The notes below the pieces were generated by a model. It saw only the letters and a program-made list of their open reading frames with translations, made no database searches and was not told where the DNA came from. From positions 2,710,001 through 2,774,000 of the forward strand of contig NZ_CP121446.1 of assembly GCF_030643905.1 (NCBI RefSeq): a stretch of DNA of 64,000 bases, read 5' to 3'. Below are positions 1-64,000 of this stretch, one piece after another; the stretch's first letter is position 1, and each line of letters starts with the position of its first letter. The position numbers and the translations under genes were made by a program. Origin of the DNA: Flavobacterium sp. IMCC34852. Lineage in GTDB: Bacteria; Bacteroidota; Bacteroidia; Flavobacteriales; Flavobacteriaceae.

Positions 1-1902
<1,902 letters not shown>

Positions 1903-1981
1903 TACTTTTAGCTAAAAGCTAACAGCTATTAGCTGACAGCTTAAAACTGTGTTTCTTTCTACTTTTTAAATTTTCTTATCT

Positions 1982-1997
1982 CAATATGTCAATGAAC
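1982..1997 (-). promoter_or_regulatory. boxA-like antitermination element before 23S
   Basis: On the minus strand this reads GTTCATTGACATATTG. Nearly the same 16 nt (14/16) occurs in the leader before 16S at 4038-4053. Placement just ahead of both rRNA genes matches boxA elements of rrn antitermination. The function is inferred from position and repetition. Confidence 0.55.
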
Positions 1998-2085
1998 TTT
2001 ATCTGTGTGGATTGGGTTATTTGGTTATTCGGCTATTTGGTTTCCCAAATCAACAAATTACCGCATAAACGAATCAACAGATTCG

Positions 2086-2159
2086 TGGAGAATATCGGAG
2101 TCGAACCGATGACCTCCTGCGTGCAAGGCAGGCGCTCTAGCCAGCTGAGCTAATCCCCC
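2086..2159 (-). tRNA. tRNA-Ala (TGC)
   Basis: The reverse strand folds as a 74-nt tRNA. The acceptor GGGGGAT pairs with ATTCTCC (two G-T pairs), followed by the D-arm TTAGCTCAGCTGG, the anticodon loop TTGCACG with anticodon TGC, and the T-loop GGTTCGACTCC. The 3' CCA is not encoded in full. It sits in the 16S-23S spacer, as in most Bacteroidota rrn operons. Confidence 0.96.
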
Positions 2160-2164
2160 AATCT

Positions 2165-2197
2165 AATTATGAATTGTGAATTATGAATTATGAATTG
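2165..2197. repeat. Short AT-rich tandem repeat in the rrn spacer
   Basis: Three to four imperfect copies of a TTATGAAT/TTGTGAAT unit lie between the two spacer tRNAs. A similar run (TTATAAATTATGAATT) lies upstream of gldF near 11093-11108. No function is proposed. Confidence 0.5.
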
Positions 2198-2243
2198 GTC
2201 AATCCATAACCCCTCAACCCTAGAATTTCCAAGCTAAAAAAAG

Positions 2244-2317
2244 TAGTCCCGGGCAGACTCGAACTGCCGACCCCTACATTATCAGTGTAGTACTCTAACC
2301 AGCTGAGCTACGAGACT
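2244..2317 (-). tRNA. tRNA-Ile (GAT)
   Basis: The reverse strand gives a 74-nt cloverleaf. Acceptor AGTCTCG pairs with CGGGACT, the anticodon stem CTACA/TGTAG encloses loop CTGATAA with anticodon GAT, and the T-arm is GGCAG-TTCGAGT-CTGCC. It lies 84 nt upstream (in transcription order) of tRNA-Ala in the same spacer. Confidence 0.96.
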
Positions 2318-2402
2318 CTGTTTTCTTTGCTTAATATTATTTGAACTAACAGCGAGAGTAAAAAAATTCTACTTTTTGAGGACTATCCCCTATATCGTCT
2401 CT

Positions 2403-3920
<1,518 letters not shown>

Positions 3921-4004
3921 ATATTGTTGATGCTCGCGCATCGTTTTTTTAGACAAAGGCTAGTCTTTTCAAAAATCCTAAGATTTCCTTACTCTCTTTT
4001 TGTT

Positions 4005-4026
4005 GTTCTAACATCTCTGTTAGAAC
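4005..4026 (-). other. Perfect hairpin in the rRNA leader
   Basis: GTTCTAACA, a TCTC loop, and TGTTAGAAC form a 9-bp perfect stem between the promoters and 16S. It has no T-run, so a terminator is unlikely. A leader processing or antitermination structure is more plausible. Confidence 0.5.
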
Positions 4027-4037
4027 GGCTGTCAATT

Positions 4038-4053
4038 CAATATGTCTATGAAC
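4038..4053 (-). promoter_or_regulatory. boxA-like antitermination element in the rrn leader
   Basis: The minus strand reads GTTCATAGACATATTG, matching the element at 1982-1997 in 14 of 16 positions. It lies just downstream (in transcription order) of the proximal rrn promoter. Confidence 0.55.
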
Positions 4054-4096
4054 GTTGTCTTCTTTATTATCAAACCAATCTCTCGATTAGCGGGTG

Positions 4097-4123
4097 CAAA
4101 AGTAAGCATCTTTTTTAAACTAA
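4097..4123 (-). promoter_or_regulatory. Proximal rrn promoter (P2)
   Basis: The minus strand shows TACTTTTG (complement 4097-4104), a match to the Bacteroidota -7 consensus TAnnTTTG. A weak -33-like CTTG is placed about 19 nt upstream. It is followed by GCACCCGC, and the distal promoter is followed by the similar GCACCCCGC, which supports a duplicated promoter unit. Confidence 0.65.
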
Positions 4124-4208
4124 CAAGGCTTTTCGAAATTATTTTTGAATTTATTTCAAATTCCTCATTTTACAGCTTTTCAATGTGCTTTTCCTCTCTT
4201 GCGGGGTG

Positions 4209-4241
4209 CAAATATAAAAATCTTTTACCTCCCAATCCAAA
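4209..4241 (-). promoter_or_regulatory. Distal rrn promoter (P1)
   Basis: The minus strand shows TTTG (complement 4238-4241), a 21-nt spacer, then TATATTTG (complement 4209-4216). Both elements match the Bacteroidota consensus exactly. It drives the rRNA operon in tandem with the promoter near 4100. Confidence 0.75.
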
Positions 4242-4431
4242 TAAAAATCAAACCTTTTTCAATCTTTTTTTTAAAACACTGAAAACATGATTTTTGGAAA
4301 CAATATTTCTGATTATTTTAACAAACACAAACCCAAAGACCGCTATTTAGCCCCGATTGGAGCAACTACCATGTAGTGCGCAAAGCGGGAATACGGAACA
4401 CCGATAAGTCCCGAACCTGACGCTCCTGAAA
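4242..4431. other. Intergenic stretch between the rrn promoter and the DUF4294 gene
   Basis: No gene is seen. The part nearest the neighbouring gene (about 4345-4430) is GC-richer than its surroundings and is bounded by GGAGC and GCTCC, a short inverted repeat 60 nt apart. It may be a structured 3' end for the minus-strand gene at 4432, but no clear stem plus T-run is visible. Confidence 0.4.
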
Positions 4432-5103
4432 CTATTTTTTCAAGACTTGTTTTTCCCAATGATCTGTAAGTTCATCGATATCTATTGGTATAGCCGGCTT
4501 TTGAGGAATAAGTCTTCCTCGGTTAAATGCTCGGTCAAGAATAGATTCTATGAGGAAGTCTTCGTTGACTTCATAGGGTAGGTATTTTGTTTTGAGATTG
4601 ATATCGAAAAGTCGGGCTGTATTATTAGACCAGAATGCTTTCCAACCACTTTTGTAATCTTTGATGAGTTCGAAAGTGGTATAACCGGTTTGGCGATGTA
4701 TTAGTTTGACCAAGATTTGCCCTTGTTTTCTGGAGAGTTTTTTTAATTGGGCAGTGAATTCATTTTCCATGTAGTCTTCCACAATTTTGAAATACTTCTT
4801 TTTCTCTTTGTTGGTTTTCATCTTGTCCATATTCTTATTAAGAACAGTCAATCTATCGGCAGCTGTTCTAGCATAAGGATACACTTTATAAACTCTGTTT
4901 TGAAGCAAGAGGAATTCTTTTTTTTCTGCCGGTGATAATTTGTTTTTGTAAACCACTACTTCTTCTAATAAAATAGGGTCTTTTACTATGGTGTCATTTT
5001 CATCGTTAACCACTTCCCTTTTTTGAATGGAATCTGAAGTAACTTGTGCTTTAAGATTAAAGGTTAGCGACAAGGCAAAAACTAAAAAAAATAACTTTCT
5101 CAT
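4432..5103 (-). CDS. DUF4294 family secreted protein
   Basis: A 223-residue protein with a clear signal peptide (residues 1-20, hydrophobic core then LKAQ), so it is predicted to be exported. The body is rich in Lys/Glu and has the DUF4294 hallmarks: a VYKVYPYARTAADR-like segment around residues 70-85 and a conserved basic central region (RKQGQILVKLIHRQTG). No catalytic motif is recognised and the function of the family is unknown. It reads away from the M42 peptidase gene, with 81 nt between the two start codons. The DUF4294 assignment is from memory of the family. Confidence 0.85.
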   Translation of the reverse strand: MRKLFFLVFALSLTFNLKAQVTSDSIQKREVVNDENDTIVKDPILLEEVVVYKNKLSPAEKKEFLLLQNRVYKVYPYARTAADRLTVLNKNMDKMKTNKEKKKYFKIVEDYMENEFTAQLKKLSRKQGQILVKLIHRQTGYTTFELIKDYKSGWKAFWSNNTARLFDINLKTKYLPYEVNEDFLIESILDRAFNRGRLIPQKPAIPIDIDELTDHWEKQVLKK

Positions 5104-5184
5104 GAATAATAAATATTAGGGTAAAAATATAGAATATCCTTAACAACTGTAATGCCAAATTTATATTTTAGCAAAAAAATATTT

Positions 5185-6273
5185 ATGGCAACAAAATCTA
5201 TACTTACCAAATCGTCGCTTACCTTTTTGGAGCGTTATTTGAACAATGCTTCTCCTACCGGTTATGAATCAGACGGTCAAAAACTTTGGATGAATTATCT
5301 GAAACCATATGTTGACACTTTTATTACCGACACTTATGGTTCTGCTGTTGGTGTAATTAATCCTGACGCACCGTATAAAGTTGTTATCGAAGGTCATTCG
5401 GATGAGATTTCGTGGTATGTCAATTACATCACCGACAATGGGCTTATTTATGTAATTAGAAATGGTGGTTCTGATCATCAAATTGCTCCTTCTAAAAGAG
5501 TTAATATACATACCAACAAAGGAATTGTCAAGGGTGTATTTGGATGGCCTGCCATTCACACCAGAAACCGAGGTAAGGAAGAATCGGCTACTTTACACAA
5601 CATCTTTATAGACTGCGGTTGCGCAAATAAAAAAGAAGTTGAAGCATTGGGTGTTCATGTTGGTTGTGTGATTACATATCCGGATGAATTTATGATTTTG
5701 AATGGCAATAAATTTGTTTGTCGTGCCATTGACAACCGAATGGGCGGTTTCATGATAGCTGAAGTTGCACGACTTCTGAAAGAAAACAAGAAAAAATTAC
5801 CTTTTGGATTGTATATTACTAATTCCGTTCAAGAGGAAGTTGGACTTCGCGGAGCCGAAATGATAACCAAAACCATTAATCCTAATGTTGCTATTGTGAC
5901 CGATGTATGTCATGATACGAGTACTCCGATGATAGACAAGAAAATTGAGGGCGATTTGGAAATGGGGAAAGGACCGGTTATAGCTTATGCACCAGCCGTT
6001 CATAATACTTTGAGGGATTTGATTGTAAACACTGCACAAGACAAAAAAATTCCTTTTCAACGTCATGCGACTTCCAGAGTAACTGGAACAGATACTGATG
6101 CATTTGCTTACAGTAATGGCGGAGTTCCTTCCGCTCTGATTTCACTTCCTTTGCGTTATATGCATACCACTGTTGAAATGGTACATCGTGAAGATGTAGA
6201 GAATGTTATTAAGTTGATTTATGAGAGTTTGCTTAAGATAGAAAACAACGACTCCTTCTCTTACTTTAAATAA
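5185..6273 (+). CDS. M42 family metallopeptidase (glutamyl/deblocking aminopeptidase type)
   Basis: A 362-residue cytoplasmic peptidase of the PepA/FrvX (M42) type that removes N-terminal residues from peptides. Metal and catalytic residues are visible in the expected order: EGHSDE, AIDNRMGG, VQEEVGLRG (catalytic Glu pair), VTDVCHD, and a C-terminal RYMHTTVEM with the last metal His. The ATG at 5185 (MATKS) is chosen over the upstream ATG at 5152 because a promoter-like TATATTTTAGC lies between them. Stand-alone gene, ending at a bidirectional terminator. Confidence 0.92.
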   Translation: MATKSILTKSSLTFLERYLNNASPTGYESDGQKLWMNYLKPYVDTFITDTYGSAVGVINPDAPYKVVIEGHSDEISWYVNYITDNGLIYVIRNGGSDHQIAPSKRVNIHTNKGIVKGVFGWPAIHTRNRGKEESATLHNIFIDCGCANKKEVEALGVHVGCVITYPDEFMILNGNKFVCRAIDNRMGGFMIAEVARLLKENKKKLPFGLYITNSVQEEVGLRGAEMITKTINPNVAIVTDVCHDTSTPMIDKKIEGDLEMGKGPVIAYAPAVHNTLRDLIVNTAQDKKIPFQRHATSRVTGTDTDAFAYSNGGVPSALISLPLRYMHTTVEMVHREDVENVIKLIYESLLKIENNDSFSYFK

Positions 6274-6282
6274 TCAGAAATA

Positions 6283-6308
6283 AAAAAGCATCCTAACGGA
6301 TGCTTTTT
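6283..6308. terminator. Bidirectional terminator after the M42 peptidase
   Basis: AAAAAGCATCC, a TAAC loop, and GGATGCTTTTT form an 11-bp stem with A and T tails, lying between two convergent genes. It would serve both strands. Confidence 0.9.
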
Positions 6309-6347
6309 ACATTTACATTGCTGCAAAACTAACTATAACCCATAACC

Positions 6348-6830
6348 TTATAATTTCAAATCAATTGTAACCGCCATGTTATTGTTACATGCTTTGTTGC
6401 CTTTTAACAAGCGATTGATTTTTTCAAAATCTAACGGAAAGTACTCCGTAGTTACATTGCTTTCAATAATCTGATTGCTCTCTGCAATTTTGTCTTCCAA
6501 TGACATTTCTAATACAATTGGTTGGTACGCTTCTTCACAAGTTTCGGTAATCAATATATTTTCGGCAATAACCTCTTCAACTGATTTGGTATAATTTGAT
6601 TGGATTACCGAAGCCGGATTAAAAATGACCACTTCTTCACCGGTATTATCAATAGTGAATTGAGACATTTCGTTTTTCACCAAAGTCAATTGACTTTGTT
6701 TTTGAGCGTTGTCTACACTTACTGTAGCTAAATCTTGTTGAACTAAATCTTGAGCGTTTAATTCATTTGCTGCATTACCGTTAGTAAAACTTAAAGCAGC
6801 TAGTCCTAAAAAAATGATTGTTGTTTTCAT
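6348..6830 (-). CDS. Small exported protein of unknown function
   Basis: 160 residues. The first 20 form a signal peptide (MKTTIIFLGLAALSFTNGNA). The rest is acidic and Gln/Glu/Val-rich without recognisable domains; it ends in a short region with one Cys (NKACNNN). Its signal peptide and the ATG context closely resemble those of the ankyrin-type protein encoded next (7026-7400), while the mature parts differ, so the two probably share an origin for their 5' ends. Function unknown. Confidence 0.75.
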   Translation of the reverse strand: MKTTIIFLGLAALSFTNGNAANELNAQDLVQQDLATVSVDNAQKQSQLTLVKNEMSQFTIDNTGEEVVIFNPASVIQSNYTKSVEEVIAENILITETCEEAYQPIVLEMSLEDKIAESNQIIESNVTTEYFPLDFEKINRLLKGNKACNNNMAVTIDLKL

Positions 6831-6983
6831 GATGATTGATTTATTTTTTGATGATGATTTTTGGTATTGTTATTAATATCCTATGCAAATATATGGCTAA
6901 AAACTAGTATCTTGTATTGCATAGTACTTAAATTTAACATAATTTTAACTTTTAAATAATTTCAACTTGTTGATTTTGAGAAA

Positions 6984-7013
6984 AAAGCGCTGTTTAATAA
7001 CAAACAGCGCTTT
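6984..7013 (-). terminator. Terminator after the ankyrin-repeat gene
   Basis: AAAGCGCTGTTT and AAACAGCGCTTT form a perfect 12-bp stem with a 6-nt loop, directly downstream (minus strand) of the gene at 7026-7400. Confidence 0.85.
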
Positions 7014-7025
7014 GATTTGTTACAA

Positions 7026-7400
7026 CTAAACTTGTTTCAAATAAGCAGCCGCTTCATTGGCTTTTGAGAGCTCTGCATACTTTAATGCGGTGAACCCTTT
7101 CTCATCTTTAGCGTCTAATTTTGCTCCTTTATCCAATAATACTTTAATGATTTCCACTTTATTGTAACGAGCCGCCAACATTAATGGTGTGGTTCCGTTC
7201 GTAGATTCATTCACATCTGAGCCATACTCGATAAATTTTTTAACGGTAGCCAAATCTCCTTTAACGATAGCGTTACAAAGTGGCGTAACATCATACATTA
7301 TAACTTCGGTTGGATGAGAAGTTGTTGAAACATTGGTTGCCAAAGCAACATTAGTAAAAGCTACAAGAGCTAAGCCTGCAAAAATGATTGTTTTTTTCAT
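7026..7400 (-). CDS. Secreted ankyrin-repeat protein
   Basis: 124 residues. A signal peptide (MKKTIIFAGLALVAFTNVALA) is followed by about two and a half ankyrin repeats: LCNAIVKGDLATVKKFIEYGSDVN, then TPLMLAARYNKVEIIKVLLDKGAKLD, then FTALKYAELSKANEAAAYL. Such proteins bind other proteins in the periplasm; the partner is unknown. The ATG at 7400 is preferred over one 42 nt upstream because only it yields a proper signal peptide. Followed by a strong terminator. Confidence 0.85.
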   Translation of the reverse strand: MKKTIIFAGLALVAFTNVALATNVSTTSHPTEVIMYDVTPLCNAIVKGDLATVKKFIEYGSDVNESTNGTTPLMLAARYNKVEIIKVLLDKGAKLDAKDEKGFTALKYAELSKANEAAAYLKQV

Positions 7401-7504
7401 GATGAATGATTTAAAAGTTATTGATTGCTGATTAGACGTCACAACCCTAATTTTCGTTGCATCAAATAGTTAAGAATAACAAAATTTTAACATTATACAA
7501 AAAA

Positions 7505-7524
7505 AACCACGCCTTAGCGTGGTT
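7505..7524 (-). terminator. purC terminator
   Basis: AACCACGC, a CTTA loop, and GCGTGGTT form an 8-bp perfect stem, with an A-run on the plus strand that gives a U-tail to the minus-strand transcript. It lies 24 nt past the purC stop. Confidence 0.88.
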
Positions 7525-7548
7525 CATCATTTTAAGTTTACTCTTAAT

Positions 7549-8496
7549 TTACGATTTCAAAAAATCAACAACGTTTTTTTCAATTCGTTCATTAATGTTA
7601 GAAATATCAGCTTTAACAAATTGTTCTCCTATAATATTCTCATATAATTCAATGTATCGCTCTGAAACACTTTCGATATAAGCATCGGTCATATTGGGTA
7701 TTTGTTGTCCTTCCTTGCCTTGGAAACCATTTTCAATCAACCAACGACGAACAAACTCTTTTGATAATTGTTTTTGTTCTTCATTATTGTTTTGTCTTTC
7801 CTGATAACCGTCGGCGTAAAAATAACGCGAAGAATCCGGTGTATGGATTTCGTCAATTAAAACAATTACACCGTCTTTGGTTTTACCAAATTCATATTTG
7901 GTGTCCACTAAAATCAATCCGCGATTGGCTGCAATTTCAGTTCCGCGTTGGTATAAAGCTCTGGTGTAATTTTCTAATACCAAATAATCCGCTTCGGAAA
8001 CAATGCCTTTTTCCAAAATCGCTTCACGCGATATGTCTTCGTCGTGCGAACCGTTATCCGCTTTGGTTGTTGGAGTGATAATTGGTGTTGGGAATCGATC
8101 ATTTTCTTTTAAACCTTCAGGCATGGTGACTCCGCAAAGCACTCTTTTGCCGACTGCATATTCACGGGCTGCATGACCTGAGAGATAACCTCGGATTACC
8201 ATTTCAACTTTAAAAGGTTCACAAAGATGACCAACTGCTACGTTTGGATCCGGAGTAGCGATTAACCAATTCGGAACAATATCTGAAGTCAAGTGCATAA
8301 ACTTGGTGGCAATTTGGTTTAGTATCTGACCTTTGTATGGAATTCCTTTAGGCATAACTACATCAAAGGCCGAAAGTCTGTCGGTGGCGATCATGACTAA
8401 AATTTCGTCGTTGATATTGTAAACCTCTCGTACTTTACCTCGGTAAACGGATTTTTGTCCCGGAAATTGAAAATGGGTTGTAGTGATTGTATTCAT
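7549..8496 (-). CDS. purC: Phosphoribosylaminoimidazole-succinocarboxamide synthase
   Basis: SAICAR synthase, which joins CAIR and aspartate using ATP in purine synthesis. 315 residues, usual for the longer bacterial form. Visible family features are the GKVREVYN start, [32 protein letters not shown], and the DTKYEFG...[16 protein letters not shown]-binding region. The start at 8496 is chosen because a promoter -7 element lies at 8518-8525, just upstream; the ATG eight codons earlier (8520) overlaps this element. Monocistronic with its own terminator. Confidence 0.96.
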
Positions 8497-8517
8497 GTTG
8501 TTGTGTTGTTGTGGGTG

Positions 8518-8525
8518 CAAAAATA
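8518..8525 (-). promoter_or_regulatory. purC promoter (-7 element)
   Basis: The minus strand reads TATTTTTG, a match to TAnnTTTG, placed 22 nt before the purC ATG. The -33 element is not obvious. Confidence 0.6.
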
Positions 8526-8570
8526 GTAATTTGAGATTACTTTTTCAGACAACAATTAAAAATAAAAAGA

Positions 8571-8597
8571 AACCCTATCATTTGACTTGACAGGGTT
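8571..8597 (-). terminator. Possible terminator after the phoH-linked small gene
   Basis: AACCCT and AGGGTT can pair across a 15-nt loop, with AT-rich flanks, just beyond the stop of the gene at 8611. The stem is short, so this is tentative. Confidence 0.45.
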
Positions 8598-8610
8598 ATA
8601 AATTAATACT

Positions 8611-8838
8611 TTATCTTTTCCGAAACAACTTCTTCATAATTTTTAAAAAAGTAATTAATGACAACAAAAAAATGACAAATAACAAAATACCGTAGCCAAC
8701 TTGCCAAGGTGAGTAAATTGTGGTATGCCAACCCGGTATCACAGAAGTAACGGTATCAAAAAGATAAACTTCTCTTCCAATCAAAAAAAACACCACTAAA
8801 ACCAGAAACAACCCAAATAATAATTTTCTTCTGAACAT
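8611..8838 (-). CDS. Small two-pass membrane protein
   Basis: 75 residues with two hydrophobic segments (about 7-22 and 48-67) and basic ends (MFRRK, KKLFRKR), so a small inner-membrane protein with both ends probably in the cytoplasm. It starts on the base next to the last base of the phoH-like gene and is surely cotranscribed with it. No family is recognised. Confidence 0.72.
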   Translation of the reverse strand: MFRRKLLFGLFLVLVVFFLIGREVYLFDTVTSVIPGWHTTIYSPWQVGYGILLFVIFLLSLITFLKIMKKLFRKR

Positions 8839-9792
8839 TTAGTAATCGTTATTCTCAATACTCTTATAAGCATCAATTACCTTTTTCACCAATCGATGGC
8901 GAACAATGTCTTTGTCATCCAAATAAATGATACCTATGCCTTCAATGTCTTTCAAAACCAAAATAGCTTCTTTCAAACCGGAAATGGTTCTTCTTGGTAA
9001 ATCTACTTGTCCCGGATCACCGGTGATAATGAACTTAGCATTTTTACCCATACGGGTTAAAAACATTTTCATTTGAGAATGCGTAGTATTCTGAGCTTCA
9101 TCCAAGATTACGAAAGCATTGTCTAACGTTCGTCCACGCATAAAAGCCAGAGGTGCAATTTGAATGATTCCTTTTAAAATATAGTCTTCCAAAGTTTGTG
9201 GCGGAATCATGTCACGCAAAGCATCGTATAAAGGTTGCATGTACGGATCTAGTTTTTCTTTCATGTCTCCGGGCAAAAAACCAAGATTCTCTCCTGCTTC
9301 AACCGCCGGGCGAGTTAAGATGATTCTTTTGACTTGTTTTTCTTTTAAAGCTTTTACAGCCAAAGCCACACCGGTATAGGTTTTCCCGGTTCCGGCCGGT
9401 CCAACGGCAAATACCATATCATTTTTAGCCACATAATCTACCAGCTTTTGCTGGTTGGGCGTCATAGCTTTGATGAGTTTTCCTCCTAAACCATGTACCA
9501 AAATTTTATCATGATCGGGCATGCGTTGCTCTTCTTGTGAATTGCTTTGTATCACTCGATCAATTACATTATCATCAATATTATTGTAGCGGGTAAAATG
9601 CAACATCAGACGGTTAAAACGGTTTTCGAACTCATCTAACTCTTCTTTCTCTCCGAAAGCTTTCAGGGTAGTGCCTCGGGCTACGATTTTGAGTTTAGGG
9701 TAATATCTTTTAATGGTTTCAAGATGAGCATCTTGAGCGCCCCAAAATTCTTTGGGTGCAATGTCGTGTAATTCAATGATACGTTCGTTCAA
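8839..9792 (-). CDS. PhoH family ATPase (YbeZ type)
   Basis: 317 residues. A P-loop ATPase of the PhoH/YbeZ group, thought to act in RNA metabolism and ribosome maturation. Walker A is VGPAGTGKTYTG near residue 131, Walker B is FVILDEAQN near 225, and the sensor region reads ITGDPGQVDLP. An N-terminal KH-like portion precedes the ATPase. Transcribed divergently from the SAM hydrolase-like gene, with promoter elements for each in the 123-nt gap. Confidence 0.93.
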   Translation of the reverse strand: MNERIIELHDIAPKEFWGAQDAHLETIKRYYPKLKIVARGTTLKAFGEKEELDEFENRFNRLMLHFTRYNNIDDNVIDRVIQSNSQEEQRMPDHDKILVHGLGGKLIKAMTPNQQKLVDYVAKNDMVFAVGPAGTGKTYTGVALAVKALKEKQVKRIILTRPAVEAGENLGFLPGDMKEKLDPYMQPLYDALRDMIPPQTLEDYILKGIIQIAPLAFMRGRTLDNAFVILDEAQNTTHSQMKMFLTRMGKNAKFIITGDPGQVDLPRRTISGLKEAILVLKDIEGIGIIYLDDKDIVRHRLVKKVIDAYKSIENNDY

Positions 9793-9844
9793 AAGCAGCA
9801 GTATTAAATTAAAATAATTAGCTATATATTGTTAGCTTTGTATC

Positions 9845-9852
9845 CAAATTTA
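9845..9852 (-). promoter_or_regulatory. phoH-side promoter -7 element
   Basis: The minus strand reads TAAATTTG (TAnnTTTG). It lies 53 nt before the phoH ATG within the divergent intergenic region. Confidence 0.5.
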
Positions 9853-9876
9853 ATCAAATAAAAGAATAGGTTTTAC

Positions 9877-9884
9877 TATTTTTG
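9877..9884 (+). promoter_or_regulatory. Promoter -7 element for the SAM hydrolase-like gene
   Basis: TATTTTTG matches TAnnTTTG and lies 32 nt before the ATG at 9916, which supports that start. Confidence 0.6.
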
Positions 9885-9915
9885 ACCCCAATTTCAATCA
9901 AGTTATAAACAATCT

Positions 9916-10740
9916 ATGTCAATAATTACCTTAACCACCGATTACGGATTAAAAGACCACTTTGTCGGGGCTTTGAAAGGAAAGTTGTTGACGGAATATC
10001 CCGAAGCGGTTATTGTTGATATTTCGCATCACATCGATGCTTTTAATATAGCGGAAGCGGCTTATATTATCGGAGCTGCTTATGGTAGTTTCCCAAAAGG
10101 AACAGTGCATTTGATTGGGGTTGACATTGAATTAAGTTCGCAAAACCAACACATTGCCATGCAATGGAACGATCAATATTTTGTTTGTGCCGACAATGGC
10201 ATTCTCAGTATGCTGATTCAGAAAATTGTTCCTCAAAAGTTAGTGACTATTAACATTCACGACCGATTGCCCAGCGATGCTACCGATTTGGATGTGTTTG
10301 TAAAAGTAGCCTGCCATTTAGCCAAAGGTGGTTTGCTGAATGTTATTGGCAAAGAAATTAGCACCATTAAAGAGGTAACTGAATTACAAGCCGTTGCACA
10401 AGACAATCAAATCAAAGGCTATGTCATTTACAGTGATCATTTAGGCAATGCGGTGACTAATATTTCTAAAAAGTTATTTTTGGAAATGGGCAAAGGCCGA
10501 CCTTATGAAATCAAATTTAAAAACCAAACCATCAAGACCATTCTTCCAAAATATTCAGACATTGTCATTTCTGAAAAATATTCCTGGAAAGATTATGAAG
10601 GCGAAAAATTAGCGATATTCAACGAAGCCGGCTTTTTAGAAATTGCCATTTTCAGAAGTAATCCTGATACGGTTGGCTCTGCAAGTTCGTTATTGGGATT
10701 GACTTATCGAGATTTGGTAACTATCGATTTTAAGAACTAG
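9916..10740 (+). CDS. SAM hydroxide adenosyltransferase (DUF62 family)
   Basis: 274 residues. Members split S-adenosylmethionine into adenosine and methionine using water; the fluorinase and chlorinase are relatives. Family features are the N-terminal TLTTDYGLKDHFVGALKG with the SAM-binding Asp, DISHHIDAFNI, the VCADNG segment, and SDHLGNAVTNI in the C-terminal barrel. The presence of the hydrolase-type motifs suggests hydrolysis, not halogenation. Followed after 9 nt by a small monooxygenase-like gene, probably in one transcript. Confidence 0.9.
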   Translation: MSIITLTTDYGLKDHFVGALKGKLLTEYPEAVIVDISHHIDAFNIAEAAYIIGAAYGSFPKGTVHLIGVDIELSSQNQHIAMQWNDQYFVCADNGILSMLIQKIVPQKLVTINIHDRLPSDATDLDVFVKVACHLAKGGLLNVIGKEISTIKEVTELQAVAQDNQIKGYVIYSDHLGNAVTNISKKLFLEMGKGRPYEIKFKNQTIKTILPKYSDIVISEKYSWKDYEGEKLAIFNEAGFLEIAIFRSNPDTVGSASSLLGLTYRDLVTIDFKN

Positions 10741-10749
10741 ATAAAAATT

Positions 10750-11046
10750 ATGTTTGTCAGAATAGTAAAAATGAGCTTTCATGAAGAAAATATTCCGAAG
10801 TTTTTGGAGAATTTTGATAGCATCAAAGAAAAAATAAGAGGTTCAGAAGGCAATCGTTTCCTTGAATTGTATCAGGACAAATACAATCCCTGCATTTTCT
10901 TCACCTACAGTTATTGGGAAACCGAAGAGGATTTAGAAAATTACAGACGTTCGGCTTTGTTTGACGAAGTTTGGACATTTACCAAACAACTATTCAACGA
11001 CAAACCGGAAGCCTGGAGTGTGGATAAGTTAGTTTCACTAACTTAA
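10750..11046 (+). CDS. Antibiotic biosynthesis monooxygenase (ABM) fold protein
   Basis: 98 residues, the size of a single ABM/ferredoxin-like barrel protein. The order FVRIVKMSF..., a middle FLELYQDKYNPCIFFTYSYWETEEDLENY block with the ABM-type WE..EDL, and a helical C-terminus fits the family. Substrate unknown; such proteins often act as small oxidoreductases or heme/metabolite binders. Starts 9 nt after the preceding gene. Confidence 0.8.
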   Translation: MFVRIVKMSFHEENIPKFLENFDSIKEKIRGSEGNRFLELYQDKYNPCIFFTYSYWETEEDLENYRRSALFDEVWTFTKQLFNDKPEAWSVDKLVSLT

Positions 11047-11165
11047 TTATGACCCGAGCACGAAGTGCAAATTATATGGAGTGGAACGGAATAAATTATA
11101 AATTATGAATTACGAGTTGTAAGTTTGGCCTCAAATTACCAAATTAAAACAAAACAAAAACATAC

Positions 11166-11891
11166 ATGAAATCAATCGCATTACGAGAAATAAAATCCTT
11201 CTTTGGTTCACCCATCGGTTATTTGGTGATTGCCATTTTTCTGTTGCTCAACGGACTGTTCCTTTGGGTTTTTGATGGAGAATACAATATTTTACAAAGC
11301 GGGTTTGCCGATTTGAGTCCGTTTTTCACTTTAGCACCATGGATATTGATTTTCCTGATTCCGGCGGTGACCATGAGAAGTTTTTCGGATGAAAAAAAAC
11401 AAGGTACTATTGAACTTTTGTTGACCAAACCATTATCGATTTGGCAAATCGTAAACGGAAAGTTTTTAGGTTCTTTTTTATTGATTGTAATCGCACTTGT
11501 TCCAACCTTGGTTTATGTTTACGTGATATCGAGTTTAGGTTCGCCCGAAGGCAACATCGACATGGGCAGCACCATGGGTTCCTATTTCGGGCTGTTATTT
11601 TTAGTGGCCTCTTACACCGCTATCGGCATCTTTACTTCTACCCTTTCCGAAAATCAAATCGTAGCATTCTTGGTTTCAGTTTTTTTGTGTTTTCTGTTTT
11701 ATTACGGATTTGAAGGCGTTTCGAATTATGCCTCAGATTTTGAAGATATCGTAGCCAAAATCGGAATGGATTACCATTTCAAAAGCATGTCTCGAGGCGT
11801 TTTAGACACACGGGATATCTTGTACTTTGTGAGTGTAGCCTTTTTATTTTTATCGTTTACCGTGTATAAATTAAAATCCCTGAAATCGTAA
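11166..11891 (+). CDS. gldF: Gliding motility ABC transporter permease GldF
   Basis: 241 residues with about six membrane segments and the ABC-2 permease pattern (KSIALREIKSFFGSPIGYLV at the start, TMRSFSDEKKQGTIELLLTKPLS after TM2). The gldF-gldG order with a 1-nt stop/start overlap is diagnostic. With GldG and the separately encoded ATPase GldA (not in this window) it forms an ABC transporter needed for gliding in Flavobacterium johnsoniae; the substrate is unknown. No terminator separates the pair. Confidence 0.93.
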   Translation: MKSIALREIKSFFGSPIGYLVIAIFLLLNGLFLWVFDGEYNILQSGFADLSPFFTLAPWILIFLIPAVTMRSFSDEKKQGTIELLLTKPLSIWQIVNGKFLGSFLLIVIALVPTLVYVYVISSLGSPEGNIDMGSTMGSYFGLLFLVASYTAIGIFTSTLSENQIVAFLVSVFLCFLFYYGFEGVSNYASDFEDIVAKIGMDYHFKSMSRGVLDTRDILYFVSVAFLFLSFTVYKLKSLKS

Positions 11892-13573
11892 TGAGTGCAC
11901 CGAAAAACAATTTGAAAAATATTGCCATTACCCTTGTACTTGTAGTGGTTTTAAACTTTGCCGGTCATTTTGCCTACAAACGTTTTGACCTAACGGCTGA
12001 CAAACGCTATACGCTTTCTGAAACTTCTTTAAACATTGTTAGCGAAGTACAAGAACCGCTTTATATTGATGTTTTTTTAGAAGGAGAATTTCCGGGTGAA
12101 TTCAAAAAATTACAAACGGAAACCCAACAGTTACTGGAAGAATTCAAAGCCGAAAACCCGAATATCATCTTTCAATTTGTCAATCCGCTGGAAGACGAAG
12201 AACAAAGAGACGCCACAATCCAATCGTTCTTAGAAAGAGGTTTGACGCCGGTTAATGTAACCGTAAACGATAAAGGCCAACAAACCCAAGAAGTCGTTTT
12301 CCCATGGGCTGTAGCTACTTGCGGTGACAGAGTCGTAAAAGTGCCGTTGTTAAAAAATATGATGGGCGCTTCCACAGCCGAAAAAGTAGTGAGTTCGGTA
12401 CAACATTTAGAATATGCTTTCGCCAATGCCATCAATACTGTGGCTAAAGCCAAACAAAAGAAAGTGGTTATCCTAAACGGAAACGGTGAATTAGAAGACC
12501 GATACATAGCCAATTTTATCACCACCGTAAGAGACAATTATTACATCGGACCATTTACTTTGGATTCTGTAGCCAAAAGTCCGAATGAGACTTTAAAATA
12601 CCTTAACAAATACGATTTAGCCGTTATTGCCAAACCCACAGAAGCTTTCTCCGATGAAGAAAAACAAGTCTTAGACCAATTCATCATCAACGGTGGAAAA
12701 ACACTTTGGTTGGTCGACCAAGTCAATATGGAAATGGATAGTTTGTATAATGAAACCGGTTCCAACTTGGCTTTTCCGAGAGATTTAGGCTTGAACGATA
12801 TGTTCTTCAAATATGGCATCAGAATTCGTCCCGATTTGATTTTTGATTTGCAAAATACACCTATTGCTTTGGCCACCGGTGAGCAAGGAAGCGCCACGCA
12901 ATACACCCAATATCCTTGGTTTTATTCACCATTGATTTATCCAACGGCCAATCATCCGATAGTGAGTAATTTGGACGGTATTAAATTTGACTTTGCCAGT
13001 CCGATTGAGATTTTAGGCAATGATATTAAGAAAACGGTTTTATTACAATCCTCGCAAGTTTCCAGGTTAGTAGGTACGCCGGCGCAAGTGAGTTTAGAAG
13101 TAGTGTCGCTTCGTCCGGAACAAAAAGAATTTGCCGGAAAAGGCAATTATCCTGTCGCGGTTTTGTTGGAAGGCCAATTCCATTCGATGTATGAAAACCG
13201 GGTTTTGCCTTTTAAAGATGCGACTTTTAAAAATTTGGGCAAAGCCAATAAAATGATAGTGGTTTCAGACGGCGACATCATCAAAAATCAGTTTGATAAA
13301 AACGGAGTACCGCTCGAATTGGGTTATGACAAATGGACCAATAACTTGTATGCCAACAAAGAGTTTATGATGAATTGTGTCAATTATTTGTTAGATGACA
13401 ACGGACTTATTAACATTCGAAGCAAAGAAGTTGATTTACCGATGTTGGACAAACAAAAAGTCTATGACAATTACACCAATTCGCAAGTCGTAACTGTAGC
13501 AGTTCCAATAGTAATCTTGTTGTTATTTGGTGTAGCCTTTACCCTTTTGCGCAAGCGAAAATACAGCAAGTAA
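11891..13573 (+). CDS. gldG: Gliding motility ABC transporter substrate-binding protein GldG
   Basis: 560 residues. An N-terminal membrane anchor (about 10-28), then the RFDLTADKRYTLSE segment typical of GldG-like (IFT-like) proteins, a large periplasmic region, and a C-terminal membrane helix (about 530-550) followed by RKRKYSK. The ATG overlaps the gldF stop by one base, so the two are translationally coupled. Core gliding gene of Bacteroidota. Confidence 0.93.
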   Translation: MSAPKNNLKNIAITLVLVVVLNFAGHFAYKRFDLTADKRYTLSETSLNIVSEVQEPLYIDVFLEGEFPGEFKKLQTETQQLLEEFKAENPNIIFQFVNPLEDEEQRDATIQSFLERGLTPVNVTVNDKGQQTQEVVFPWAVATCGDRVVKVPLLKNMMGASTAEKVVSSVQHLEYAFANAINTVAKAKQKKVVILNGNGELEDRYIANFITTVRDNYYIGPFTLDSVAKSPNETLKYLNKYDLAVIAKPTEAFSDEEKQVLDQFIINGGKTLWLVDQVNMEMDSLYNETGSNLAFPRDLGLNDMFFKYGIRIRPDLIFDLQNTPIALATGEQGSATQYTQYPWFYSPLIYPTANHPIVSNLDGIKFDFASPIEILGNDIKKTVLLQSSQVSRLVGTPAQVSLEVVSLRPEQKEFAGKGNYPVAVLLEGQFHSMYENRVLPFKDATFKNLGKANKMIVVSDGDIIKNQFDKNGVPLELGYDKWTNNLYANKEFMMNCVNYLLDDNGLINIRSKEVDLPMLDKQKVYDNYTNSQVVTVAVPIVILLLFGVAFTLLRKRKYSK

Positions 13574-13589
13574 TGTTAATAAAAAACTT

Positions 13590-13619
13590 TTTGAAATCTG
13601 TTACTTTAAGATATATTTG
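13590..13619 (+). promoter_or_regulatory. dnaN promoter
   Basis: TTTG (13590-13593), an 18-nt spacer, then TATATTTG (13612-13619), a full match to the Bacteroidota promoter consensus. It lies 16 nt upstream of the dnaN ATG. Confidence 0.75.
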
Positions 13620-13635
13620 TAAAAAATAAAACGAA

Positions 13636-14754
13636 ATGAAGTTCATAGTATCGAGTTCATACTTATTAAAACAACTACAAGTTTTAGGTAGCGTTATCAA
13701 CAGTAGCAATACCTTGCCTATTTTAGATAATTTCCTATTCGAATTAGACAATAAAACCTTAACTGTTTCGGCTTCTGATTTAGAGACAACCATGTCGGCT
13801 ACTTTAGAAATCGATTCAACCAGCAAAGGCAGTGTGGCGGTTCCGGCGAAATTGTTATTAGACATTCTGAAAACATTTCCTGAGCAACCATTGACTTTTA
13901 CGGTAGAAGAAAACAGCACGATTGAAATCAGTTCCAACTCCGGAAAATACGCCATTGCTTATGCTCCGGGAGAAGAATTTCCAAAATCGGTGAGCTTAGA
14001 CAATCCGTCTTCAACCGTAGTTCCTTCAGAAGTATTGGCAACCGCTATCAGCAAAACCATTTTCGCTGCCGGAAATGACGATTTACGTCCGGTAATGAGC
14101 GGAGTGTTTTTCCAATTTTCTCCGGAAGGTTTGATTTTCGTGGCCACTGATGCTCATAAATTAGTGAAGTACGCCAGAACTGACGTAAAAGCGTCGCAAG
14201 TAGCGGATTTCATTATGCCCAAAAAACCTTTGAACATTTTAAAAGGTATTTTAGGAACCTCAGAATCTGATGTAACGATTGAATATAATGATTCTAACGC
14301 GACTTTCTCTTTCGACAGTTACGTGTTGACTTGTCGCTTAATTGATGGAAAATACCCGAATTATGAAGCGGTAATTCCGAAAGAGAATCCGAACAAATTG
14401 ATGATTAACCGTGTTCTTTTATTGAACTCCGTGCGTCGTGTTGCGATTTTCTCTAACAAAACTACACACCAAATTCGTTTAAAAATTGCCGGTGCCGAAT
14501 TGAATATTTCTGCCGAAGATATTGATTACTCTAACAAAGCAGAAGAGCGTTTGACTTGTGATTACCAAGGTGATGACATGCAAATTGGGTTCAACTCCAG
14601 ATTCTTATCTGAAATGTTGACCAACTTACAATCGGACGAAATCATGTTGGAAATGTCAATGCCAAACCGCGCCGGAATCTTAACGCCTATTGATGGTTTA
14701 GATGAAGGCGAAACCGTAACCATGTTGGTTATGCCGGTAATGTTGAATAACTAA
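13636..14754 (+). CDS. dnaN: DNA polymerase III sliding clamp (beta subunit)
   Basis: 372 residues, the usual beta-clamp length, made of three repeated clamp domains. Recognisable segments are MKFIVSSSYLLKQLQ, NTLPILDNFLFEL, NDDLRPVMSGVFF, ATDAHKLVKY, and the C-terminal MLVMPVML. The clamp tethers polymerase III to DNA. It has its own consensus promoter and a strong terminator. dnaA and recF are not adjacent here, as is common in Bacteroidota. Confidence 0.97.
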   Translation: MKFIVSSSYLLKQLQVLGSVINSSNTLPILDNFLFELDNKTLTVSASDLETTMSATLEIDSTSKGSVAVPAKLLLDILKTFPEQPLTFTVEENSTIEISSNSGKYAIAYAPGEEFPKSVSLDNPSSTVVPSEVLATAISKTIFAAGNDDLRPVMSGVFFQFSPEGLIFVATDAHKLVKYARTDVKASQVADFIMPKKPLNILKGILGTSESDVTIEYNDSNATFSFDSYVLTCRLIDGKYPNYEAVIPKENPNKLMINRVLLLNSVRRVAIFSNKTTHQIRLKIAGAELNISAEDIDYSNKAEERLTCDYQGDDMQIGFNSRFLSEMLTNLQSDEIMLEMSMPNRAGILTPIDGLDEGETVTMLVMPVMLNN

Positions 14755-14776
14755 TATAAACTAACCTTTATACCTT

Positions 14777-14808
14777 AAAGCGTCTCAATTTAAACTGAGG
14801 CGTTTTTT
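14777..14808. terminator. Bidirectional terminator between dnaN and the stress protein gene
   Basis: AAAGCGTCTCA and TGAGGCGTTTTTTTT form a stem of about 11 bp with an 8-nt loop and a T8 tail, directly between two convergent genes. Confidence 0.88.
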
Positions 14809-15642
14809 TTATTCGTGAAAAGCCAAAATCGGCGTTTGTAAATGATAAGATAATTTTTGAGTAGTCGTAGTAGTAAATAACTCTATAAAGAAATTGCGCT
14901 TGTAAGTCAGCATGGCCAACATATCGACTTCTTGGCTAACTAAAAAATCTTCAATCGTTTCTTTTACATCTGCATTTGGAATAATGAAAAATTGAAGATT
15001 CTCTTCATCTTCAAAATGAGATTGCCAACGGCGAATGGTATCATCCGTAACATCAGAATCAGGGGTTTTAACATACAAACATTTGACTTTGGCATGGAAT
15101 CGTTTGGCATAGAAGAGTACTTTGATTAAAGCTTCTATGTCTTTTTTACGGAATCGGGTGGTAAAGGCTATGGTGTCAATTTTTTGAAATTGGACACCAG
15201 CCGGAACACTCAAAACCGGAACTGATACATTGGCAATTACCGAACCTGTATTGGTACCGATAAAACTATACCACCAACCTTCGGCACCATTGGTACCCAT
15301 AACTACCAAATCGATGTTTTCCTGAGCAATGACTTTCTTGATGGCGACCAACAAATCACCATCCATCATGATGTGACTCATTTGGATGTGATTGAGATTT
15401 CGCGATTCGGCTATAGCGTGTAACTTGGGCAATCTTTCTTTAAAGTGCTCCAAATTGGCCAATTCAATAGTATCGTATATCGTAGCATAATTAATCGGCA
15501 TCGCCTGACTGTCGACAACCGGAATTTCAAAAGTATGCAACAAAACCAACTCCGCTTTCAATCGTTTGGCCATTTCCAAAGCATACACAAAAGCGTTATC
15601 CGAAGTTTCGGAAAAATCAACGGGAACTAATATTTTTTTCAT
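14809..15642 (-). CDS. Universal stress protein (tandem UspA domains)
   Basis: 277 residues comprising two Usp folds. Domain 1 (about 1-145) begins MKKILVPVDFSETSDNAF and carries the nucleotide-binding signature VVMGTNGAEGWWYSFIGTNT, close to GxxG(9)G(S/T). Domain 2 (about 150-277) is less canonical and ends in LSYHLQTPILAFHE. Tandem Usp proteins are common in Bacteroidota. Cytoplasmic; the ligand is probably ATP, inferred from domain 1. Confidence 0.9.
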   Translation of the reverse strand: MKKILVPVDFSETSDNAFVYALEMAKRLKAELVLLHTFEIPVVDSQAMPINYATIYDTIELANLEHFKERLPKLHAIAESRNLNHIQMSHIMMDGDLLVAIKKVIAQENIDLVVMGTNGAEGWWYSFIGTNTGSVIANVSVPVLSVPAGVQFQKIDTIAFTTRFRKKDIEALIKVLFYAKRFHAKVKCLYVKTPDSDVTDDTIRRWQSHFEDEENLQFFIIPNADVKETIEDFLVSQEVDMLAMLTYKRNFFIELFTTTTTQKLSYHLQTPILAFHE

Positions 15643-15756
15643 ACCTAAAGATTTTTATTTAACCAAAGATATAACCATAATCTCACCATAAAAATGACAA
15701 TTATCAGTCCTAAAAATACTGTCTCAGGCTTTTAAAATATACTTGAGAAGTTTTCT

Positions 15757-15764
15757 TAACTTTG
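15757..15764 (+). promoter_or_regulatory. mnmE promoter -7 element
   Basis: TAACTTTG matches TAnnTTTG and lies 17 nt before the ATG at 15782. It argues for that start, since an in-frame ATG at 15743 would lie upstream of it. Confidence 0.6.
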
Positions 15765-15781
15765 CCCAAAAAATTAAAACG

Positions 15782-17191
15782 ATGATTTCTCAGGAAACTA
15801 TAGTAGCTTTAGCGTCACCTTCGGGCGCCGGTGCGATTGCTGTGATTCGAATTTCAGGCAAAAACGCTATTGCCATTGCGGAGCAAGTATTCCAATCGAT
15901 TTCCGGGAAAGCCATCAGCCAACAAAAAACACATACCATACATCTTGGGCATATTGTGGATGAAGGAAAAGTGTACGACCAGGTTTTGCTTTCCATTTTT
16001 AAAAATCCGCATTCTTATACCGGAGAAGATGTGATTGAAATATCCTGTCATGGATCAACTTATATCCAACAACAAATTATCCAATTATTGTTGCGAAAAG
16101 GTTGCAAAATGGCTCAAGCAGGAGAATTCACCTTACGCGCTTTTTTAAACGGCAAACTCGATTTATCGCAAGCCGAAGCCGTCGCCGATTTGATTTCGTC
16201 AGACAATGAAGCCAGTCATCAAATTGCTATGCAGCAAATGCGCGGTGGTTTTAGTAATGAAATTGCGAAACTGCGTGAAGAGTTGTTGAATTTTGCTTCG
16301 CTAATTGAACTCGAATTGGACTTTGCTGAAGAAGATGTAGAATTTGCCGACCGAACCCAATTTAAAGAATTACTCAACCGAATTGAATTTGTTTTAAAAA
16401 GACTAATCGATTCCTTTGCCGTGGGTAACGTCATCAAAAACGGGATTCCTGTAGCGATTGTAGGTGAACCCAATGTGGGAAAATCGACTTTACTCAACGC
16501 TTTATTAAACGAAGAACGCGCCATTGTTTCCGACATAGCCGGAACAACTCGTGACACTATCGAAGATGAATTGGTTATTGAAGGAATCGGATTCAGATTT
16601 ATAGATACCGCAGGAATTCGCGAGACTAAAGATCTGGTAGAAAGCATCGGTATCAAAAAAACTTTTGAGAAAATTGAGCAAGCGCAGGTGGTTTTGCTAT
16701 TAGTTGACGGTTCTCGGTTATCAGTTGAGAGTTTGACAAACGTAAAAATTGAAATCGAAAAAATTCGAAATCAGTTTCCCTTAAAACCAATTGTAATCAT
16801 CATCAATAAAAAAGATTTGATTGCTCCAGAAATGCTTTCAACCATAAACAACCAACTGACAACAGACAACGGACAACCGACAACCATTTATATTTCCGCC
16901 AAAAACAAAGAAGGTATAGACGAATTAAAAAAGCAACTCCTGTCATTTGTAAACACTGGCGCTTTACGCAATAATGAAACCATAGTGACCAACACCCGTC
17001 ATTATGATTCGCTGTTAAAAGCTTTGGAAGAAATTCAGAAAGTACGTTTTGGGATGGATACCAATTTATCCTCCGACTTAATGGCAATCGACATTAAACA
17101 AGCGTTATATTACTTTGGCGAAATCACAGGCGAAGTAACCAATGATGAACTTTTGGGTAATATTTTTGCCAATTTCTGTATCGGAAAGTAA
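15782..17191 (+). CDS. mnmE: tRNA uridine-5-carboxymethylaminomethyl GTPase MnmE (TrmE)
   Basis: 469 residues. With MnmG it installs the cmnm5 group on U34 of certain tRNAs. The N-terminal formyl-THF-binding domain starts TIVALASPSGAGAIAVIRISG; the G domain has GEPNVGKS (G1, from residue 228), the G2 GTTRDT, DTAG (G3) and NKKD (G4); the protein ends in the invariant CIGK. The last 15 nt of the gene (17177-17191) are the left attachment site of the genomic island, which restores the complete C-terminus. Confidence 0.97.
   Translation: MISQETIVALASPSGAGAIAVIRISGKNAIAIAEQVFQSISGKAISQQKTHTIHLGHIVDEGKVYDQVLLSIFKNPHSYTGEDVIEISCHGSTYIQQQIIQLLLRKGCKMAQAGEFTLRAFLNGKLDLSQAEAVADLISSDNEASHQIAMQQMRGGFSNEIAKLREELLNFASLIELELDFAEEDVEFADRTQFKELLNRIEFVLKRLIDSFAVGNVIKNGIPVAIVGEPNVGKSTLLNALLNEERAIVSDIAGTTRDTIEDELVIEGIGFRFIDTAGIRETKDLVESIGIKKTFEKIEQAQVVLLLVDGSRLSVESLTNVKIEIEKIRNQFPLKPIVIIINKKDLIAPEMLSTINNQLTTDNGQPTTIYISAKNKEGIDELKKQLLSFVNTGALRNNETIVTNTRHYDSLLKALEEIQKVRFGMDTNLSSDLMAIDIKQALYYFGEITGEVTNDELLGNIFANFCIGK
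17177..17191 (+). repeat. attL: 3' end of mnmE
   Basis: TGTATCGGAAAGTAA encodes the last residues of MnmE plus the stop. It recurs as TGTATCGGGAAATAA at 48314-48328 in the same orientation (13/15). The 3' end of trmE/mnmE is a known target of integrative elements such as SGI1. Confidence 0.85.
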
Positions 17192-17255
17192 TAATCATTC
17201 TTTTATTTGTTAACTACCTATTTTTGTTGACTTTATAACAAATATTCTTCTTTTA

Positions 17256-17330
17256 TTTGTTGCCCAATAACCTTTTATTCGTTATATTTGTTGTTCTATT
17301 GTTGCCCAATGATAGATTTTGTTGCCCAAA
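17256..17330 (+). repeat. Three TTGTTGCCCAA motifs next to attL (candidate arm sites)
   Basis: TTGTTGCCCAAT/A occurs at 17257-17268, 17299-17310 and 17319-17330, all in one orientation. A fourth copy lies at 48264-48275, inside the other island end. Spacing and location resemble arm-type binding sites of a tyrosine recombinase. The stretch 17341-17400 also holds repeated GCTACA and GCAACA hexamers ahead of the HTH gene. Function is inferred. Confidence 0.6.
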
Positions 17331-17409
17331 TTCAAAGGCAACAAACTTGGCGAAATGATGCTACATATTGCTACACTTCGCTACATTATGCAACACAACG
17401 CAACATATT

Positions 17410-17781
17410 ATGAGTAGCAATATGGCAATTCCGAAAACCTGTTCTTATTGTGGTAAGGCTTTTATAGCTAAAACCACTTTAACCAGATATTGTGGCCATA
17501 CTTGTAATTCCAGACACTACAAGCAAAAAGTAAAGGAAGACAAAATTCAAATCTCATTAATCAAGCAACAGCAAACAATGCAAAGTTTGCCAACCTTGCA
17601 AACTGCAAACTCCAACTCTCTCACATCTAAAAACTTTTTATCCGTTCAAGATGCAGCAGAACTAATTGGAGTAAGTCGATGGACAATCAATAGAATGATA
17701 AAACGTGGAGAACTACAAATTCACAAGTTTGGCAGAAAGAAAATAATTCAACGCACACAGATAGATAAACTTTTTAATTGA
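17410..17781 (+). CDS. Zinc-finger/HTH DNA-binding protein (excisionase-like)
   Basis: About 123 residues from the ATG at 17410; the next ATG (17422) is also possible. The N-terminus has a CSYCGKAF...RYCGHTCNSRHYKQK zinc-ribbon-like Cys cluster. The C-terminal half is an excisionase-type helix-turn-helix (LSVQDAAELIGVSRWTINRMIKRGELQIHKFGRKK). It ends 7 nt before the integrase, so it is probably a recombination directionality factor or regulator of the integrase. The role is inferred from position and fold. Confidence 0.8.
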   Translation: MSSNMAIPKTCSYCGKAFIAKTTLTRYCGHTCNSRHYKQKVKEDKIQISLIKQQQTMQSLPTLQTANSNSLTSKNFLSVQDAAELIGVSRWTINRMIKRGELQIHKFGRKKIIQRTQIDKLFN

Positions 17782-17788
17782 TGGTATT

Positions 17789-18895
17789 ATGAAAGTTACA
17801 TTAAGACAAAGAAAGAAAGCAAACAAAATAAGCTTGTATCTTGATTACTATAAAAATGGTAAACGAGAATATGAATATTTAGGTTTATACCTCATCCCAG
17901 AACCCGAAAAAGGAAAGCTCACACAAGCGCAAAAAGACGAAAACAAAAAAATCCTTTCGTTAGCGGAAAGTGTTCGTTCTAAAAGACATTTAGAAATCCA
18001 AAACGGAATGTATGGATTCAATGACCAGGAGAAGTTAAAAGGCTTCTTCATTATCTATATGGAAACACTTGCCGAAATGAGAATGGAAAGCAAAGGCAAT
18101 TATGACAACTGGGATAGTACTATCAAGCATTTAAGAAAGTTTTGTCCTAAAGATATTTCCTTCGGGCAATTGGATAGGAAATTTGTGGAGGGTTTCAAAG
18201 ACTACTTAACCAAAACAGCAAAGACACCAAGCAATAAAAACCTTTCTGATAATTCGGCACACTCTTATTTCAACAAATTCAGAGCAGCTTTAAAACAAGC
18301 CGTTAAAGATGGAATTATCCGTTCCAATCCTGCCGAGCAAGTAGACTGTTTACCACAAGGCGACAGCGAAAGAGAGTTTCTAACATTAGAAGAATTACAA
18401 AGCATACTCAAACACGAATGTGAAATTCCAATCCTAAAAACAGCCTTTATATTCAGTTGCCTAACAGGTTTGCGATGGTCAGATATAAACAAGCTAGTTT
18501 GGTCAGAAGTGCAGCACTCAAATGATTACGGTTGGTACATTCGTTTCAGACAAAAGAAAACCAAAGGAGCGGAAACATTACCAATGTCAGACCAAGCTCG
18601 TGATTTATTAAAAGAAGTCGGAGAACCAGAAGAAAGAGTTTTCAAAGGATTAAAATACAGTGCGTGGCACAATCTAAAATTACAACAATGGGTTATGAAA
18701 GCCGGGATAAGTAAAACAATTACGTTTCATTGTGCGCGTCACACTTATGCAACTTTGCAACTCACGTTAGGAACTGATATATTTACGGTATCAAAATTAT
18801 TAGGTCATAAAGACATCAGAACTACTCAAGTATATGCCAAAATAATTGACGAAAAGAAAATGGAAGCAGCTAACAGAATTAAACTCGATTTTTGA
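17789..18895 (+). CDS. int: Tyrosine recombinase (island integrase)
   Basis: 368 residues with an N-terminal Arm-DNA-binding portion, a SAM-like core-binding domain (about 95-190), and a catalytic domain. All main catalytic residues are visible: Arg229 (TGLRWSD), His314 and Arg317 (HCARHT), His340 (LGHKD) and nucleophile Tyr349 (QVYAKI). It lies about 0.6 kb inside the left end of the island, the usual place for an integrase acting at mnmE. No frameshift is present, so it is likely active. Confidence 0.95.
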   Translation: MKVTLRQRKKANKISLYLDYYKNGKREYEYLGLYLIPEPEKGKLTQAQKDENKKILSLAESVRSKRHLEIQNGMYGFNDQEKLKGFFIIYMETLAEMRMESKGNYDNWDSTIKHLRKFCPKDISFGQLDRKFVEGFKDYLTKTAKTPSNKNLSDNSAHSYFNKFRAALKQAVKDGIIRSNPAEQVDCLPQGDSEREFLTLEELQSILKHECEIPILKTAFIFSCLTGLRWSDINKLVWSEVQHSNDYGWYIRFRQKKTKGAETLPMSDQARDLLKEVGEPEERVFKGLKYSAWHNLKLQQWVMKAGISKTITFHCARHTYATLQLTLGTDIFTVSKLLGHKDIRTTQVYAKIIDEKKMEAANRIKLDF

Positions 18896-18896
18896 T

Positions 18897-19967
18897 ATGG
18901 AACTAACTATTTTTAAAAGCATTGTTTACGGTGAATTAAAACCCTGGGCAAGCAACGCTATAAATGATAAATTTTACAGACAAAATCTATCAACAAACTT
19001 TATCAAGCCTACACCAACTATAAACGAGTACTACAAAGCATTAAAAGAGCTTCACAAGGACAAACCCAACTTATTCAAAGAAGATGGGTTAGAAATCTAT
19101 ATGGCGCAACCAAACACAGATATAAGTCACGAAATACTACATCCATTAGTAGAAGTAACTTTGGCAGAACCGATAACAACAACACAAAAGTTTTATCATT
19201 TTCTTATATTCAACGAAGCAGCACGATTGACTGATAGAGTTTTTAAGTCTATGAACAAAGACATTGACGAAATTCAAAAAAAAGAGATCATACAAAACGT
19301 TGTAAAGTCGTGTAAAGATATTTTGTTTTGTATTGGAACAGACCAAGAAAACTTTCCAAAAACAGAATTAACCGCTTATGTAATACCTCAACTTATTACT
19401 AACGTAATCCGTTTTTTAATAGAAACAGAAAAATTATATCCGCAATATTTGGCAGACATACCATCAACCAAAAATGAACTATTTGGAGAATTACTAAAAC
19501 AACCAATTCCAGAAATCAATATTGAAAAAACAACTCCTGAATTTCAAACGGTTCACAATATTCTTTTAGGTATTGACAATTATAAATTTGAAAAAAGTAA
19601 TCGTTTTTCTTTTGGTTTTAATGGCAAAACTGACAACTTAAAATCGGTAATATTTTTATTAAATCGTGATATTGAGTTACTAAACGAAGACAAAACTACA
19701 GTAGACGATTTAGTTAGTGTTTTAACAAGTAGAGATTTGAAGATTGGTGCTGCACAAATATTTATAGGATGTGAAACTTTAGAGTTTTCCTATATCGTTA
19801 AAAAACTTGAACTTTCATTTTCAAATTTTAATCCAACATCAATTGACAGTTCAAACTTGTTTTATTCCAAAAAAGGAAATGCAATCAAAAAAGGAAGTTT
19901 ATACAATGCCAACCAAAGAGAACCTTATAAAAAAGCAGAAATAGACAACATATTTAATCATCTGTAA
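18897..19967 (+). CDS. Island protein of unknown function
   Basis: 356 residues from the ATG at 18897, one base after the integrase stop, so probably cotranscribed. Soluble, Lys/Asn-rich, without signal peptide or membrane segment. A central helical block (FYHFLIFNEAARLTDRVF, then KEIIQNVVKSCKDI) and a C-terminal part (FYSKKGNAIKKGSLYNANQ) look structured. I considered RteC but do not see its motifs. A role in element maintenance is only suggested by position. The 121 nt that follow hold no gene. Confidence 0.7.
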   Translation: MELTIFKSIVYGELKPWASNAINDKFYRQNLSTNFIKPTPTINEYYKALKELHKDKPNLFKEDGLEIYMAQPNTDISHEILHPLVEVTLAEPITTTQKFYHFLIFNEAARLTDRVFKSMNKDIDEIQKKEIIQNVVKSCKDILFCIGTDQENFPKTELTAYVIPQLITNVIRFLIETEKLYPQYLADIPSTKNELFGELLKQPIPEINIEKTTPEFQTVHNILLGIDNYKFEKSNRFSFGFNGKTDNLKSVIFLLNRDIELLNEDKTTVDDLVSVLTSRDLKIGAAQIFIGCETLEFSYIVKKLELSFSNFNPTSIDSSNLFYSKKGNAIKKGSLYNANQREPYKKAEIDNIFNHL

Positions 19968-20088
19968 ATAAAAACAGTTAGTTGTGTTAGATATATGAGT
20001 TAGATATAATTATCTAATTAATTACCAGTGTGTTACAAAATAATTTAGCCGTCAGAAATGATTGTTAAACCATTAAAAACGTAACGCA

Positions 20089-20391
20089 ATGAGTAACGAA
20101 ATTTTAATTTTAGAAAAGCTCGAAAAACTAGAGCAAAGAATTGGAGAACAAAATCTCCTAATGAAAGAAGTTCTAAACTTCAACGATGCCTGCAACTATT
20201 TAGACATAAGCGCATCACACCTCTACAAATTGACCAGTCAGAAATCAATTCCACATTTCTGTCCTCAAGGTAAAAAACTCTATTTCAATCGCGCCGAATT
20301 AGACGAATGGCTGCAACGCAATCGTCAAACATCAACCGATGAAATCGAGACAATGGCAGCCAACTATTTACTAACTCACAAAAGAAAGTAA
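20089..20391 (+). CDS. Small helix-turn-helix protein (excisionase/MerR-like), first copy
   Basis: 100 residues. An N-terminal coiled-coil stretch (ILILEKLEKLEQRIGEQN) is followed by a winged HTH of the excisionase type (LNFNDACNYLDISASHLYKLTS...GKKLYFNRAELDEWL). Such pairs precede primase genes in many Bacteroidota elements. It is 3 nt from the next HTH gene. Confidence 0.83.
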   Translation: MSNEILILEKLEKLEQRIGEQNLLMKEVLNFNDACNYLDISASHLYKLTSQKSIPHFCPQGKKLYFNRAELDEWLQRNRQTSTDEIETMAANYLLTHKRK

Positions 20392-20394
20392 GCG

Positions 20395-20673
20395 ATGCCA
20401 TTCTACGAACCTTCAGAAAAAATGTTCCAAGAAATCCAAGAACATTTAAAAGAGATTACTGTTATTCTTAAAGAAAAACAGCAAATGAACCCAGACGACT
20501 TATTCTGCGACAATCAAGAGTTTATGAAAATTATGAACATAAGCAAACGATTAGCGCAAAGTTGGAGAGACAGCGGATTTATCGGCTATTGTCAGTTAGG
20601 TAACAAAATCTATTACCGCCTAAAAGACATTCAAAACCTACTTAACGAAAACTATAAACCGAAGAAAAAATGA
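20395..20673 (+). CDS. Small helix-turn-helix protein, second copy
   Basis: 92 residues. A helical N-terminus, then an HTH of the same type (FCDNQEFMKIMNISKRLAQSWRDSGFIGYCQLGNKIYYRLKDIQNLL). The stop overlaps the start of the primase-like gene by 4 nt, indicating translational coupling. Likely a replication or regulatory DNA-binding protein of the element. Confidence 0.83.
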   Translation: MPFYEPSEKMFQEIQEHLKEITVILKEKQQMNPDDLFCDNQEFMKIMNISKRLAQSWRDSGFIGYCQLGNKIYYRLKDIQNLLNENYKPKKK

Positions 20674-22946
20674 GTGAAGTAGTAAACAAACAGATGATGG
20701 TAAGCGTTTATAAAGAATTTAAATACAACTTAGGAGAAAGAAACCTTATTGATGTTTTTCAAGAAATCAAATCCGATAAATACCAAAGTGAAGTAAATTC
20801 TATTCGATACGCATTACACAAAGGAGACGAGAAAACAGCCGATGAAATTAAAAGCAGCTTAAATGGTTTTACAATGTCCGGCACATTTGGAACAAGTAGA
20901 ACCAAAGCCAACCTCAACACCTATTCTCAAATAATCGGATTAGACTTCGACCACATTCCAGTTACAGAACTCTACACATTGGTAAAGCTAATAAACGACT
21001 GCAAATACACGTTCGCATCGTTTATTAGTCCAAGTGGCGAAGGTATTAAAGTATTCATTAAAATCAACTCCAATGCAACACAACACACTACCGCATACAA
21101 TCAAGTGGCAACTTTTTATAAAAACCTATCAGGTTATGATTTTGATGCAAAATGCAAAGACATTACCAGATTGTGTTTTGTTTCTTATGATCCAGAGATT
21201 TATATAAAGGAAGATGCAACAATATTTGAAGTTCAAGAAGAAGCACTACCACTTCCAAAACCGCAAAAAGTGGAAACAACTTCTTTTGAAGCAACGGACA
21301 CTTTATTGGACAAATGCCTAAAATTCACAGAGCAAAAAGAACAATACACTAACGGCAATCGAAATAACTTCATTCATCTATTTGCATCCAATGCCAATCG
21401 TTTCGGGATTTACGAAGCCGATACGCTAGACTATTGTACTACTAATTTCGATTTGGACGAAAAAGAAATCAAAGCATCGGTTCAAAGTGCCTATAAAAAT
21501 CAGTCGGCAGATTTTGCCAAGTTTGCCGACTTTGCCAACCGCAAACCTCAACAACATCCTGTTGCGAAAGCCAAAGCAAAAAATGAAGCTATTGACGATG
21601 AAAATTACTTATTAAACACACCAACCATTCCGCAATCAGTTTACGACAACTTGCCTCCTATTCTTAAACAAGGCGCAGAAGCATTCTCCGAACCAAGAGA
21701 AAGAGATACGTTTCTAACAGGTGCTTTAGCAATTCTATCAGGTTGCTTACCAAATGTTACTGGTGAGTATGGTGGCAGAACCGTATATCCTCATTTATTT
21801 TCTTTCATTCTTGCTCCTGCTGCATCAGGTAAAGGTGCGTTACAATCTTCTAAAGAGTTAGCCGATAAATACCACGAAGAAGTCCTAAAAAATTCAAGAG
21901 AGCAAAAAAAAGAATACGACCTAAAAATGGCAGCTTACAAAAAAGCGCAACGTTTTCAAAAGAAAGACGACAATACACAAGAAGAAATTCCAGAAGAACC
22001 GCCATTCAAAGTAGTATTCATTCCTGCCAATACCAGTAATGCAAAAATTATCCAACACTTACAACAAAATGAAGGTACAGGTATTATTTGCGAAACCGAA
22101 GCCGATACGCTAGGACAAGTATTCAAAAACGATTGGGGTTCTTATTCCGATTTGTTACGAAAAGCATTCCATAGTGAAAAAATATCCATTTCAAGAAAAA
22201 CCAATAATGAGTATTTCGAAATCAACAATCCACGTTTAGCTGTTGCACTTTCGGGAACACCTCAACAAGTGTATAACATTATTGCATCTGCCGAAGATGG
22301 TTTATTTAGTCGTTTTGTTTTTTATGTTTTCAAAACCAACAGCAAATGGATTGACCCTTCTCCGTATGGCAACAGAGTAAATTTAACCGACCATTTTGCA
22401 AAGCTATCTATTGCAGTGTACGAAATGGTTTTGTTTCTCGATAGTGGCAAAACAACAATCCATTTAACCAAAGAACAATGGGACAAATTCAACCCAACAT
22501 TCAGCGAGTATTTAAGTCAAATTAGTGCCTTTGTTTCCGAAGATGCTCAAAGTATTGTAAAACGTTTAGGATTGGTTTTGTATCGAATGTGTATGATTTT
22601 TACAAGTATTCGTAAATTCCAAGCACAAGAACAAGCCACTGATATTCAATGTTTAGACGAAGATTTTGAAACAGCATCACAACTGATTGAAGTCTATTTA
22701 AAACACAACATTCTAATGTTCGAAAACCTACCAAAACAGGAAGACGAAGAAAATGGACCTTTCAAAAAAGGGCAAAACAAAAAACTATTCTTTGATGCCT
22801 TACCAAATAACTTCACACGAAAAGAAGCGGTGGAATTAGGTAGTACCTTTAATATAGCAGAAAGAACAGTCGGTTCATTTCTAAAATCTTGTTTAGGCAA
22901 TTATTTACAACAACCTGAATATGGGGCATATACAAAAATCATCTAA
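20670..22946 (+). CDS. BT4734/VirE-like plus DUF3987 protein (primase-helicase-like)
   Basis: 758 residues. The N-terminus (about 50-180) matches the BT4734-like/VirE N-terminal fold, seen in GLDFDHIPV and SPSGEGIKVFIKI, which are archaeo-eukaryotic primase-type features. A linker resembling a primase C-terminal region follows (about 215-285), then DUF3987 (about 320-650), a P-loop-type region with APAASGKGALQSSKELADK and a long charged helix. Such proteins are taken to be the replication initiator or helicase of Bacteroidota integrative elements. It closes a three-gene HTH-HTH-primase unit. Confidence 0.85.
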   Translation: MSEVVNKQMMVSVYKEFKYNLGERNLIDVFQEIKSDKYQSEVNSIRYALHKGDEKTADEIKSSLNGFTMSGTFGTSRTKANLNTYSQIIGLDFDHIPVTELYTLVKLINDCKYTFASFISPSGEGIKVFIKINSNATQHTTAYNQVATFYKNLSGYDFDAKCKDITRLCFVSYDPEIYIKEDATIFEVQEEALPLPKPQKVETTSFEATDTLLDKCLKFTEQKEQYTNGNRNNFIHLFASNANRFGIYEADTLDYCTTNFDLDEKEIKASVQSAYKNQSADFAKFADFANRKPQQHPVAKAKAKNEAIDDENYLLNTPTIPQSVYDNLPPILKQGAEAFSEPRERDTFLTGALAILSGCLPNVTGEYGGRTVYPHLFSFILAPAASGKGALQSSKELADKYHEEVLKNSREQKKEYDLKMAAYKKAQRFQKKDDNTQEEIPEEPPFKVVFIPANTSNAKIIQHLQQNEGTGIICETEADTLGQVFKNDWGSYSDLLRKAFHSEKISISRKTNNEYFEINNPRLAVALSGTPQQVYNIIASAEDGLFSRFVFYVFKTNSKWIDPSPYGNRVNLTDHFAKLSIAVYEMVLFLDSGKTTIHLTKEQWDKFNPTFSEYLSQISAFVSEDAQSIVKRLGLVLYRMCMIFTSIRKFQAQEQATDIQCLDEDFETASQLIEVYLKHNILMFENLPKQEDEENGPFKKGQNKKLFFDALPNNFTRKEAVELGSTFNIAERTVGSFLKSCLGNYLQQPEYGAYTKII

Positions 22947-22983
22947 AGTTAAACAAAAACAAAAAAAAGAAATTAAATTTTAC

Positions 22984-22991
22984 TATTTTTG
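22984..22991 (+). promoter_or_regulatory. Promoter -7 element for the defence operon
   Basis: TATTTTTG matches TAnnTTTG and lies 32 nt upstream of the methyltransferase ATG, in the 77-nt gap after the primase gene. It is the only clear promoter element before the six-gene operon. Confidence 0.55.
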
Positions 22992-23023
22992 GAGATTACA
23001 GTTTTATTCACAATTTCCATAAT

Positions 23024-24961
23024 ATGTCAGACAAACTCGATATGACTTCACCAGACTTGGTAAGCCAAAACATAGAAAAAATAGCCCAACTTTTCCCTAA
23101 TTGCGTTACAGAATCTGCCAATGGTTTAGCCATTGATTTTGACCAATTAAAGCAAGAGTTATCCAAAGATATTGTTGAAGGCAACAAAGAACGCTACCGA
23201 CTAGAATGGCCCGGAAAGCGTGAAGCTATCGTTACAGCCAATTTGCCCATTAACAAAACTTTACGTCCAGCTCGTGAAGAAAGTGTAGATTTTGACAACA
23301 CCGAAAACTTATACATTGAAGGCGACAACCTAGAAGTTTTAAAACTATTGCAAGAAAGTTATTTGGGAAAAATAAAAATGATTTACATCGATCCTCCGTA
23401 CAATACAGGAAAAGACTTTGTATATAAAGACAATTTTACACAAGATACAGACGAATACCAAGAAGAAGCCGGACTAAAAGACGAATACAACAACCGATTA
23501 GTTGCCAACCCAGATACTTCAGGACGTTACCACTCTGATTGGTTAACAATGATGTACCCAAGATTAAAATTAGCCAGAAATCTTTTAACTGATGATGGCG
23601 TGATTTTTATTTCGATTGATGATAACGAAGTGCATAATCTACGTAAAATATCTGATGAAGTTTTTGGGGATGATAATTTTGTTATTGAAATAGCTTGGAG
23701 AAAATCTGACAATCAAGCTAATATAGGAAACATTGCTAGGGTTAAAGAGTACATTTTGTGTTACACGAAAAGAAAAGATTTATTAAACCTTAATAAAATT
23801 CCATTAACTGATAAAGCAAAAAAAGAATATAGTTACAAAGATTCTGAAGGTTTTTTTAGAAGAGCTATTTTACTTCACAAAACTAGAGGAAGACATTATT
23901 ATGATGTTACAACAAAAAATGGTAATACTTTAAATGGTCCTTGGATGATTAAAGAAGATGAATTTTTAGAAAAAGACAGAAATAATGAAATACTTTGGAC
24001 TAATAGTGGAGATGAACAACCTTATGGCAAAATTTACTTACATAAATCTACTGGACAAATAGCAAATGATTTTTGGGATACAACTTTCGGTAGCAATCAA
24101 GAAGCAAGTATTAATCTTGAAAAAATATTTGAAAATAGAATATTTGATTTCCCAAAATCAACTAAACTTCTTAAAAATATTGTAACAATTGGTAGCGATA
24201 AAAAAGCAATTATTTTAGATTTCTTTTCAGGTTCTGCCTCAACAGCTCATTCGGTAATACAATTAAATGCAGAAGATGGTGGTAACAGAAAGTTTATTAT
24301 GGTACAAGTTCCAGAACGAACAGATGAAAAAAGTGAAGCTTTCAAAGCAGGTTATGATACCATTTGTGAAATTGGTAAAGAACGCATCCGTCGAGCAGGA
24401 AACGCAATCATAGATAATCAAAAAGCATTAATCAAACAAAAAGGAGAAGAATTAGAAAAAATTGAAGAGAAAAACGATTTAATAAAAGATGAAGAAAAAA
24501 TAGAATTATTACAATCAGAAATTAATGCTTTGCAATTTTCTATTGATAATTTAGATAAAGGTTTCAGAGTATACAAACTCGATAGCAGTAATATGCAAGA
24601 TGTATATTATACACCAAATCAATATGAACAAGGGCAACTAGATTTATTAGAAGACAACATAAAACCCGATAGAAATTCAGATGATTTAGTAGCTCAAATT
24701 ATGTTAGATTGGGGTTTACCCTTATCACTAAAAATTGAACAAACCAAAATAGCCAACAAAGAAGTGTTCAAAGTTGCTGATGATGCTTTGTTATGTTGTT
24801 TTGATGAAGGTATTGACGAAGCTTTTGCCAAAGAAATAGCTAAACTAAAACCGTTACGAATAGTTTTTAGAGATAAATCATTCAAAGACGACACCGCAAA
24901 AGAAAACGTAAAACAATTACTGAAACAGTTAAGCCCTGATTCTGAAATGAAAGTAATATAA
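23024..24961 (+). CDS. mod: Type III-like DNA (adenine-N6) methyltransferase, Mod
   Basis: 645 residues. Catalytic motif IV DPPYNTG (residues 123-129) precedes motif I DFFSGSAST (399-407), the beta-class order used by type III Mod subunits. Motif I has SGSAST where AGSGTT is usual. The region between (about 230-385) is the target-recognition part and is visibly more AT-rich than the ends, as if swapped. The C-terminus has a coiled coil (about 455-515) typical of Mod dimers. First gene of the operon; one base separates it from the next gene. Confidence 0.92.
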   Translation: MSDKLDMTSPDLVSQNIEKIAQLFPNCVTESANGLAIDFDQLKQELSKDIVEGNKERYRLEWPGKREAIVTANLPINKTLRPAREESVDFDNTENLYIEGDNLEVLKLLQESYLGKIKMIYIDPPYNTGKDFVYKDNFTQDTDEYQEEAGLKDEYNNRLVANPDTSGRYHSDWLTMMYPRLKLARNLLTDDGVIFISIDDNEVHNLRKISDEVFGDDNFVIEIAWRKSDNQANIGNIARVKEYILCYTKRKDLLNLNKIPLTDKAKKEYSYKDSEGFFRRAILLHKTRGRHYYDVTTKNGNTLNGPWMIKEDEFLEKDRNNEILWTNSGDEQPYGKIYLHKSTGQIANDFWDTTFGSNQEASINLEKIFENRIFDFPKSTKLLKNIVTIGSDKKAIILDFFSGSASTAHSVIQLNAEDGGNRKFIMVQVPERTDEKSEAFKAGYDTICEIGKERIRRAGNAIIDNQKALIKQKGEELEKIEEKNDLIKDEEKIELLQSEINALQFSIDNLDKGFRVYKLDSSNMQDVYYTPNQYEQGQLDLLEDNIKPDRNSDDLVAQIMLDWGLPLSLKIEQTKIANKEVFKVADDALLCCFDEGIDEAFAKEIAKLKPLRIVFRDKSFKDDTAKENVKQLLKQLSPDSEMKVI

Positions 24962-24962
24962 T

Positions 24963-26816
24963 ATGAACGAATATAGTGCCGAAGAGCTTTTTCAGTTATT
25001 AAACCAACAAGACGAATGCGATTGGATTGAAGCAAAAGGAGGACACGAAAGTTCTCATTCTGTTATGGAAACCGTTTGTTCTTTTGCTAACGAACCTGGT
25101 TTGGGTGGTGGCTATATTATTTTAGGAATAGCCGAAGATAAAACAGCGCTTTTTCCGCAATACAAAACCAACCATATTTCAGATCCTGATAAATTTCAAC
25201 GTGATTTTGTATCGCAATGCAGTTCTATGTTTAATATTCCTGTTCGCCCAAAGGTAACAGTAGAAAGGATTCACGGCGATACGGTTATAAAAATATTTGT
25301 AGCAGAATTACCATCCAATCAAAAACCTATTTATTTTAAAAGTGAAGGTTTGCCTCAAGGAGCTTTCAGAAGAATAGGACCAACAGACCAGCATTGCACA
25401 GAAGATGATATGCGAGTTTTTTATGCAGATGGCACTAGTTATGACCAATCCACAATCAAAGGTTCTAGCATCAATGATATTGACGAAAACGCAATAAACA
25501 AATACCGCACATTAAGAGAACGTATTAATCCTGTTGCCGAAGAATTAAGTTATACTGATGTTGAACTTTTAGAAGCGTTAGGATGTTTAAATAAAGAAAA
25601 TAAAACCGAACTAAATTTAGCAGGTTTGGTCTTGTTTGGTCATTCTAAGGCTTTGCGCGCTTTTTATCCTATGCTTCGAATAGACTATGTGAGAGTACCA
25701 GGCAATATTTGGGTAGAAGATCCGGACAATCGTTTTACTACTATCGATATGCGAGGACCTTTACTTACTTTGATTTACAGAATTATGGATGCCATAAACG
25801 CTGATTTGCCCAAAGGTTTTCTATTACCGGAAGATGGTTTACAAGCAACTTCAACAGGTTTGCCTACAAAAGCATTAAGAGAAGCTATTGTCAATGCCGT
25901 AATGCACAGGTCGTATAGAGAACACCGACCTATCCAAGTGATTCGATATGACAATCGTATCGAAATAATTAATCCGGGTTATTCTTTAAAGTCAGAAGAG
26001 CGACTAGGTGAACCTGGTAGTGAGACCAGAAATCCATTTATAGCAGCAGTTTTTCACGAAACCAATCTTGCTGAAACAAAGGGTTCAGGAATAAGAGCAA
26101 TGCGGAAATTAATGGTTCAAGCACATTTAGTGCCACCAACTTTTGATTCAGATAGAAATAGCAACCATTTTGTGTCTAGATTATTATTGCATCATTTTTT
26201 AGATGAAAAAGATTTAATTTGGTTACACAATTTTAGCCATTTAGAATTAACAGATGGTCAAAAACAAGCACTAATTTTTGTTCGTGAAGTAGGTGCAATA
26301 GACAACCAAACTTATCGTCAAATGACCGATTGTGATACACTTAAAGCAAGTAATGAATTAAGAGTATTAAAATCATATAATTTATTTGTTCCAAAAGGGA
26401 AAGGTAAAGCAACCTATTATATAGCAGGAAAAGTAATGCTAACATCTATAGCAACTGTAAGTACTCCAGCTCAAGATTTAAGTACACCACTTGCTTCATT
26501 AAGTACACCACTTGCTTCATTAAGTACACCACCTCAAGATTTAAGTACACCACCTTTGGCTATATTAGAACGTATAGAACAAATAAAAGATAGAGAACAC
26601 GATATAGAAAAGGTAAAAAGCATTATAATAGATTTGTGTGCTTTTAAAACTATGAAAGCTTCAGAGATAGCTAAATATCTAAACAAAGGGGATGATTATC
26701 TAAAAAGAAAATATTTGAGTGATATGATTAAAGAGAAACAACTTTTTTATTTATATCCCGAAATGATCAATCATCCCGAACAAGCTTACAAAATTCCAGA
26801 AACAAACAACGAATGA
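24963..26816 (+). CDS. AlbA_2 / GHKL ATP-binding protein (RecG-like, Schlafen-type)
   Basis: 617 residues. The N-terminus has the AlbA_2 (Schlafen-like) fold (EWIEAKGGH-type start, CSFANEPGLGGGYIILGIAED), then a GHKL ATPase-like region around 300-400 (ALREAIVNAVMHRSYREH and GSGIRAM). Residues about 500-534 are five STPxxxL repeats encoded by a 21-bp tandem repeat. A winged-helix-like C-terminus ends the protein. AlbA_2 proteins are common in defence islands as nucleic-acid-sensing or nuclease components. The stop overlaps the next start (ATGA). Confidence 0.87.
   Translation: MNEYSAEELFQLLNQQDECDWIEAKGGHESSHSVMETVCSFANEPGLGGGYIILGIAEDKTALFPQYKTNHISDPDKFQRDFVSQCSSMFNIPVRPKVTVERIHGDTVIKIFVAELPSNQKPIYFKSEGLPQGAFRRIGPTDQHCTEDDMRVFYADGTSYDQSTIKGSSINDIDENAINKYRTLRERINPVAEELSYTDVELLEALGCLNKENKTELNLAGLVLFGHSKALRAFYPMLRIDYVRVPGNIWVEDPDNRFTTIDMRGPLLTLIYRIMDAINADLPKGFLLPEDGLQATSTGLPTKALREAIVNAVMHRSYREHRPIQVIRYDNRIEIINPGYSLKSEERLGEPGSETRNPFIAAVFHETNLAETKGSGIRAMRKLMVQAHLVPPTFDSDRNSNHFVSRLLLHHFLDEKDLIWLHNFSHLELTDGQKQALIFVREVGAIDNQTYRQMTDCDTLKASNELRVLKSYNLFVPKGKGKATYYIAGKVMLTSIATVSTPAQDLSTPLASLSTPLASLSTPPQDLSTPPLAILERIEQIKDREHDIEKVKSIIIDLCAFKTMKASEIAKYLNKGDDYLKRKYLSDMIKEKQLFYLYPEMINHPEQAYKIPETNNE
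26460..26564 (+). repeat. Five 21-bp tandem repeats inside the AlbA_2 gene
   Basis: Units start at 26460, 26481, 26502, 26523 and 26544, each beginning AGTAC(A/T)CC. Units 2 and 3 are identical. They encode STPAQDL, STPLASL, STPLASL, STPPQDL, STPPLAI. Since 21 is a multiple of three, copy changes would alter linker length without shifting frame. Confidence 0.9.
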
Positions 26817-29800
26817 AATTACAATTCAAAGAACAACAATTTCAAATTGATGCAGTAAAAGCAGTAGTTGATTGTTTTGCAGGGCAACCTATCAAAACCA
26901 ATCGCTTCACTTTAGAACGCTCAAAAGATATTATCAATAAAGCCAAACAATTGGCTAAAGGTCAACTTAAAACAGGTTTAGAAGAAGAAGTAATGGAAAA
27001 CATAGGGTATAGAAATACACCTATTCAAATTACCGATAATCAAATTTTAGAAAATCTTAAAAGAGTTCAGTTTGCAAACGATATCCCAGAAAGCACACAA
27101 TTAGAAAGACCAAAAGGATTAAATCTTGGTTACAATTTAACGATTGAAATGGAAACAGGTACAGGAAAAACCTATACTTACATCCGTAGTATGTTTGAAT
27201 TGAATAAAGAATACGGTTGGAGCAAGTTTATAATAATTGTCCCAAGCATTGCCATTCGTGAAGGGGTTTACAAATCGTTTGAAGTAACCCAAGACCATTT
27301 TCAAGAAATTTATCAGCATAAAATAACACCATTTATTTATAATTCTTCTCGTCCACAAGACATTGAGAATTTTGCTTCAGATAGCCGCATTAGTGTAATG
27401 ATTATTAACACTCAAGCTTTTGCAGCAACAGGTAAAGATGCTAGGCGTATCAAGATGGAATTAGACCAATTTGGTTCAAGAAAGCCAATTGAAATACTTG
27501 CACAGACAAATCCTATTTTAATTATTGATGAACCTCAATCGGTAGGAAAGCAAGATTCTAAAACTTTGGAAAGTATGCAAGACTTTAATCCTATGATGTG
27601 TTTAAGGTATTCTGCAACCCACGCAATTAATGAAGAGTATAACAAAGTCTTCCGTTTAGATGCTTTAGATGCTTATAACAGAAAACTAGTAAAAAAAATA
27701 CAAGTAAAGGGAATCAACTTAAAGGGTACAACAGGAACAAATGGATATTTGTATTTAGAAAATATAGTAGTTAGCAAAGACAAAGCACCAGTTGCAGCAG
27801 TTGAATATGAAGTAAGAAATGCAAGTGGAGCAACAAAACGTATTCGACAAAAACTATCTAAAGGAGCAAATTTATTTGACCTATCAGGTAATATGCCACA
27901 ATACAAAAATCAAGTCATTCAAGAAATTGACGGCTATCATAATAAAATTGTAATTAATGGTTTAGAATTGTTTGCAGGCGAAGTGATTGGCGATTTCTAC
28001 GAACAAGATTTTAGAAGAATTCAAATCCGAGAAACCATTTATTCACACCTTAAAAAAGAAAAACAATTATTCGATAAAGGAATAAAAGTGTTATCGTTAT
28101 TCTTTATTGATTCTGTTGAAAAATACAAACAATACAACGAATTAGGAGAAGAAATTGCAGGTGAATATGCCAAAATATTTGAAGAGGAATACAATAAATT
28201 ACGAAGTGAATTTTTAGATTTATTTCATCAAGAATACAACGAATATCTAAAAGAAAGTGATCCAAGCAATGTTCATAAAGGATATATGCCGAGCAATTAT
28301 TTTAGTTATGTAGAAAGAGATTCAGCCGACAAAATACACAATGGTTATTTTTCTATCGATAAGAAAAACAAAATGATTGACCCAACGGTAAAACGTGGCA
28401 AAGAAGATTCAGAGGATATTTCGGCATACGATTTAATTATGAAAGACAAAGAACGTTTGTTGAGTTTTGATGAACCAACACGTTTTATATTCTCTCACTC
28501 AGCTTTAAAAGAAGGTTGGGACAATCCCAATGTATTTCAAATTTGTGCTTTAAAACATTCTGATGCTACAATAAGAAGAAGGCAAGAAGTTGGACGTGGG
28601 ATGCGTTTATGTGTAAATGAACATGGAAACCGATTAGATTTTGAAACCGTTGGTGAACAAGTTCACGAAATAAACAGATTAACAGTTATTGCTTCTGAGA
28701 GTTACGAGGAATTTGCAAAGGGCTTACAGTCTGAAATTGCTGCAACTTTAAAAGACAGACCTCAAAAAGCAGAAGTCGATTTCTTTATAGGGAAATTAGT
28801 TACAGATACTTTAGGACAAAGTATAAGATTAACAGAAGAGATTTCAAAAAAGCTAAACAAGTTTTTATACAAAAATGACATACTTGATGATGAAGATAAA
28901 ATAACAACTGATGGAAAAGTAAAAATTGAAAGCAATCAAGTTCCATTGCCAGAAAATCTTGAACCATTTAGAGAAGATATAACGAAGCTTTTAAAATCAA
29001 TCTATACAGGCGATGGTATCAATATAGAAAATGACAGAAACAACGTTGAAGTTGCAGTAAATAGTAATTTTCATAAAAAAGAGTTTCAAGACCTTTGGAA
29101 TAAAATTAATATTAAATCTATTTATGAAGTAAAATTTGATACCGATAAACTTATAGAAGATAGTAAAAACAGAATCAATAAAGATTTACATATTGCTGAC
29201 AGAAGTTATGAAGTTAAAGAAGGAGTTTTAGAACAAACAACCAAACAAAAAATTGACAATAACGAAGCCATACAAGTTACAAGTCGTGCTACTAAAAAAC
29301 TAGATACAGATGTTTATACTAATACTGTTTATGACATCATAGGTGAAATAGTTAATGCAACAAACTTAAAAAGAACAACAGTTGTAACCATTCTTAAAAA
29401 GATAAATCCAAATCAATTTTATTTGATTAGAAAAAATCCCGAAGAGTTCATTGCAAAATGCAGTAAGTTGATAAATGAAACAAAAGCAAGTTTAATTATC
29501 AATAACATTGTTTATCACAAAACAGAAGATAGATACGATGCTAAAACGGTTTTTACCAATTCGAAAGAATCATTACGTCAAACAGAAATACTAAAAAAAC
29601 ACATATACGATTATCTTGTATCCGATTCAAAAGTAGAAAGAGATTTTGCAAATGCATTAGAAGCTAGCGAAGAAGTGACGGTTTATGCCAAACTTCCAAG
29701 TGGTTTTAAAATAACAATACCGAATGGCACTTATAATCCAGATTGGGCAATTGTATTTGATAAAGATAAAGTAAGACAAATATACTTTATTGCTGAAACT

Positions 29801-29953
29801 AAAGGTTCTGATTCTGAAATGGATTTAAGAAGTATTGAAAAACTTAAAATACATTGTGCCAAAGTACATTTTCCAGTAATTAGCGATAATGAAGTGAAAT
29901 TTGATGTTGTTAATTCGTATGAAAAGATGATGGAAATCGTGCAATTAAAATAA
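26813..29953 (+). CDS. res: Type III-like restriction subunit (DEAD helicase with PD-(D/E)xK nuclease)
   Basis: 1046 residues. Helicase motif I GTGKT at 116-120, motif II DEPQ at about 239-242 (the variant usual for type III Res), SATH as motif III, and RRRQEVGRGMRLC as motif VI near 590. The C-terminus has a nuclease core: PDW at 976-978 and ETK at 995-997, the D...ExK pattern. Together with Mod this is a complete type III-like restriction pair, which cuts unmodified DNA after ATP-driven communication between sites. The start overlaps the upstream stop by 4 nt. Confidence 0.92.
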   Translation: MKLQFKEQQFQIDAVKAVVDCFAGQPIKTNRFTLERSKDIINKAKQLAKGQLKTGLEEEVMENIGYRNTPIQITDNQILENLKRVQFANDIPESTQLERPKGLNLGYNLTIEMETGTGKTYTYIRSMFELNKEYGWSKFIIIVPSIAIREGVYKSFEVTQDHFQEIYQHKITPFIYNSSRPQDIENFASDSRISVMIINTQAFAATGKDARRIKMELDQFGSRKPIEILAQTNPILIIDEPQSVGKQDSKTLESMQDFNPMMCLRYSATHAINEEYNKVFRLDALDAYNRKLVKKIQVKGINLKGTTGTNGYLYLENIVVSKDKAPVAAVEYEVRNASGATKRIRQKLSKGANLFDLSGNMPQYKNQVIQEIDGYHNKIVINGLELFAGEVIGDFYEQDFRRIQIRETIYSHLKKEKQLFDKGIKVLSLFFIDSVEKYKQYNELGEEIAGEYAKIFEEEYNKLRSEFLDLFHQEYNEYLKESDPSNVHKGYMPSNYFSYVERDSADKIHNGYFSIDKKNKMIDPTVKRGKEDSEDISAYDLIMKDKERLLSFDEPTRFIFSHSALKEGWDNPNVFQICALKHSDATIRRRQEVGRGMRLCVNEHGNRLDFETVGEQVHEINRLTVIASESYEEFAKGLQSEIAATLKDRPQKAEVDFFIGKLVTDTLGQSIRLTEEISKKLNKFLYKNDILDDEDKITTDGKVKIESNQVPLPENLEPFREDITKLLKSIYTGDGINIENDRNNVEVAVNSNFHKKEFQDLWNKINIKSIYEVKFDTDKLIEDSKNRINKDLHIADRSYEVKEGVLEQTTKQKIDNNEAIQVTSRATKKLDTDVYTNTVYDIIGEIVNATNLKRTTVVTILKKINPNQFYLIRKNPEEFIAKCSKLINETKASLIINNIVYHKTEDRYDAKTVFTNSKESLRQTEILKKHIYDYLVSDSKVERDFANALEASEEVTVYAKLPSGFKITIPNGTYNPDWAIVFDKDKVRQIYFIAETKGSDSEMDLRSIEKLKIHCAKVHFPVISDNEVKFDVVNSYEKMMEIVQLK

Positions 29954-29958
29954 TTTGA

Positions 29959-32900
29959 ATGAAAATAATTGATAACATAACTTCAAGACTTGGAGAGGAT
30001 TTAAAAGCCGAGATTACAAAGGGAAGCAAATTAAGTATTGCAGCTTCCTCATTTTCTATTTATGCTTTTGAAGCACTTAAAAAAGAATTAAAAGGTATTG
30101 ACGAATTAGAATTTATTTTTACTTCACCAACCTTTATTGAAGATAAGTTTCAAAAGATTTCAAGAGAGTTTTATATACCTCATATTGTCAATGAAAGTCA
30201 ATTATGTGGTGGCGATTTTGAACTACGATTAAAAAATGAATTAAATCAAAAAGCCATTGCAAAAGAATGTTCAACTTGGATTAAAGAAAAGGTAACATTC
30301 AAATCCAATAAACAAAATAATCTTCCATTAAACGGCTTAATAAATGTTGAAAAAGGAGAACAATCGGTTAGTTATTCAAATATTACAGGTTTTACAAGTT
30401 CCGATTTAGGAGTAACACACAAACAAGGATTTCCAACGTTAATTCAAAAAGTAGATTTCCCAAATAGTAAAGCTTATGTAGATTGGTTCAAACAAATTTG
30501 GGATAATGAAGAATACTTAAAAGAAGTAACAGAACAAGTTCAAGAGTTTTTTGAAAATGCTTTCAAAGAAAATAGTCCTGAGTTCATTTACTTCATTACT
30601 CTATATAATATTTTCAATGACTTTTTAGAAGATATTAATTCCGATAATTTGCCAAATGATGATGTAGGTTTCAAAGAAACTTTAATTTGGAACAAACTTT
30701 TTAACTTTCAAAAAGATGCCGTTATTGGCGCTATAAATAAGCTAGAGCGTTACAATGGTTGCATAGTTGCAGATAGTGTTGGTTTAGGTAAGACTTTCAC
30801 AGCATTAGGAATTATTAAATACTACGAAAAGCGAAATAAAGATGTTTTGGTTTTATGTCCTAAAAAGCTAGAAGCCAATTGGAACACATTTAGACAAAAC
30901 GATAAAAATAATCTTTTAGCGAAGGATAAATTCAATTACGATGTTTTATTTCACACCGATTTATCACGTGAAAAAGGTATGAGTAATGGTCGTAATTTAG
31001 AGTTAGTAAATTGGGGTAATTATGGTTTAGTAGTTATTGATGAATCGCACAATTTTAGAAACAATAGCACTTCGGTAGGTAAAGAAAATAGGTATCAAAA
31101 ACTATTAAGAAAAATTGTTCAAGAAGGAATTGAAACTAAAGTTTTGATGCTTTCAGCAACGCCTGTAAATAATAGATTTAATGATTTAAAAAATCAATTG
31201 GCTATTGCTTATGAAGGAGCTTCTTTTGAAATTAATGATCGTTTAAATACCGAAAGAAATATTGATACAGTTTTTGTTAGAGCGCAAAAGTCTTTTAATA
31301 CTTGGTCTAAATTATCTAATGACGATAGAACAACTGAAAAGCTTTTAGAAATGCTTGATTTTGATTTTTTTGAGATATTAGATAGTTTAACAATTGCACG
31401 TTCTAGAAAACATATCACAAAATATTATGATACTTCAGATATTGGTAAATTTCCAGTAAGGAATAAACCTGTATCTATTCACAGCCCATTAACAGATAAG
31501 AAAATAAATTTTGAAAATATTGCGGAAAGATTAACGCTTTTAAACCTTTCTGTTTATTCTCCATTAAATTATATTTTACCAAGTAAAGTTCAGTTGTATG
31601 CTGATAAGTATGATAAAAAAGTAAAATCAGGTTCAGGAACTTTTACGCAAGTAGACAGAGAGAAAAGTTTGCAGTTATTAATGCGCATTAATTTATTAAA
31701 GCGTATTGAGAGTTCCATTGATTCATTTCGTTTGACTTTAAATGATATTTTATCTCAAATAAAAACTAGATTAGAATTACTAAAAAAAGAAAATACAGAT
31801 TCAGTTTCAAGTGTGCAATGGGATATAGATAATGAAAATGTTGATTGGGATGCAGATTGGGGTGATGAAGAAAACATAATTGGTAAAAAAGTAAAAGTTA
31901 GAGTTGAGGATTTAGATAAGACAAGATGGATTGAAGATTTAGAAGTAGATTTAGACAATTTACAAACATTATCTGATGAAGTTAGTAATATTAGCCGTTC
32001 AAGCGATATTAAACTAAAAAAGTTGATGGAAGTTGTTGAAGAAAAATTTCAAAATCCAATAAACGAAAACAATAGAAAAGTAATAATTTTTACAGCCTTT
32101 GCCGATACAGCTAATTATTTATATAATAGTTTAAAAGATACTTTATTAGAAAATTATAATATCAATACAGCATTAATTACCGGTTCAAAAAGATTATGTA
32201 CTAGTAAAAATATTAATACTGATTTGAATACATTGTTAACTTGTTTTTCTCCGATTTCAAAAAACAAAAAGGATATATTTCCAAATCTTGAAGACAGTAT
32301 TGACGTTCTAATTGCAACCGACTGTATTTCAGAAGGACAGAATTTACAAGATTGTGATTTTCTTATTAATTATGATATACATTGGAATCCTGTTAGAATA
32401 ATTCAGCGATTTGGTAGAATAGACAGAATAGGCTCTATTAATTCAAGTATTACAATGGTCAACTTTTGGCCAGATGTTTCTTTGGATGCATATATAAATT
32501 TAAAGCAACGTGTTGAAGATAGAATGCTTATTAGTAATATGGCTAGTACAGGTGATGATAACATTTTAAAAACCGATGATAAAGATTTAGAATACCGCAA
32601 AATTCAATTAAAAAAATTACAAGAAGAAGTTGTTGACCTTGAAGATCTAAGAGAAGGAGTTAGCATAACAGATTTAGGATTGAATGACTTTAGAGTAGAT
32701 TTATCAAACTTCCTCAAAAAATATGGAAAACTAAAAAATATCCCAGAAGGAATTTATGCAGTTGCAGAAGCAGAAAATGAAGAAAGCAAAGGAGTAATTT
32801 TTGTTTTAAGAAATATCAATAATGAAGTAAATATTGATAAACAAAATCGTTTGCATCCATATTACATAATCTACATTAAAGAAAACGGCGAAATAATCCA

Positions 32901-33186
32901 CAATCATTTTGATGCGAAAAAATCATTAGATGCAATCAGACTACATTGTAAAGGATATTACGAACCATTAACAGAATTATGCGACAAGTTTTGTGATGAA
33001 ACAAATGATTTCAAAAATATGGATTTCTATTCCAATTTATTAAAAAAATCAATTGGTTCTATCGTTAAGACCGAAGCAGATAAAGATATTAAAAGTTTAT
33101 TCCGTTCTGGCGGTACAACAGCATTAACTAATAATGTGAAAGGTTTAGAAGATTTTAGTTTAATTTCATTCGTAGTAATAAAATGA
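29959..33186 (+). CDS. SNF2-family helicase with degenerate PLD-like N-terminal domain
   Basis: 1075 residues. The N-terminus (about 1-165) looks like a phospholipase D fold: a KLSIAASSFSIYAFEAL start and GFTSSDLGV at the place of the usual GSSNFT-type segment, but without an HxK catalytic motif. The SNF2 core has Walker A ADSVGLGKT (271-279), DESH (361-364), SATPVNNR, and the C-terminal QRFGRIDRIG (about 816-825). Enzymes of this layout occur in defence islands, for instance as DISARM-type translocases. It starts 5 nt after res and its stop overlaps the next start. Confidence 0.9.
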   Translation: MKIIDNITSRLGEDLKAEITKGSKLSIAASSFSIYAFEALKKELKGIDELEFIFTSPTFIEDKFQKISREFYIPHIVNESQLCGGDFELRLKNELNQKAIAKECSTWIKEKVTFKSNKQNNLPLNGLINVEKGEQSVSYSNITGFTSSDLGVTHKQGFPTLIQKVDFPNSKAYVDWFKQIWDNEEYLKEVTEQVQEFFENAFKENSPEFIYFITLYNIFNDFLEDINSDNLPNDDVGFKETLIWNKLFNFQKDAVIGAINKLERYNGCIVADSVGLGKTFTALGIIKYYEKRNKDVLVLCPKKLEANWNTFRQNDKNNLLAKDKFNYDVLFHTDLSREKGMSNGRNLELVNWGNYGLVVIDESHNFRNNSTSVGKENRYQKLLRKIVQEGIETKVLMLSATPVNNRFNDLKNQLAIAYEGASFEINDRLNTERNIDTVFVRAQKSFNTWSKLSNDDRTTEKLLEMLDFDFFEILDSLTIARSRKHITKYYDTSDIGKFPVRNKPVSIHSPLTDKKINFENIAERLTLLNLSVYSPLNYILPSKVQLYADKYDKKVKSGSGTFTQVDREKSLQLLMRINLLKRIESSIDSFRLTLNDILSQIKTRLELLKKENTDSVSSVQWDIDNENVDWDADWGDEENIIGKKVKVRVEDLDKTRWIEDLEVDLDNLQTLSDEVSNISRSSDIKLKKLMEVVEEKFQNPINENNRKVIIFTAFADTANYLYNSLKDTLLENYNINTALITGSKRLCTSKNINTDLNTLLTCFSPISKNKKDIFPNLEDSIDVLIATDCISEGQNLQDCDFLINYDIHWNPVRIIQRFGRIDRIGSINSSITMVNFWPDVSLDAYINLKQRVEDRMLISNMASTGDDNILKTDDKDLEYRKIQLKKLQEEVVDLEDLREGVSITDLGLNDFRVDLSNFLKKYGKLKNIPEGIYAVAEAENEESKGVIFVLRNINNEVNIDKQNRLHPYYIIYIKENGEIIHNHFDAKKSLDAIRLHCKGYYEPLTELCDKFCDETNDFKNMDFYSNLLKKSIGSIVKTEADKDIKSLFRSGGTTALTNNVKGLEDFSLISFVVIK

Positions 33187-33821
33187 CCTATTTTGAACTT
33201 CCAAAATCTACTATTGTAAATAGATTTATACCTAAAAACGCTTTTGATGATTATACTAATTCATCGCAAAAAAAGAAGTTTACAGATACTATTGATAAAA
33301 TCACTTGGCTAAATAAATTGTCAAAGGACACGATCAATCTTGATGGAAATGATGTAAAGGAAATTCAAATATTTGAAATCAAATTAAAAACAAAAGAAAA
33401 AATTCAGCCATTACTAAATGTTATTGATAAAGCAATTCCATATCACATTGTTTTTATAGTAACATTTGGTGAAGAAACTTATTTAAGCACATCCAAGAAA
33501 CACAATCACATAAATAATGAAAATACAGCAGTTATAGATTGGAATTTCATTTCAGAATGGCAGCCTAATGCAAAGAAAAAATTATCGCTTAACTTAAAAG
33601 AAAGTATAGATTTTATTTTCACCGATTTATGTTCTCAAATATCAGGATTTCAAAGTAAAAATATAAAAGAGATAATTGAAAAAGACAGCTCTAAAACAAA
33701 GTTTAAAAAGCAAATCGAAGAACTTGAAGTGAAGATTAAAAAAGAAAAACAATTCAATCTAAAAGTAGAAATGAATCAAAAACTAAAAGAGCTTAAAAAA
33801 GAATATAAAGAGTTGAAATAA
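33183..33821 (+). CDS. DUF4391 family protein
   Basis: 212 residues. The block YFELPKSTIVNRFIPK near the start, then IQIFEIKLKTKE and PYHIVFIVTFGEE in the core, fits DUF4391. The C-terminus is a Lys/Glu coiled coil (about 170-212). The family function is unknown; from memory, members sit beside SNF2 helicases and restriction genes, as here. The core alternation of beta strands with IxxFEIxLK is loosely like a restriction-enzyme fold, but no catalytic triad is evident. The ATG overlaps the helicase stop (ATGA). Confidence 0.85.
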   Translation: MTYFELPKSTIVNRFIPKNAFDDYTNSSQKKKFTDTIDKITWLNKLSKDTINLDGNDVKEIQIFEIKLKTKEKIQPLLNVIDKAIPYHIVFIVTFGEETYLSTSKKHNHINNENTAVIDWNFISEWQPNAKKKLSLNLKESIDFIFTDLCSQISGFQSKNIKEIIEKDSSKTKFKKQIEELEVKIKKEKQFNLKVEMNQKLKELKKEYKELK

Positions 33822-33839
33822 TATACTAAAAAAATCAAT

Positions 33840-35867
33840 TTGGAAAACCTTAAAATAAACATCATCCCATTCCAACATCCTTCAGCAAAGAAAGAGTTTG
33901 GTTTTTACAAAGAAAAAAAAGACGGCTTCTATCCTATTCATAGAGGAGATTTGCCCAATGAGATATGGGATAATTTTAAGACAGAATTACAAGACCTCAA
34001 GTTCTTGTATTCCAATTTTTCAGACACACAAGATTGTGATATGACAGCATCAGTAGATATGTTTCACAGCACTACTTTTGCAAAACATTATTATACAAGA
34101 TTGGTGTACAATTATTTTTATGCTATTGCCGATGCCATACAATTCAATTACGTTAAAGATATTGAGGTTTGGTTTATAGATACTAAAGAAGTAGCAACGA
34201 CTTTCAAAACATATAACAAATACACTTTAAAAGTAGAGTTTTCTGGTCTAACAAAAAGTCCTGCATTACTCCTTTCCTATGACGGAACTTCCAAAATTGC
34301 AACAACAAGTATAGATAAGATAGACATTCCATCAAACTATTTTAAAACAGTAGTATATAAAAAAGAAATATTCAAATTCGATTTACTGTCAGAAGAAGCA
34401 AAACAAAACCTCGAACAAGTATTTCCATTACTAAACATACCAATAAAAAACCACCTCAGCATACCTCACAGCGTACCCAAAAAAGGAAATAGATACAAAC
34501 CATATTTCAACTACATAAACGATTTTTACAATAAGTATTTAAACACAGAAGCGTTTAAAAAGATGCTACCATTAGATGAAAATGGCTTTTTTACTATTCC
34601 TGAAAAAGACATTCATAAAACACATCAAAACTCAAACAACTTAAGGTTTTTCAATAATACTAGCATCGACCCAAGAGGAGGTATGAAAAGTTTTGGACCA
34701 TATCAAGCAAGTCCACACCCAAACGTTCGATTTTTCTTTATATACCACAAACCAGACCGTAAAGAGTATGTAATTCCATTATTTAGCTATTTTGAAAAAG
34801 GATATAAAACTTTTTTTCCTCCGCTAAAAACCCATATCAAACAACCATTCTATATGGATAAAGATACCAGTTTAGCTTTTGAAAGTACAACTACTGCTGT
34901 AAAAGAACTTAAACACCATCTAATCAATTTAGAAAAAACTCCAAATACAAGATATGTAGCAATCTATATAAGTCCAATTCATAAAGAAGACCAGGACAAC
35001 AAACAATTATACTACCAAGTAAAAGAAGAACTATTAAAACACGAAATAACCTCACAAGTAATCTATAAAGAAAGCATCAACAATGCCTATTTTGGAGAGT
35101 TTTTAGCAAACATAACACCAGCGCTATTAGCAAAAATAGATGGTATTCCGTGGCGTTTAGATAGAGAACTAAAACAAGAATTAATTGTAGGTGTTGGTGC
35201 TTTTAAATCAGTCGAAACCAATACACGTTTTGTAGGCAGTGCCTTTTGTTTTAATAACAAAGGAGAATTCAAAGGCTTCGATTGTTTCCGTGACAACGAA
35301 TATGATTTAATAGCTGGTGCAATTGGAAAACAAATATTAAAATTTGTAGTAGATAATGGCAACGATGTAGAAAGATTAATAATCCACTACTACAAACCAA
35401 TGGGTAAGGAAGAAATAGACCCAATTCAAAAAGTATTAAAAACATTAAATTTAAATATTCCAGTAATAATAATTACAATCAATAAAACAGAAGCAAACGA
35501 CTATGTAGCATTCGATACTAGTAGCGAAGCGTTGATGCCATTAAGCGGTACAATTATAGAAATTGCAAAGCTAAAATACTTACTATTCAATAATGCAAAA
35601 TACAGCGAAAGTGGCACAACAAAAGACTATCCGTTTCCAGTAAAGTTAGCATTAAGCTGCACAGATGAAGAATATTTAAAAGACATTCCAACAGTAAAAG
35701 AGTTAATAGATCAAGTATATCAATTCAGCCGAATGTATTGGAAATCAATAAAACAACAAAACCTACCAGTAACCATAAAATACCCAGAAATGGTAGCGCA
35801 AATATTCCCACACTTCGAAGGAGACAAACTACCTGATTTCGGCAAAAATAACCTTTGGTTTTTGTAA
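33840..35867 (+). CDS. ago: Prokaryotic Argonaute (PIWI protein), probably catalytically inactive
   Basis: 675 residues from a TTG start, 18 nt after the DUF4391 stop. The MID domain is near 365-430; YYQVKEELLKHEITSQVIYK (391-410) has the Tyr..Lys..Gln..Lys spacing of a 5'-phosphate guide pocket. The PIWI domain runs about 430-675: WRLDRELKQELIVGVGAF and a C-terminal MYWKSIKQQNLPVTIKYPE. Where active Argonautes have the first catalytic Asp (GxD), this has GVGAF (451-455); the later strand that normally gives the next Asp reads IHYYKPMG. Loss of both suggests guide-directed binding without cleavage, as in long-B pAgos, which act through partner effectors. No other ATG gives a comparable N-terminus. 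Confidence 0.88.
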   Translation: MENLKINIIPFQHPSAKKEFGFYKEKKDGFYPIHRGDLPNEIWDNFKTELQDLKFLYSNFSDTQDCDMTASVDMFHSTTFAKHYYTRLVYNYFYAIADAIQFNYVKDIEVWFIDTKEVATTFKTYNKYTLKVEFSGLTKSPALLLSYDGTSKIATTSIDKIDIPSNYFKTVVYKKEIFKFDLLSEEAKQNLEQVFPLLNIPIKNHLSIPHSVPKKGNRYKPYFNYINDFYNKYLNTEAFKKMLPLDENGFFTIPEKDIHKTHQNSNNLRFFNNTSIDPRGGMKSFGPYQASPHPNVRFFFIYHKPDRKEYVIPLFSYFEKGYKTFFPPLKTHIKQPFYMDKDTSLAFESTTTAVKELKHHLINLEKTPNTRYVAIYISPIHKEDQDNKQLYYQVKEELLKHEITSQVIYKESINNAYFGEFLANITPALLAKIDGIPWRLDRELKQELIVGVGAFKSVETNTRFVGSAFCFNNKGEFKGFDCFRDNEYDLIAGAIGKQILKFVVDNGNDVERLIIHYYKPMGKEEIDPIQKVLKTLNLNIPVIIITINKTEANDYVAFDTSSEALMPLSGTIIEIAKLKYLLFNNAKYSESGTTKDYPFPVKLALSCTDEEYLKDIPTVKELIDQVYQFSRMYWKSIKQQNLPVTIKYPEMVAQIFPHFEGDKLPDFGKNNLWFL

Positions 35868-35892
35868 TATAAATAGCCATTACCGCTTTCAT

Positions 35893-35920
35893 CTGCACGA
35901 AATCTAGGTTTAGTCCAAGT
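35893..35920 (+). repeat. Repeat A flanking the envelope cassette (possible gene relic)
   Basis: This 28-nt stretch matches 45548-45575 at 20 of 28 positions (CTGCAC at one end, TAGTCCAAGT at the other), same orientation. Read on the minus strand both copies encode a similar peptide: LTWTKPRFRADE here and NTWTRSNFCAVE there. This suggests remnants of the same unidentified gene on both sides of the 36.0-45.5 kb cassette. The minus-strand frame extends over 35720-35983 but overlaps the Argonaute gene and is not supported as a gene. Confidence 0.45.
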
Positions 35921-35974
35921 CAAATTGTTGTTTTTGTTGTTTTTTGGATTTATAATTAGATTAGAATTATTTCC

Positions 35975-36012
35975 ATAATTCAACTTTCATTCAAAATTGA
36001 TTAGTTTCTTTG
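35975..36012 (+). promoter_or_regulatory. Candidate response-regulator operator/promoter, upstream of the regulator gene
   Basis: A 38-nt element with TTCAA repeated at an 11-nt period (TTCAACTTTCATTCAA) and ending in CTTTG. Elements of equal length and layout lie at 37951-37988 and 40448-40485. Direct repeats 11 nt apart are what OmpR/PhoB-type regulators bind. CTTTG ends 4 nt before the ATG, so the mRNA may be leaderless if this is the -7 element. Confidence 0.6.
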
Positions 36013-36016
36013 CAAT

Positions 36017-36694
36017 ATGAAAATTTTAATAATAGAAGACGAAATCGAAATTGCCACAAGTATCAAAAGCTACTTGAGTAGTAATGATTTTGTATGTGAA
36101 TCGGCAAGCACACTAAAAATAGCAATAGAAAAGATCGATTTATATTCCTATGATTGTATTCTTTTAGATTTGATGTTGACGGATGGTGATGGATTTAAAG
36201 TTTTAGAAGCATTAAAAAAGCAAAACAAAACAGATGGAGTCATTATAATTTCTGCCAAAGACACTCTTGAAACCAAAATCGAAGGACTAACACTTGGTGC
36301 AGATGACTACCTTACAAAACCATTTCATTTATCGGAATTACTAGTACGAATTCAAGCATTAGTTAGAAGAAAACAATTCAATGGAAACAATGTGATTTCC
36401 TTTAATGAAATAGAAATAGATACGATAAGCAAGTCGGTCAAATTCAAAGGAAATAAAATCGAGTTTACCAAAAAAGAAATGGATTTATTATTATTTTTGA
36501 TTGGTAATAAAAATAAAGTCTTGTCCAAAAGTGCCATTGCCGAGCATTTATCTGGCGATATGGCGGATATGCTAGACAATCATGATTTTGTATATGCACA
36601 TATAAAAAACATGAAAAAAAAGCTCAAAGAAATGGGTGCGGCCGATTACCTAAAATCAGTTTACGGAACAGGATATAAATGGGAAGATGAATAA
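36017..36694 (+). CDS. OmpR/PhoB-type response regulator
   Basis: 225 residues. Receiver domain (1-115) with acidic IIEDE, phospho-acceptor Asp in CILLDLMLTDGDG, and Lys in YLTKPFH. A winged-helix DNA-binding domain (about 128-225) includes FTKKEMDLLLFL and YLKSVYGTGYKW. Its stop overlaps the start of the kinase gene by 8 nt. The likely binding sites are the three 38-nt elements in this cassette. Confidence 0.94.
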   Translation: MKILIIEDEIEIATSIKSYLSSNDFVCESASTLKIAIEKIDLYSYDCILLDLMLTDGDGFKVLEALKKQNKTDGVIIISAKDTLETKIEGLTLGADDYLTKPFHLSELLVRIQALVRRKQFNGNNVISFNEIEIDTISKSVKFKGNKIEFTKKEMDLLLFLIGNKNKVLSKSAIAEHLSGDMADMLDNHDFVYAHIKNMKKKLKEMGAADYLKSVYGTGYKWEDE

Positions 36695-37952
36695 AAAACT
36701 ACTTCAAAAAACACTTAATTATTATTTCATCTATGCTATAATAATACTGATCACAGTTGGTCCAGTATTCTATATTATTTCCAATATATTATATGAAGAT
36801 GATGCCAATGAGGATTTGTATGCCATAAAAAAGCAGTTTGATAACTTCACTAAAGAAGACTTAACAATAAAGGACATAACACTCTGGAACAAGTTCAATC
36901 GAAATGTTACTATCGAAAAATTCAATGGCAATCAAAAGGATAGCATATTCGACCACAGCTATTATGATGCACTTAATAAAGACAATGAACCATTTAGAGT
37001 TCTCAATTCACCAATAAAAATTGAAAACAAATGGTTTACTTTTTCCGCTAAAATAAATATGGTCGAAAAAGAAAATCTAATAGGAAGTACTGTATTTCTT
37101 TTCATTTCACTGTTAATACTTTTAATCATAGGCTTTTTCATTATCACAAAAATAATTTCAAAAAAATTATGGCAACCATTTTATGCTGCTTTAGACAAAA
37201 TGGAACAATTTGAAATTGATAAATCAACTGCTGGTAAATTAATTAAAAGCACAACGGAAGAATTCAATCGATTAAATAATGCCATAGATAGCTTAATCCA
37301 TAAAAACAGCAGTATCTATCAAAGTCAAAGAGAGTTTATAGAAAATGCAGCACACGAATTGCAAACACCAATTGCTATTTTTAAAGGAAAATTAGAAAAT
37401 ATACTACAACGAAAAGACTTAAACTCTGAGCAGTTCAAATTAATTGATGACCTAAATAATACTACTACAAGACTGATCAAGCTTAATAAAAATTTGTTAG
37501 TACTATCAAAAATTGATAGCAATTCATACTATGAGATTGAAAAAATAAATCTCCACGAAATCATCAATAATCAACTAACCTTTTTTAGTGAACAAGCACT
37601 TTCAAAAAAAATAAGTATTACTACCGAACTACAGGAAAATGTTGTAATCAGTTCAAATCATTTCCTTGCAGAAATGCTAATCAGTAACTTATTTTTAAAC
37701 ACTATAAATCACAATGTTCTCGATGGTCAGATTAATATAAAACTGACTAATGAAAGGTTACTATTCTCAAATACAGGTGTACTTTTACCTTTACAGACTG
37801 AAAAAATGTTTGAGCGTTTTTCTAAGTCTAATCCATCCTCGCAAGGTAATGGTTTAGGATTATCAATCATTAAAAAAATTGTTGACACGAACCATTGGGC
37901 GGTCAACTACTATTTTATAGATAGAATGCACACCTTCGAAATAGTTTTTTAA
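36687..37952 (+). CDS. Sensor histidine kinase
   Basis: 421 residues with two membrane helices (about 13-32 and 131-153) enclosing a periplasmic sensor of roughly 100 residues. The H-box is ENAAHELQTPIAIFKGKLE (phospho-His near 223), the N-box contains SNLFLNTINHN, and the G-box is GNGLGLSIIKKI. The N-box is a little unusual (N...NTINHN), but the protein looks functional. It pairs with the overlapping response regulator; the signal is unknown but probably an envelope stress, judging by the downstream genes. Confidence 0.92.
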   Translation: MNKKLLQKTLNYYFIYAIIILITVGPVFYIISNILYEDDANEDLYAIKKQFDNFTKEDLTIKDITLWNKFNRNVTIEKFNGNQKDSIFDHSYYDALNKDNEPFRVLNSPIKIENKWFTFSAKINMVEKENLIGSTVFLFISLLILLIIGFFIITKIISKKLWQPFYAALDKMEQFEIDKSTAGKLIKSTTEEFNRLNNAIDSLIHKNSSIYQSQREFIENAAHELQTPIAIFKGKLENILQRKDLNSEQFKLIDDLNNTTTRLIKLNKNLLVLSKIDSNSYYEIEKINLHEIINNQLTFFSEQALSKKISITTELQENVVISSNHFLAEMLISNLFLNTINHNVLDGQINIKLTNERLLFSNTGVLLPLQTEKMFERFSKSNPSSQGNGLGLSIIKKIVDTNHWAVNYYFIDRMHTFEIVF

Positions 37953-37988
37953 AATTCAATATTTCTTCAAATTCCATGCAGACCTTTG
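37951..37988 (+). promoter_or_regulatory. Candidate operator/promoter, upstream of the outer-membrane receptor
   Basis: AAAATTCAATATTTCT then TCAAA and, 17 nt later, CTTTG. TTCAA occurs twice 11 nt apart. The first 16 nt and the last 6 nt are identical to the element at 40448-40485. Confidence 0.65.
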
Positions 37989-38012
37989 TTGAAAAAAATA
38001 AAAGGGAAAAGT

Positions 38013-40427
38013 ATGATGCGAATTAAAAACGTTCTTTTAGTAACAATGCTGCTGTTATTGGTAGCAAATTTAAGGGCACAAAATAAGTCAGTAACAGTTT
38101 CGGGTAACACAAAAGACAAGACAACGAAACTTGCATTACCATTTGTAAATGTTTCTTTAAAAACTTCAAATGATAATAAGTTAATTACCGGAACAATAAC
38201 CAATGAGGAAGGTCGATTTTCATTGGCTAATATAAAATCGGGTAACTATATTTTAGAATTCTCCTTTATTGGTTATAAAACCAAGACACAATCAGTTTAT
38301 GTTGGTTCACTTTCCGAATTTTTAGATCAAGGAACTATTGAATTGGAAGAAGATGCTACTACCTTACAAGAAGTGGTGGTAGTATCTAAAACAAATACCG
38401 TCAGCGATAAAATGGATAAAAAAACGTTTTCAATGGCTGACAATATTAGTCAAAGTGGCGGTTCGGTTTTACAATCCATGCAAAACTTACCTGGTGTTAC
38501 TGTCCAAGACGGCAAAGTACAAATTAGAGGTAATGATAAAGTGACCGTATTGATTGATGGTAAACAAACCGCTTTAACAGGCTTCGGAAGTCAATCGGGT
38601 TTAGATAATATTCCTGCTTCAGCAATAGATAAAATCGAAATCATTAACAATCCATCTGCAAAATACGATGCCAATGGTAATGCTGGAATTATTAATATCA
38701 TCTATAAGAAAAACAAAAAAGAAGGCTTTAATGGCAAAGTGGGTTTTACGTCGGGTTTGGGTGCTTTGTGGGAAAGAAAAGAAAATTTGCCTACAATAAG
38801 ACCACAATATTCACTAACACCAAAAATCAATCCTACGCTATCACTCAATTATCGCAAAAATAAAATTAATGCGTTTTTTCAAGGCGATTATCTATACACA
38901 GAAACCCTAAATAAAAATGAATTTGTAACACGAACATACAATGACGGCACAATAATTAACCAACAATTAAAAAGAAACCGAAACACCCATTTTACAACAA
39001 TTAAATCGGGAATTGATTGGACTATTGATGATTACAATACGCTAACCGTTTCGGGTTTATTCGGTTCTGAAAAAATTATTGATAACGGTGACCAACCTTT
39101 TTTTAATGCAGACTATTCCGAGCGATTGCGACTTTGGCAATTTTTAGAAGATGAATTAAAAACAACAGTTATGGGAACTGCTGCCTATCAACATAAATTC
39201 AAACAAGCCGGACATATATTGAATATAGGTTTCAACTATACCTTTCACAGAGAAGATGAAAAATATTTCTTCGATAATATTTTGCCAACTTCAACCAGTA
39301 AAGATGCTTTCAAACTGCTATCTGATGAAAGTGTGATTGACTTCAATATAGATTACATAAAGCCATTAAAATACGGTCGTATTGAAACAGGTTTTAAATT
39401 TCGTAACCGAATTATTCCAACCAACATGCAATTCTTTCCAGGAACTAATTCACCTTTAGATGATAGTGCAGGTGGTAAAGCTACGTATGAAGAAATAATT
39501 CCAGCCGTTTATGGAAACTACATTTATGAAACCAATAAAATCGAAGCTGAAGTTGGATTACGCCTAGAATACTTAGATTTAGAATACGAGGTAAATCCAA
39601 ATCATCCAACCTATAGAACTGATGGATATTCGTATTTCGAACCATTCCCTAACTTCCGTTTTGCCTATAAAATTAATGACGACAATAAAATATCATTATT
39701 TTACAATCGCAGAATTGACCGACCAAACGAAGTAGATATTCGAATATTTCCAAAGTATGACGATGCAGAAATTATTAAAGTTGGTAATCCTGGACTAAGA
39801 CCGCAATTCACCAATTTAGTGGAATTAGGTTTCAAAAGAAATTTGAAAAAAGGCTATTTATATTCCGCTATCTACCATCGTTTTTCCAATGCCACCATTA
39901 CAAGGATAGCTTCAACTGTTCCTAATAGTAATCTAATTTATGCCATATTTCAAAACGTGAATAAAAGCTCCAATACTGGTGTAGAAATGGTTTTTTCACA
40001 AGATATTGCAAAATGGTATTCCTCCAACCTTAACCTAAATGCCTATTACAATCAAATTGGTGCGTTTACGGTTCAAAATCTATATCCGCAACCCAATACC
40101 TTTTCGGCAGCAAAACAAGATGTTTTTTCTGGAAATATAAAATGGAACAACACATTACACTTGACTAAAAAAGTGGATGCACAGATAACAGCTATATATT
40201 TAGCCCCAGATATTATTCCGCAAGGCAAAATAAAATCAAGATTTTCAATTGATTTGGGGTTAAAAAAATCGGTTCAAAACGGCAAAGGAGAATTCTTTAT
40301 AAATGCAACAGATCTATTAAATACTTTAGTTATCAAAAAAGAAATTCAAGGTCAAAACTTTAGTTACACTAGTAATGATTACTACGAAACTCAAGTAATT
40401 CGATTGGGTTACAATTATAAATTTTAA
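38013..40427 (+). CDS. TonB-dependent receptor-like outer-membrane beta-barrel protein
   Basis: 804 residues from ATG 38013 (MMRIKN), preferred over an in-frame TTG at 37986 because it gives a clean signal peptide and has GGGAAAAG ahead. Signal peptide to about 22, a carboxypeptidase-regulatory-like beta-sandwich (about 28-110), a plug domain (about 125-220; VQIRGNDKVTVLIDGKQTALTG, then ASAIDKIEIINNPSAKYDANG), and a large C-terminal barrel ending in RLGYNYKF. This is the outer_membrane_beta-barrel family rather than a classic TonB-box siderophore receptor. Ligand unknown. Confidence 0.9.
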   Translation: MMRIKNVLLVTMLLLLVANLRAQNKSVTVSGNTKDKTTKLALPFVNVSLKTSNDNKLITGTITNEEGRFSLANIKSGNYILEFSFIGYKTKTQSVYVGSLSEFLDQGTIELEEDATTLQEVVVVSKTNTVSDKMDKKTFSMADNISQSGGSVLQSMQNLPGVTVQDGKVQIRGNDKVTVLIDGKQTALTGFGSQSGLDNIPASAIDKIEIINNPSAKYDANGNAGIINIIYKKNKKEGFNGKVGFTSGLGALWERKENLPTIRPQYSLTPKINPTLSLNYRKNKINAFFQGDYLYTETLNKNEFVTRTYNDGTIINQQLKRNRNTHFTTIKSGIDWTIDDYNTLTVSGLFGSEKIIDNGDQPFFNADYSERLRLWQFLEDELKTTVMGTAAYQHKFKQAGHILNIGFNYTFHREDEKYFFDNILPTSTSKDAFKLLSDESVIDFNIDYIKPLKYGRIETGFKFRNRIIPTNMQFFPGTNSPLDDSAGGKATYEEIIPAVYGNYIYETNKIEAEVGLRLEYLDLEYEVNPNHPTYRTDGYSYFEPFPNFRFAYKINDDNKISLFYNRRIDRPNEVDIRIFPKYDDAEIIKVGNPGLRPQFTNLVELGFKRNLKKGYLYSAIYHRFSNATITRIASTVPNSNLIYAIFQNVNKSSNTGVEMVFSQDIAKWYSSNLNLNAYYNQIGAFTVQNLYPQPNTFSAAKQDVFSGNIKWNNTLHLTKKVDAQITAIYLAPDIIPQGKIKSRFSIDLGLKKSVQNGKGEFFINATDLLNTLVIKKEIQGQNFSYTSNDYYETQVIRLGYNYKF

Positions 40428-40447
40428 ATTTTATTTTGCTTTAATTC

Positions 40448-40485
40448 AAAATTCAATATTTCTACAAAATTGGTTTACACCTTTG
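40448..40485 (+). promoter_or_regulatory. Candidate operator/promoter, upstream of the PepSY-like gene
   Basis: AAAATTCAATATTTCT, then ACAAA, and CTTTG at the end; same 38-nt length as the other two elements. The direct repeat is TTCAA/TACAA at 11 nt. It lies 29 nt before the ATG at 40515. Confidence 0.65.
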
Positions 40486-40514
40486 ACTATTATTAATTCA
40501 AAAAAAAAATAGTC

Positions 40515-40937
40515 ATGAGAAAATCAGTAATTATTGTAGTAGCGTTAGTGTTATCTACAATAGCTTTTGCTCAAAAAGTAAAATCCACAAAAGTACCAGA
40601 GATTGTATTAAAATCACTAATGTCAAAATATCCCAATGCTAAAAAAGTAAAATGGGATAAAGAAGAAAATAATTATGAAGCCAGTTTTGAAAGTAATAAA
40701 ACAAAAAACTCTGTTTTATTCAATGCTAGTGGTAAAATCATCGAAACAGAAGTTGAAATAACCACTGCGCAATTACCAAAATCAATTCTTAATTACATAG
40801 GTAAAAACTATAAAGATCAAAAAGTAAAAGAAGCTGCAAAGATAATTTCAGATAAAGGTATCATTACTTACGAGGCTGAAATTAAAGGAAAAGATTTACT
40901 TTTTGATGAAAACGGAAAACTGCTTTCAGTTAGTTAA
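40515..40937 (+). CDS. PepSY-like periplasmic protein (DUF2874 type)
   Basis: 140 residues. Signal peptide (about 1-19, IAFAQ), then two PepSY-like repeats: VPEIVLKSLMSKYPNAKKVKWDKEENNYEASFE and LPKSILNYIGKNYKDQKVKEAAKI...YEAEIKGKDLLFDENGKLL. These small proteins are common next to two-component systems in Bacteroidota and may bind a ligand or inhibit a protease. Preceded by one of the three shared operator-like elements; followed by a strong terminator. Confidence 0.87.
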   Translation: MRKSVIIVVALVLSTIAFAQKVKSTKVPEIVLKSLMSKYPNAKKVKWDKEENNYEASFESNKTKNSVLFNASGKIIETEVEITTAQLPKSILNYIGKNYKDQKVKEAAKIISDKGIITYEAEIKGKDLLFDENGKLLSVS

Positions 40938-40951
40938 TTTTTTCATGTTTG

Positions 40952-40987
40952 AGCATTCACATCATCTGGTGTGAGTGCTTTTTTTGT
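40952..40987 (+). terminator. Terminator after the PepSY-like gene
   Basis: AGCATTCACA and TGTGAGTGCT pair across an 8-nt loop (one mismatch), followed by T7. It separates the regulator/receptor/PepSY part from the lipid enzymes downstream. Confidence 0.85.
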
Positions 40988-41013
40988 TTTTAAAATAACC
41001 AAATAATATACCT

Positions 41014-42975
41014 ATGTTCAACAAAATAAAAATCAGCAATCGTTTTAGTCTACTACTTGCATTTATCTCATGGTTTATAGTAATTTCTTTCCTCCTAAGA
41101 ATAATATTTACTATTTGGCAATACGATGAAGTTTCCTTCAATCTATTTACAGTTATTGGAACTTTTCTAACAGGATTATTTTATGACATCGGAACCATAA
41201 GTTTCATAATTATTCCATCAGTTATCTATTATTTTGTATTTCCAAATAGATGGATTGGTTCGTGGATTGATAAAATTCTTGTTTGGTTTTTCACATCGCT
41301 TACCATTTTTATATTAGTTTTTACCTTCTTTGCAGAGATTACATTTTGGGATGAATTCAAAACGCGTTTTAATTTTATTGCGGTTGATTATCTTATTTAC
41401 ACACATGAAGTAATTGCCAACATCCAACAATCCTATCCATTACCTATTCTAGTTGCAGGTGTACTTTCTATAACTGGTCTTATCATTTTTACCTATTATA
41501 AATTAAATATTTTTAAGGAAACATTTAGTACAACAGCAAGTCTAAAAGACCGAACCATTGTTTTAGGAACAACAGTAATTACTGCATTGTTTTTTTCCAT
41601 TTTTATTACTAACAATCAAGCGGAATGGTCTTCCAATCGCTACAATGCTGAAATATCAAAATCGGGAATTTACTCCTTTTTTGCTGCCTTCAGAAACAAT
41701 CAAATGGCATACAATGAGTTTTATACATCTGTAGATGATAAAGTGGCTTTTGATGTTATCAGAAATAAATTAAATGATAAAAACAGTAAATACCAAACAG
41801 AAGGATTATCTATTCATAGAAAAATAACAGACACAACCAACCAAGAACCAAGTAAAAAGAATGTTGTCTTTATCTTGGTTGAAAGTTTGAGTGCCAGTTT
41901 TATGAAAGAGTTTGGTAATAAAGAAAATATAACGCCTTTTTTAGACAGTTTAGCGCAGAAAAGCATCTTTTTCGATAACTTATATGCCACTGGAACAAGA
42001 ACCGTTCGTGGTATGGAAGCAATGACACTTTGCATTCCACCAACACCCGGACAAAGTATTGTAAAACGTCCCGAAAATCAAAATCTTTATACCGTTTCCA
42101 ATGTATTTAAATCCAAAGGGTATAATTCCAATTTCTTTTATGGCGGTGATGGTTATTTTGATAATATGAACGCTTATTTTGGAGGAAACGGATTTACAAT
42201 CTATGATCGCGGTCGCGGTAGTGTATTAAGCGATAAAATCAAAACAGTCCGAAACAATATAAATGATAAGGAAGTAACTTTTGAAAACGCTTGGGGAATT
42301 TGCGATGAAGACATTTACTCTAAAATGATTAAAGTCGCGGATGAACATTACAAGAGTAATAAACCTTTTTTCAATTTTGTAATGACAACCTCCAATCATC
42401 GTCCATATACTTACCCAGACAATGCTATCGATATTCCATCAGGAACTGGTCGTGAAGGTGCTGTGAAATATACGGATTATGCAATTAAAAATATGTTTGA
42501 AAAAGCCAAATCAAAACCTTGGTTCAAAAATACGGTTTTCATAATCATTGCCGATCATTGCGCCAGTAGTGCTGGAAAAGACGAAATAGATGTTGCCAAT
42601 TATCACATTCCGGCATTTATAGTAAACTTTCCGGAAGGACTAAATCAAAAAGTGAAAAAGCAATGTTCACAAATAGATATTTTCCCAACTTTTTTTTCAA
42701 TGATGAATTGGAGCTACGAGAGCAATTTCTATGGTAAAGACATATTCCATTCCAACTTTGAAGAGCGTGCTTTGGTAGGAACATATAGAAAATTAGTGCT
42801 GATGAAAAAAGAGCAGGTGATGATTTTATCCGACCAAAAAAAGCAAGCATTTTATTCATGGAATAAACAAGATAATAGTCTGAAACCACTACCTATGAAT
42901 AAAAATTTCCTTGACGAAACAATTTCTTGGTATCAAACAGCCGATTATTTATTTACCAACAAATTGCTTAAATAA
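41014..42975 (+). CDS. LTA synthase-like membrane sulfatase (phosphoglycerol transferase family)
   Basis: 653 residues. About five N-terminal membrane helices (to about 200), then an extracytoplasmic sulfatase-fold domain. Metal and catalytic residues: ILVESLSASF (Glu), TGTRTVRGMEA (likely catalytic Thr), GGDGYFDNM, and IIADHC (Asp-His). Relatives transfer phosphoglycerol or phosphoethanolamine head groups from phospholipids to cell-surface acceptors and release diacylglycerol. The substrate here is not known. The last base of its stop overlaps the kinase ATG by one base. Confidence 0.9.
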   Translation: MFNKIKISNRFSLLLAFISWFIVISFLLRIIFTIWQYDEVSFNLFTVIGTFLTGLFYDIGTISFIIIPSVIYYFVFPNRWIGSWIDKILVWFFTSLTIFILVFTFFAEITFWDEFKTRFNFIAVDYLIYTHEVIANIQQSYPLPILVAGVLSITGLIIFTYYKLNIFKETFSTTASLKDRTIVLGTTVITALFFSIFITNNQAEWSSNRYNAEISKSGIYSFFAAFRNNQMAYNEFYTSVDDKVAFDVIRNKLNDKNSKYQTEGLSIHRKITDTTNQEPSKKNVVFILVESLSASFMKEFGNKENITPFLDSLAQKSIFFDNLYATGTRTVRGMEAMTLCIPPTPGQSIVKRPENQNLYTVSNVFKSKGYNSNFFYGGDGYFDNMNAYFGGNGFTIYDRGRGSVLSDKIKTVRNNINDKEVTFENAWGICDEDIYSKMIKVADEHYKSNKPFFNFVMTTSNHRPYTYPDNAIDIPSGTGREGAVKYTDYAIKNMFEKAKSKPWFKNTVFIIIADHCASSAGKDEIDVANYHIPAFIVNFPEGLNQKVKKQCSQIDIFPTFFSMMNWSYESNFYGKDIFHSNFEERALVGTYRKLVLMKKEQVMILSDQKKQAFYSWNKQDNSLKPLPMNKNFLDETISWYQTADYLFTNKLLK

Positions 42976-43853
42976 TGAAATACATTCATTTTATAATTAA
43001 TCCAATTTCTGGTAATGGAAAACATAATTTAAGTAGAACAGTTTTAGATAAGTATTTTTCTGAAAAAGAATTCAAAATTGCTGTTGACTATTCAAATCAT
43101 AAACACCATGCCATCAAATTAACCAATAACGCAGTTGCCAAAAACCCTGATTATATAGTGGCATGCGGTGGCGATGGTACCATAAATGAAGTGGCATCAT
43201 GCTTAGTGAACACTAAAATTAAATTGGGTATAATTCCAATTGGTTCAGGCAATGGTTTAGCTTCAAATCTTAAAATTCCAAAACTATTAGAAGAAGCAAC
43301 ACAAGTTATTAGAAATGGAAAAACGCAATTCATCGACATCGGAAAGGTAAACGAACATTACTTTTTTAGCAATATGGGAATTGGCATTGATGCCTTAATA
43401 ATTAAAAAATACGATAACTATAAAAGAAGAACTTTATCGGCTTACATCAAAGCATCATTAGAAGCTAGCCTAAAATTTAAACCAATAAAATCAATACTAT
43501 CATTCAATAATCAAATTATAAACAGCAATGCTTTCATGCTTTTTATTTCCAATTCAAACGAAATGGGTTATGGAATGAGCTTAACACCGAATGCGAGTCT
43601 AGTTGATGGAAAGCTGAATTTAGTGCTAATTCCAAAAATAAGTGTAATCAATCAAATCAAGCTGGGGCTTCATGTGGTTTCAAAAAAAGCAGAAGTTTTT
43701 AAAATGGCACAGCACAGTTTGATTGAAAACATAGCTATCGAATTACCAGAAAAAATATTTGTTGACATACAACTAGATGGCGAATACCACAACTTAAAAA
43801 CAAATAAAATTGAAGTATCAGTCATCAAAAACGGACTTGAAATTGTGTCTTAA
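42975..43853 (+). CDS. Diacylglycerol/lipid kinase (DgkB/YegS family)
   Basis: 292 residues. The family's ATP-binding and catalytic motifs are plain: FIINPISGNGKH at the start, ACGGDGTINEVAS near 60, and GIIPIGSGNGLASNL near 90. It phosphorylates diacylglycerol or a similar lipid to the phosphatidate. Overlapping the LTA-synthase-like gene by one base, it fits a role in recycling the diacylglycerol which that enzyme would release. Confidence 0.92.
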   Translation: MKYIHFIINPISGNGKHNLSRTVLDKYFSEKEFKIAVDYSNHKHHAIKLTNNAVAKNPDYIVACGGDGTINEVASCLVNTKIKLGIIPIGSGNGLASNLKIPKLLEEATQVIRNGKTQFIDIGKVNEHYFFSNMGIGIDALIIKKYDNYKRRTLSAYIKASLEASLKFKPIKSILSFNNQIINSNAFMLFISNSNEMGYGMSLTPNASLVDGKLNLVLIPKISVINQIKLGLHVVSKKAEVFKMAQHSLIENIAIELPEKIFVDIQLDGEYHNLKTNKIEVSVIKNGLEIVS

Positions 43854-43895
43854 TTGGTCAAAATAATTTAATAACCATCAAATACATTACTTAAA

Positions 43896-44657
43896 ATGAA
43901 TATAGTAGAAACAAAAAGTATAAACAAAATAGCTGAAATAACAGTATTATTTTGGATTATGAAAATTGTAGCAACCACGCTCGGAGAAACACTCGGCGAC
44001 TTTATTTCGATGACTTTGAATTTGGGGTATTTAGCAGGAATAGTAATAACTGTTATCTTTTTTATTATACTGCTATTCAATCAACTTAAAACCAAAGAAT
44101 ACCAACCGTTTCCTTTTTGGTTGGTTATTATAGCAACTACAACTTTAGGTACTGAAATTTCAGATTTCATTGACCGCAGCTTACACTTGGGTTATACAAT
44201 AGGAAGTTTAGTGTTGTTGTCAGGTTTACTTTTTACACTATACTTATGGTATTCAAAATATAAAAATCTCAATGTTAATCCAATAACAGAAAACAAAAAA
44301 GAAATATACTTCTGGATTGCTGTATTATTTTCAAACAGTCTTGGAACAGCATTTGGCGACTATTTAGGCGATGTTATTGGACTAAGCTACCTTCAAGGCG
44401 CTTTGATAACTGCTTCAATCATTATAGTTGTGGTTTTGCTACACTATTACACCAAGCTTAACGAAGTGTTCTTATTTTGGTTGGCTTTTGTATTTACACG
44501 ACCATTTGGTGCAACTTTTGGAGATTTTTTAACCAAACCACTAGCAAAAGGAGGGTTAGACTTAGGCACGTTACAAGCATCATTAGTTTCAATTATAATA
44601 ATGACATTGTTAATCTACTATTCTCATAAAAAGCTTTATGAACAGAATTCAAATTAA
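43896..44657 (+). CDS. DUF347 (COG4705) membrane protein
   Basis: 253 residues, about eight membrane helices made of four repeats. Each repeat carries a conserved acidic motif: TTLGETLGDFIS, TTLGTEISDFID, SLGTAFGDYLGD, and PFGATFGDFLTK. This is the DUF347 pattern; members are found with metal-responsive or phosphatase genes and are probably transporters, though the substrate is unproven. 42 nt after the lipid kinase, likely cotranscribed. Confidence 0.87.
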   Translation: MNIVETKSINKIAEITVLFWIMKIVATTLGETLGDFISMTLNLGYLAGIVITVIFFIILLFNQLKTKEYQPFPFWLVIIATTTLGTEISDFIDRSLHLGYTIGSLVLLSGLLFTLYLWYSKYKNLNVNPITENKKEIYFWIAVLFSNSLGTAFGDYLGDVIGLSYLQGALITASIIIVVVLLHYYTKLNEVFLFWLAFVFTRPFGATFGDFLTKPLAKGGLDLGTLQASLVSIIIMTLLIYYSHKKLYEQNSN

Positions 44658-44718
44658 TTCCTAATCTAAAAAAAAGCTTATGCCAAAAAATACTTTTATT
44701 AATTCTAAATCTTAAAGT

Positions 44719-45474
44719 ATGTATTTAAAAGTGTTTTTATTTTTTATGATTGGTTCAGTCGGTTTTGCGCAGCAAGTAACAGATACAATAACTATCAATG
44801 AACCAAAAGAGAACAGCAAAAAGTTTAAGTTCAAACAACTTATTATTCCAACAGTTTTAATTGGATATGGAGTGATTGGTATTGAAAGCGATGGATTGAA
44901 ATTCGTAAATTCTGGAATAAAAGAAGAAGTAAACGAAAATATCGATGAGAAAATAACAATCGATGACTTTTCACAGTACTTACCAGCGGCATCGGTTTAT
45001 GGTCTCAATGCAATGGGGATAAAAGGCAAACACAACTTTAAAGATAGAACAATTATTTTAGGAACTTCCTATTTGTTAATGTCAGCTACTGTACTAAGTT
45101 TAAAATCCATTACTAAAGTAGAACGTCCAGATGGTTCTGCATTCAATTCCTTTCCATCTGGTCATACAGCAACTGCATTCGCAGGAGCAGAATTTCTTTG
45201 GCAAGAATACAAAGACGTTTCTGTTTGGTATGGAATTTCAGGATATATTGTGGCTGCTGGTACTGGAGCATTCAGAATTTACAACGACAAACATTGGCTA
45301 ACCGATGTGGTTGCAGGTGCTGGAATTGGAATTTTAAGTACAAAAGTTGCCTATTGGATCAATCCATGGATTCAGGAAAAAATATTCAAATCCAAAGAAA
45401 AAAATAGTATGTCAGCTATCGCTCCTTTTTACAACAGCAAACAATTGGGTGTTGGTTTCATAAAAACGTTTTAA
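44719..45474 (+). CDS. PAP2 family phosphatase
   Basis: 251 residues with a signal sequence or first helix (about 1-17) and later hydrophobic segments. The three PAP2 motifs are visible: KVERPDG (KxxxxxxRP-type), FPSGHTATAFAGAEF (PSGH), and FRIYNDKHWLTDVVAGAG (SRxxxxxHxxxD-type, with F in place of S). It removes phosphate from lipid phosphates such as phosphatidate or undecaprenyl-PP. Last gene of the lipid cassette; ends at a terminator. Confidence 0.9.
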   Translation: MYLKVFLFFMIGSVGFAQQVTDTITINEPKENSKKFKFKQLIIPTVLIGYGVIGIESDGLKFVNSGIKEEVNENIDEKITIDDFSQYLPAASVYGLNAMGIKGKHNFKDRTIILGTSYLLMSATVLSLKSITKVERPDGSAFNSFPSGHTATAFAGAEFLWQEYKDVSVWYGISGYIVAAGTGAFRIYNDKHWLTDVVAGAGIGILSTKVAYWINPWIQEKIFKSKEKNSMSAIAPFYNSKQLGVGFIKTF

Positions 45475-45490
45475 TGTTTACTATTAATTT

Positions 45491-45527
45491 AAAAAGATAC
45501 TTTTTGTTAAAGAGAAGTATCTTTTTT
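45491..45527 (+). terminator. Terminator after the PAP2 gene
   Basis: AAAAAGATACTT and AAGTATCTTTTT form a 12-bp stem with a 12-nt loop and T-tail, 16 nt after the stop. Confidence 0.8.
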
Positions 45528-45547
45528 TAAATCATTATCTCATTCAA

Positions 45548-45575
45548 CTGCACAAAAATTGCTCCTAGTCCAAGT
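45548..45575 (+). repeat. Repeat B flanking the envelope cassette (possible gene relic)
   Basis: Direct-repeat partner of 35893-35920 (20/28 identical). See that entry for the shared minus-strand peptide. Together they bracket the two-component/lipid cassette. Confidence 0.45.
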
Positions 45576-45662
45576 ATTCCTAGCATCAATTCTTTGTTTG
45601 CTTCATTTCGCTAATTCAAAATAGATAAAATATACTTTGTGTGAATATGGGAATAAATAGAA

Positions 45663-45809
45663 ACAACTGCTAGTAACGGTGGTTTTGCGCTATTGGGGCA
45701 GTTGTGGTAAATAGACGTTATATCTTGCTTTTGAACTAATCAACAAAGCAGAAAGTACGCTGCTCTTAAATCCCCAACAGACGCAAAGCCAGCCGTTACT
45801 AGCAATTGT
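45663..45809. repeat. Palindromic element 1 (147 bp)
   Basis: The left arm, starting at 45663 (ACAACTGCTAGTAACGG...), and the right arm, ending at 45809 (complement ACAATTGCTAGTAACGG...), pair over about 37 nt with few mismatches and a 1-nt bulge, including the inner GGGG/CCCC. The 70-80 nt centre is unpaired. A foldable single strand of this size resembles integron attC sites or MITE-like elements, but no integron integrase is present. Confidence 0.7.
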
Positions 45810-46015
45810 AAACCTCCGCATCACGTTTACGTTAAATACAACATTTATCTTTCCGCATAACTTCTTCCGAAACCAAACAGACGCAGACAATCGAACCGCA
45901 TAAAAAGAAATAGGAAGTATTTTCATATTGACATTGTAAGTATAAAAATTGCTTTTTGTGTTTATTGTTTTTTTGGTTAAAGCAATTTTCTATACCCACA
46001 ATCCCAATAGTGCCA

Positions 46016-46206
46016 GTAAGAGTATTCTTTTTTATTTGCCACAAAACCCCAAGTAATTGGCTTTCCGTCTGCTTGATACCTAGCGTTTTCAAAACAATAA
46101 TTGTAGTAACATTCAAGTTTTATCTTTCTATTTACGTGCAGGCATCAAGCAGCCAAGAAAACCAATCAGAGCATCCCAATAAGCAATTAAAAAAGAATAC
46201 CCTTAC
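46016..46206. repeat. Palindromic element 2 (191 bp, nested arms)
   Basis: Outer arms 46016-46039 and 46183-46206 match in 22 of 24 positions (GTAAG(A/G)GTATTCTTTTTT...). An inner pair follows: ATTGGCTTTCC...CTGCTTGATACC on the left and the complement of GGCATCAAGCAGCC...CCAAT on the right. The right side is followed by GCCAACGCACTAGGAAAG. Confidence 0.7.
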
Positions 46207-46348
46207 TTCGAGCCTCTGCCAACGCACTAGGAAAGAGTTTTCATTGTTTTTTGAAGATGCCATAACATTTCCGAATAACATTTTGATAAAATAGAAAAAC
46301 CTCATTTCGCAAGAACAATAAGGCATCCTCAAAAATCAAATTTGCCCA

Positions 46349-46428
46349 CAAGAGTATAGTTTTTCATTTGCCAGAACCACAAAATATAAATCAACAATCC
46401 AATAAGCAAATAAAAAACTATACCCTTG
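46349..46428. repeat. Palindromic element 3 (80 bp, shorter form of element 2)
   Basis: Arms 46349-46371 and 46406-46428 match in 21 of 23 positions (CAAG(A/G)GTATAGTTTTT...). The arms share the AAG-GTAT...TTTTTTATTTGC layout with element 2, and the right flank has the same GCCAACGCACTAGGTAAG, so it looks like a version with a deleted centre. Confidence 0.7.
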
Positions 46429-46753
46429 TTTCGCTACTGCCAACGCACTAGGTAAGTTCAGTTGGGGAAATCTCCCATTTCCCCAAACCCCTTTGGATGC
46501 AATTTTTTTTAAAATAATGCCAGAACTTTTTTCTCCCGATTGAACGCACACGGTAAGCATTATTTCAAAAAAAACAGCTCAAGTTGACTCTTATCCGAAT
46601 GTTGATTGATAAATGGAAAGTTACGGGCATACTTGGATTTTTCTTTGTATAAAAAAAGGATTTGTTTCTTTTCTCTTGATTGATAGATATTCCGCACTTA
46701 TTTGCACCATTAGCCCTATATAAGTCGCCATTATAGACAAATTAATGCAAAAC

Positions 46754-46778
46754 AAAAAACCCTCTCTTTCGAAAGGGT
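46754..46778 (-). terminator. Terminator of the 267-residue protein gene
   Basis: ACCCT and AGGGT flank CTCTTTCGAA, with an A6 run on the plus strand giving U6 in the minus transcript. It lies about 45 nt past the stop at 46822. Confidence 0.65.
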
Positions 46779-46821
46779 AATTGGTTTTAAAGTAGTAAAC
46801 TTTACAAACTGATGGTCTTTT

Positions 46822-47625
46822 TTAGAACACTTCTTGAATTTTCATAGCATTACCTGCATTGAATAAATAGTAGTTCACTCCTACTTGCTGATAAAATTCA
46901 ATCCCAATACTTCCCAAAACAGCAACATTTGTTGTTATCGTTGGAGCATCTGGTAAAGTTGCAACAACATCAATTAAAGTTGTTACTGCGTCTACAGGTG
47001 TGTAAGGCGAATATGAAATGTTTGATGTTTCATTTAACATTGGTTCTGCTGGCTCATAAGCTCCAGTTGCAGGATTGAAAACAAAATCCGAGATTACTGA
47101 TAAAGCATTGATAATTCTGAAATGTGTTGCACCTGATGGAATATTCAAAAAGTTCAAAGGATTAAATGCCGGAACACTTAAAGTACTTTCGTTTCTGTCT
47201 ACGTTAGCCGTTAAAGTGAACGGAGCAGAAAAAATGCCATTAAATGAAATATTTCTATTGAAATCTAAACCTTTTAAATATTGTGGTTGTTGCGAAACCA
47301 AAACGGCTCTTTGACCTCTTGCCTCTGAACCATCCTCAATATTTATTTTTTTCATAATAGCAGTTAGTCTTCCTGTAAATTGACTATCTGTCATTTGTTT
47401 CATTAAAGCAGATAAACCAATTCTCACTGATTTACCAGCATTAGCACAAGCTGCAAACTCGGACATATTTTCACGAGTACGAATAAAGCCTGGTGCAGTT
47501 TTTACTTGCTCGGCAGTTGGACCACCTTTTAGACCTGCAAAGTAACCTTCATTACCTTTAATTTTGAAGTGACGAACTTCTCCTAACGTCCCAACATATT
47601 TAATATGTCCTTTTTGTTTTGCCAT
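46822..47625 (-). CDS. Island protein of unknown function, 267 residues
   Basis: No signal peptide or membrane helix. The N-terminus (AKQKGHIKYVGTLGEVRHFKIKGNEGYFAGLKGGPTAEQVKTA) is basic and looks structured; the middle has RTRENMSEFAACANAGKSVRIGLSALM and FTGRLTAIMKKI; the C-terminal half is beta-rich with FNFNPATGAYEP-like repeats. Similar stand-alone proteins occur in Bacteroidota, but I cannot name a family. It is the only island gene on the minus strand, with its own terminator, and lies back to back with the thermonuclease gene. DNA- or nucleoprotein-binding is possible but unproven. Confidence 0.75.
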   Translation of the reverse strand: MAKQKGHIKYVGTLGEVRHFKIKGNEGYFAGLKGGPTAEQVKTAPGFIRTRENMSEFAACANAGKSVRIGLSALMKQMTDSQFTGRLTAIMKKINIEDGSEARGQRAVLVSQQPQYLKGLDFNRNISFNGIFSAPFTLTANVDRNESTLSVPAFNPLNFLNIPSGATHFRIINALSVISDFVFNPATGAYEPAEPMLNETSNISYSPYTPVDAVTTLIDVVATLPDAPTITTNVAVLGSIGIEFYQQVGVNYYLFNAGNAMKIQEVF

Positions 47626-47714
47626 TTGTTGTGTGTTTTAGCAATTATACAATAATTTTTATTAAATTTACATTGTAATTAACTGATAAACAACAACTTA
47701 AATAAAGCAATATA

Positions 47715-48206
47715 ATGCAATTAAATGCTAAAGAAACCACCATTACAAAAAGTCTGCTCAAAATTGTAAAATTTGTTGATGGAGATGGAATAATTTTGGA
47801 AGATATTGTATCAAAAAAAGTATTTGAAGTTCGTTTATATGGCATTGATGCACCAGAAATAAACTACTGCAACAAGATAAAAAAAGACGAAATTGAATTA
47901 CAAGTTCCAGCTGCTTTACTAATCAAACTTGGTTATTTATCATTTAACTTTTTAAAAGATCAAGTTAATTTGGGTGATGTTTGCACACTAGTACAGGAAC
48001 AAAATAATTTAGTTGATAAATATGGAAGACTTTTAGGCTATTTAATTCTAAATGATGGTAGAGTATTAAACGAAATAATGATAAAAGAAGGCTATGCAAA
48101 GCCTTATAATGAAGTATTTTGTGAAATGCTTCCAATGTATCAAGAATGGAATTTACAAGCTAAAAACAGTTCAAAAGGATTATATTCAATAGTAAACAAA
48201 TTTTAA
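47715..48206 (+). CDS. Thermonuclease (SNase) family protein
   Basis: 163 residues. Staphylococcal-nuclease fold with catalytic-site segments KFVDGDGIILE (Asp), VRLYGIDAPEIN (Arg and Asp) and DKYGRLLGYLIL (Arg), and the C-terminal KEGYAKPY. No signal peptide, so a cytoplasmic nuclease, unlike the secreted S. aureus enzyme. It is the last gene before the right end of the island. It could act in element processing or in defence; position alone does not decide. Confidence 0.9.
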   Translation: MQLNAKETTITKSLLKIVKFVDGDGIILEDIVSKKVFEVRLYGIDAPEINYCNKIKKDEIELQVPAALLIKLGYLSFNFLKDQVNLGDVCTLVQEQNNLVDKYGRLLGYLILNDGRVLNEIMIKEGYAKPYNEVFCEMLPMYQEWNLQAKNSSKGLYSIVNKF

Positions 48207-48263
48207 ATATTTTGTCTATATTTGTCTTGTATTTATTGATGTTCAGCCCAGTTTGATGGCTAT

Positions 48264-48275
48264 TTGTTGCCCAAT
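48264..48275 (+). repeat. TTGTTGCCCAAT motif next to attR
   Basis: Identical to the copies at 17257-17268 and 17299-17310 at the other island end. It lies 39 nt inside attR. Confidence 0.6.
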
Positions 48276-48313
48276 CTTCGGCAACTATTGTAAATACTAA
48301 AACCTTCAAATAT

Positions 48314-48328
48314 TGTATCGGGAAATAA
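48314..48328 (+). repeat. attR: degenerate copy of the mnmE end
   Basis: TGTATCGGGAAATAA, 13/15 identical to 17177-17191. No mnmE reading frame leads into it, as expected for the far end of an element inserted in the gene's 3' end. Core genes resume at 48422. Confidence 0.8.
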
Positions 48329-48421
48329 ATATCCGTTTGTCAGGTAAAAATTACTGCACACTCTCAACTTTTATTATTATTTTTAAGTTTGACAAATAAC
48401 CTAATTTATGTCTAACCCTTT

Positions 48422-50389
48422 ATGAGCTTCAAAGAAACTTTGAAAAAAATATCCGGCTGGGTTTTAGTCAGGCCAAAAACAACCGGTACCATTATCTTTA
48501 TAATCATGGTAGTACTACTAAGTTTTGTAGTCAAACTGAGGTACGAGGTGGTTAAAGAAAATGAGCGCCGGGAAATGTCTAACATTTTAAATGTTGTAAG
48601 ACAAAATTTTGAGCAGATTCTTAAAAACAGCTACACTTCGGCTTTGACATTGGCCATGACTTTGAATGATAAAGGAATTCCCGAAAACTTTGAAAAAATC
48701 GGTGGACAATTGGTTGATAATAACCAATCAATAGATGCGGTTCAATTAGTACCGAATGGCGTCATAAAGTATGTTTACCCGTATGAAGAGAATAAATCGG
48801 TCATTGATTACGACATATTTCACACTCCACATCTACAATATGAAGCTCAAAAATCAGTAAAATCACGATTGATGTATTTTGCCGGACCGCTCAAATTAAA
48901 ACAAGGCGGTGTTGGGGTTGTTGGCAGACTTCCGGTCTATAAAAATGATAAATTTTGGGGATTTTCAGCGGTGGTAATTCGCTTAGAAACTTTAATTAAA
49001 GAATCGGGTGTCAACGCAATAGATGACTCAAAGTATTACTTTCAATTTTCAAAAACCAATCCCACCACCAAGCAAGAAGAGTTTTTCTTATCTCATAATA
49101 AAACCCTGAGCGACAAATCTTATTTAATGGTTGAAATTCCTGATGGTGATTGGAAATTGTATTTGATTTCCAGAAATCAAAATGACATTATCAGACAACT
49201 TTACACTTCTATTTCGCTAGGATTACTCTTGGCGGTGATTGTTGGATTGTGGGTAACAGCTATATTAAAAAAACCTGCCGAACTTCAACGTTTGATAGAA
49301 ATTCAAACCCAAAAGATCCTTAAAAGAGAAGCCGAATTTGGAGCTATTTTTGATCAAGCTCCGGTTGGTATCGCAAAAATTGATACCGCGACCGGAAATT
49401 TTATAACCATCAACCAAGAATACAGCCGAATTGTAGGTTACGCAACTGAAGAACTGTTGCAAAAAAACTTTCAAACTATTACCTATCCTGAAGATTTAGA
49501 GTTGGATCTAAGCAATATGGAAAGACTAAAAAATGGTGAGATTGATAATTTTTGCATTGAAAAAAGATACATTCACAAGAGCGGAAAAATTGTATGGGTT
49601 AATTTAGTAGTAGCCGTATTATGGAAAGAAGGCAAAACAGTTTTAAATCACATTGCCATCGTTGAAGACATTACCGATAAAAAAAGAGTTGAGGAAGATC
49701 TCAATCAATCTTTTGAACTGGTTTCTGAACAAAATAAAAGGTTGCTCAACTTCTCCTATATCATCTCACACAACTTGAGATCACATACCAGTAACATCGA
49801 ATTAATTTTAAATCTTTTAGACGGTGTAAAGACTGAAGAAGAACAAGATGAAATGCTCCATTTATTGAAAAAAGTTTCTAAATCTTTAGATGAGACAATG
49901 AGAAACTTAAATGATGTGGTAAATATCAGAACCAACATCAACCTTACGATAGAAAACCTAAATTTACACCAATTCATCACAAAGTCACTGGATTTACTCA
50001 GCAGACAAATAGAGGATAAATCGGCTACAGTTAACAACTTAGTACCGACTCATGTTTATATTGACTACAATGCTGCATATTTGGAAAGCATATTGTACAA
50101 TTTTATCTCAAATGCCATTCGGTACTGTCATCCTGAGAGAAAACCGGTAATTACACTAAGCTTTGACGAAACGCATAAAATATTGCAGATTGAAGACAAC
50201 GGAATAGGTATTGATTTAAAAAGAAACGGAGAAAACCTTTTCGGAATGTATAAAACATTCAATAATAACCCCGATGCTAAAGGAATCGGACTCTTTATCA
50301 CCAAAAATCAGATTGATGCCATGGGCGGTAAAGTGGAAACCGAAAGCGAACTAAATGTCGGAACCAAGTTTAAAATTTATTTCAAATAA
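48422..50389 (+). CDS. CHASE-PAS sensor histidine kinase
   Basis: 655 residues. First membrane helix about 20-40, periplasmic CHASE domain about 75-235, second helix about 262-282, PAS domain about 305-420 (FDQAPVGIAKID, then IVGYATEELLQKNF), a dimerisation helix with the H-box FSYIISHNLRSHTSNIE near 445, and an ATPase with N-box YNFISNAIRYC and G-box-like DNGIGID/KGIGLFITKNQ. The HNLRSH type is common in Bacteroidota. No response regulator is adjacent. First core gene to the right of the island. Confidence 0.92.
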   Translation: MSFKETLKKISGWVLVRPKTTGTIIFIIMVVLLSFVVKLRYEVVKENERREMSNILNVVRQNFEQILKNSYTSALTLAMTLNDKGIPENFEKIGGQLVDNNQSIDAVQLVPNGVIKYVYPYEENKSVIDYDIFHTPHLQYEAQKSVKSRLMYFAGPLKLKQGGVGVVGRLPVYKNDKFWGFSAVVIRLETLIKESGVNAIDDSKYYFQFSKTNPTTKQEEFFLSHNKTLSDKSYLMVEIPDGDWKLYLISRNQNDIIRQLYTSISLGLLLAVIVGLWVTAILKKPAELQRLIEIQTQKILKREAEFGAIFDQAPVGIAKIDTATGNFITINQEYSRIVGYATEELLQKNFQTITYPEDLELDLSNMERLKNGEIDNFCIEKRYIHKSGKIVWVNLVVAVLWKEGKTVLNHIAIVEDITDKKRVEEDLNQSFELVSEQNKRLLNFSYIISHNLRSHTSNIELILNLLDGVKTEEEQDEMLHLLKKVSKSLDETMRNLNDVVNIRTNINLTIENLNLHQFITKSLDLLSRQIEDKSATVNNLVPTHVYIDYNAAYLESILYNFISNAIRYCHPERKPVITLSFDETHKILQIEDNGIGIDLKRNGENLFGMYKTFNNNPDAKGIGLFITKNQIDAMGGKVETESELNVGTKFKIYFK

Positions 50390-50421
50390 AAAAACCTATT
50401 GAAAAGACCAATAGGTTTTTT
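50390..50421. terminator. Bidirectional terminator between the kinase and endonuclease genes
   Basis: AAAAAACCTATT and AATAGGTTTTTT form a 12-bp stem with a 9-nt loop, between two convergent genes. Confidence 0.9.
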
Positions 50422-50445
50422 GAACAGTTTTTTATTTAGAAACAA

Positions 50446-52425
50446 TTATCTGACAACAATTTTCTTGGTGTATGTTTTATTGTCTTTACTAATTTTGGCC
50501 AAATAAATACCCGAGATTACGTTCGGTTCAATAGTAGTTTCCCCAACGATTTTTTGTTCAAATACTTTCATTCCGATACTGTTAAAAAGTTCTAACGTAG
50601 CTTCTGTATCAATTCCGGAAATCGTAAAGCGTTCACTGGATGGATTCGGATAAATACTAAATTTGACGGTTGTATTTTCATTAGCCGCCAACGCCGCATA
50701 CCATGCCTGACCAACATTAGCTCCCCAAATGTAATCAGCCAAAGCAGGATAATCAATAAAAGGATTTCGATTGTACTGCCAAGTATAGATGTAATTGTTG
50801 CGATTCATTTCAAAATCATCTCTCGGGTCGGTTTGGTTCCATGTTAAAAGCGAAGCCAAATCACCCAACTGACCCACAGTTGTATCAGGAATATCACCAT
50901 TCACGACACTCAAAGCATTGTAACGAACCGCCATGTAAAATACAGAGCGAGCCACATCACCTTTCCAGGAACCCAGAGTTCCGATTGGTCCGTTGTATCC
51001 CGTCAAACCATAATCACGGTTACTTCTGGAAGTGTTCTCCGGACCATCTTCAGCACGAATGTGGTGTGCATCGCCATGTCCGGCGGTAATATCATCTGCA
51101 CTGGTAGGTAACCAAATATTTATACCATCGGCTACGTCATCTGTCGCGTTGGCAAATCCACCTCGAGATTGCGGGTAAATATGCTCCCTATTCCAAAAAC
51201 CTACATTACTGGATGTAGTTTGAAAATCTAACTTAGCTCTGGGTGTTTCAACATACATTAACCACACTTGATTGCTGTTTAACGGATTTTGATCGGCTAC
51301 TTTTAAAATATCCGTAACATCACCGTAATTGTGCGCCCGAACTACTGAAGGATTGGCGATAATATTTTGTAACGCTTGCTTTAAAGCGCTGCCCGATAAG
51401 CCTTCTAATGAATCATAGTAACCTGTTGGGATGGTTGCTGTAACATTTCCATAAGTTGGATTCAAAGGTGTACCGAACGGTGAAGTCGTAAAATCGTTAT
51501 CAACTACTCTTATCTCAATATTGTCATTTCTTCGGTTATAACCAAAAGGCAAGGTCCCGAATTTTATTTTCAATACTTCATCTCCTTCATCTAAAACATC
51601 GTCAACAAGCGTTAAGGTGGTCGTAAATGTATTGGAACCTTGAGGAATAAAAACCGTTGTATTTCCAGTAAAATCCGCTGTGGTGAAACCCGCGTTATCT
51701 AAGGAAAAATTAAAAGTCAAATCAGCAGTCACATTAGTATCTGCAGTAAAGGTTATGGTAAAACTATCGTTTTCATTCTTGTGGGTTGTATCAACCGTGA
51801 TGATTATTCCGTTAAAAATAAACCCGCTTCCGTCATTGTTAGCTCCGGGAGTTGGTGCTTTTACTTCCCAAGTGCCATCTGATTTGCGTTGAATAGACTG
51901 AGTCGTTCCTAAACTATTAGCATTTTCATTAACTTGGGTTGTCACACCTAACAAAGTTTGCAAAGAAGGGACTTGCGTATTGTTATTGGAATGAATCAAA
52001 GCATCAATCAAATTAACGGTTGTAGCCGTAGTATTGATAGGGAAATCAGCTGTTGAACCCAGATAGAGTCCAACACCGTCAGGACCATTTTGAATAGAGC
52101 TGTTGGTGAAAATTCGTTCAGGAACCGGAGATACCAAATTATTCCCGATTAGAATTAAGCCGTTGACATCAGTTGTTAATCCATTCAAACTAATGGTGTA
52201 ATAACTTTTATCAGCTAATGTTCCTGTTCCGTTAAAAAAGACCAAAACATAACCGTTGAGTGAGAAATTGGGCGTAGCCGACTTTAACTCGATAAATTCT
52301 TTATCATCAGTACTTGGGTTATCAGAATCAAGTTCATTGATAACCACCTGAGCTTGTATCATTGATGTGGACAGCACCAATAGATAGCACAATATTTTCT
52401 TAAGCATTAATTGAAATTTTGTCAA
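50446..52425 (-). CDS. Secreted endonuclease I with lamin-tail and Calx-beta domains, T9SS cargo
   Basis: 659 residues. Signal peptide (to about 25), lamin-tail domain (about 28-185; INELDSDNPSTDDKEFIELKS), Calx-beta-like domain (about 205-315; DEGDEVLKIKFG), endonuclease I domain (about 330-565) with the catalytic NREHIYPQSRGG and the ITAGHGDAHHIRAEDGP block, and a C-terminal type IX sorting domain (FSIYPNPSSERFTISG...KKIVVR). It is a non-specific nuclease exported to the surface or medium, probably for scavenging phosphate or nucleotides from DNA. Confidence 0.92.
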   Translation of the reverse strand: MTKFQLMLKKILCYLLVLSTSMIQAQVVINELDSDNPSTDDKEFIELKSATPNFSLNGYVLVFFNGTGTLADKSYYTISLNGLTTDVNGLILIGNNLVSPVPERIFTNSSIQNGPDGVGLYLGSTADFPINTTATTVNLIDALIHSNNNTQVPSLQTLLGVTTQVNENANSLGTTQSIQRKSDGTWEVKAPTPGANNDGSGFIFNGIIITVDTTHKNENDSFTITFTADTNVTADLTFNFSLDNAGFTTADFTGNTTVFIPQGSNTFTTTLTLVDDVLDEGDEVLKIKFGTLPFGYNRRNDNIEIRVVDNDFTTSPFGTPLNPTYGNVTATIPTGYYDSLEGLSGSALKQALQNIIANPSVVRAHNYGDVTDILKVADQNPLNSNQVWLMYVETPRAKLDFQTTSSNVGFWNREHIYPQSRGGFANATDDVADGINIWLPTSADDITAGHGDAHHIRAEDGPENTSRSNRDYGLTGYNGPIGTLGSWKGDVARSVFYMAVRYNALSVVNGDIPDTTVGQLGDLASLLTWNQTDPRDDFEMNRNNYIYTWQYNRNPFIDYPALADYIWGANVGQAWYAALAANENTTVKFSIYPNPSSERFTISGIDTEATLELFNSIGMKVFEQKIVGETTIEPNVISGIYLAKISKDNKTYTKKIVVR

Positions 52426-52613
52426 ATTTATCGATATGCAAACTATTTAAAGTTAAAATCAATTTAATTATGACCATTTGGCTGATAACGATTTATCTTT
52501 TTAAGAAAATACTTTAAACAATTAGCTTTCGTAGAAGAATTTTAGCACATAAAAATCAAAGAACTTTTTTAACATAAATACACTATTTTTACCCTGATTA
52601 TGTAATACAAATC

Positions 52614-53399
52614 ATGATAGAATTTTTAGGCTATATCGGAGCACTTATAATTGGTATCGTATTAGGAATTACCGGCGGTGGCGGCTCTATACTGACCGTT
52701 CCTATATTGGTTTATTTGTTAGGATTGCATCCCATTACAGCTACAGCCTACTCGCTTTTTATTGTGGGAACCACTTCGGCTTTCGGGACAATCCAAAATT
52801 TTAAAAAAGATTTAGTAGCACCCAAAACGGCCTTGCAATTCGCCATTCCTTCGGTAATCGGAGTTTATTTGACCCGAAAATTCATAGTCCCTGCAATTCC
52901 TGATCCGCTATTTTATTTTGCATCGCTTCAATTGAGTAAAGGCACTTTTTTGATGTTGCTCTTTGCTATGGTCATGCTCTTGGCTGCCATTTCGATGCTG
53001 AAAGAAACCAAAGAACCCTTGGTAAATACTCCTAAAAACAAATATCTGGTGATTTTTCAATTGTTCTTGGTTGGTATTTTGATAGGGCTAATCGGTGCCG
53101 GTGGTGGATTTTTAATTATACCGGCTTTGATGACTTTGGCCCAATTGACCATTCGAAAAGCTATTGGGACATCATTATTAATAATTACCATCAATTCATT
53201 AATAGGCTTTTTAGGAGATGTACAAACTATCACTATTGACTGGTCTTTCTTGTTAGGCTTTACTTCATTGTCTGTGATTGGAATTTTTATCGGATTGTTT
53301 GCCCAAAAATACCTCAATGAAAAACTACTCAAAAAGATATTTTCCTATTTCGTTTTTGTGATGTCAATACTTATTCTTTACCGAGAATTATTTTCATAA
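52614..53399 (+). CDS. TauE/SafE (TSUP) family sulfite/sulfur-compound exporter
   Basis: 261 residues with about seven to eight membrane helices. Two TSUP repeats are visible, each with a Gly-rich motif: GIVLGITGGGGSILTVPILVYLLG and GLIGAGGGFLIIPALMTLAQL. Such proteins move sulfite, thiosulfate or organosulfonates. It is 64 nt upstream of the persulfide dioxygenase gene, which suggests export of the sulfite made by that enzyme. Confidence 0.92.
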   Translation: MIEFLGYIGALIIGIVLGITGGGGSILTVPILVYLLGLHPITATAYSLFIVGTTSAFGTIQNFKKDLVAPKTALQFAIPSVIGVYLTRKFIVPAIPDPLFYFASLQLSKGTFLMLLFAMVMLLAAISMLKETKEPLVNTPKNKYLVIFQLFLVGILIGLIGAGGGFLIIPALMTLAQLTIRKAIGTSLLIITINSLIGFLGDVQTITIDWSFLLGFTSLSVIGIFIGLFAQKYLNEKLLKKIFSYFVFVMSILILYRELFS

Positions 53400-53463
53400 A
53401 GTATTCTAAATTGAAATTGCAACTACACATCTAATCTTTAAATTTGCATAAACTATTACCATT

Positions 53464-54876
53464 ATGAAAATCGAACAAATATACACCGGATGCATTGCAC
53501 AAGCAGCTTATTATTTGGAAAGCAATGGAGAAGCTGCCATTTTTGATCCGCTGCGCGAAGTGCAACCTTACTTGGACAAAGCCACTAAAGACAATGCCCG
53601 TATAAAATATATTTTTGAGACTCATTTCCATGCTGATTTTGTATCAGGTCATTTGGATTTAGCCCAAAAAAGTGGCGGAAAAATTGTTTATGGTCCAACC
53701 GCTGAGCCTGCTTTTGAAGCTATCATAGCCGAAGACCAACAAGAATTCAAAGTTGGGAATTACACTATAAAAGCCATTCACACACCCGGACACACTATGG
53801 AAAGTACTTGTTACTTATTGACCGATGAAAATGGCAAACAACATGGCATAATTACCGGAGACACCCTATTTATTGGTGATGTAGGCCGACCTGACTTGGC
53901 ACAAGCTTTGACCGAAGAATTGACTCAGGAAAAATTAGCTTCTTATTTATATGATTCTTTGCGAAACAAAATTATGCCCTTAAGCGATGATTTAATCGTC
54001 TATCCGAGCCATGGTGCCGGTAGTGCTTGCGGAAAAAATATGAGTAAAGAGACTACCGATACTTTGGGCAACCAAAAGAGAACCAATTACGCGCTGCGAT
54101 CGGATATGACCAAAGAGGAATTTACCAAAGAATTATTGGATGGTTTAGGCTTACCACCGGCATATTTTCCTCAAAATGTAATGATGAATATCAAAGGATA
54201 TGAGAGTTTAGACACTATCATTCAAAAAAGTAATATCGGACTTTCACCCAATGAGTTTGAGGCTATTGCCAATCAAGACGATGTAATTGTATTAGATGTT
54301 CGGCATGAAAATGATTTTGTAAAAGCACATATTCCCAACTCCATTTTTATCGGAATCCAAGGTAATTTTGCACCATGGGTTGGTTCTTTATTGAAAGATG
54401 TCAACCAAAAACTGTTATTGGTTATTCCATCGGGAAGAGAAGAAGAAACCATTACTCGTTTATCACGAGTTGGTTTTGATCATGTTTTAGGTTATTTAAA
54501 TGGTGGTCTTGAAGCTTGGACAACTGCCGGTTTTGAAACCGACAGTATTCAATCCATTTCACCTGAAGAATTTTCAAACCAATTAAACGATCAAAGCATA
54601 GTGGTTGATGCCAGAAAACCGGGTGAATATGAAGCAGAACATGTTGAAAACGCACTTAACATCCCGTTAGATACGGTTAATGAAAATTTTCAAAGTATCC
54701 CAAAAGGTAAAGATTTCTTTTTACATTGTGCCGGTGGTTATCGTTCTGTAATCATGGCATCCATCTTAAAATCAAGAGGAATTCACAATATTGTAAACGT
54801 AGAAAAAGGAATGAATGGTATCAGGCAAACCGGTGTTTCATGTACCCAATTTATTTGTCCTTCGACTAAAAAATAA
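53464..54876 (+). CDS. Persulfide dioxygenase-rhodanese fusion (ETHE1-like)
   Basis: 470 residues. N-terminal metallo-beta-lactamase fold (about 1-250) with ETHFHADFVSGH, HTPGHTMESTCY and GDTLFIGDVGRPDLA, the ETHE1-type iron ligands. It is followed by two rhodanese domains: the first (about 265-360) lacks the active Cys (LLVIPSGREEE), the second (about 370-465) has FFLHCAGGYRSV. It oxidises glutathione- or protein-bound persulfide to sulfite. It pairs with the upstream TauE/SafE exporter. Confidence 0.92.
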   Translation: MKIEQIYTGCIAQAAYYLESNGEAAIFDPLREVQPYLDKATKDNARIKYIFETHFHADFVSGHLDLAQKSGGKIVYGPTAEPAFEAIIAEDQQEFKVGNYTIKAIHTPGHTMESTCYLLTDENGKQHGIITGDTLFIGDVGRPDLAQALTEELTQEKLASYLYDSLRNKIMPLSDDLIVYPSHGAGSACGKNMSKETTDTLGNQKRTNYALRSDMTKEEFTKELLDGLGLPPAYFPQNVMMNIKGYESLDTIIQKSNIGLSPNEFEAIANQDDVIVLDVRHENDFVKAHIPNSIFIGIQGNFAPWVGSLLKDVNQKLLLVIPSGREEETITRLSRVGFDHVLGYLNGGLEAWTTAGFETDSIQSISPEEFSNQLNDQSIVVDARKPGEYEAEHVENALNIPLDTVNENFQSIPKGKDFFLHCAGGYRSVIMASILKSRGIHNIVNVEKGMNGIRQTGVSCTQFICPSTKK

Positions 54877-54954
54877 TTAAATAAAAAAACAAAAAAAACA
54901 CTTAAACTATTGCAATTTAAATACATTTGCAATCTTAAAATTTAAAATGAAAAA

Positions 54955-56126
54955 ATGAAAAAAATAATTCTTTTAGTAGCAGTAGCTGTAGTTCTTTTTG
55001 CCTGTAATAATTTGGGAGAAGGAGAATACATTATCACAGGAAATGTAAAAGGCATGAAAACAGGTTTGATTTTCTTAGAAAAACAAAGTCCAATGGGCAT
55101 GGGATTCACTGCTATAGATACTGTGAAAATTGAAGATGGAAAGTTTGAAATTAAAGGTAAAACCGGCGAACCGGAAATTCATTACCTCAGATTTGATAAA
55201 CTACAAAACAAACTTCCTTTAATTTTAGAAGGTGGTGAAATTGATATTGAAGTAGATAAAGACACCTTATTCAAATCAAAATTATCAGGAACTTACAATA
55301 ATGAAGAGTTTACTAATTTCAATACTGAATCAAGCAAGATGCAAAAAGCGGCACAAAAGAAAATGAAAGCTTTTGAAGCCAAAAATAAAGCCTTGATTGA
55401 GCAAGTTGAAAAAACAAGAGACACAGCCATTGCAAACAAACTAAGAGCCGAATATGAGCCTATTCAAAAAGAGATTCAAAAAAACATGGAAGAATTTACG
55501 GTTGGTTATGCTAAAACTCACCCAAAATCATTCATCAGTGTGTTAATTGTTCAAATGATGATGAGTAATCCGAAGTTTACACCGAAAAACATTGAAGATG
55601 TTTTCAATTCATTAGATGCTTCTTTAAAGAAAACCAAGCCGGCAAAAAGTATAAAAGAGAATCTTGACGCGTTAAAAAAAAAACCGACGCCAAATCAACC
55701 CTCAGAGTTAATCAAATAGCGCCCGACTTTAAAGCACCAAATCCCGATGGAAAAATGGTGTCTTTAAAAGAAAGTCTTGGCAAAGTAACTTTGATTGATT
55801 TTTGGGCTTCGTGGTGTATGCCATGTCGAAAAGAAAATCCAAAAGTGGTCGCTTTATACAACGAGTTTCACAGCAAAGGATTCAATGTTATCAGTGTGTC
55901 TTTAGATAAAGATGCAGACCAATGGAAAGAAGCCATTGCTAAAGACAAACTAACTTGGACACAAGTTTCCAATTTAAAAGAAATGGAAGACCCGATTGCT
56001 AAGCAATACGGAATAGAGTTAATCCCTACCACTTTCTTATTAGATGCATCAGGAAAAATTGTTGGAATTGATTTACCTCACGAGGAATTGAAGGCCAAAA
56101 TCCAAGCCCTTTTGAAAACAAAATAA
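54955..56126 (+). pseudogene. TlpA-like thiol-disulfide lipoprotein gene split by a frameshift at an A10 run
   Basis: The first frame (54955-55719) encodes a lipoprotein signal (LFACNN), a DUF4369 domain, and a long helical region. The second frame (through 55680-56126) reads RVNQIAPDFKAPNPDGKMVSL, then the thioredoxin fold with WASWCMPC. The two parts are normally one protein of about 390 residues. They change frame at a run of ten A (55674-55683); eleven A would join them. So either the gene is broken, the run varies between cells, slippage restores the product, or the base is a sequencing error. The product would reduce periplasmic disulfides. Confidence 0.85.
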
Positions 56127-56145
56127 ATCAAAACGATAAAAAATA

Positions 56146-56172
56146 AAAAAATCTCCCCAAGGAGATTTTTTT
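56146..56172 (+). terminator. Terminator after the TlpA-like gene
   Basis: AAAAAATCTCC, a CCAA loop, then GGAGATTTTTTT. An 11-bp stem with T7, 19 nt after the stop. Confidence 0.9.
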
Positions 56173-56250
56173 ATTTCATTTAAAACCAACCTCTTAAAAA
56201 AAGCTAAAGAATTAAGTGCCTTTTTTATTTGTCAAGCTCAAAAGTGTTTT

Positions 56251-56258
56251 TATATTTG
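56251..56258 (+). promoter_or_regulatory. tRNA-Tyr promoter -7 element
   Basis: TATATTTG, an exact TAnnTTTG match, 17 nt before the mature tRNA 5' end. Confidence 0.65.
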
Positions 56259-56275
56259 CAGTCGCTATAAGCATT

Positions 56276-56357
56276 GGGGAGATACTCAAGCGGCCAACGA
56301 GGGCGGACTGTAAATCCGCTGATTACATCTTCGCAGGTTCGAATCCTGCTCTCCCCA
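56276..56357 (+). tRNA. tRNA-Tyr (GTA)
   Basis: 82 nt, type II with a long variable arm. Acceptor GGGGAGA pairs with TCTCCCC, anticodon stem GCGGA/TCCGC encloses CTGTAAA (anticodon GTA), T-arm GCAGG-TTCGAAT-CCTGC. Its own promoter element lies just upstream. The last 16 nt recur twice downstream. Confidence 0.96.
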
Positions 56358-56573
56358 CAAAATGAAAAGTCTATAACATGTTAAAAGTTTACTTTTATAA
56401 ATGTTATGGACTTTTTGCTTTAAGCAAGGGCACCTTGCTCAGGATAGCGAAGCAATCCTGCTCTCCCCACAAGTATTTTAAACAAAAAAACCACAAGTTC
56501 ACTTGATGTTTTTTTTACAATGCTTTCGTAAGGGTGAACCCTTACGAATCATGAAATAATCCTGCTCTCCCCA
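56342..56573 (+). repeat. Three copies of the tRNA-Tyr 3' end with intervening hairpins
   Basis: AATCCTGCTCTCCCCA occurs at 56342-56357 (inside the tRNA), 56454-56469 and 56558-56573. Copy 2 is preceded by hairpin GCAAGG-GCA-CCTTGC and copy 3 by CGTAAGGG-TGAA-CCCTTACG. Terminator-like stems separate the copies (for example AAAGTCTATAACAT with ATGTTATGGACTTTTTG near 56365-56417). No gene lies in 56358-56697. These may be scars of element integration at the tRNA or processed tRNA-tail transcripts. Confidence 0.8.
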
Positions 56574-56697
56574 AAACGCAAAATCCTATAAATACTTAAT
56601 TATAAAACTTTAACACTATTACATCCCATAGCTAATGCTTTTTTTGTTGAACATATAATCAAAAAAAGTATCTTTGAAATTCTAAAAAATTGTTTTT

Positions 56698-57237
56698 ATG
56701 AAATCAAATCTATTTATTGGCTCGCTATTGACGGTAACTTTTGTGTTTACTTCTTGTAAAAAGGAAGAAGAAGCCGCAACCACAAGTGATGCTCCAAAAG
56801 AAATTATAATGCCAAGGGTTCAATCAATCCCGGCACAAACAAACATCCAACAGCCCGCTATTCAAAATGTGGCTCCGGGTCAAAACCAACCTGCTACGGC
56901 CAGTCAAACTTTAACTCCTAACCCACAACAAGTAGTAACCAAAAAAGGAATGAATCCGCCACATGGACAACCGGGACATCGCTGTGATATTGCGGTTGGT
57001 GCACCACTAAATTCTCCTGCAGGGAATAACAACCAGCCCAAAATAGGTTCAGCTACTACACAACAAATTGATCCGAGTAAATTCACAACTCAAACAGCAA
57101 CTCAGCCAACCGGAGCTCCTGCGATATTAAATCCTGACGGTGCACAAACCACCACCACGGTTCCCGGCATGAATCCGCCACACGGACAACCCGGACACCA
57201 ATGTGGTATTGCGGTTGGAGCTCCATTACCGAAATAA
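56698..57237 (+). CDS. Putative lipoprotein with two MNPPHGQPGHxC repeats
   Basis: 179 residues. Lipoprotein signal (VFTSCKKEEE, lipobox Cys near 20), a Pro/Gln/Thr-rich linker, and two copies of a 21-residue motif GMNPPHGQPGH(R/Q)C(D/G)IAVGAPL, near residues 82-102 and 158-178. The motif's two His and one Cys suggest metal (possibly copper) binding, but this is inference. Its C-terminal position is typical of a Bacteroidota family I have seen only as hypothetical. Followed by a terminator. Confidence 0.8.
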   Translation: MKSNLFIGSLLTVTFVFTSCKKEEEAATTSDAPKEIIMPRVQSIPAQTNIQQPAIQNVAPGQNQPATASQTLTPNPQQVVTKKGMNPPHGQPGHRCDIAVGAPLNSPAGNNNQPKIGSATTQQIDPSKFTTQTATQPTGAPAILNPDGAQTTTTVPGMNPPHGQPGHQCGIAVGAPLPK

Positions 57238-57251
57238 AAAAATCTTTATAA

Positions 57252-57285
57252 AAAAAATCCCGTCTTGTTTAGACGGGATTTTTTT
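57252..57285. terminator. Bidirectional terminator between the lipoprotein and SIMPL genes
   Basis: AAAAAATCCCGTCT and AGACGGGATTTTTT form a 14-bp perfect stem with a 5-nt loop, between convergent genes. Confidence 0.93.
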
Positions 57286-57300
57286 ATTTGAAATTATTGA

Positions 57301-57996
57301 TTACTCCAATGCGAAAACTACACTCACATTTGTAACAATCTCGATTTCACCTACAGCTAATGTTTCTCTTGGTGCATCAGCCTCTGCAGCCATTGCCATC
57401 ATGTTTCCTTTAAAATAAGGCATTGGTATGTGAACACTGGAATTATCTGTAATCAAAATGGCTTTGCCCACTTTTTGCCCTAAAACCGACACATAATCAT
57501 TAGCTTTTTGTTTGGCATTTAATATGGCTTTTTTTCTGGCTTCTCTTTCATAATCCTCCATTTTAGAAGATTTGAATTCAACACCCTGAATTGAATTAAT
57601 CCCGGCATCATTCAATCCCATCATAATTTCATCATACTTTGACAAATCTTTTAGGTTGATGCTCAAAGTTTGATTGGCTTGAAAAATTGACTTTTTCTTT
57701 TCATAATCATAGCTCTTACCCAAACTAACATTATTGGTTTTATAATCCGTGGCCGGAACACCACTTTTCTTTAAAAACTTGATTACTTTATCGACCACTT
57801 CATCGTTCAATGTCTTTACCTCTTTTACGTCTTTTCCTGAATTTTGGAAACCAACCGTAACTATAGCTTGATCGGGAATAATTTTTATTTTTCCCTCACC
57901 GGTGACTGAAATTTGTGGTACTTGGGCTTTTGATTCTTGCGCATTGGAAATACCTGCGACTAATAGGGCTAAAATTAAAACTGCTTTTTTACTCAT
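57301..57996 (-). CDS. SIMPL (DUF541) family periplasmic protein
   Basis: 231 residues from the ATG at 57996; an upstream in-frame ATG at 58041 would bury the signal peptide. Signal peptide SKKAVLILALLVAGISNAQ, then PQISVTGEGKIKIIPDQAIVTVGF, the SIMPL hallmark, and a C-terminal half with KAILNAKQKANDYVSVLGQKVGKA. The family is of uncertain function and has been linked to envelope and oxidative-stress protection. Confidence 0.9.
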   Translation of the reverse strand: MSKKAVLILALLVAGISNAQESKAQVPQISVTGEGKIKIIPDQAIVTVGFQNSGKDVKEVKTLNDEVVDKVIKFLKKSGVPATDYKTNNVSLGKSYDYEKKKSIFQANQTLSINLKDLSKYDEIMMGLNDAGINSIQGVEFKSSKMEDYEREARKKAILNAKQKANDYVSVLGQKVGKAILITDNSSVHIPMPYFKGNMMAMAAEADAPRETLAVGEIEIVTNVSVVFALE

Positions 57997-58089
57997 GAGA
58001 TTAAATTTGTTTTTTTGGTATTCGTGAATCTTCGATTTCATAATACAATATTTTTAAATATAAAAGTAACTTTCCAAAAGTTGTGCCAA

Positions 58090-58719
58090 TTATAATCTGC
58101 CGGTTTTGGCCATTACAAATAAAATTACAATCGGAATAGCCAATAAAACCACCGTTGATGTGCTGTTTTGAAACAAAGCCGGGTCTTTTATTAAAGTAAT
58201 CGCATAACCGCCGATTGCACCGCCAAAATGCGCTGTATGTCCGATATTGTCTCGCTTGGCTTTCATACCATAAATAGACGCCAACAAATAAATGAATCCG
58301 AAAATATATCCGGGTATAAAACCATAAATCTCTATACCGGGTGCAAGCAATATGGCCGAATATATAATTCCGGTCACTGCTCCCGAAGCACCTACGGCAC
58401 TATAACTATATTCATTGCCATGAAAGACCATTGTCAGTAAACTACCGAAAATCAAACTCGCCATATAAATCAGAAGAAAAGAAAAATTCCCGAGCATCCC
58501 AAAAACAATTGGGGCAAAAAAATACAGGGTAAGCATGTTAAAAGCCAAATGAATTTCATCGGCATGTAAAAATCCTGAGGTTATCATTCTTATTTGCTCT
58601 CCGGCTCGAATACTGCCTACATGAAATTGGTATTTTCTAAAAAACAATTGATCATTAAATCCTTTGATACTTATGAGGACATTGGCGAGAATAATACCAA
58701 TTAGAAATAGGTTGAGCAT
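58090..58719 (-). CDS. Rhomboid family intramembrane serine protease
   Basis: 209 residues, six membrane helices. The catalytic Ser is in AVGASGAVTG (GxSG, TM4) and the catalytic His in HTAHFGGAIGG (TM6); HADEIHLAFNMLTLYFF is the conserved TM2 His-Asn segment. It cleaves membrane-anchored proteins within the bilayer. Its substrate is not indicated. Confidence 0.93.
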   Translation of the reverse strand: MLNLFLIGIILANVLISIKGFNDQLFFRKYQFHVGSIRAGEQIRMITSGFLHADEIHLAFNMLTLYFFAPIVFGMLGNFSFLLIYMASLIFGSLLTMVFHGNEYSYSAVGASGAVTGIIYSAILLAPGIEIYGFIPGYIFGFIYLLASIYGMKAKRDNIGHTAHFGGAIGGYAITLIKDPALFQNSTSTVVLLAIPIVILFVMAKTGRL

Positions 58720-58820
58720 AACTGAAACATTTTGGTAAAAATAACAATAGTTCTTGAGGTTTCACAGACGATATCGGTTTAAAATAACTTTTAACTCTAT
58801 ATTTACAAAAATTTACACCA

Positions 58821-59693
58821 ATGCAACTCTTAGTTTTTTTACTGCTCTACCCGATTATTTGGTTCATGTCGAAAATGCCTTTTCGAGTATTGTATTTGAT
58901 CTCTGACCTGGTTTATATTTTGGTTTATTACCTTATTGGATACCGAAAAAAAATTGTTGGCCAAAATCTTGCGGCAGCTTTACCTCATTTGTCTGATAAA
59001 GAGCGAAAGGCTATTGAAAGAAAATCTTATCGTCACTTGTGTGATATGTTTTTGGAAATGATGAAAACCATGTCGATTTCTGAAGGAGAAATGAACAAAC
59101 GCTTCCAATTTACCAATATCGAAGCATTGACTGTTATGGAAAAACAAGGAAAGAGCATAGCTGTATTGATGGCACATTATGCTAGTTATGAATGGGCGAT
59201 TTCTTTGAATAATTTTAGTAATCTGACCGGTTATGCCATATACAAAAGAGTGGGAAATGTTTATTTCGATAAGTTGGTTAAGGATATTCGATTAAAATTT
59301 AAAGCGCAACTAATTACTACCCGAGAAACTATACCGACCATTGAAAAAAACCATCTTGAAAACCGTTTGGGTTTGTATGGTTTTGCCAGTGACCAATCAC
59401 CTCAGTTAAGCAAAACCCATCATTGGGGCACTTTCTTAGGTATAGAAACCCCTATTCACACAGGAGCGGAAATGTTAGCCAAGCGATTTGACATGAATGT
59501 TATATTTCTAAAAGTAAAAAAAGTCAAGCGTGGTTATTATGAAGCTACTTTAGAGACCATGTTTGACCATCCTAAAGAAGTGCCTAACTATCAAATATCA
59601 GATGAGTTTTTAAGGCGCGTGGAAAAGCAAATCTACGAAGCACCCGAATATTACTTGTGGACGCACAAGCGTTGGAAACACAAGAAAAAGTAG
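58821..59693 (+). CDS. Lipid A biosynthesis acyltransferase (LpxL/HtrB-like)
   Basis: 290 residues. One N-terminal membrane helix, then the acyltransferase motif HYASYEWA (HX4E-type) near 117-124, FASDQSPQL (second motif), and YLWTHKRWKH at the C-terminus, the usual ending of Bacteroidota LpxL homologues. It transfers a secondary acyl chain to lipid A at the inner face of the inner membrane. Confidence 0.92.
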   Translation: MQLLVFLLLYPIIWFMSKMPFRVLYLISDLVYILVYYLIGYRKKIVGQNLAAALPHLSDKERKAIERKSYRHLCDMFLEMMKTMSISEGEMNKRFQFTNIEALTVMEKQGKSIAVLMAHYASYEWAISLNNFSNLTGYAIYKRVGNVYFDKLVKDIRLKFKAQLITTRETIPTIEKNHLENRLGLYGFASDQSPQLSKTHHWGTFLGIETPIHTGAEMLAKRFDMNVIFLKVKKVKRGYYEATLETMFDHPKEVPNYQISDEFLRRVEKQIYEAPEYYLWTHKRWKHKKK

Positions 59694-59719
59694 TGTTCAG
59701 TGGTATGTTCAGAGTTCAG

Positions 59720-61207
59720 TTATTTGGCATTAAACCAAGACTTCACCATTGCTAATTCAGAATGTTTGGCGTTTTGGTGGATGAATTCGTTTGTTTTGGG
59801 ATTATATTTATAGTCTTTAGCCCATTCTTTGTGATTTTGTGCCAATGCTTTAATGCTTTCGCAAACAAATTGAATTTCTTCAGAAGTGGTTGTCGGGTGA
59901 ATCGACATTCTAATCCAACCCGGTTTTTTGATTAAATCGCCCGAGGTAATTTGGCACACCAAATCATGAGAGGTTTCCTGATCAACGTGCAATAAGAAAT
60001 GCCCGTAAGTGCCGGCACAACTACAACCTCCACGGGTTTGGATTCCAAAACGGTCATTCAGCAATTTTACCCCCAAATTAAAATGCAACTCGTCAATATA
60101 AAACGAAATAACCCCTAACCTGTCTTGGTGTTGGTTGGCCAAAATATGAATGTTTTCTATTGAATTTAATTCAGAAAAGACATATTCCACGATTTCATGT
60201 TCGCGTCCTAAAATATTCTTCACGCCCATTTGCTCCTTCAACTGAATCGCCAAAGCAGTTTTGATCACCTGAAGAAATCCCGGAGTTCCGCCATCTTCTC
60301 TGTCTTCTATATTGTCAATGTATTTGTGTTCACCCCAAGGATTCGTCCACGAAACGGTTCCGCCACCCGGACAATCAGGGACATTATTTTTGTATAAATT
60401 TTTATTAAAAATAAGCACCCCTGAAGTTCCCGGACCACCCAAAAACTTGTGCGGCGAAAAGAAAATAGCATCTAAATAACTTTCCTCATCAGGATGCATA
60501 TCAATTTCAACATATGGTCCGGAACACGCAAAATCCACAAAGCAAACGCCATTATTTTGATGCATTAATTTGGCTACTTCATGATAAGGTGTTTTAATCC
60601 CGGTAACATTGGAACAAGAGGTTATGGAAGCTATTTTAAAACTTCTGTCTTTGTATTTTTCTAATAGTTCTTTGAACTCCTTCATGCACAACAAACCGTC
60701 TTCATTAGCCGGAATTACAATCACATCGGCAATGGTTTCCAACCAAGAAGTTTGATTAGAATGGTGTTCCATGTGAGATATAAAAACGATTGGTTTTACT
60801 TCTTGCGGTATAGTTGTAAAGTCTTTTAGGTTTTCAGGGACTTTTAAACCTAGTATTCTTTGAAACTTATTTACTACGCCGGTCATCCCTGTACCATCAT
60901 TAATTAAGACATCATTTTCATTGGCATTGACATGCTTTTTGATAATGTGACGGGCTTCGTGGTAAGCCATAGTCATAGCCGTTCCTGAAATAGTCGTTTC
61001 TGTATGGGTATTGGCCACAAATGGTCCGAATTCATTTATCAGCTTTTCCTCAATCGGGCGATACAATCTTCCGCTGGCAGTCCAGTCGGTGTAAATAATT
61101 TTTTTCTTCCCGAAAGGAGACTCAAACTCTTGGTCTATTCCAATAATGTTCTGGCGAAACTGTCGGAAATACTGCTCTAAAGCCGTTTGGGTTTCTGTGG
61201 TAATCAT
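59720..61207 (-). CDS. Class V aminotransferase-fold PLP enzyme (cysteine desulfurase-like)
   Basis: 495 residues from the ATG at 61207, since a promoter -7 element covers the ATG seven codons earlier. PLP-binding Lys in FFSPHKFLGGPGT, GTGMTG near the start of the PLP domain, and GGCSCAGTYG in the C-terminal domain, where desulfurases have the active Cys. It differs from standard SufS/IscS in length and N-terminal part (IIYTDWTASGRLYRPIEE). Substrate uncertain: desulfurase, kynureninase-like or a lyase. Monocistronic. Confidence 0.88.
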   Translation of the reverse strand: MITTETQTALEQYFRQFRQNIIGIDQEFESPFGKKKIIYTDWTASGRLYRPIEEKLINEFGPFVANTHTETTISGTAMTMAYHEARHIIKKHVNANENDVLINDGTGMTGVVNKFQRILGLKVPENLKDFTTIPQEVKPIVFISHMEHHSNQTSWLETIADVIVIPANEDGLLCMKEFKELLEKYKDRSFKIASITSCSNVTGIKTPYHEVAKLMHQNNGVCFVDFACSGPYVEIDMHPDEESYLDAIFFSPHKFLGGPGTSGVLIFNKNLYKNNVPDCPGGGTVSWTNPWGEHKYIDNIEDREDGGTPGFLQVIKTALAIQLKEQMGVKNILGREHEIVEYVFSELNSIENIHILANQHQDRLGVISFYIDELHFNLGVKLLNDRFGIQTRGGCSCAGTYGHFLLHVDQETSHDLVCQITSGDLIKKPGWIRMSIHPTTTSEEIQFVCESIKALAQNHKEWAKDYKYNPKTNEFIHQNAKHSELAMVKSWFNAK

Positions 61208-61225
61208 AATGCAACTATTTGTGCT

Positions 61226-61233
61226 CAAAGATA
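61226..61233 (-). promoter_or_regulatory. Promoter -7 element of the class V aminotransferase gene
   Basis: The minus strand reads TATCTTTG (TAnnTTTG), 18 nt before the ATG at 61207. Confidence 0.65.
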
Positions 61234-61308
61234 CATTATTTTTAATTTTAGCTCAATAAATTTCCTCTTTGTTGATAAATTCACAAAACTCTAGAAAGAT
61301 TTAAACCT

Positions 61309-61316
61309 TAACTTTG
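61309..61316 (+). promoter_or_regulatory. Promoter -7 element for the secreted protein gene
   Basis: TAACTTTG matches TAnnTTTG; the ATG at 61349 follows after 32 nt. Confidence 0.6.
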
Positions 61317-61348
61317 GACATCTGTCTTACTTAGAAATTTCTTTGAAT

Positions 61349-62164
61349 ATGAAAAAAAGTTTATCTCTACTGTTGGTTGTACTAGGTATAACCACTGCTT
61401 TTAGTCAAGAAGACAATCGTCCGGTAAATACCGGTGATGATTTTAGTTTGGAAGTTGCTTTGGCCCTATTTAAAAAAGCCAATACCTTAGAAAATTTTGA
61501 AAAGTTACTCAATGAAGAAAGTAACAATGTCAACAATTTAGACCTCAACAATGATGATGACATTGATTATATAACCGTTGAGGATATCAAAGACGGCGAT
61601 TCCCATGTTATTGTACTAAGCACTTTTCTCGATGAAAAAGAAAAACAAGATATTGCTACCATCAGCATCGAAAAAACCGGAGAAAATCATGCAGTACTTC
61701 AAATAGAAGGTGACAAAGATTTATATCCCGAAAATACTATCGTAGAACCATTTGATGAAAAAGAAGTTATTAAAAGTTCAAAAGGTGGTCCTAATATTCC
61801 TGAAATAGATTTTCAAATAGTTTCTGTTAATGTTTGGCTTTGGCCAAGTGTCCGTTTTTTATATGGCCCGAACTATGTAGTTTGGGTTTCGCCCTACCGT
61901 TGGGGTTACTATCCTCGCTGGTGGAAACCATGGCGACCAATCTCTCATCCGGTGTTTTATGCCCACTGTGCTCCACACCGTGTATATTATCGTCCGGTTA
62001 CAACCCGCAGAGTCGTTGTAGCCCGAAAAACGTATACTTCGAGAAGACATTCTTCGACTTTGGTAGTTCACAATCGCCGAGGAACAACCGTAATTCACAA
62101 AAACAAGAGAGGCAAAGTAAAAGCCGTTAAAGTAAGAAGAACCCCGGCAAGAGCGAGAAGATAA
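61349..62164 (+). CDS. Secreted protein with a basic C-terminus, function unknown
   Basis: 271 residues from ATG 61349; an in-frame TTG at 61343 is less likely. Signal peptide (KKSLSLLLVVLGITTAFSQ), an acidic N-terminal domain (LDLNNDDDIDYITVED, like an EF-hand/dockerin-type calcium loop), and a WPSVRFLYGPNYVVWVSPYRWGYYPRWW aromatic block, then a His/Arg/Lys-rich tail. The strong change from acidic to basic halves is distinctive. Four bases separate it from the DUF1800 gene. Confidence 0.8.
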   Translation: MKKSLSLLLVVLGITTAFSQEDNRPVNTGDDFSLEVALALFKKANTLENFEKLLNEESNNVNNLDLNNDDDIDYITVEDIKDGDSHVIVLSTFLDEKEKQDIATISIEKTGENHAVLQIEGDKDLYPENTIVEPFDEKEVIKSSKGGPNIPEIDFQIVSVNVWLWPSVRFLYGPNYVVWVSPYRWGYYPRWWKPWRPISHPVFYAHCAPHRVYYRPVTTRRVVVARKTYTSRRHSSTLVVHNRRGTTVIHKNKRGKVKAVKVRRTPARARR

Positions 62165-62168
62165 AATC

Positions 62169-63560
62169 ATGAACAAGCACACCCTTTGGTCATTGCGTTT
62201 AGGTTTTTCAGGAAAGCAAAGTAAACTTATTGAAAATATGGGTTTACCCAAATTTCTGGAGCAATCCTATGTTTCATCATTTGACAAAAGCGTGCCTTCT
62301 TTTTTAGACAAGAGTCCAAAATCAATTCAAGAATTAAAAGCCAAACGTCAAGAATTAAAAAATATTTCTCCCGAAGAAGCGAAAGAACTACTCAAAATTG
62401 AACTCCAAGTGTCTCAGGAAATGAAAGCTTGGTGGTTGGAAAAAATGATTCATGATGAATATCCGCTACGCGAAAAAATGTCTTGCTTTTGGCACAACCA
62501 TTTTGTTTCGACTTACCAAAAAGTGAAGGTCAACCATTGGATTTTTCAGCACAACCAATTGCTACGTGAGAACGCTTTTGGCAACTTTAAAACCTTGACC
62601 AAACAAGTCATCCAAACCAATGCCATGGTACGTTATTTGGACAATGTAGACAATCGCCGAGATAAAATCAACGAAAACCTTAGCCGGGAATTATTAGAAT
62701 TGTTCACACTAGGTATTGGCCATTACACTGAAGACGATATTAAAAACGGCGCCAAGGGGTTGGCCGGATTAAACCTAGGAGAAGACCAAGCCGTTTATCG
62801 TCGAATGCTTGAAAACAATGACACGATTACCTATTTTGGCAAAACAGGCAAGTTCAAAGTGGGTGAAATGGTCGATATTATTTTCGAGCAAAAAGCGGTG
62901 CCTTATTTGCTGACGCGAAAAATCCTAAAGTGGTTCATCTACGATAATCCGTCAGAAGAATTGGTTCAATATTACGGGGATTATTTCCGAAAAGCAGATT
63001 TTGAAATCAAGCCGTTGCTTACCAAAATCTTCACTGAAGAATTCGCCAAAGACAATGCCGGAAGCAAAATCAAAGACCCTTTGGTTTATATCATCCAATT
63101 GATGCACGAGTTAAATGTTGCACAATTGAATCCGAAACTGGTTGTGCTTTTTTTAAGACAACAAGGCATGGATTTGTTTAACCAACCCAATGTTAAAGGT
63201 TGGAATGGCGGTAAAGAATGGCTGACTTCCCAAATTTATTTACAACGCAATAATGCTGCCGATTTGCTTTGCAACGGTAAAAGCTTGAGTCGAAGAAAAC
63301 AATTCACCGACGATGAAATGATGAATGAAAGTAGGTCACAATTGGTAAAAGTTAAACTTCATTGGGACAAAACCGGCAACAACAAAACTATTATTGCTGA
63401 ACTTACCAACAGATTATTATTTCAAGTCGATGACAATTTGCAAAAAGAATTTGAAGCCATCTTGAAATACGATTTCAATCCCAAAGCACAAAATGCCGAT
63501 GATGCCGTATTGCGATTGTTCAATGCGATGGTAAAAACACCCGAATACCAATTGATTTAG
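62169..63560 (+). CDS. DUF1800 family protein
   Basis: 463 residues. Family marks are KMSCFWHNHFV near 110, the NLSRELLELFTLGIGHYTEDDIKNGAKGLAG block near 170-200, and the C-terminal LFNQPNVKGWNGGKEW. DUF1800 proteins are of unknown function and are paired with DUF1501 proteins, as here, where the next gene starts 2 nt after the stop. No signal peptide is obvious. Confidence 0.92.
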   Translation: MNKHTLWSLRLGFSGKQSKLIENMGLPKFLEQSYVSSFDKSVPSFLDKSPKSIQELKAKRQELKNISPEEAKELLKIELQVSQEMKAWWLEKMIHDEYPLREKMSCFWHNHFVSTYQKVKVNHWIFQHNQLLRENAFGNFKTLTKQVIQTNAMVRYLDNVDNRRDKINENLSRELLELFTLGIGHYTEDDIKNGAKGLAGLNLGEDQAVYRRMLENNDTITYFGKTGKFKVGEMVDIIFEQKAVPYLLTRKILKWFIYDNPSEELVQYYGDYFRKADFEIKPLLTKIFTEEFAKDNAGSKIKDPLVYIIQLMHELNVAQLNPKLVVLFLRQQGMDLFNQPNVKGWNGGKEWLTSQIYLQRNNAADLLCNGKSLSRRKQFTDDEMMNESRSQLVKVKLHWDKTGNNKTIIAELTNRLLFQVDDNLQKEFEAILKYDFNPKAQNADDAVLRLFNAMVKTPEYQLI

Positions 63561-63562
63561 CC

Positions 63563-64000
63563 ATGAACAGAAGAAACTTTTTAACCCTAACAGGAACATT
63601 TACCGGTGGTGCTTTGCTACTGCCTGATTTCCTTCACGCTTTCGGAAATCAGCCTAACCTGTTGATTGGTGAACAATGCTTGGTGTTTGTCCAACTCAAT
63701 GGCGGTAATGATGGTTTGAACACGTTTATTCCGTTTGAGAATCCTTTGTATTATGATTTGCGGACCAAAATTGCGCTTTCCAAAGACCAGGTCATCAGTA
63801 AAAATAAAGGCATGTCATTTCATCCGGCGTTGAAAGATTTTGCGACGATGCAACAAAATGGGGACTTGAGCATCATCCAAAACGTGGGTTATCCTGAGCC
63901 CAATCGATCGCATTTTCGCAGTCAGGAAATTTGGCAAACTGCCTCAGATTCCAATCAATATTTAAATGAAGGTTGGTTAGGTCGTTATCTCGACTTGCAA
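63563..64000 (+). CDS. DUF1501 family protein, N-terminal part (cut by window end)
   Basis: The visible 146 residues begin MNRRNFLTLTG, a twin-arginine-like signal (RRNF), then LVFVQLNGGNDGLNTFIPFENP and NRSHFRSQEIWQ, which are hallmarks of DUF1501 (sulfatase-like fold). Forms the usual pair with DUF1800; such proteins are probably exported. The frame is open at the window end. Confidence 0.92.
   Translation, partial: MNRRNFLTLTGTFTGGALLLPDFLHAFGNQPNLLIGEQCLVFVQLNGGNDGLNTFIPFENPLYYDLRTKIALSKDQVISKNKGMSFHPALKDFATMQQNGDLSIIQNVGYPEPNRSHFRSQEIWQTASDSNQYLNEGWLGRYLDLQ

What the first reader, a model, noticed from the sequence alone, without database searches (positions are those of the whole stretch)
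23024..35867. Six-gene operon joining a type III-like restriction set, SNF2 helicase, DUF4391 and Argonaute
Seen: mod, AlbA_2/GHKL, res, SNF2, DUF4391 and pAgo lie on one strand with gaps or overlaps of +1, -4, +5, -4 and +18 nt, so they should be one transcript. Known: type III Mod/Res and SNF2 helicases are defence enzymes; DUF4391 and AlbA_2 proteins sit in defence islands. Inferred: the Argonaute is a member of the system, perhaps giving guide-based recognition to the helicase-nuclease, or the operon has captured it. I know of no described system with this exact set.
Basis: partly seen in the sequence, partly recalled or inferred. Interest (0 to 1): 0.88.

Follow-up and report, generated by a model that had tools for sequence, protein, structure and literature searches.

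The report
Argonaute-bearing mobile element with swappable defences
The Argonaute gene does not seem to belong to one restriction system; it looks like a resident gene of a bacterial mobile element that exchanges the restriction or other defence genes placed just in front of it.

Summary
The six-gene run is real, with all five gaps as reported, but composite. DUF4391 loci elsewhere in the phylum have SNF2 and Mod beside them but no Argonaute (0 of 27). The Argonaute belongs to an element spanning 17177-48327, between two copies of the last mnmE codons: excisionase, integrase, DUF6617, two HTH genes, primase-helicase, defence slot, pAgo, second slot, conserved protein, SNase-family gene. Across 80 related loci the slot before pAgo holds type I, type III, SNF2-type or other systems, or nothing, with no detectable tie to pAgo ancestry (28 changes; shuffled mean 30.1). 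pAgo divergence follows the backbone (r 0.46-0.90) more than HsdM, HsdR or Mod (0.15-0.36). Six of 390 phylum genomes pass the DUF6617 cut-off; all six carry this pAgo 9-16 kb downstream. The pAgo resembles RsAgo, has lost catalytic residues and is under strong purifying selection, also where the slot is empty. Best reading: a guided recognition or exclusion gene of the element, co-transcribed with the defence operon upstream. Architecture about 0.9, function about 0.4.

The parts
17177..17190 (+). attL: TGTATCGGAAAGTA, last codons (CIGK-stop) of mnmE
   Evidence: Pattern TGTATYGGNAARTA: 2 hits in the window, 0.04 expected
15743..17191 (+). mnmE, host gene whose 3' end is the integration site
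   Evidence: NCBIfam mnmE over cut-off
17368..17781 (+). HTH protein, probable excisionase
   Evidence: phrog_66 excisionase and regulator, E 7.5e-14; cluster c28, 6 sequences incl. the window; a zinc-finger part is my reading of the sequence
17789..18895 (+). tyrosine integrase
   Evidence: Pfam Phage_integrase, SAM_5, Arm-DNA-bind_5
18846..19967 (+). DUF6617 protein, element marker
   Evidence: Pfam PF20322; phylum scan
20089..20391 (+). HTH_17 protein 1
20395..20673 (+). HTH_17 protein 2
20670..22946 (+). primase-helicase: BT4734-like_N plus DUF3987
   Evidence: Pfam; phrog_18375 primase/helicase
23024..24961 (+). Slot 1: type III Mod methyltransferase
   Evidence: PADLOC MTase_III E 3.2e-226; Pfam N6_N4_Mtase
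24963..26816 (+). Slot 1: SLFN_AlbA_2 / HATPase_c_4 protein
26813..29953 (+). Slot 1: type III Res helicase-nuclease
   Evidence: Pfam ResIII and RE_endonuc; PADLOC REase_III
29959..33186 (+). Slot 1: SNF2-type helicase
   Evidence: best PADLOC model C3a139 HKD+Snf2, E 5.9e-131; no PLD match by Pfam
33183..33821 (+). Slot 1: DUF4391 protein
   Evidence: Pfam PF14335 E 1.7e-51
33840..35867 (+). pAgo with lost catalytic residues, resident gene of the element
   Evidence: Pfam Piwi; PADLOC PDLC02385; model pLDDT 87, closest fold RsAgo
36017..45474 (+). Slot 2 cargo: response regulator, histidine kinase, outer-membrane protein, sulfatase family, DAGK, DUF347, PAP2
   Evidence: no alignment to L032 between pAgo and 45656, although the backbone on both sides is 95-96% identical
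46822..47625 (-). Conserved right-end protein c9, no known family or fold
   Evidence: 17 sequences incl. the window; no Pfam in 16 members; no fold match at E 0.001 or better
47715..48206 (+). Staphylococcal nuclease-family protein at the right end
   Evidence: Pfam SNase; cluster of 11 sequences incl. the window
48314..48327 (+). attR: TGTATCGGGAAATA
   Evidence: homology of the window to L032, L027 and L038 ends here

Best explanation
The run is composite. A type III-like defence module (Mod, AlbA_2, Res, SNF2, DUF4391) occupies the interchangeable first cargo slot of a 31-kb element that integrates into the 3' end of mnmE. The pAgo behind it is a resident gene of the element, at the boundary between two cargo slots. 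Shown by sequence: element ends, conserved backbone, exchange of slot 1 in front of pAgo, divergence of pAgo along with the backbone, invariant guide-pocket residues, lost catalytic residues, strong purifying selection. Inferred: pAgo has no conserved promoter of its own and is transcribed as the last gene of whatever operon fills slot 1, or with the HTH gene c2 if the slot is empty. Inferred, about 0.4: it is a guide-directed binder like RsAgo that recognises competing plasmids, phages or sister elements and silences or marks them, with any cutting done by another enzyme (a host nuclease, the element's SNase-family protein, or the resident defence system). The defence operon is a second, independent layer for host and element.
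For: Architecture: 80 related pAgo loci, the best of 202. A left-backbone gene lies upstream in 43 of 80 within the 10 kb held; the integrase is on the same contig, 14-22 kb upstream on the same strand, in 9 more; right-end markers alone in 7 more. att motif twice in the window and once in 18 of the 80 loci: 13 to the right of pAgo, 5 in mnmE, none on the other strand. DUF6617 over cut-off in 6 of 390 phylum genomes, all 6 with this pAgo 9-16 kb downstream (two read out). Slot 1 differs in 12 of 17 hand-picked close pairs, for example L079 vs L081, 7.2 kb of type I genes between c2 and pAgo; L054 vs L055, 4.8 kb inserted 42 nt before pAgo; L030 vs L033, backbone 93.9%, pAgo 94.6%, nothing shared between. 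28 class changes on the pAgo tree against 30.1 when shuffled. Identity correlations of pAgo: D6617 0.90, Int 0.67, hth1 0.65, c9 0.62, prim 0.59, c2 0.46; Mod 0.36, HsdR 0.26, HsdM 0.15. Independence from slot 1: no defence gene between c2 and pAgo in L035, L061, L039, L079; L035-L061 dN/dS 0.028 at dS 1.26. Protein: Y391, K395, Q406, K432 and the last residue L675 invariant in 36 sequences (their role as 5'-phosphate pocket is recalled from AfAgo); the segment G-V-G-A-F aligns with those of AfAgo and RsAgo, where active Argonautes have the first catalytic Asp (recalled).
Against: No experiment shows activity, guides, excision or transfer. 21 of the 80 loci show no element marker in view. Two further genomes have DUF6617 matches below the cut-off (E about 7e-4) and no pAgo match. 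Three phylum genomes with more distant pAgos (34-36% identity) gave no integrase at E 1e-60 and no DUF6617 match, so the link holds for one clade. Correlations with Mod, HsdR and HsdM are weaker but not zero (p 0.002-0.033), and primase itself correlates with Mod at 0.55 (n 12), so restriction genes are not wholly free of the backbone. Five of 17 close pairs share most of slot 1 or are both empty, and in several others the one gene next to pAgo is shared. Between the window and L032 the backbone is 95-96% identical but pAgo only 80.6%, so pAgo can be replaced too. The constant short gap would also suit a partnership with defence operons. The window lacks c2. Makarova et al. 2009 found pAgo neighbourhoods enriched in restriction genes but not in mobilome genes (p 0.63; PMC2743648, passage), over all pAgos.
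Confidence: 0.6

Rival explanations
1. General partner: pAgo works with any DNA-targeting operon placed in slot 1, for instance by loading fragments made by restriction as guides, so that a fixed-specificity system gains sequence memory.
For: Same strand in 76 of 77 sequences, median gap 18 nt, 57 of 75 gaps at most 50 nt; 57 of 67 labelled sequences have type I, type III or SNF2 genes in slot 1; in swapped pairs shared sequence starts at or just before the pAgo start or with one adjoining gene, so no promoter of its own is seen to be conserved.
Against: Elements with an empty slot keep pAgo under strong selection (L035-L061, dN/dS 0.028). Slot contents are mechanistically unrelated: type ISP enzyme, BrxL/PglZ, OLD with UvrD, Abi_2.
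Confidence: 0.25
2. One reading: pAgo is a dedicated subunit of the Mod-AlbA_2-Res-SNF2-DUF4391 system and lends it guide-based recognition.
For: Gap of 18 nt to DUF4391, one strand.
Against: pAgo near 0 of 27 other DUF4391 loci, although SNF2 is found in 21 and Mod in 20 of them (up to 1.5 kb on each side, some cut by contig ends; one further place over the cut-off had no locus). DUF4391 was not found by tblastn in any of the 80 other pAgo loci (distant ones could be missed). The three other loci with the SNF2 cluster have different companions.
Confidence: 0.04
3. Anchor: pAgo is kept mainly because homologous recombination in this conserved gene, lying between two cargo slots, lets elements trade cargo; its protein function is secondary.
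For: Both slots exchange at its borders. Fragments of the pAgo 3' end lie downstream of pAgo in 4 of 80 loci, two cases of near-identical pairs.
Against: dN/dS 0.025-0.15 in 13 of 13 pairs (dS over 1 in two of them) and invariant pocket residues show selection on the protein.
Confidence: 0.1

Closest known systems
Long-B pAgo subclade with og_54 (VirE N-terminal domain protein), Song et al. 2023, PMC10620215 (passages read)
   Same: Inactive long pAgo; [quoted passage not shown] that VirE_N was an older name of this family is recalled). Probably the same clade; not tested, supplements were not available.
   Different: The passages describe association and leave function open; they mention no mobile element, att sites or swappable defence slot.
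RsAgo (Rhodobacter sphaeroides long-B pAgo)
   Different: About 15% identity; RsAgo has a predicted nuclease gene downstream (PMC10620215, passage), here there is no constant neighbour.
BPAN/BPAS/BPAM long-B systems (PMC10620215, passages)
   Same: Inactive long pAgo.
   Different: Their effector genes lie downstream of pAgo in a conserved operon; here the genes on both sides vary.
Defence hotspots of P4-like satellites and P2-like phages, Rousset et al. 2022, PMC9122126 (passages read)
   Same: Defence genes turn over between two conserved genes of a mobile element.
   Different: Those slots are about 1-5 kb; slot 1 of the window is 10.9 kb and one border gene is an Argonaute. Of ten proteins given to PHROGs only integrase, excisionase, HTH/regulator, primase/helicase, nuclease and unknown-function families matched.
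pAgo operon survey, Ryazansky et al. 2018, PMC6299218 (passages and section 12)
   Same: Reports HsdS, type III restriction enzyme, lambda-repressor HTH, AlbA_2 and RND efflux genes in pAgo operons, several of them for long-B pAgos.
   Different: Found no consensus operon for long-B pAgos; the element described here offers one source for such neighbours, as slot cargo.

Membership tests
Long-B pAgo | Long Argonaute: MID-PIWI core with an N-terminal half | tested here: met
   Piwi by Pfam; model aligned over residues 1-675 to RsAgo and others; the PAZ part was not examined
Long-B pAgo | Catalytic tetrad lost | tested here: met
   Alignment to AfAgo and RsAgo and among 36 sequences; positions of the tetrad are recalled, active sites were not superposed
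Long-B pAgo | Falls in the long-B branch of a reference tree | not tested
   No reference set was aligned
BPAN/BPAS/BPAM | Conserved effector gene downstream of pAgo | tested here: not met
   Downstream genes vary across the 80 loci
Type III restriction-modification | Mod and Res subunits | tested here: met
   MTase_III E 3.2e-226, REase_III E 7.5e-287, RE_endonuc domain
DISARM | drmA, drmB, drmC with a DISARM methylase (set recalled) | tested here: not met
   Six proteins of the run scanned: the SNF2 protein scores 167.7 bits for DrmD against a cut-off of 610 and hits DrmA with the same helicase region; DrmB and DrmC do not appear in the lists shown (the SNF2 list was cut at 25 of 33)
Integrative mobile element | Integrase and flanking direct repeats | tested here: met
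Integrative mobile element | Excision or transfer | not testable with these tools
   Needs junction PCR or mating
Conjugative element | Relaxase or conjugation genes | tested here: not met
   None among the 18 ORFs of 150 aa or more in 17.2-48.3 kb, all given to Pfam
P4-like phage satellite | Relatives in phage or viral collections, packaging genes | tested here: inconclusive
   pAgo in no phage record and none confirmed among viral contigs; backbone genes were not searched there

The most novel reading that the evidence does not exclude
An Argonaute serves as a universal add-on for interchangeable restriction operons: cut invader DNA from whichever system sits upstream supplies its guides or targets, giving fixed-specificity restriction a guided memory that moves with the element.
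Probability: 0.12. Interest if true: 0.9.

Novelty: new variant of a known kind. Interest (0 to 1): 0.62.

Why it matters
It gives a home to what looks like a long-B pAgo subclade of unassigned function, suggests why pAgo surveys found restriction genes, HTH regulators and efflux pumps nearby without a consensus operon, and defines a Bacteroidota defence carrier (uncommon, 6 of 390 sampled genomes, but spread over several families) whose first slot can be mined for new defence systems. It also warns that operon adjacency to an Argonaute need not mean joint function.

Tried and rejected
Chance neighbour: rejected, since the position of pAgo is constant across loci. Dedicated subunit of the DUF4391 set: rejected by the reverse search. 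DISARM: rejected. att near the pAgo stop codon: first sought there and not found; the right end lies 12.4 kb further on. The c9 fold search gave no E of 0.001 or better; the weak C2-like rows are not evidence. PHROGs had no match for pAgo, DUF6617 or c9. Plasmid records gave 11 distant partial matches to pAgo, phages none. Genes of the window's right flank were not found next to mnmE in the 15 mnmE loci examined, so no syntenic empty site was seen. Literature: ten searches listed no paper that I could see joins this pAgo, its integrase or DUF6617 and a restriction slot; for most papers I saw listings only, passages of six (PMC6299218, PMC2743648, PMC10620215, PMC11837570, PMC9122126, PMC5862659; of the first also one whole section). 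Only open-licence papers are held. One search was badly posed and uninformative.

Limits: genes were called by a simple ORF script and grouped by BLAST single linkage; class labels are coarse (type III = any of clusters c8, c20, c21, c51; type I = any of c3, c4, c6; SNF2 = c44, given precedence); 14 of 81 were unlabelled. Only the best 80 of 202 confirmed loci were available. The phylum samples (395; 390) differ in size; shared handles show overlap, not identity. The Mantel tests ignore shared ancestry. That 59 of 80 loci show some element marker is my addition. Pairs were picked by hand.
Full report
1. The observation. The six ORFs, their strand and the gaps (+1, -4, +5, -4, +18) are as reported. 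Pfam and PADLOC show a type III Mod (MTase_III, E 3.2e-226), an AlbA_2/HATPase_c_4 protein, a type III Res with endonuclease domain, an SNF2 helicase (best model C3a139 'HKD+Snf2'), DUF4391 (Pfam only) and a Piwi-domain protein. The genome holds a single Piwi match. The host is probably Flavobacterium, inferred from L032 (Flavobacterium sp.), whose element backbone is 95-96% identical.

3. The neighbourhood elsewhere. A scan of reference genomes gave 202 confirmed relatives, of which the best 80 were held with up to 10 kb on each side. The gene order repeats: HTH excisionase-like gene, integrase, DUF6617, HTH, HTH, primase-helicase, often an HTH_3 gene (c2, 31 of 80 loci), a defence operon, pAgo, varied cargo, DUF6943 and small genes, c9 on the other strand, SNase (families). 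Left-backbone genes are in view in 43 of 80. In the other genomes searched there the best integrase was on another contig or weak. Seven more loci show right-end markers only; 21 show none, many on short or cut contigs.

4. The element's ends. TGTATYGGNAARTA, the CIGK-stop codons of mnmE, occurs at 17177 and 48314 and nowhere else in the window (2 found, 0.04 expected, 0 of 100 shuffles with 2). In the 80 loci it occurs once each in 18: in mnmE in 5, to the right of pAgo in 13, always in the same orientation. Homology of the window to L032, L027 and L038 ends at 48327-48330. The repeat TATTTGTTGCCCAAT near both ends may be an integrase arm site. The element is therefore about 31.15 kb. No relaxase or virion gene was recognised by Pfam among its 18 ORFs of 150 aa or more.

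5. What is fixed and what is swapped. Against L032, the left backbone (20145-22991) is 95% and the right (45656-48327) 96% identical; between them only pAgo aligns, at 80.6%, from start to stop. I compared 17 hand-picked close pairs: slot 1 differs in 12, and is shared for most of its length, or empty in both, in 5. L079 has c2 then pAgo, L081 has 7.2 kb of type I genes between the same two; L055 carries 4.8 kb of Mod/Res genes that L054 lacks, 42 nt before pAgo; L030 and L033 share backbone and pAgo at 94-95% and nothing between. In several pairs the one gene next to pAgo is shared as well (RhuM, DUF5655 or YhcG type). On the pAgo tree the class of slot 1 changes 28 times (67 labelled of 81; shuffled mean 30.1, 39 of 200 shuffles as low), that is, no detectable tie to pAgo ancestry. 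Pairwise identity of pAgo correlates with DUF6617 (0.90, n 18), integrase (0.67, n 9), hth1 (0.65, n 25), c9 (0.62, n 16), primase (0.59, n 33) and c2 (0.46, n 31), and less with Mod (0.36, n 19), HsdR (0.26, n 24) and HsdM (0.15, n 23), though the last three are not zero (p 0.002-0.033). As a check, primase correlates with integrase (0.91, n 8) and DUF6617 (0.73, n 17), but also with Mod (0.55, n 12), less with HsdR (0.43, n 8) and not with HsdM (-0.16, n 12). Slot 1 also holds a type ISP enzyme (L085), BrxL/PglZ genes (L100), OLD with UvrD (L062), Abi_2 (L054) or nothing (L035, L061, L039, L079).

6. Independent counts. In 390 genomes of the phylum DUF6617 passes its cut-off in 6, and all 6 carry this pAgo 9-16 kb downstream on the same strand and contig; two were read out. 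Two more genomes have matches below the cut-off and no pAgo match. Of 9 genomes with pAgo matches at E 1e-100 or better 6 are these; the other three, at 34-36% identity, gave no integrase at E 1e-60 and no DUF6617 match. That integrase threshold also missed G126, which does have one. In the reverse direction 28 places besides the window pass the DUF4391 cut-off and 27 had a locus: SNF2 in 21, Mod in 20, both in 16, pAgo in none, within up to 1.5 kb on each side.

7. Mechanism. The pAgo start follows the upstream stop by a median of 18 nt whatever that gene is, and in several swapped pairs shared sequence begins at or just before the pAgo start, in others with one adjoining gene. I infer read-through expression from slot 1 or from c2. 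Because elements with an empty slot keep pAgo under strong selection (L035-L061 dN/dS 0.028, dS 1.26), I infer that it works without the slot's system, most likely as a guided binder against competing DNA, as reported for RsAgo (PMC10620215, passage). Cutting must come from elsewhere; the SNase-family gene at the right end is a candidate, untested. A general partnership with any defence operon remains possible.

8. Literature. Song et al. 2023 (passages) describe a long-B subclade with a VirE-N protein 2-8 genes upstream and leave its function open; our primase fits. Ryazansky et al. 2018 (section 12 read) list restriction, HTH, AlbA_2 and RND genes in pAgo operons and found no consensus operon except for one other group. 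Makarova et al. 2009 (passages) found restriction genes enriched near pAgos but mobilome genes not (p 0.63), over all pAgos of their set; a single element family in one phylum might not show in that test, but the result is not in my favour. A primase survey (PMC5862659, passages) predicts DUF3987 to be a helicase for replication of mobile elements, which fits. The Rousset et al. 2022 hotspots (passages) are the closest working model for the slot. Novelty: a new variant of a defence-carrying element, with an Argonaute as resident gene.

Noticed in passing
36017-45474: Slot 2 cargo: two-component system, outer-membrane protein, sulfatase-family protein, DAGK, DUF347, PAP2; it looks like envelope modification or stress response. 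L059 (Lacibacter) has a similar RR-HK pair right after pAgo (72% and 52%).
   Followed up: partly
L028:13280-13450, L029:10214-10384, L091 and L093:12356-12563: Fragments of the pAgo 3' end lie downstream of the full gene, suggesting recombination in this gene when cargo changes.
   Followed up: partly
46822-47625 (-): c9, a conserved right-end protein without Pfam family or confident fold match despite a good model of its C-terminal part (pLDDT 86 or more in every block from residue 81).
   Followed up: partly
L119-L135, L145-L147: SNF2 and Mod both lie next to DUF4391 in 16 of 27 other loci; PADLOC gave no match for DUF4391 and one paper in the library mentions the name. Possibly an undescribed type III-like system.
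   Followed up: partly
L177:12496-14565, L178, L179: Sister pAgos at 34-36% identity sit outside the element, with an upstream protein of about 430-460 residues in each that may be their own partner.
   Followed up: no
L155, L158, L159, L161, L163: In 4 of 12 other same-genus mnmE loci a different integrase (31-34% identity) follows mnmE, and in one same-order locus a closer one (57%), so mnmE is a shared integration hotspot.
   Followed up: no
L036, L062, L063, L073, L080, L085, L088: A member of the AlbA_2 cluster (c14, by BLAST only) is the nearest called gene upstream of pAgo apart from short ORFs; Ryazansky et al. report AlbA_2 fused to some long-B pAgos.
   Followed up: no
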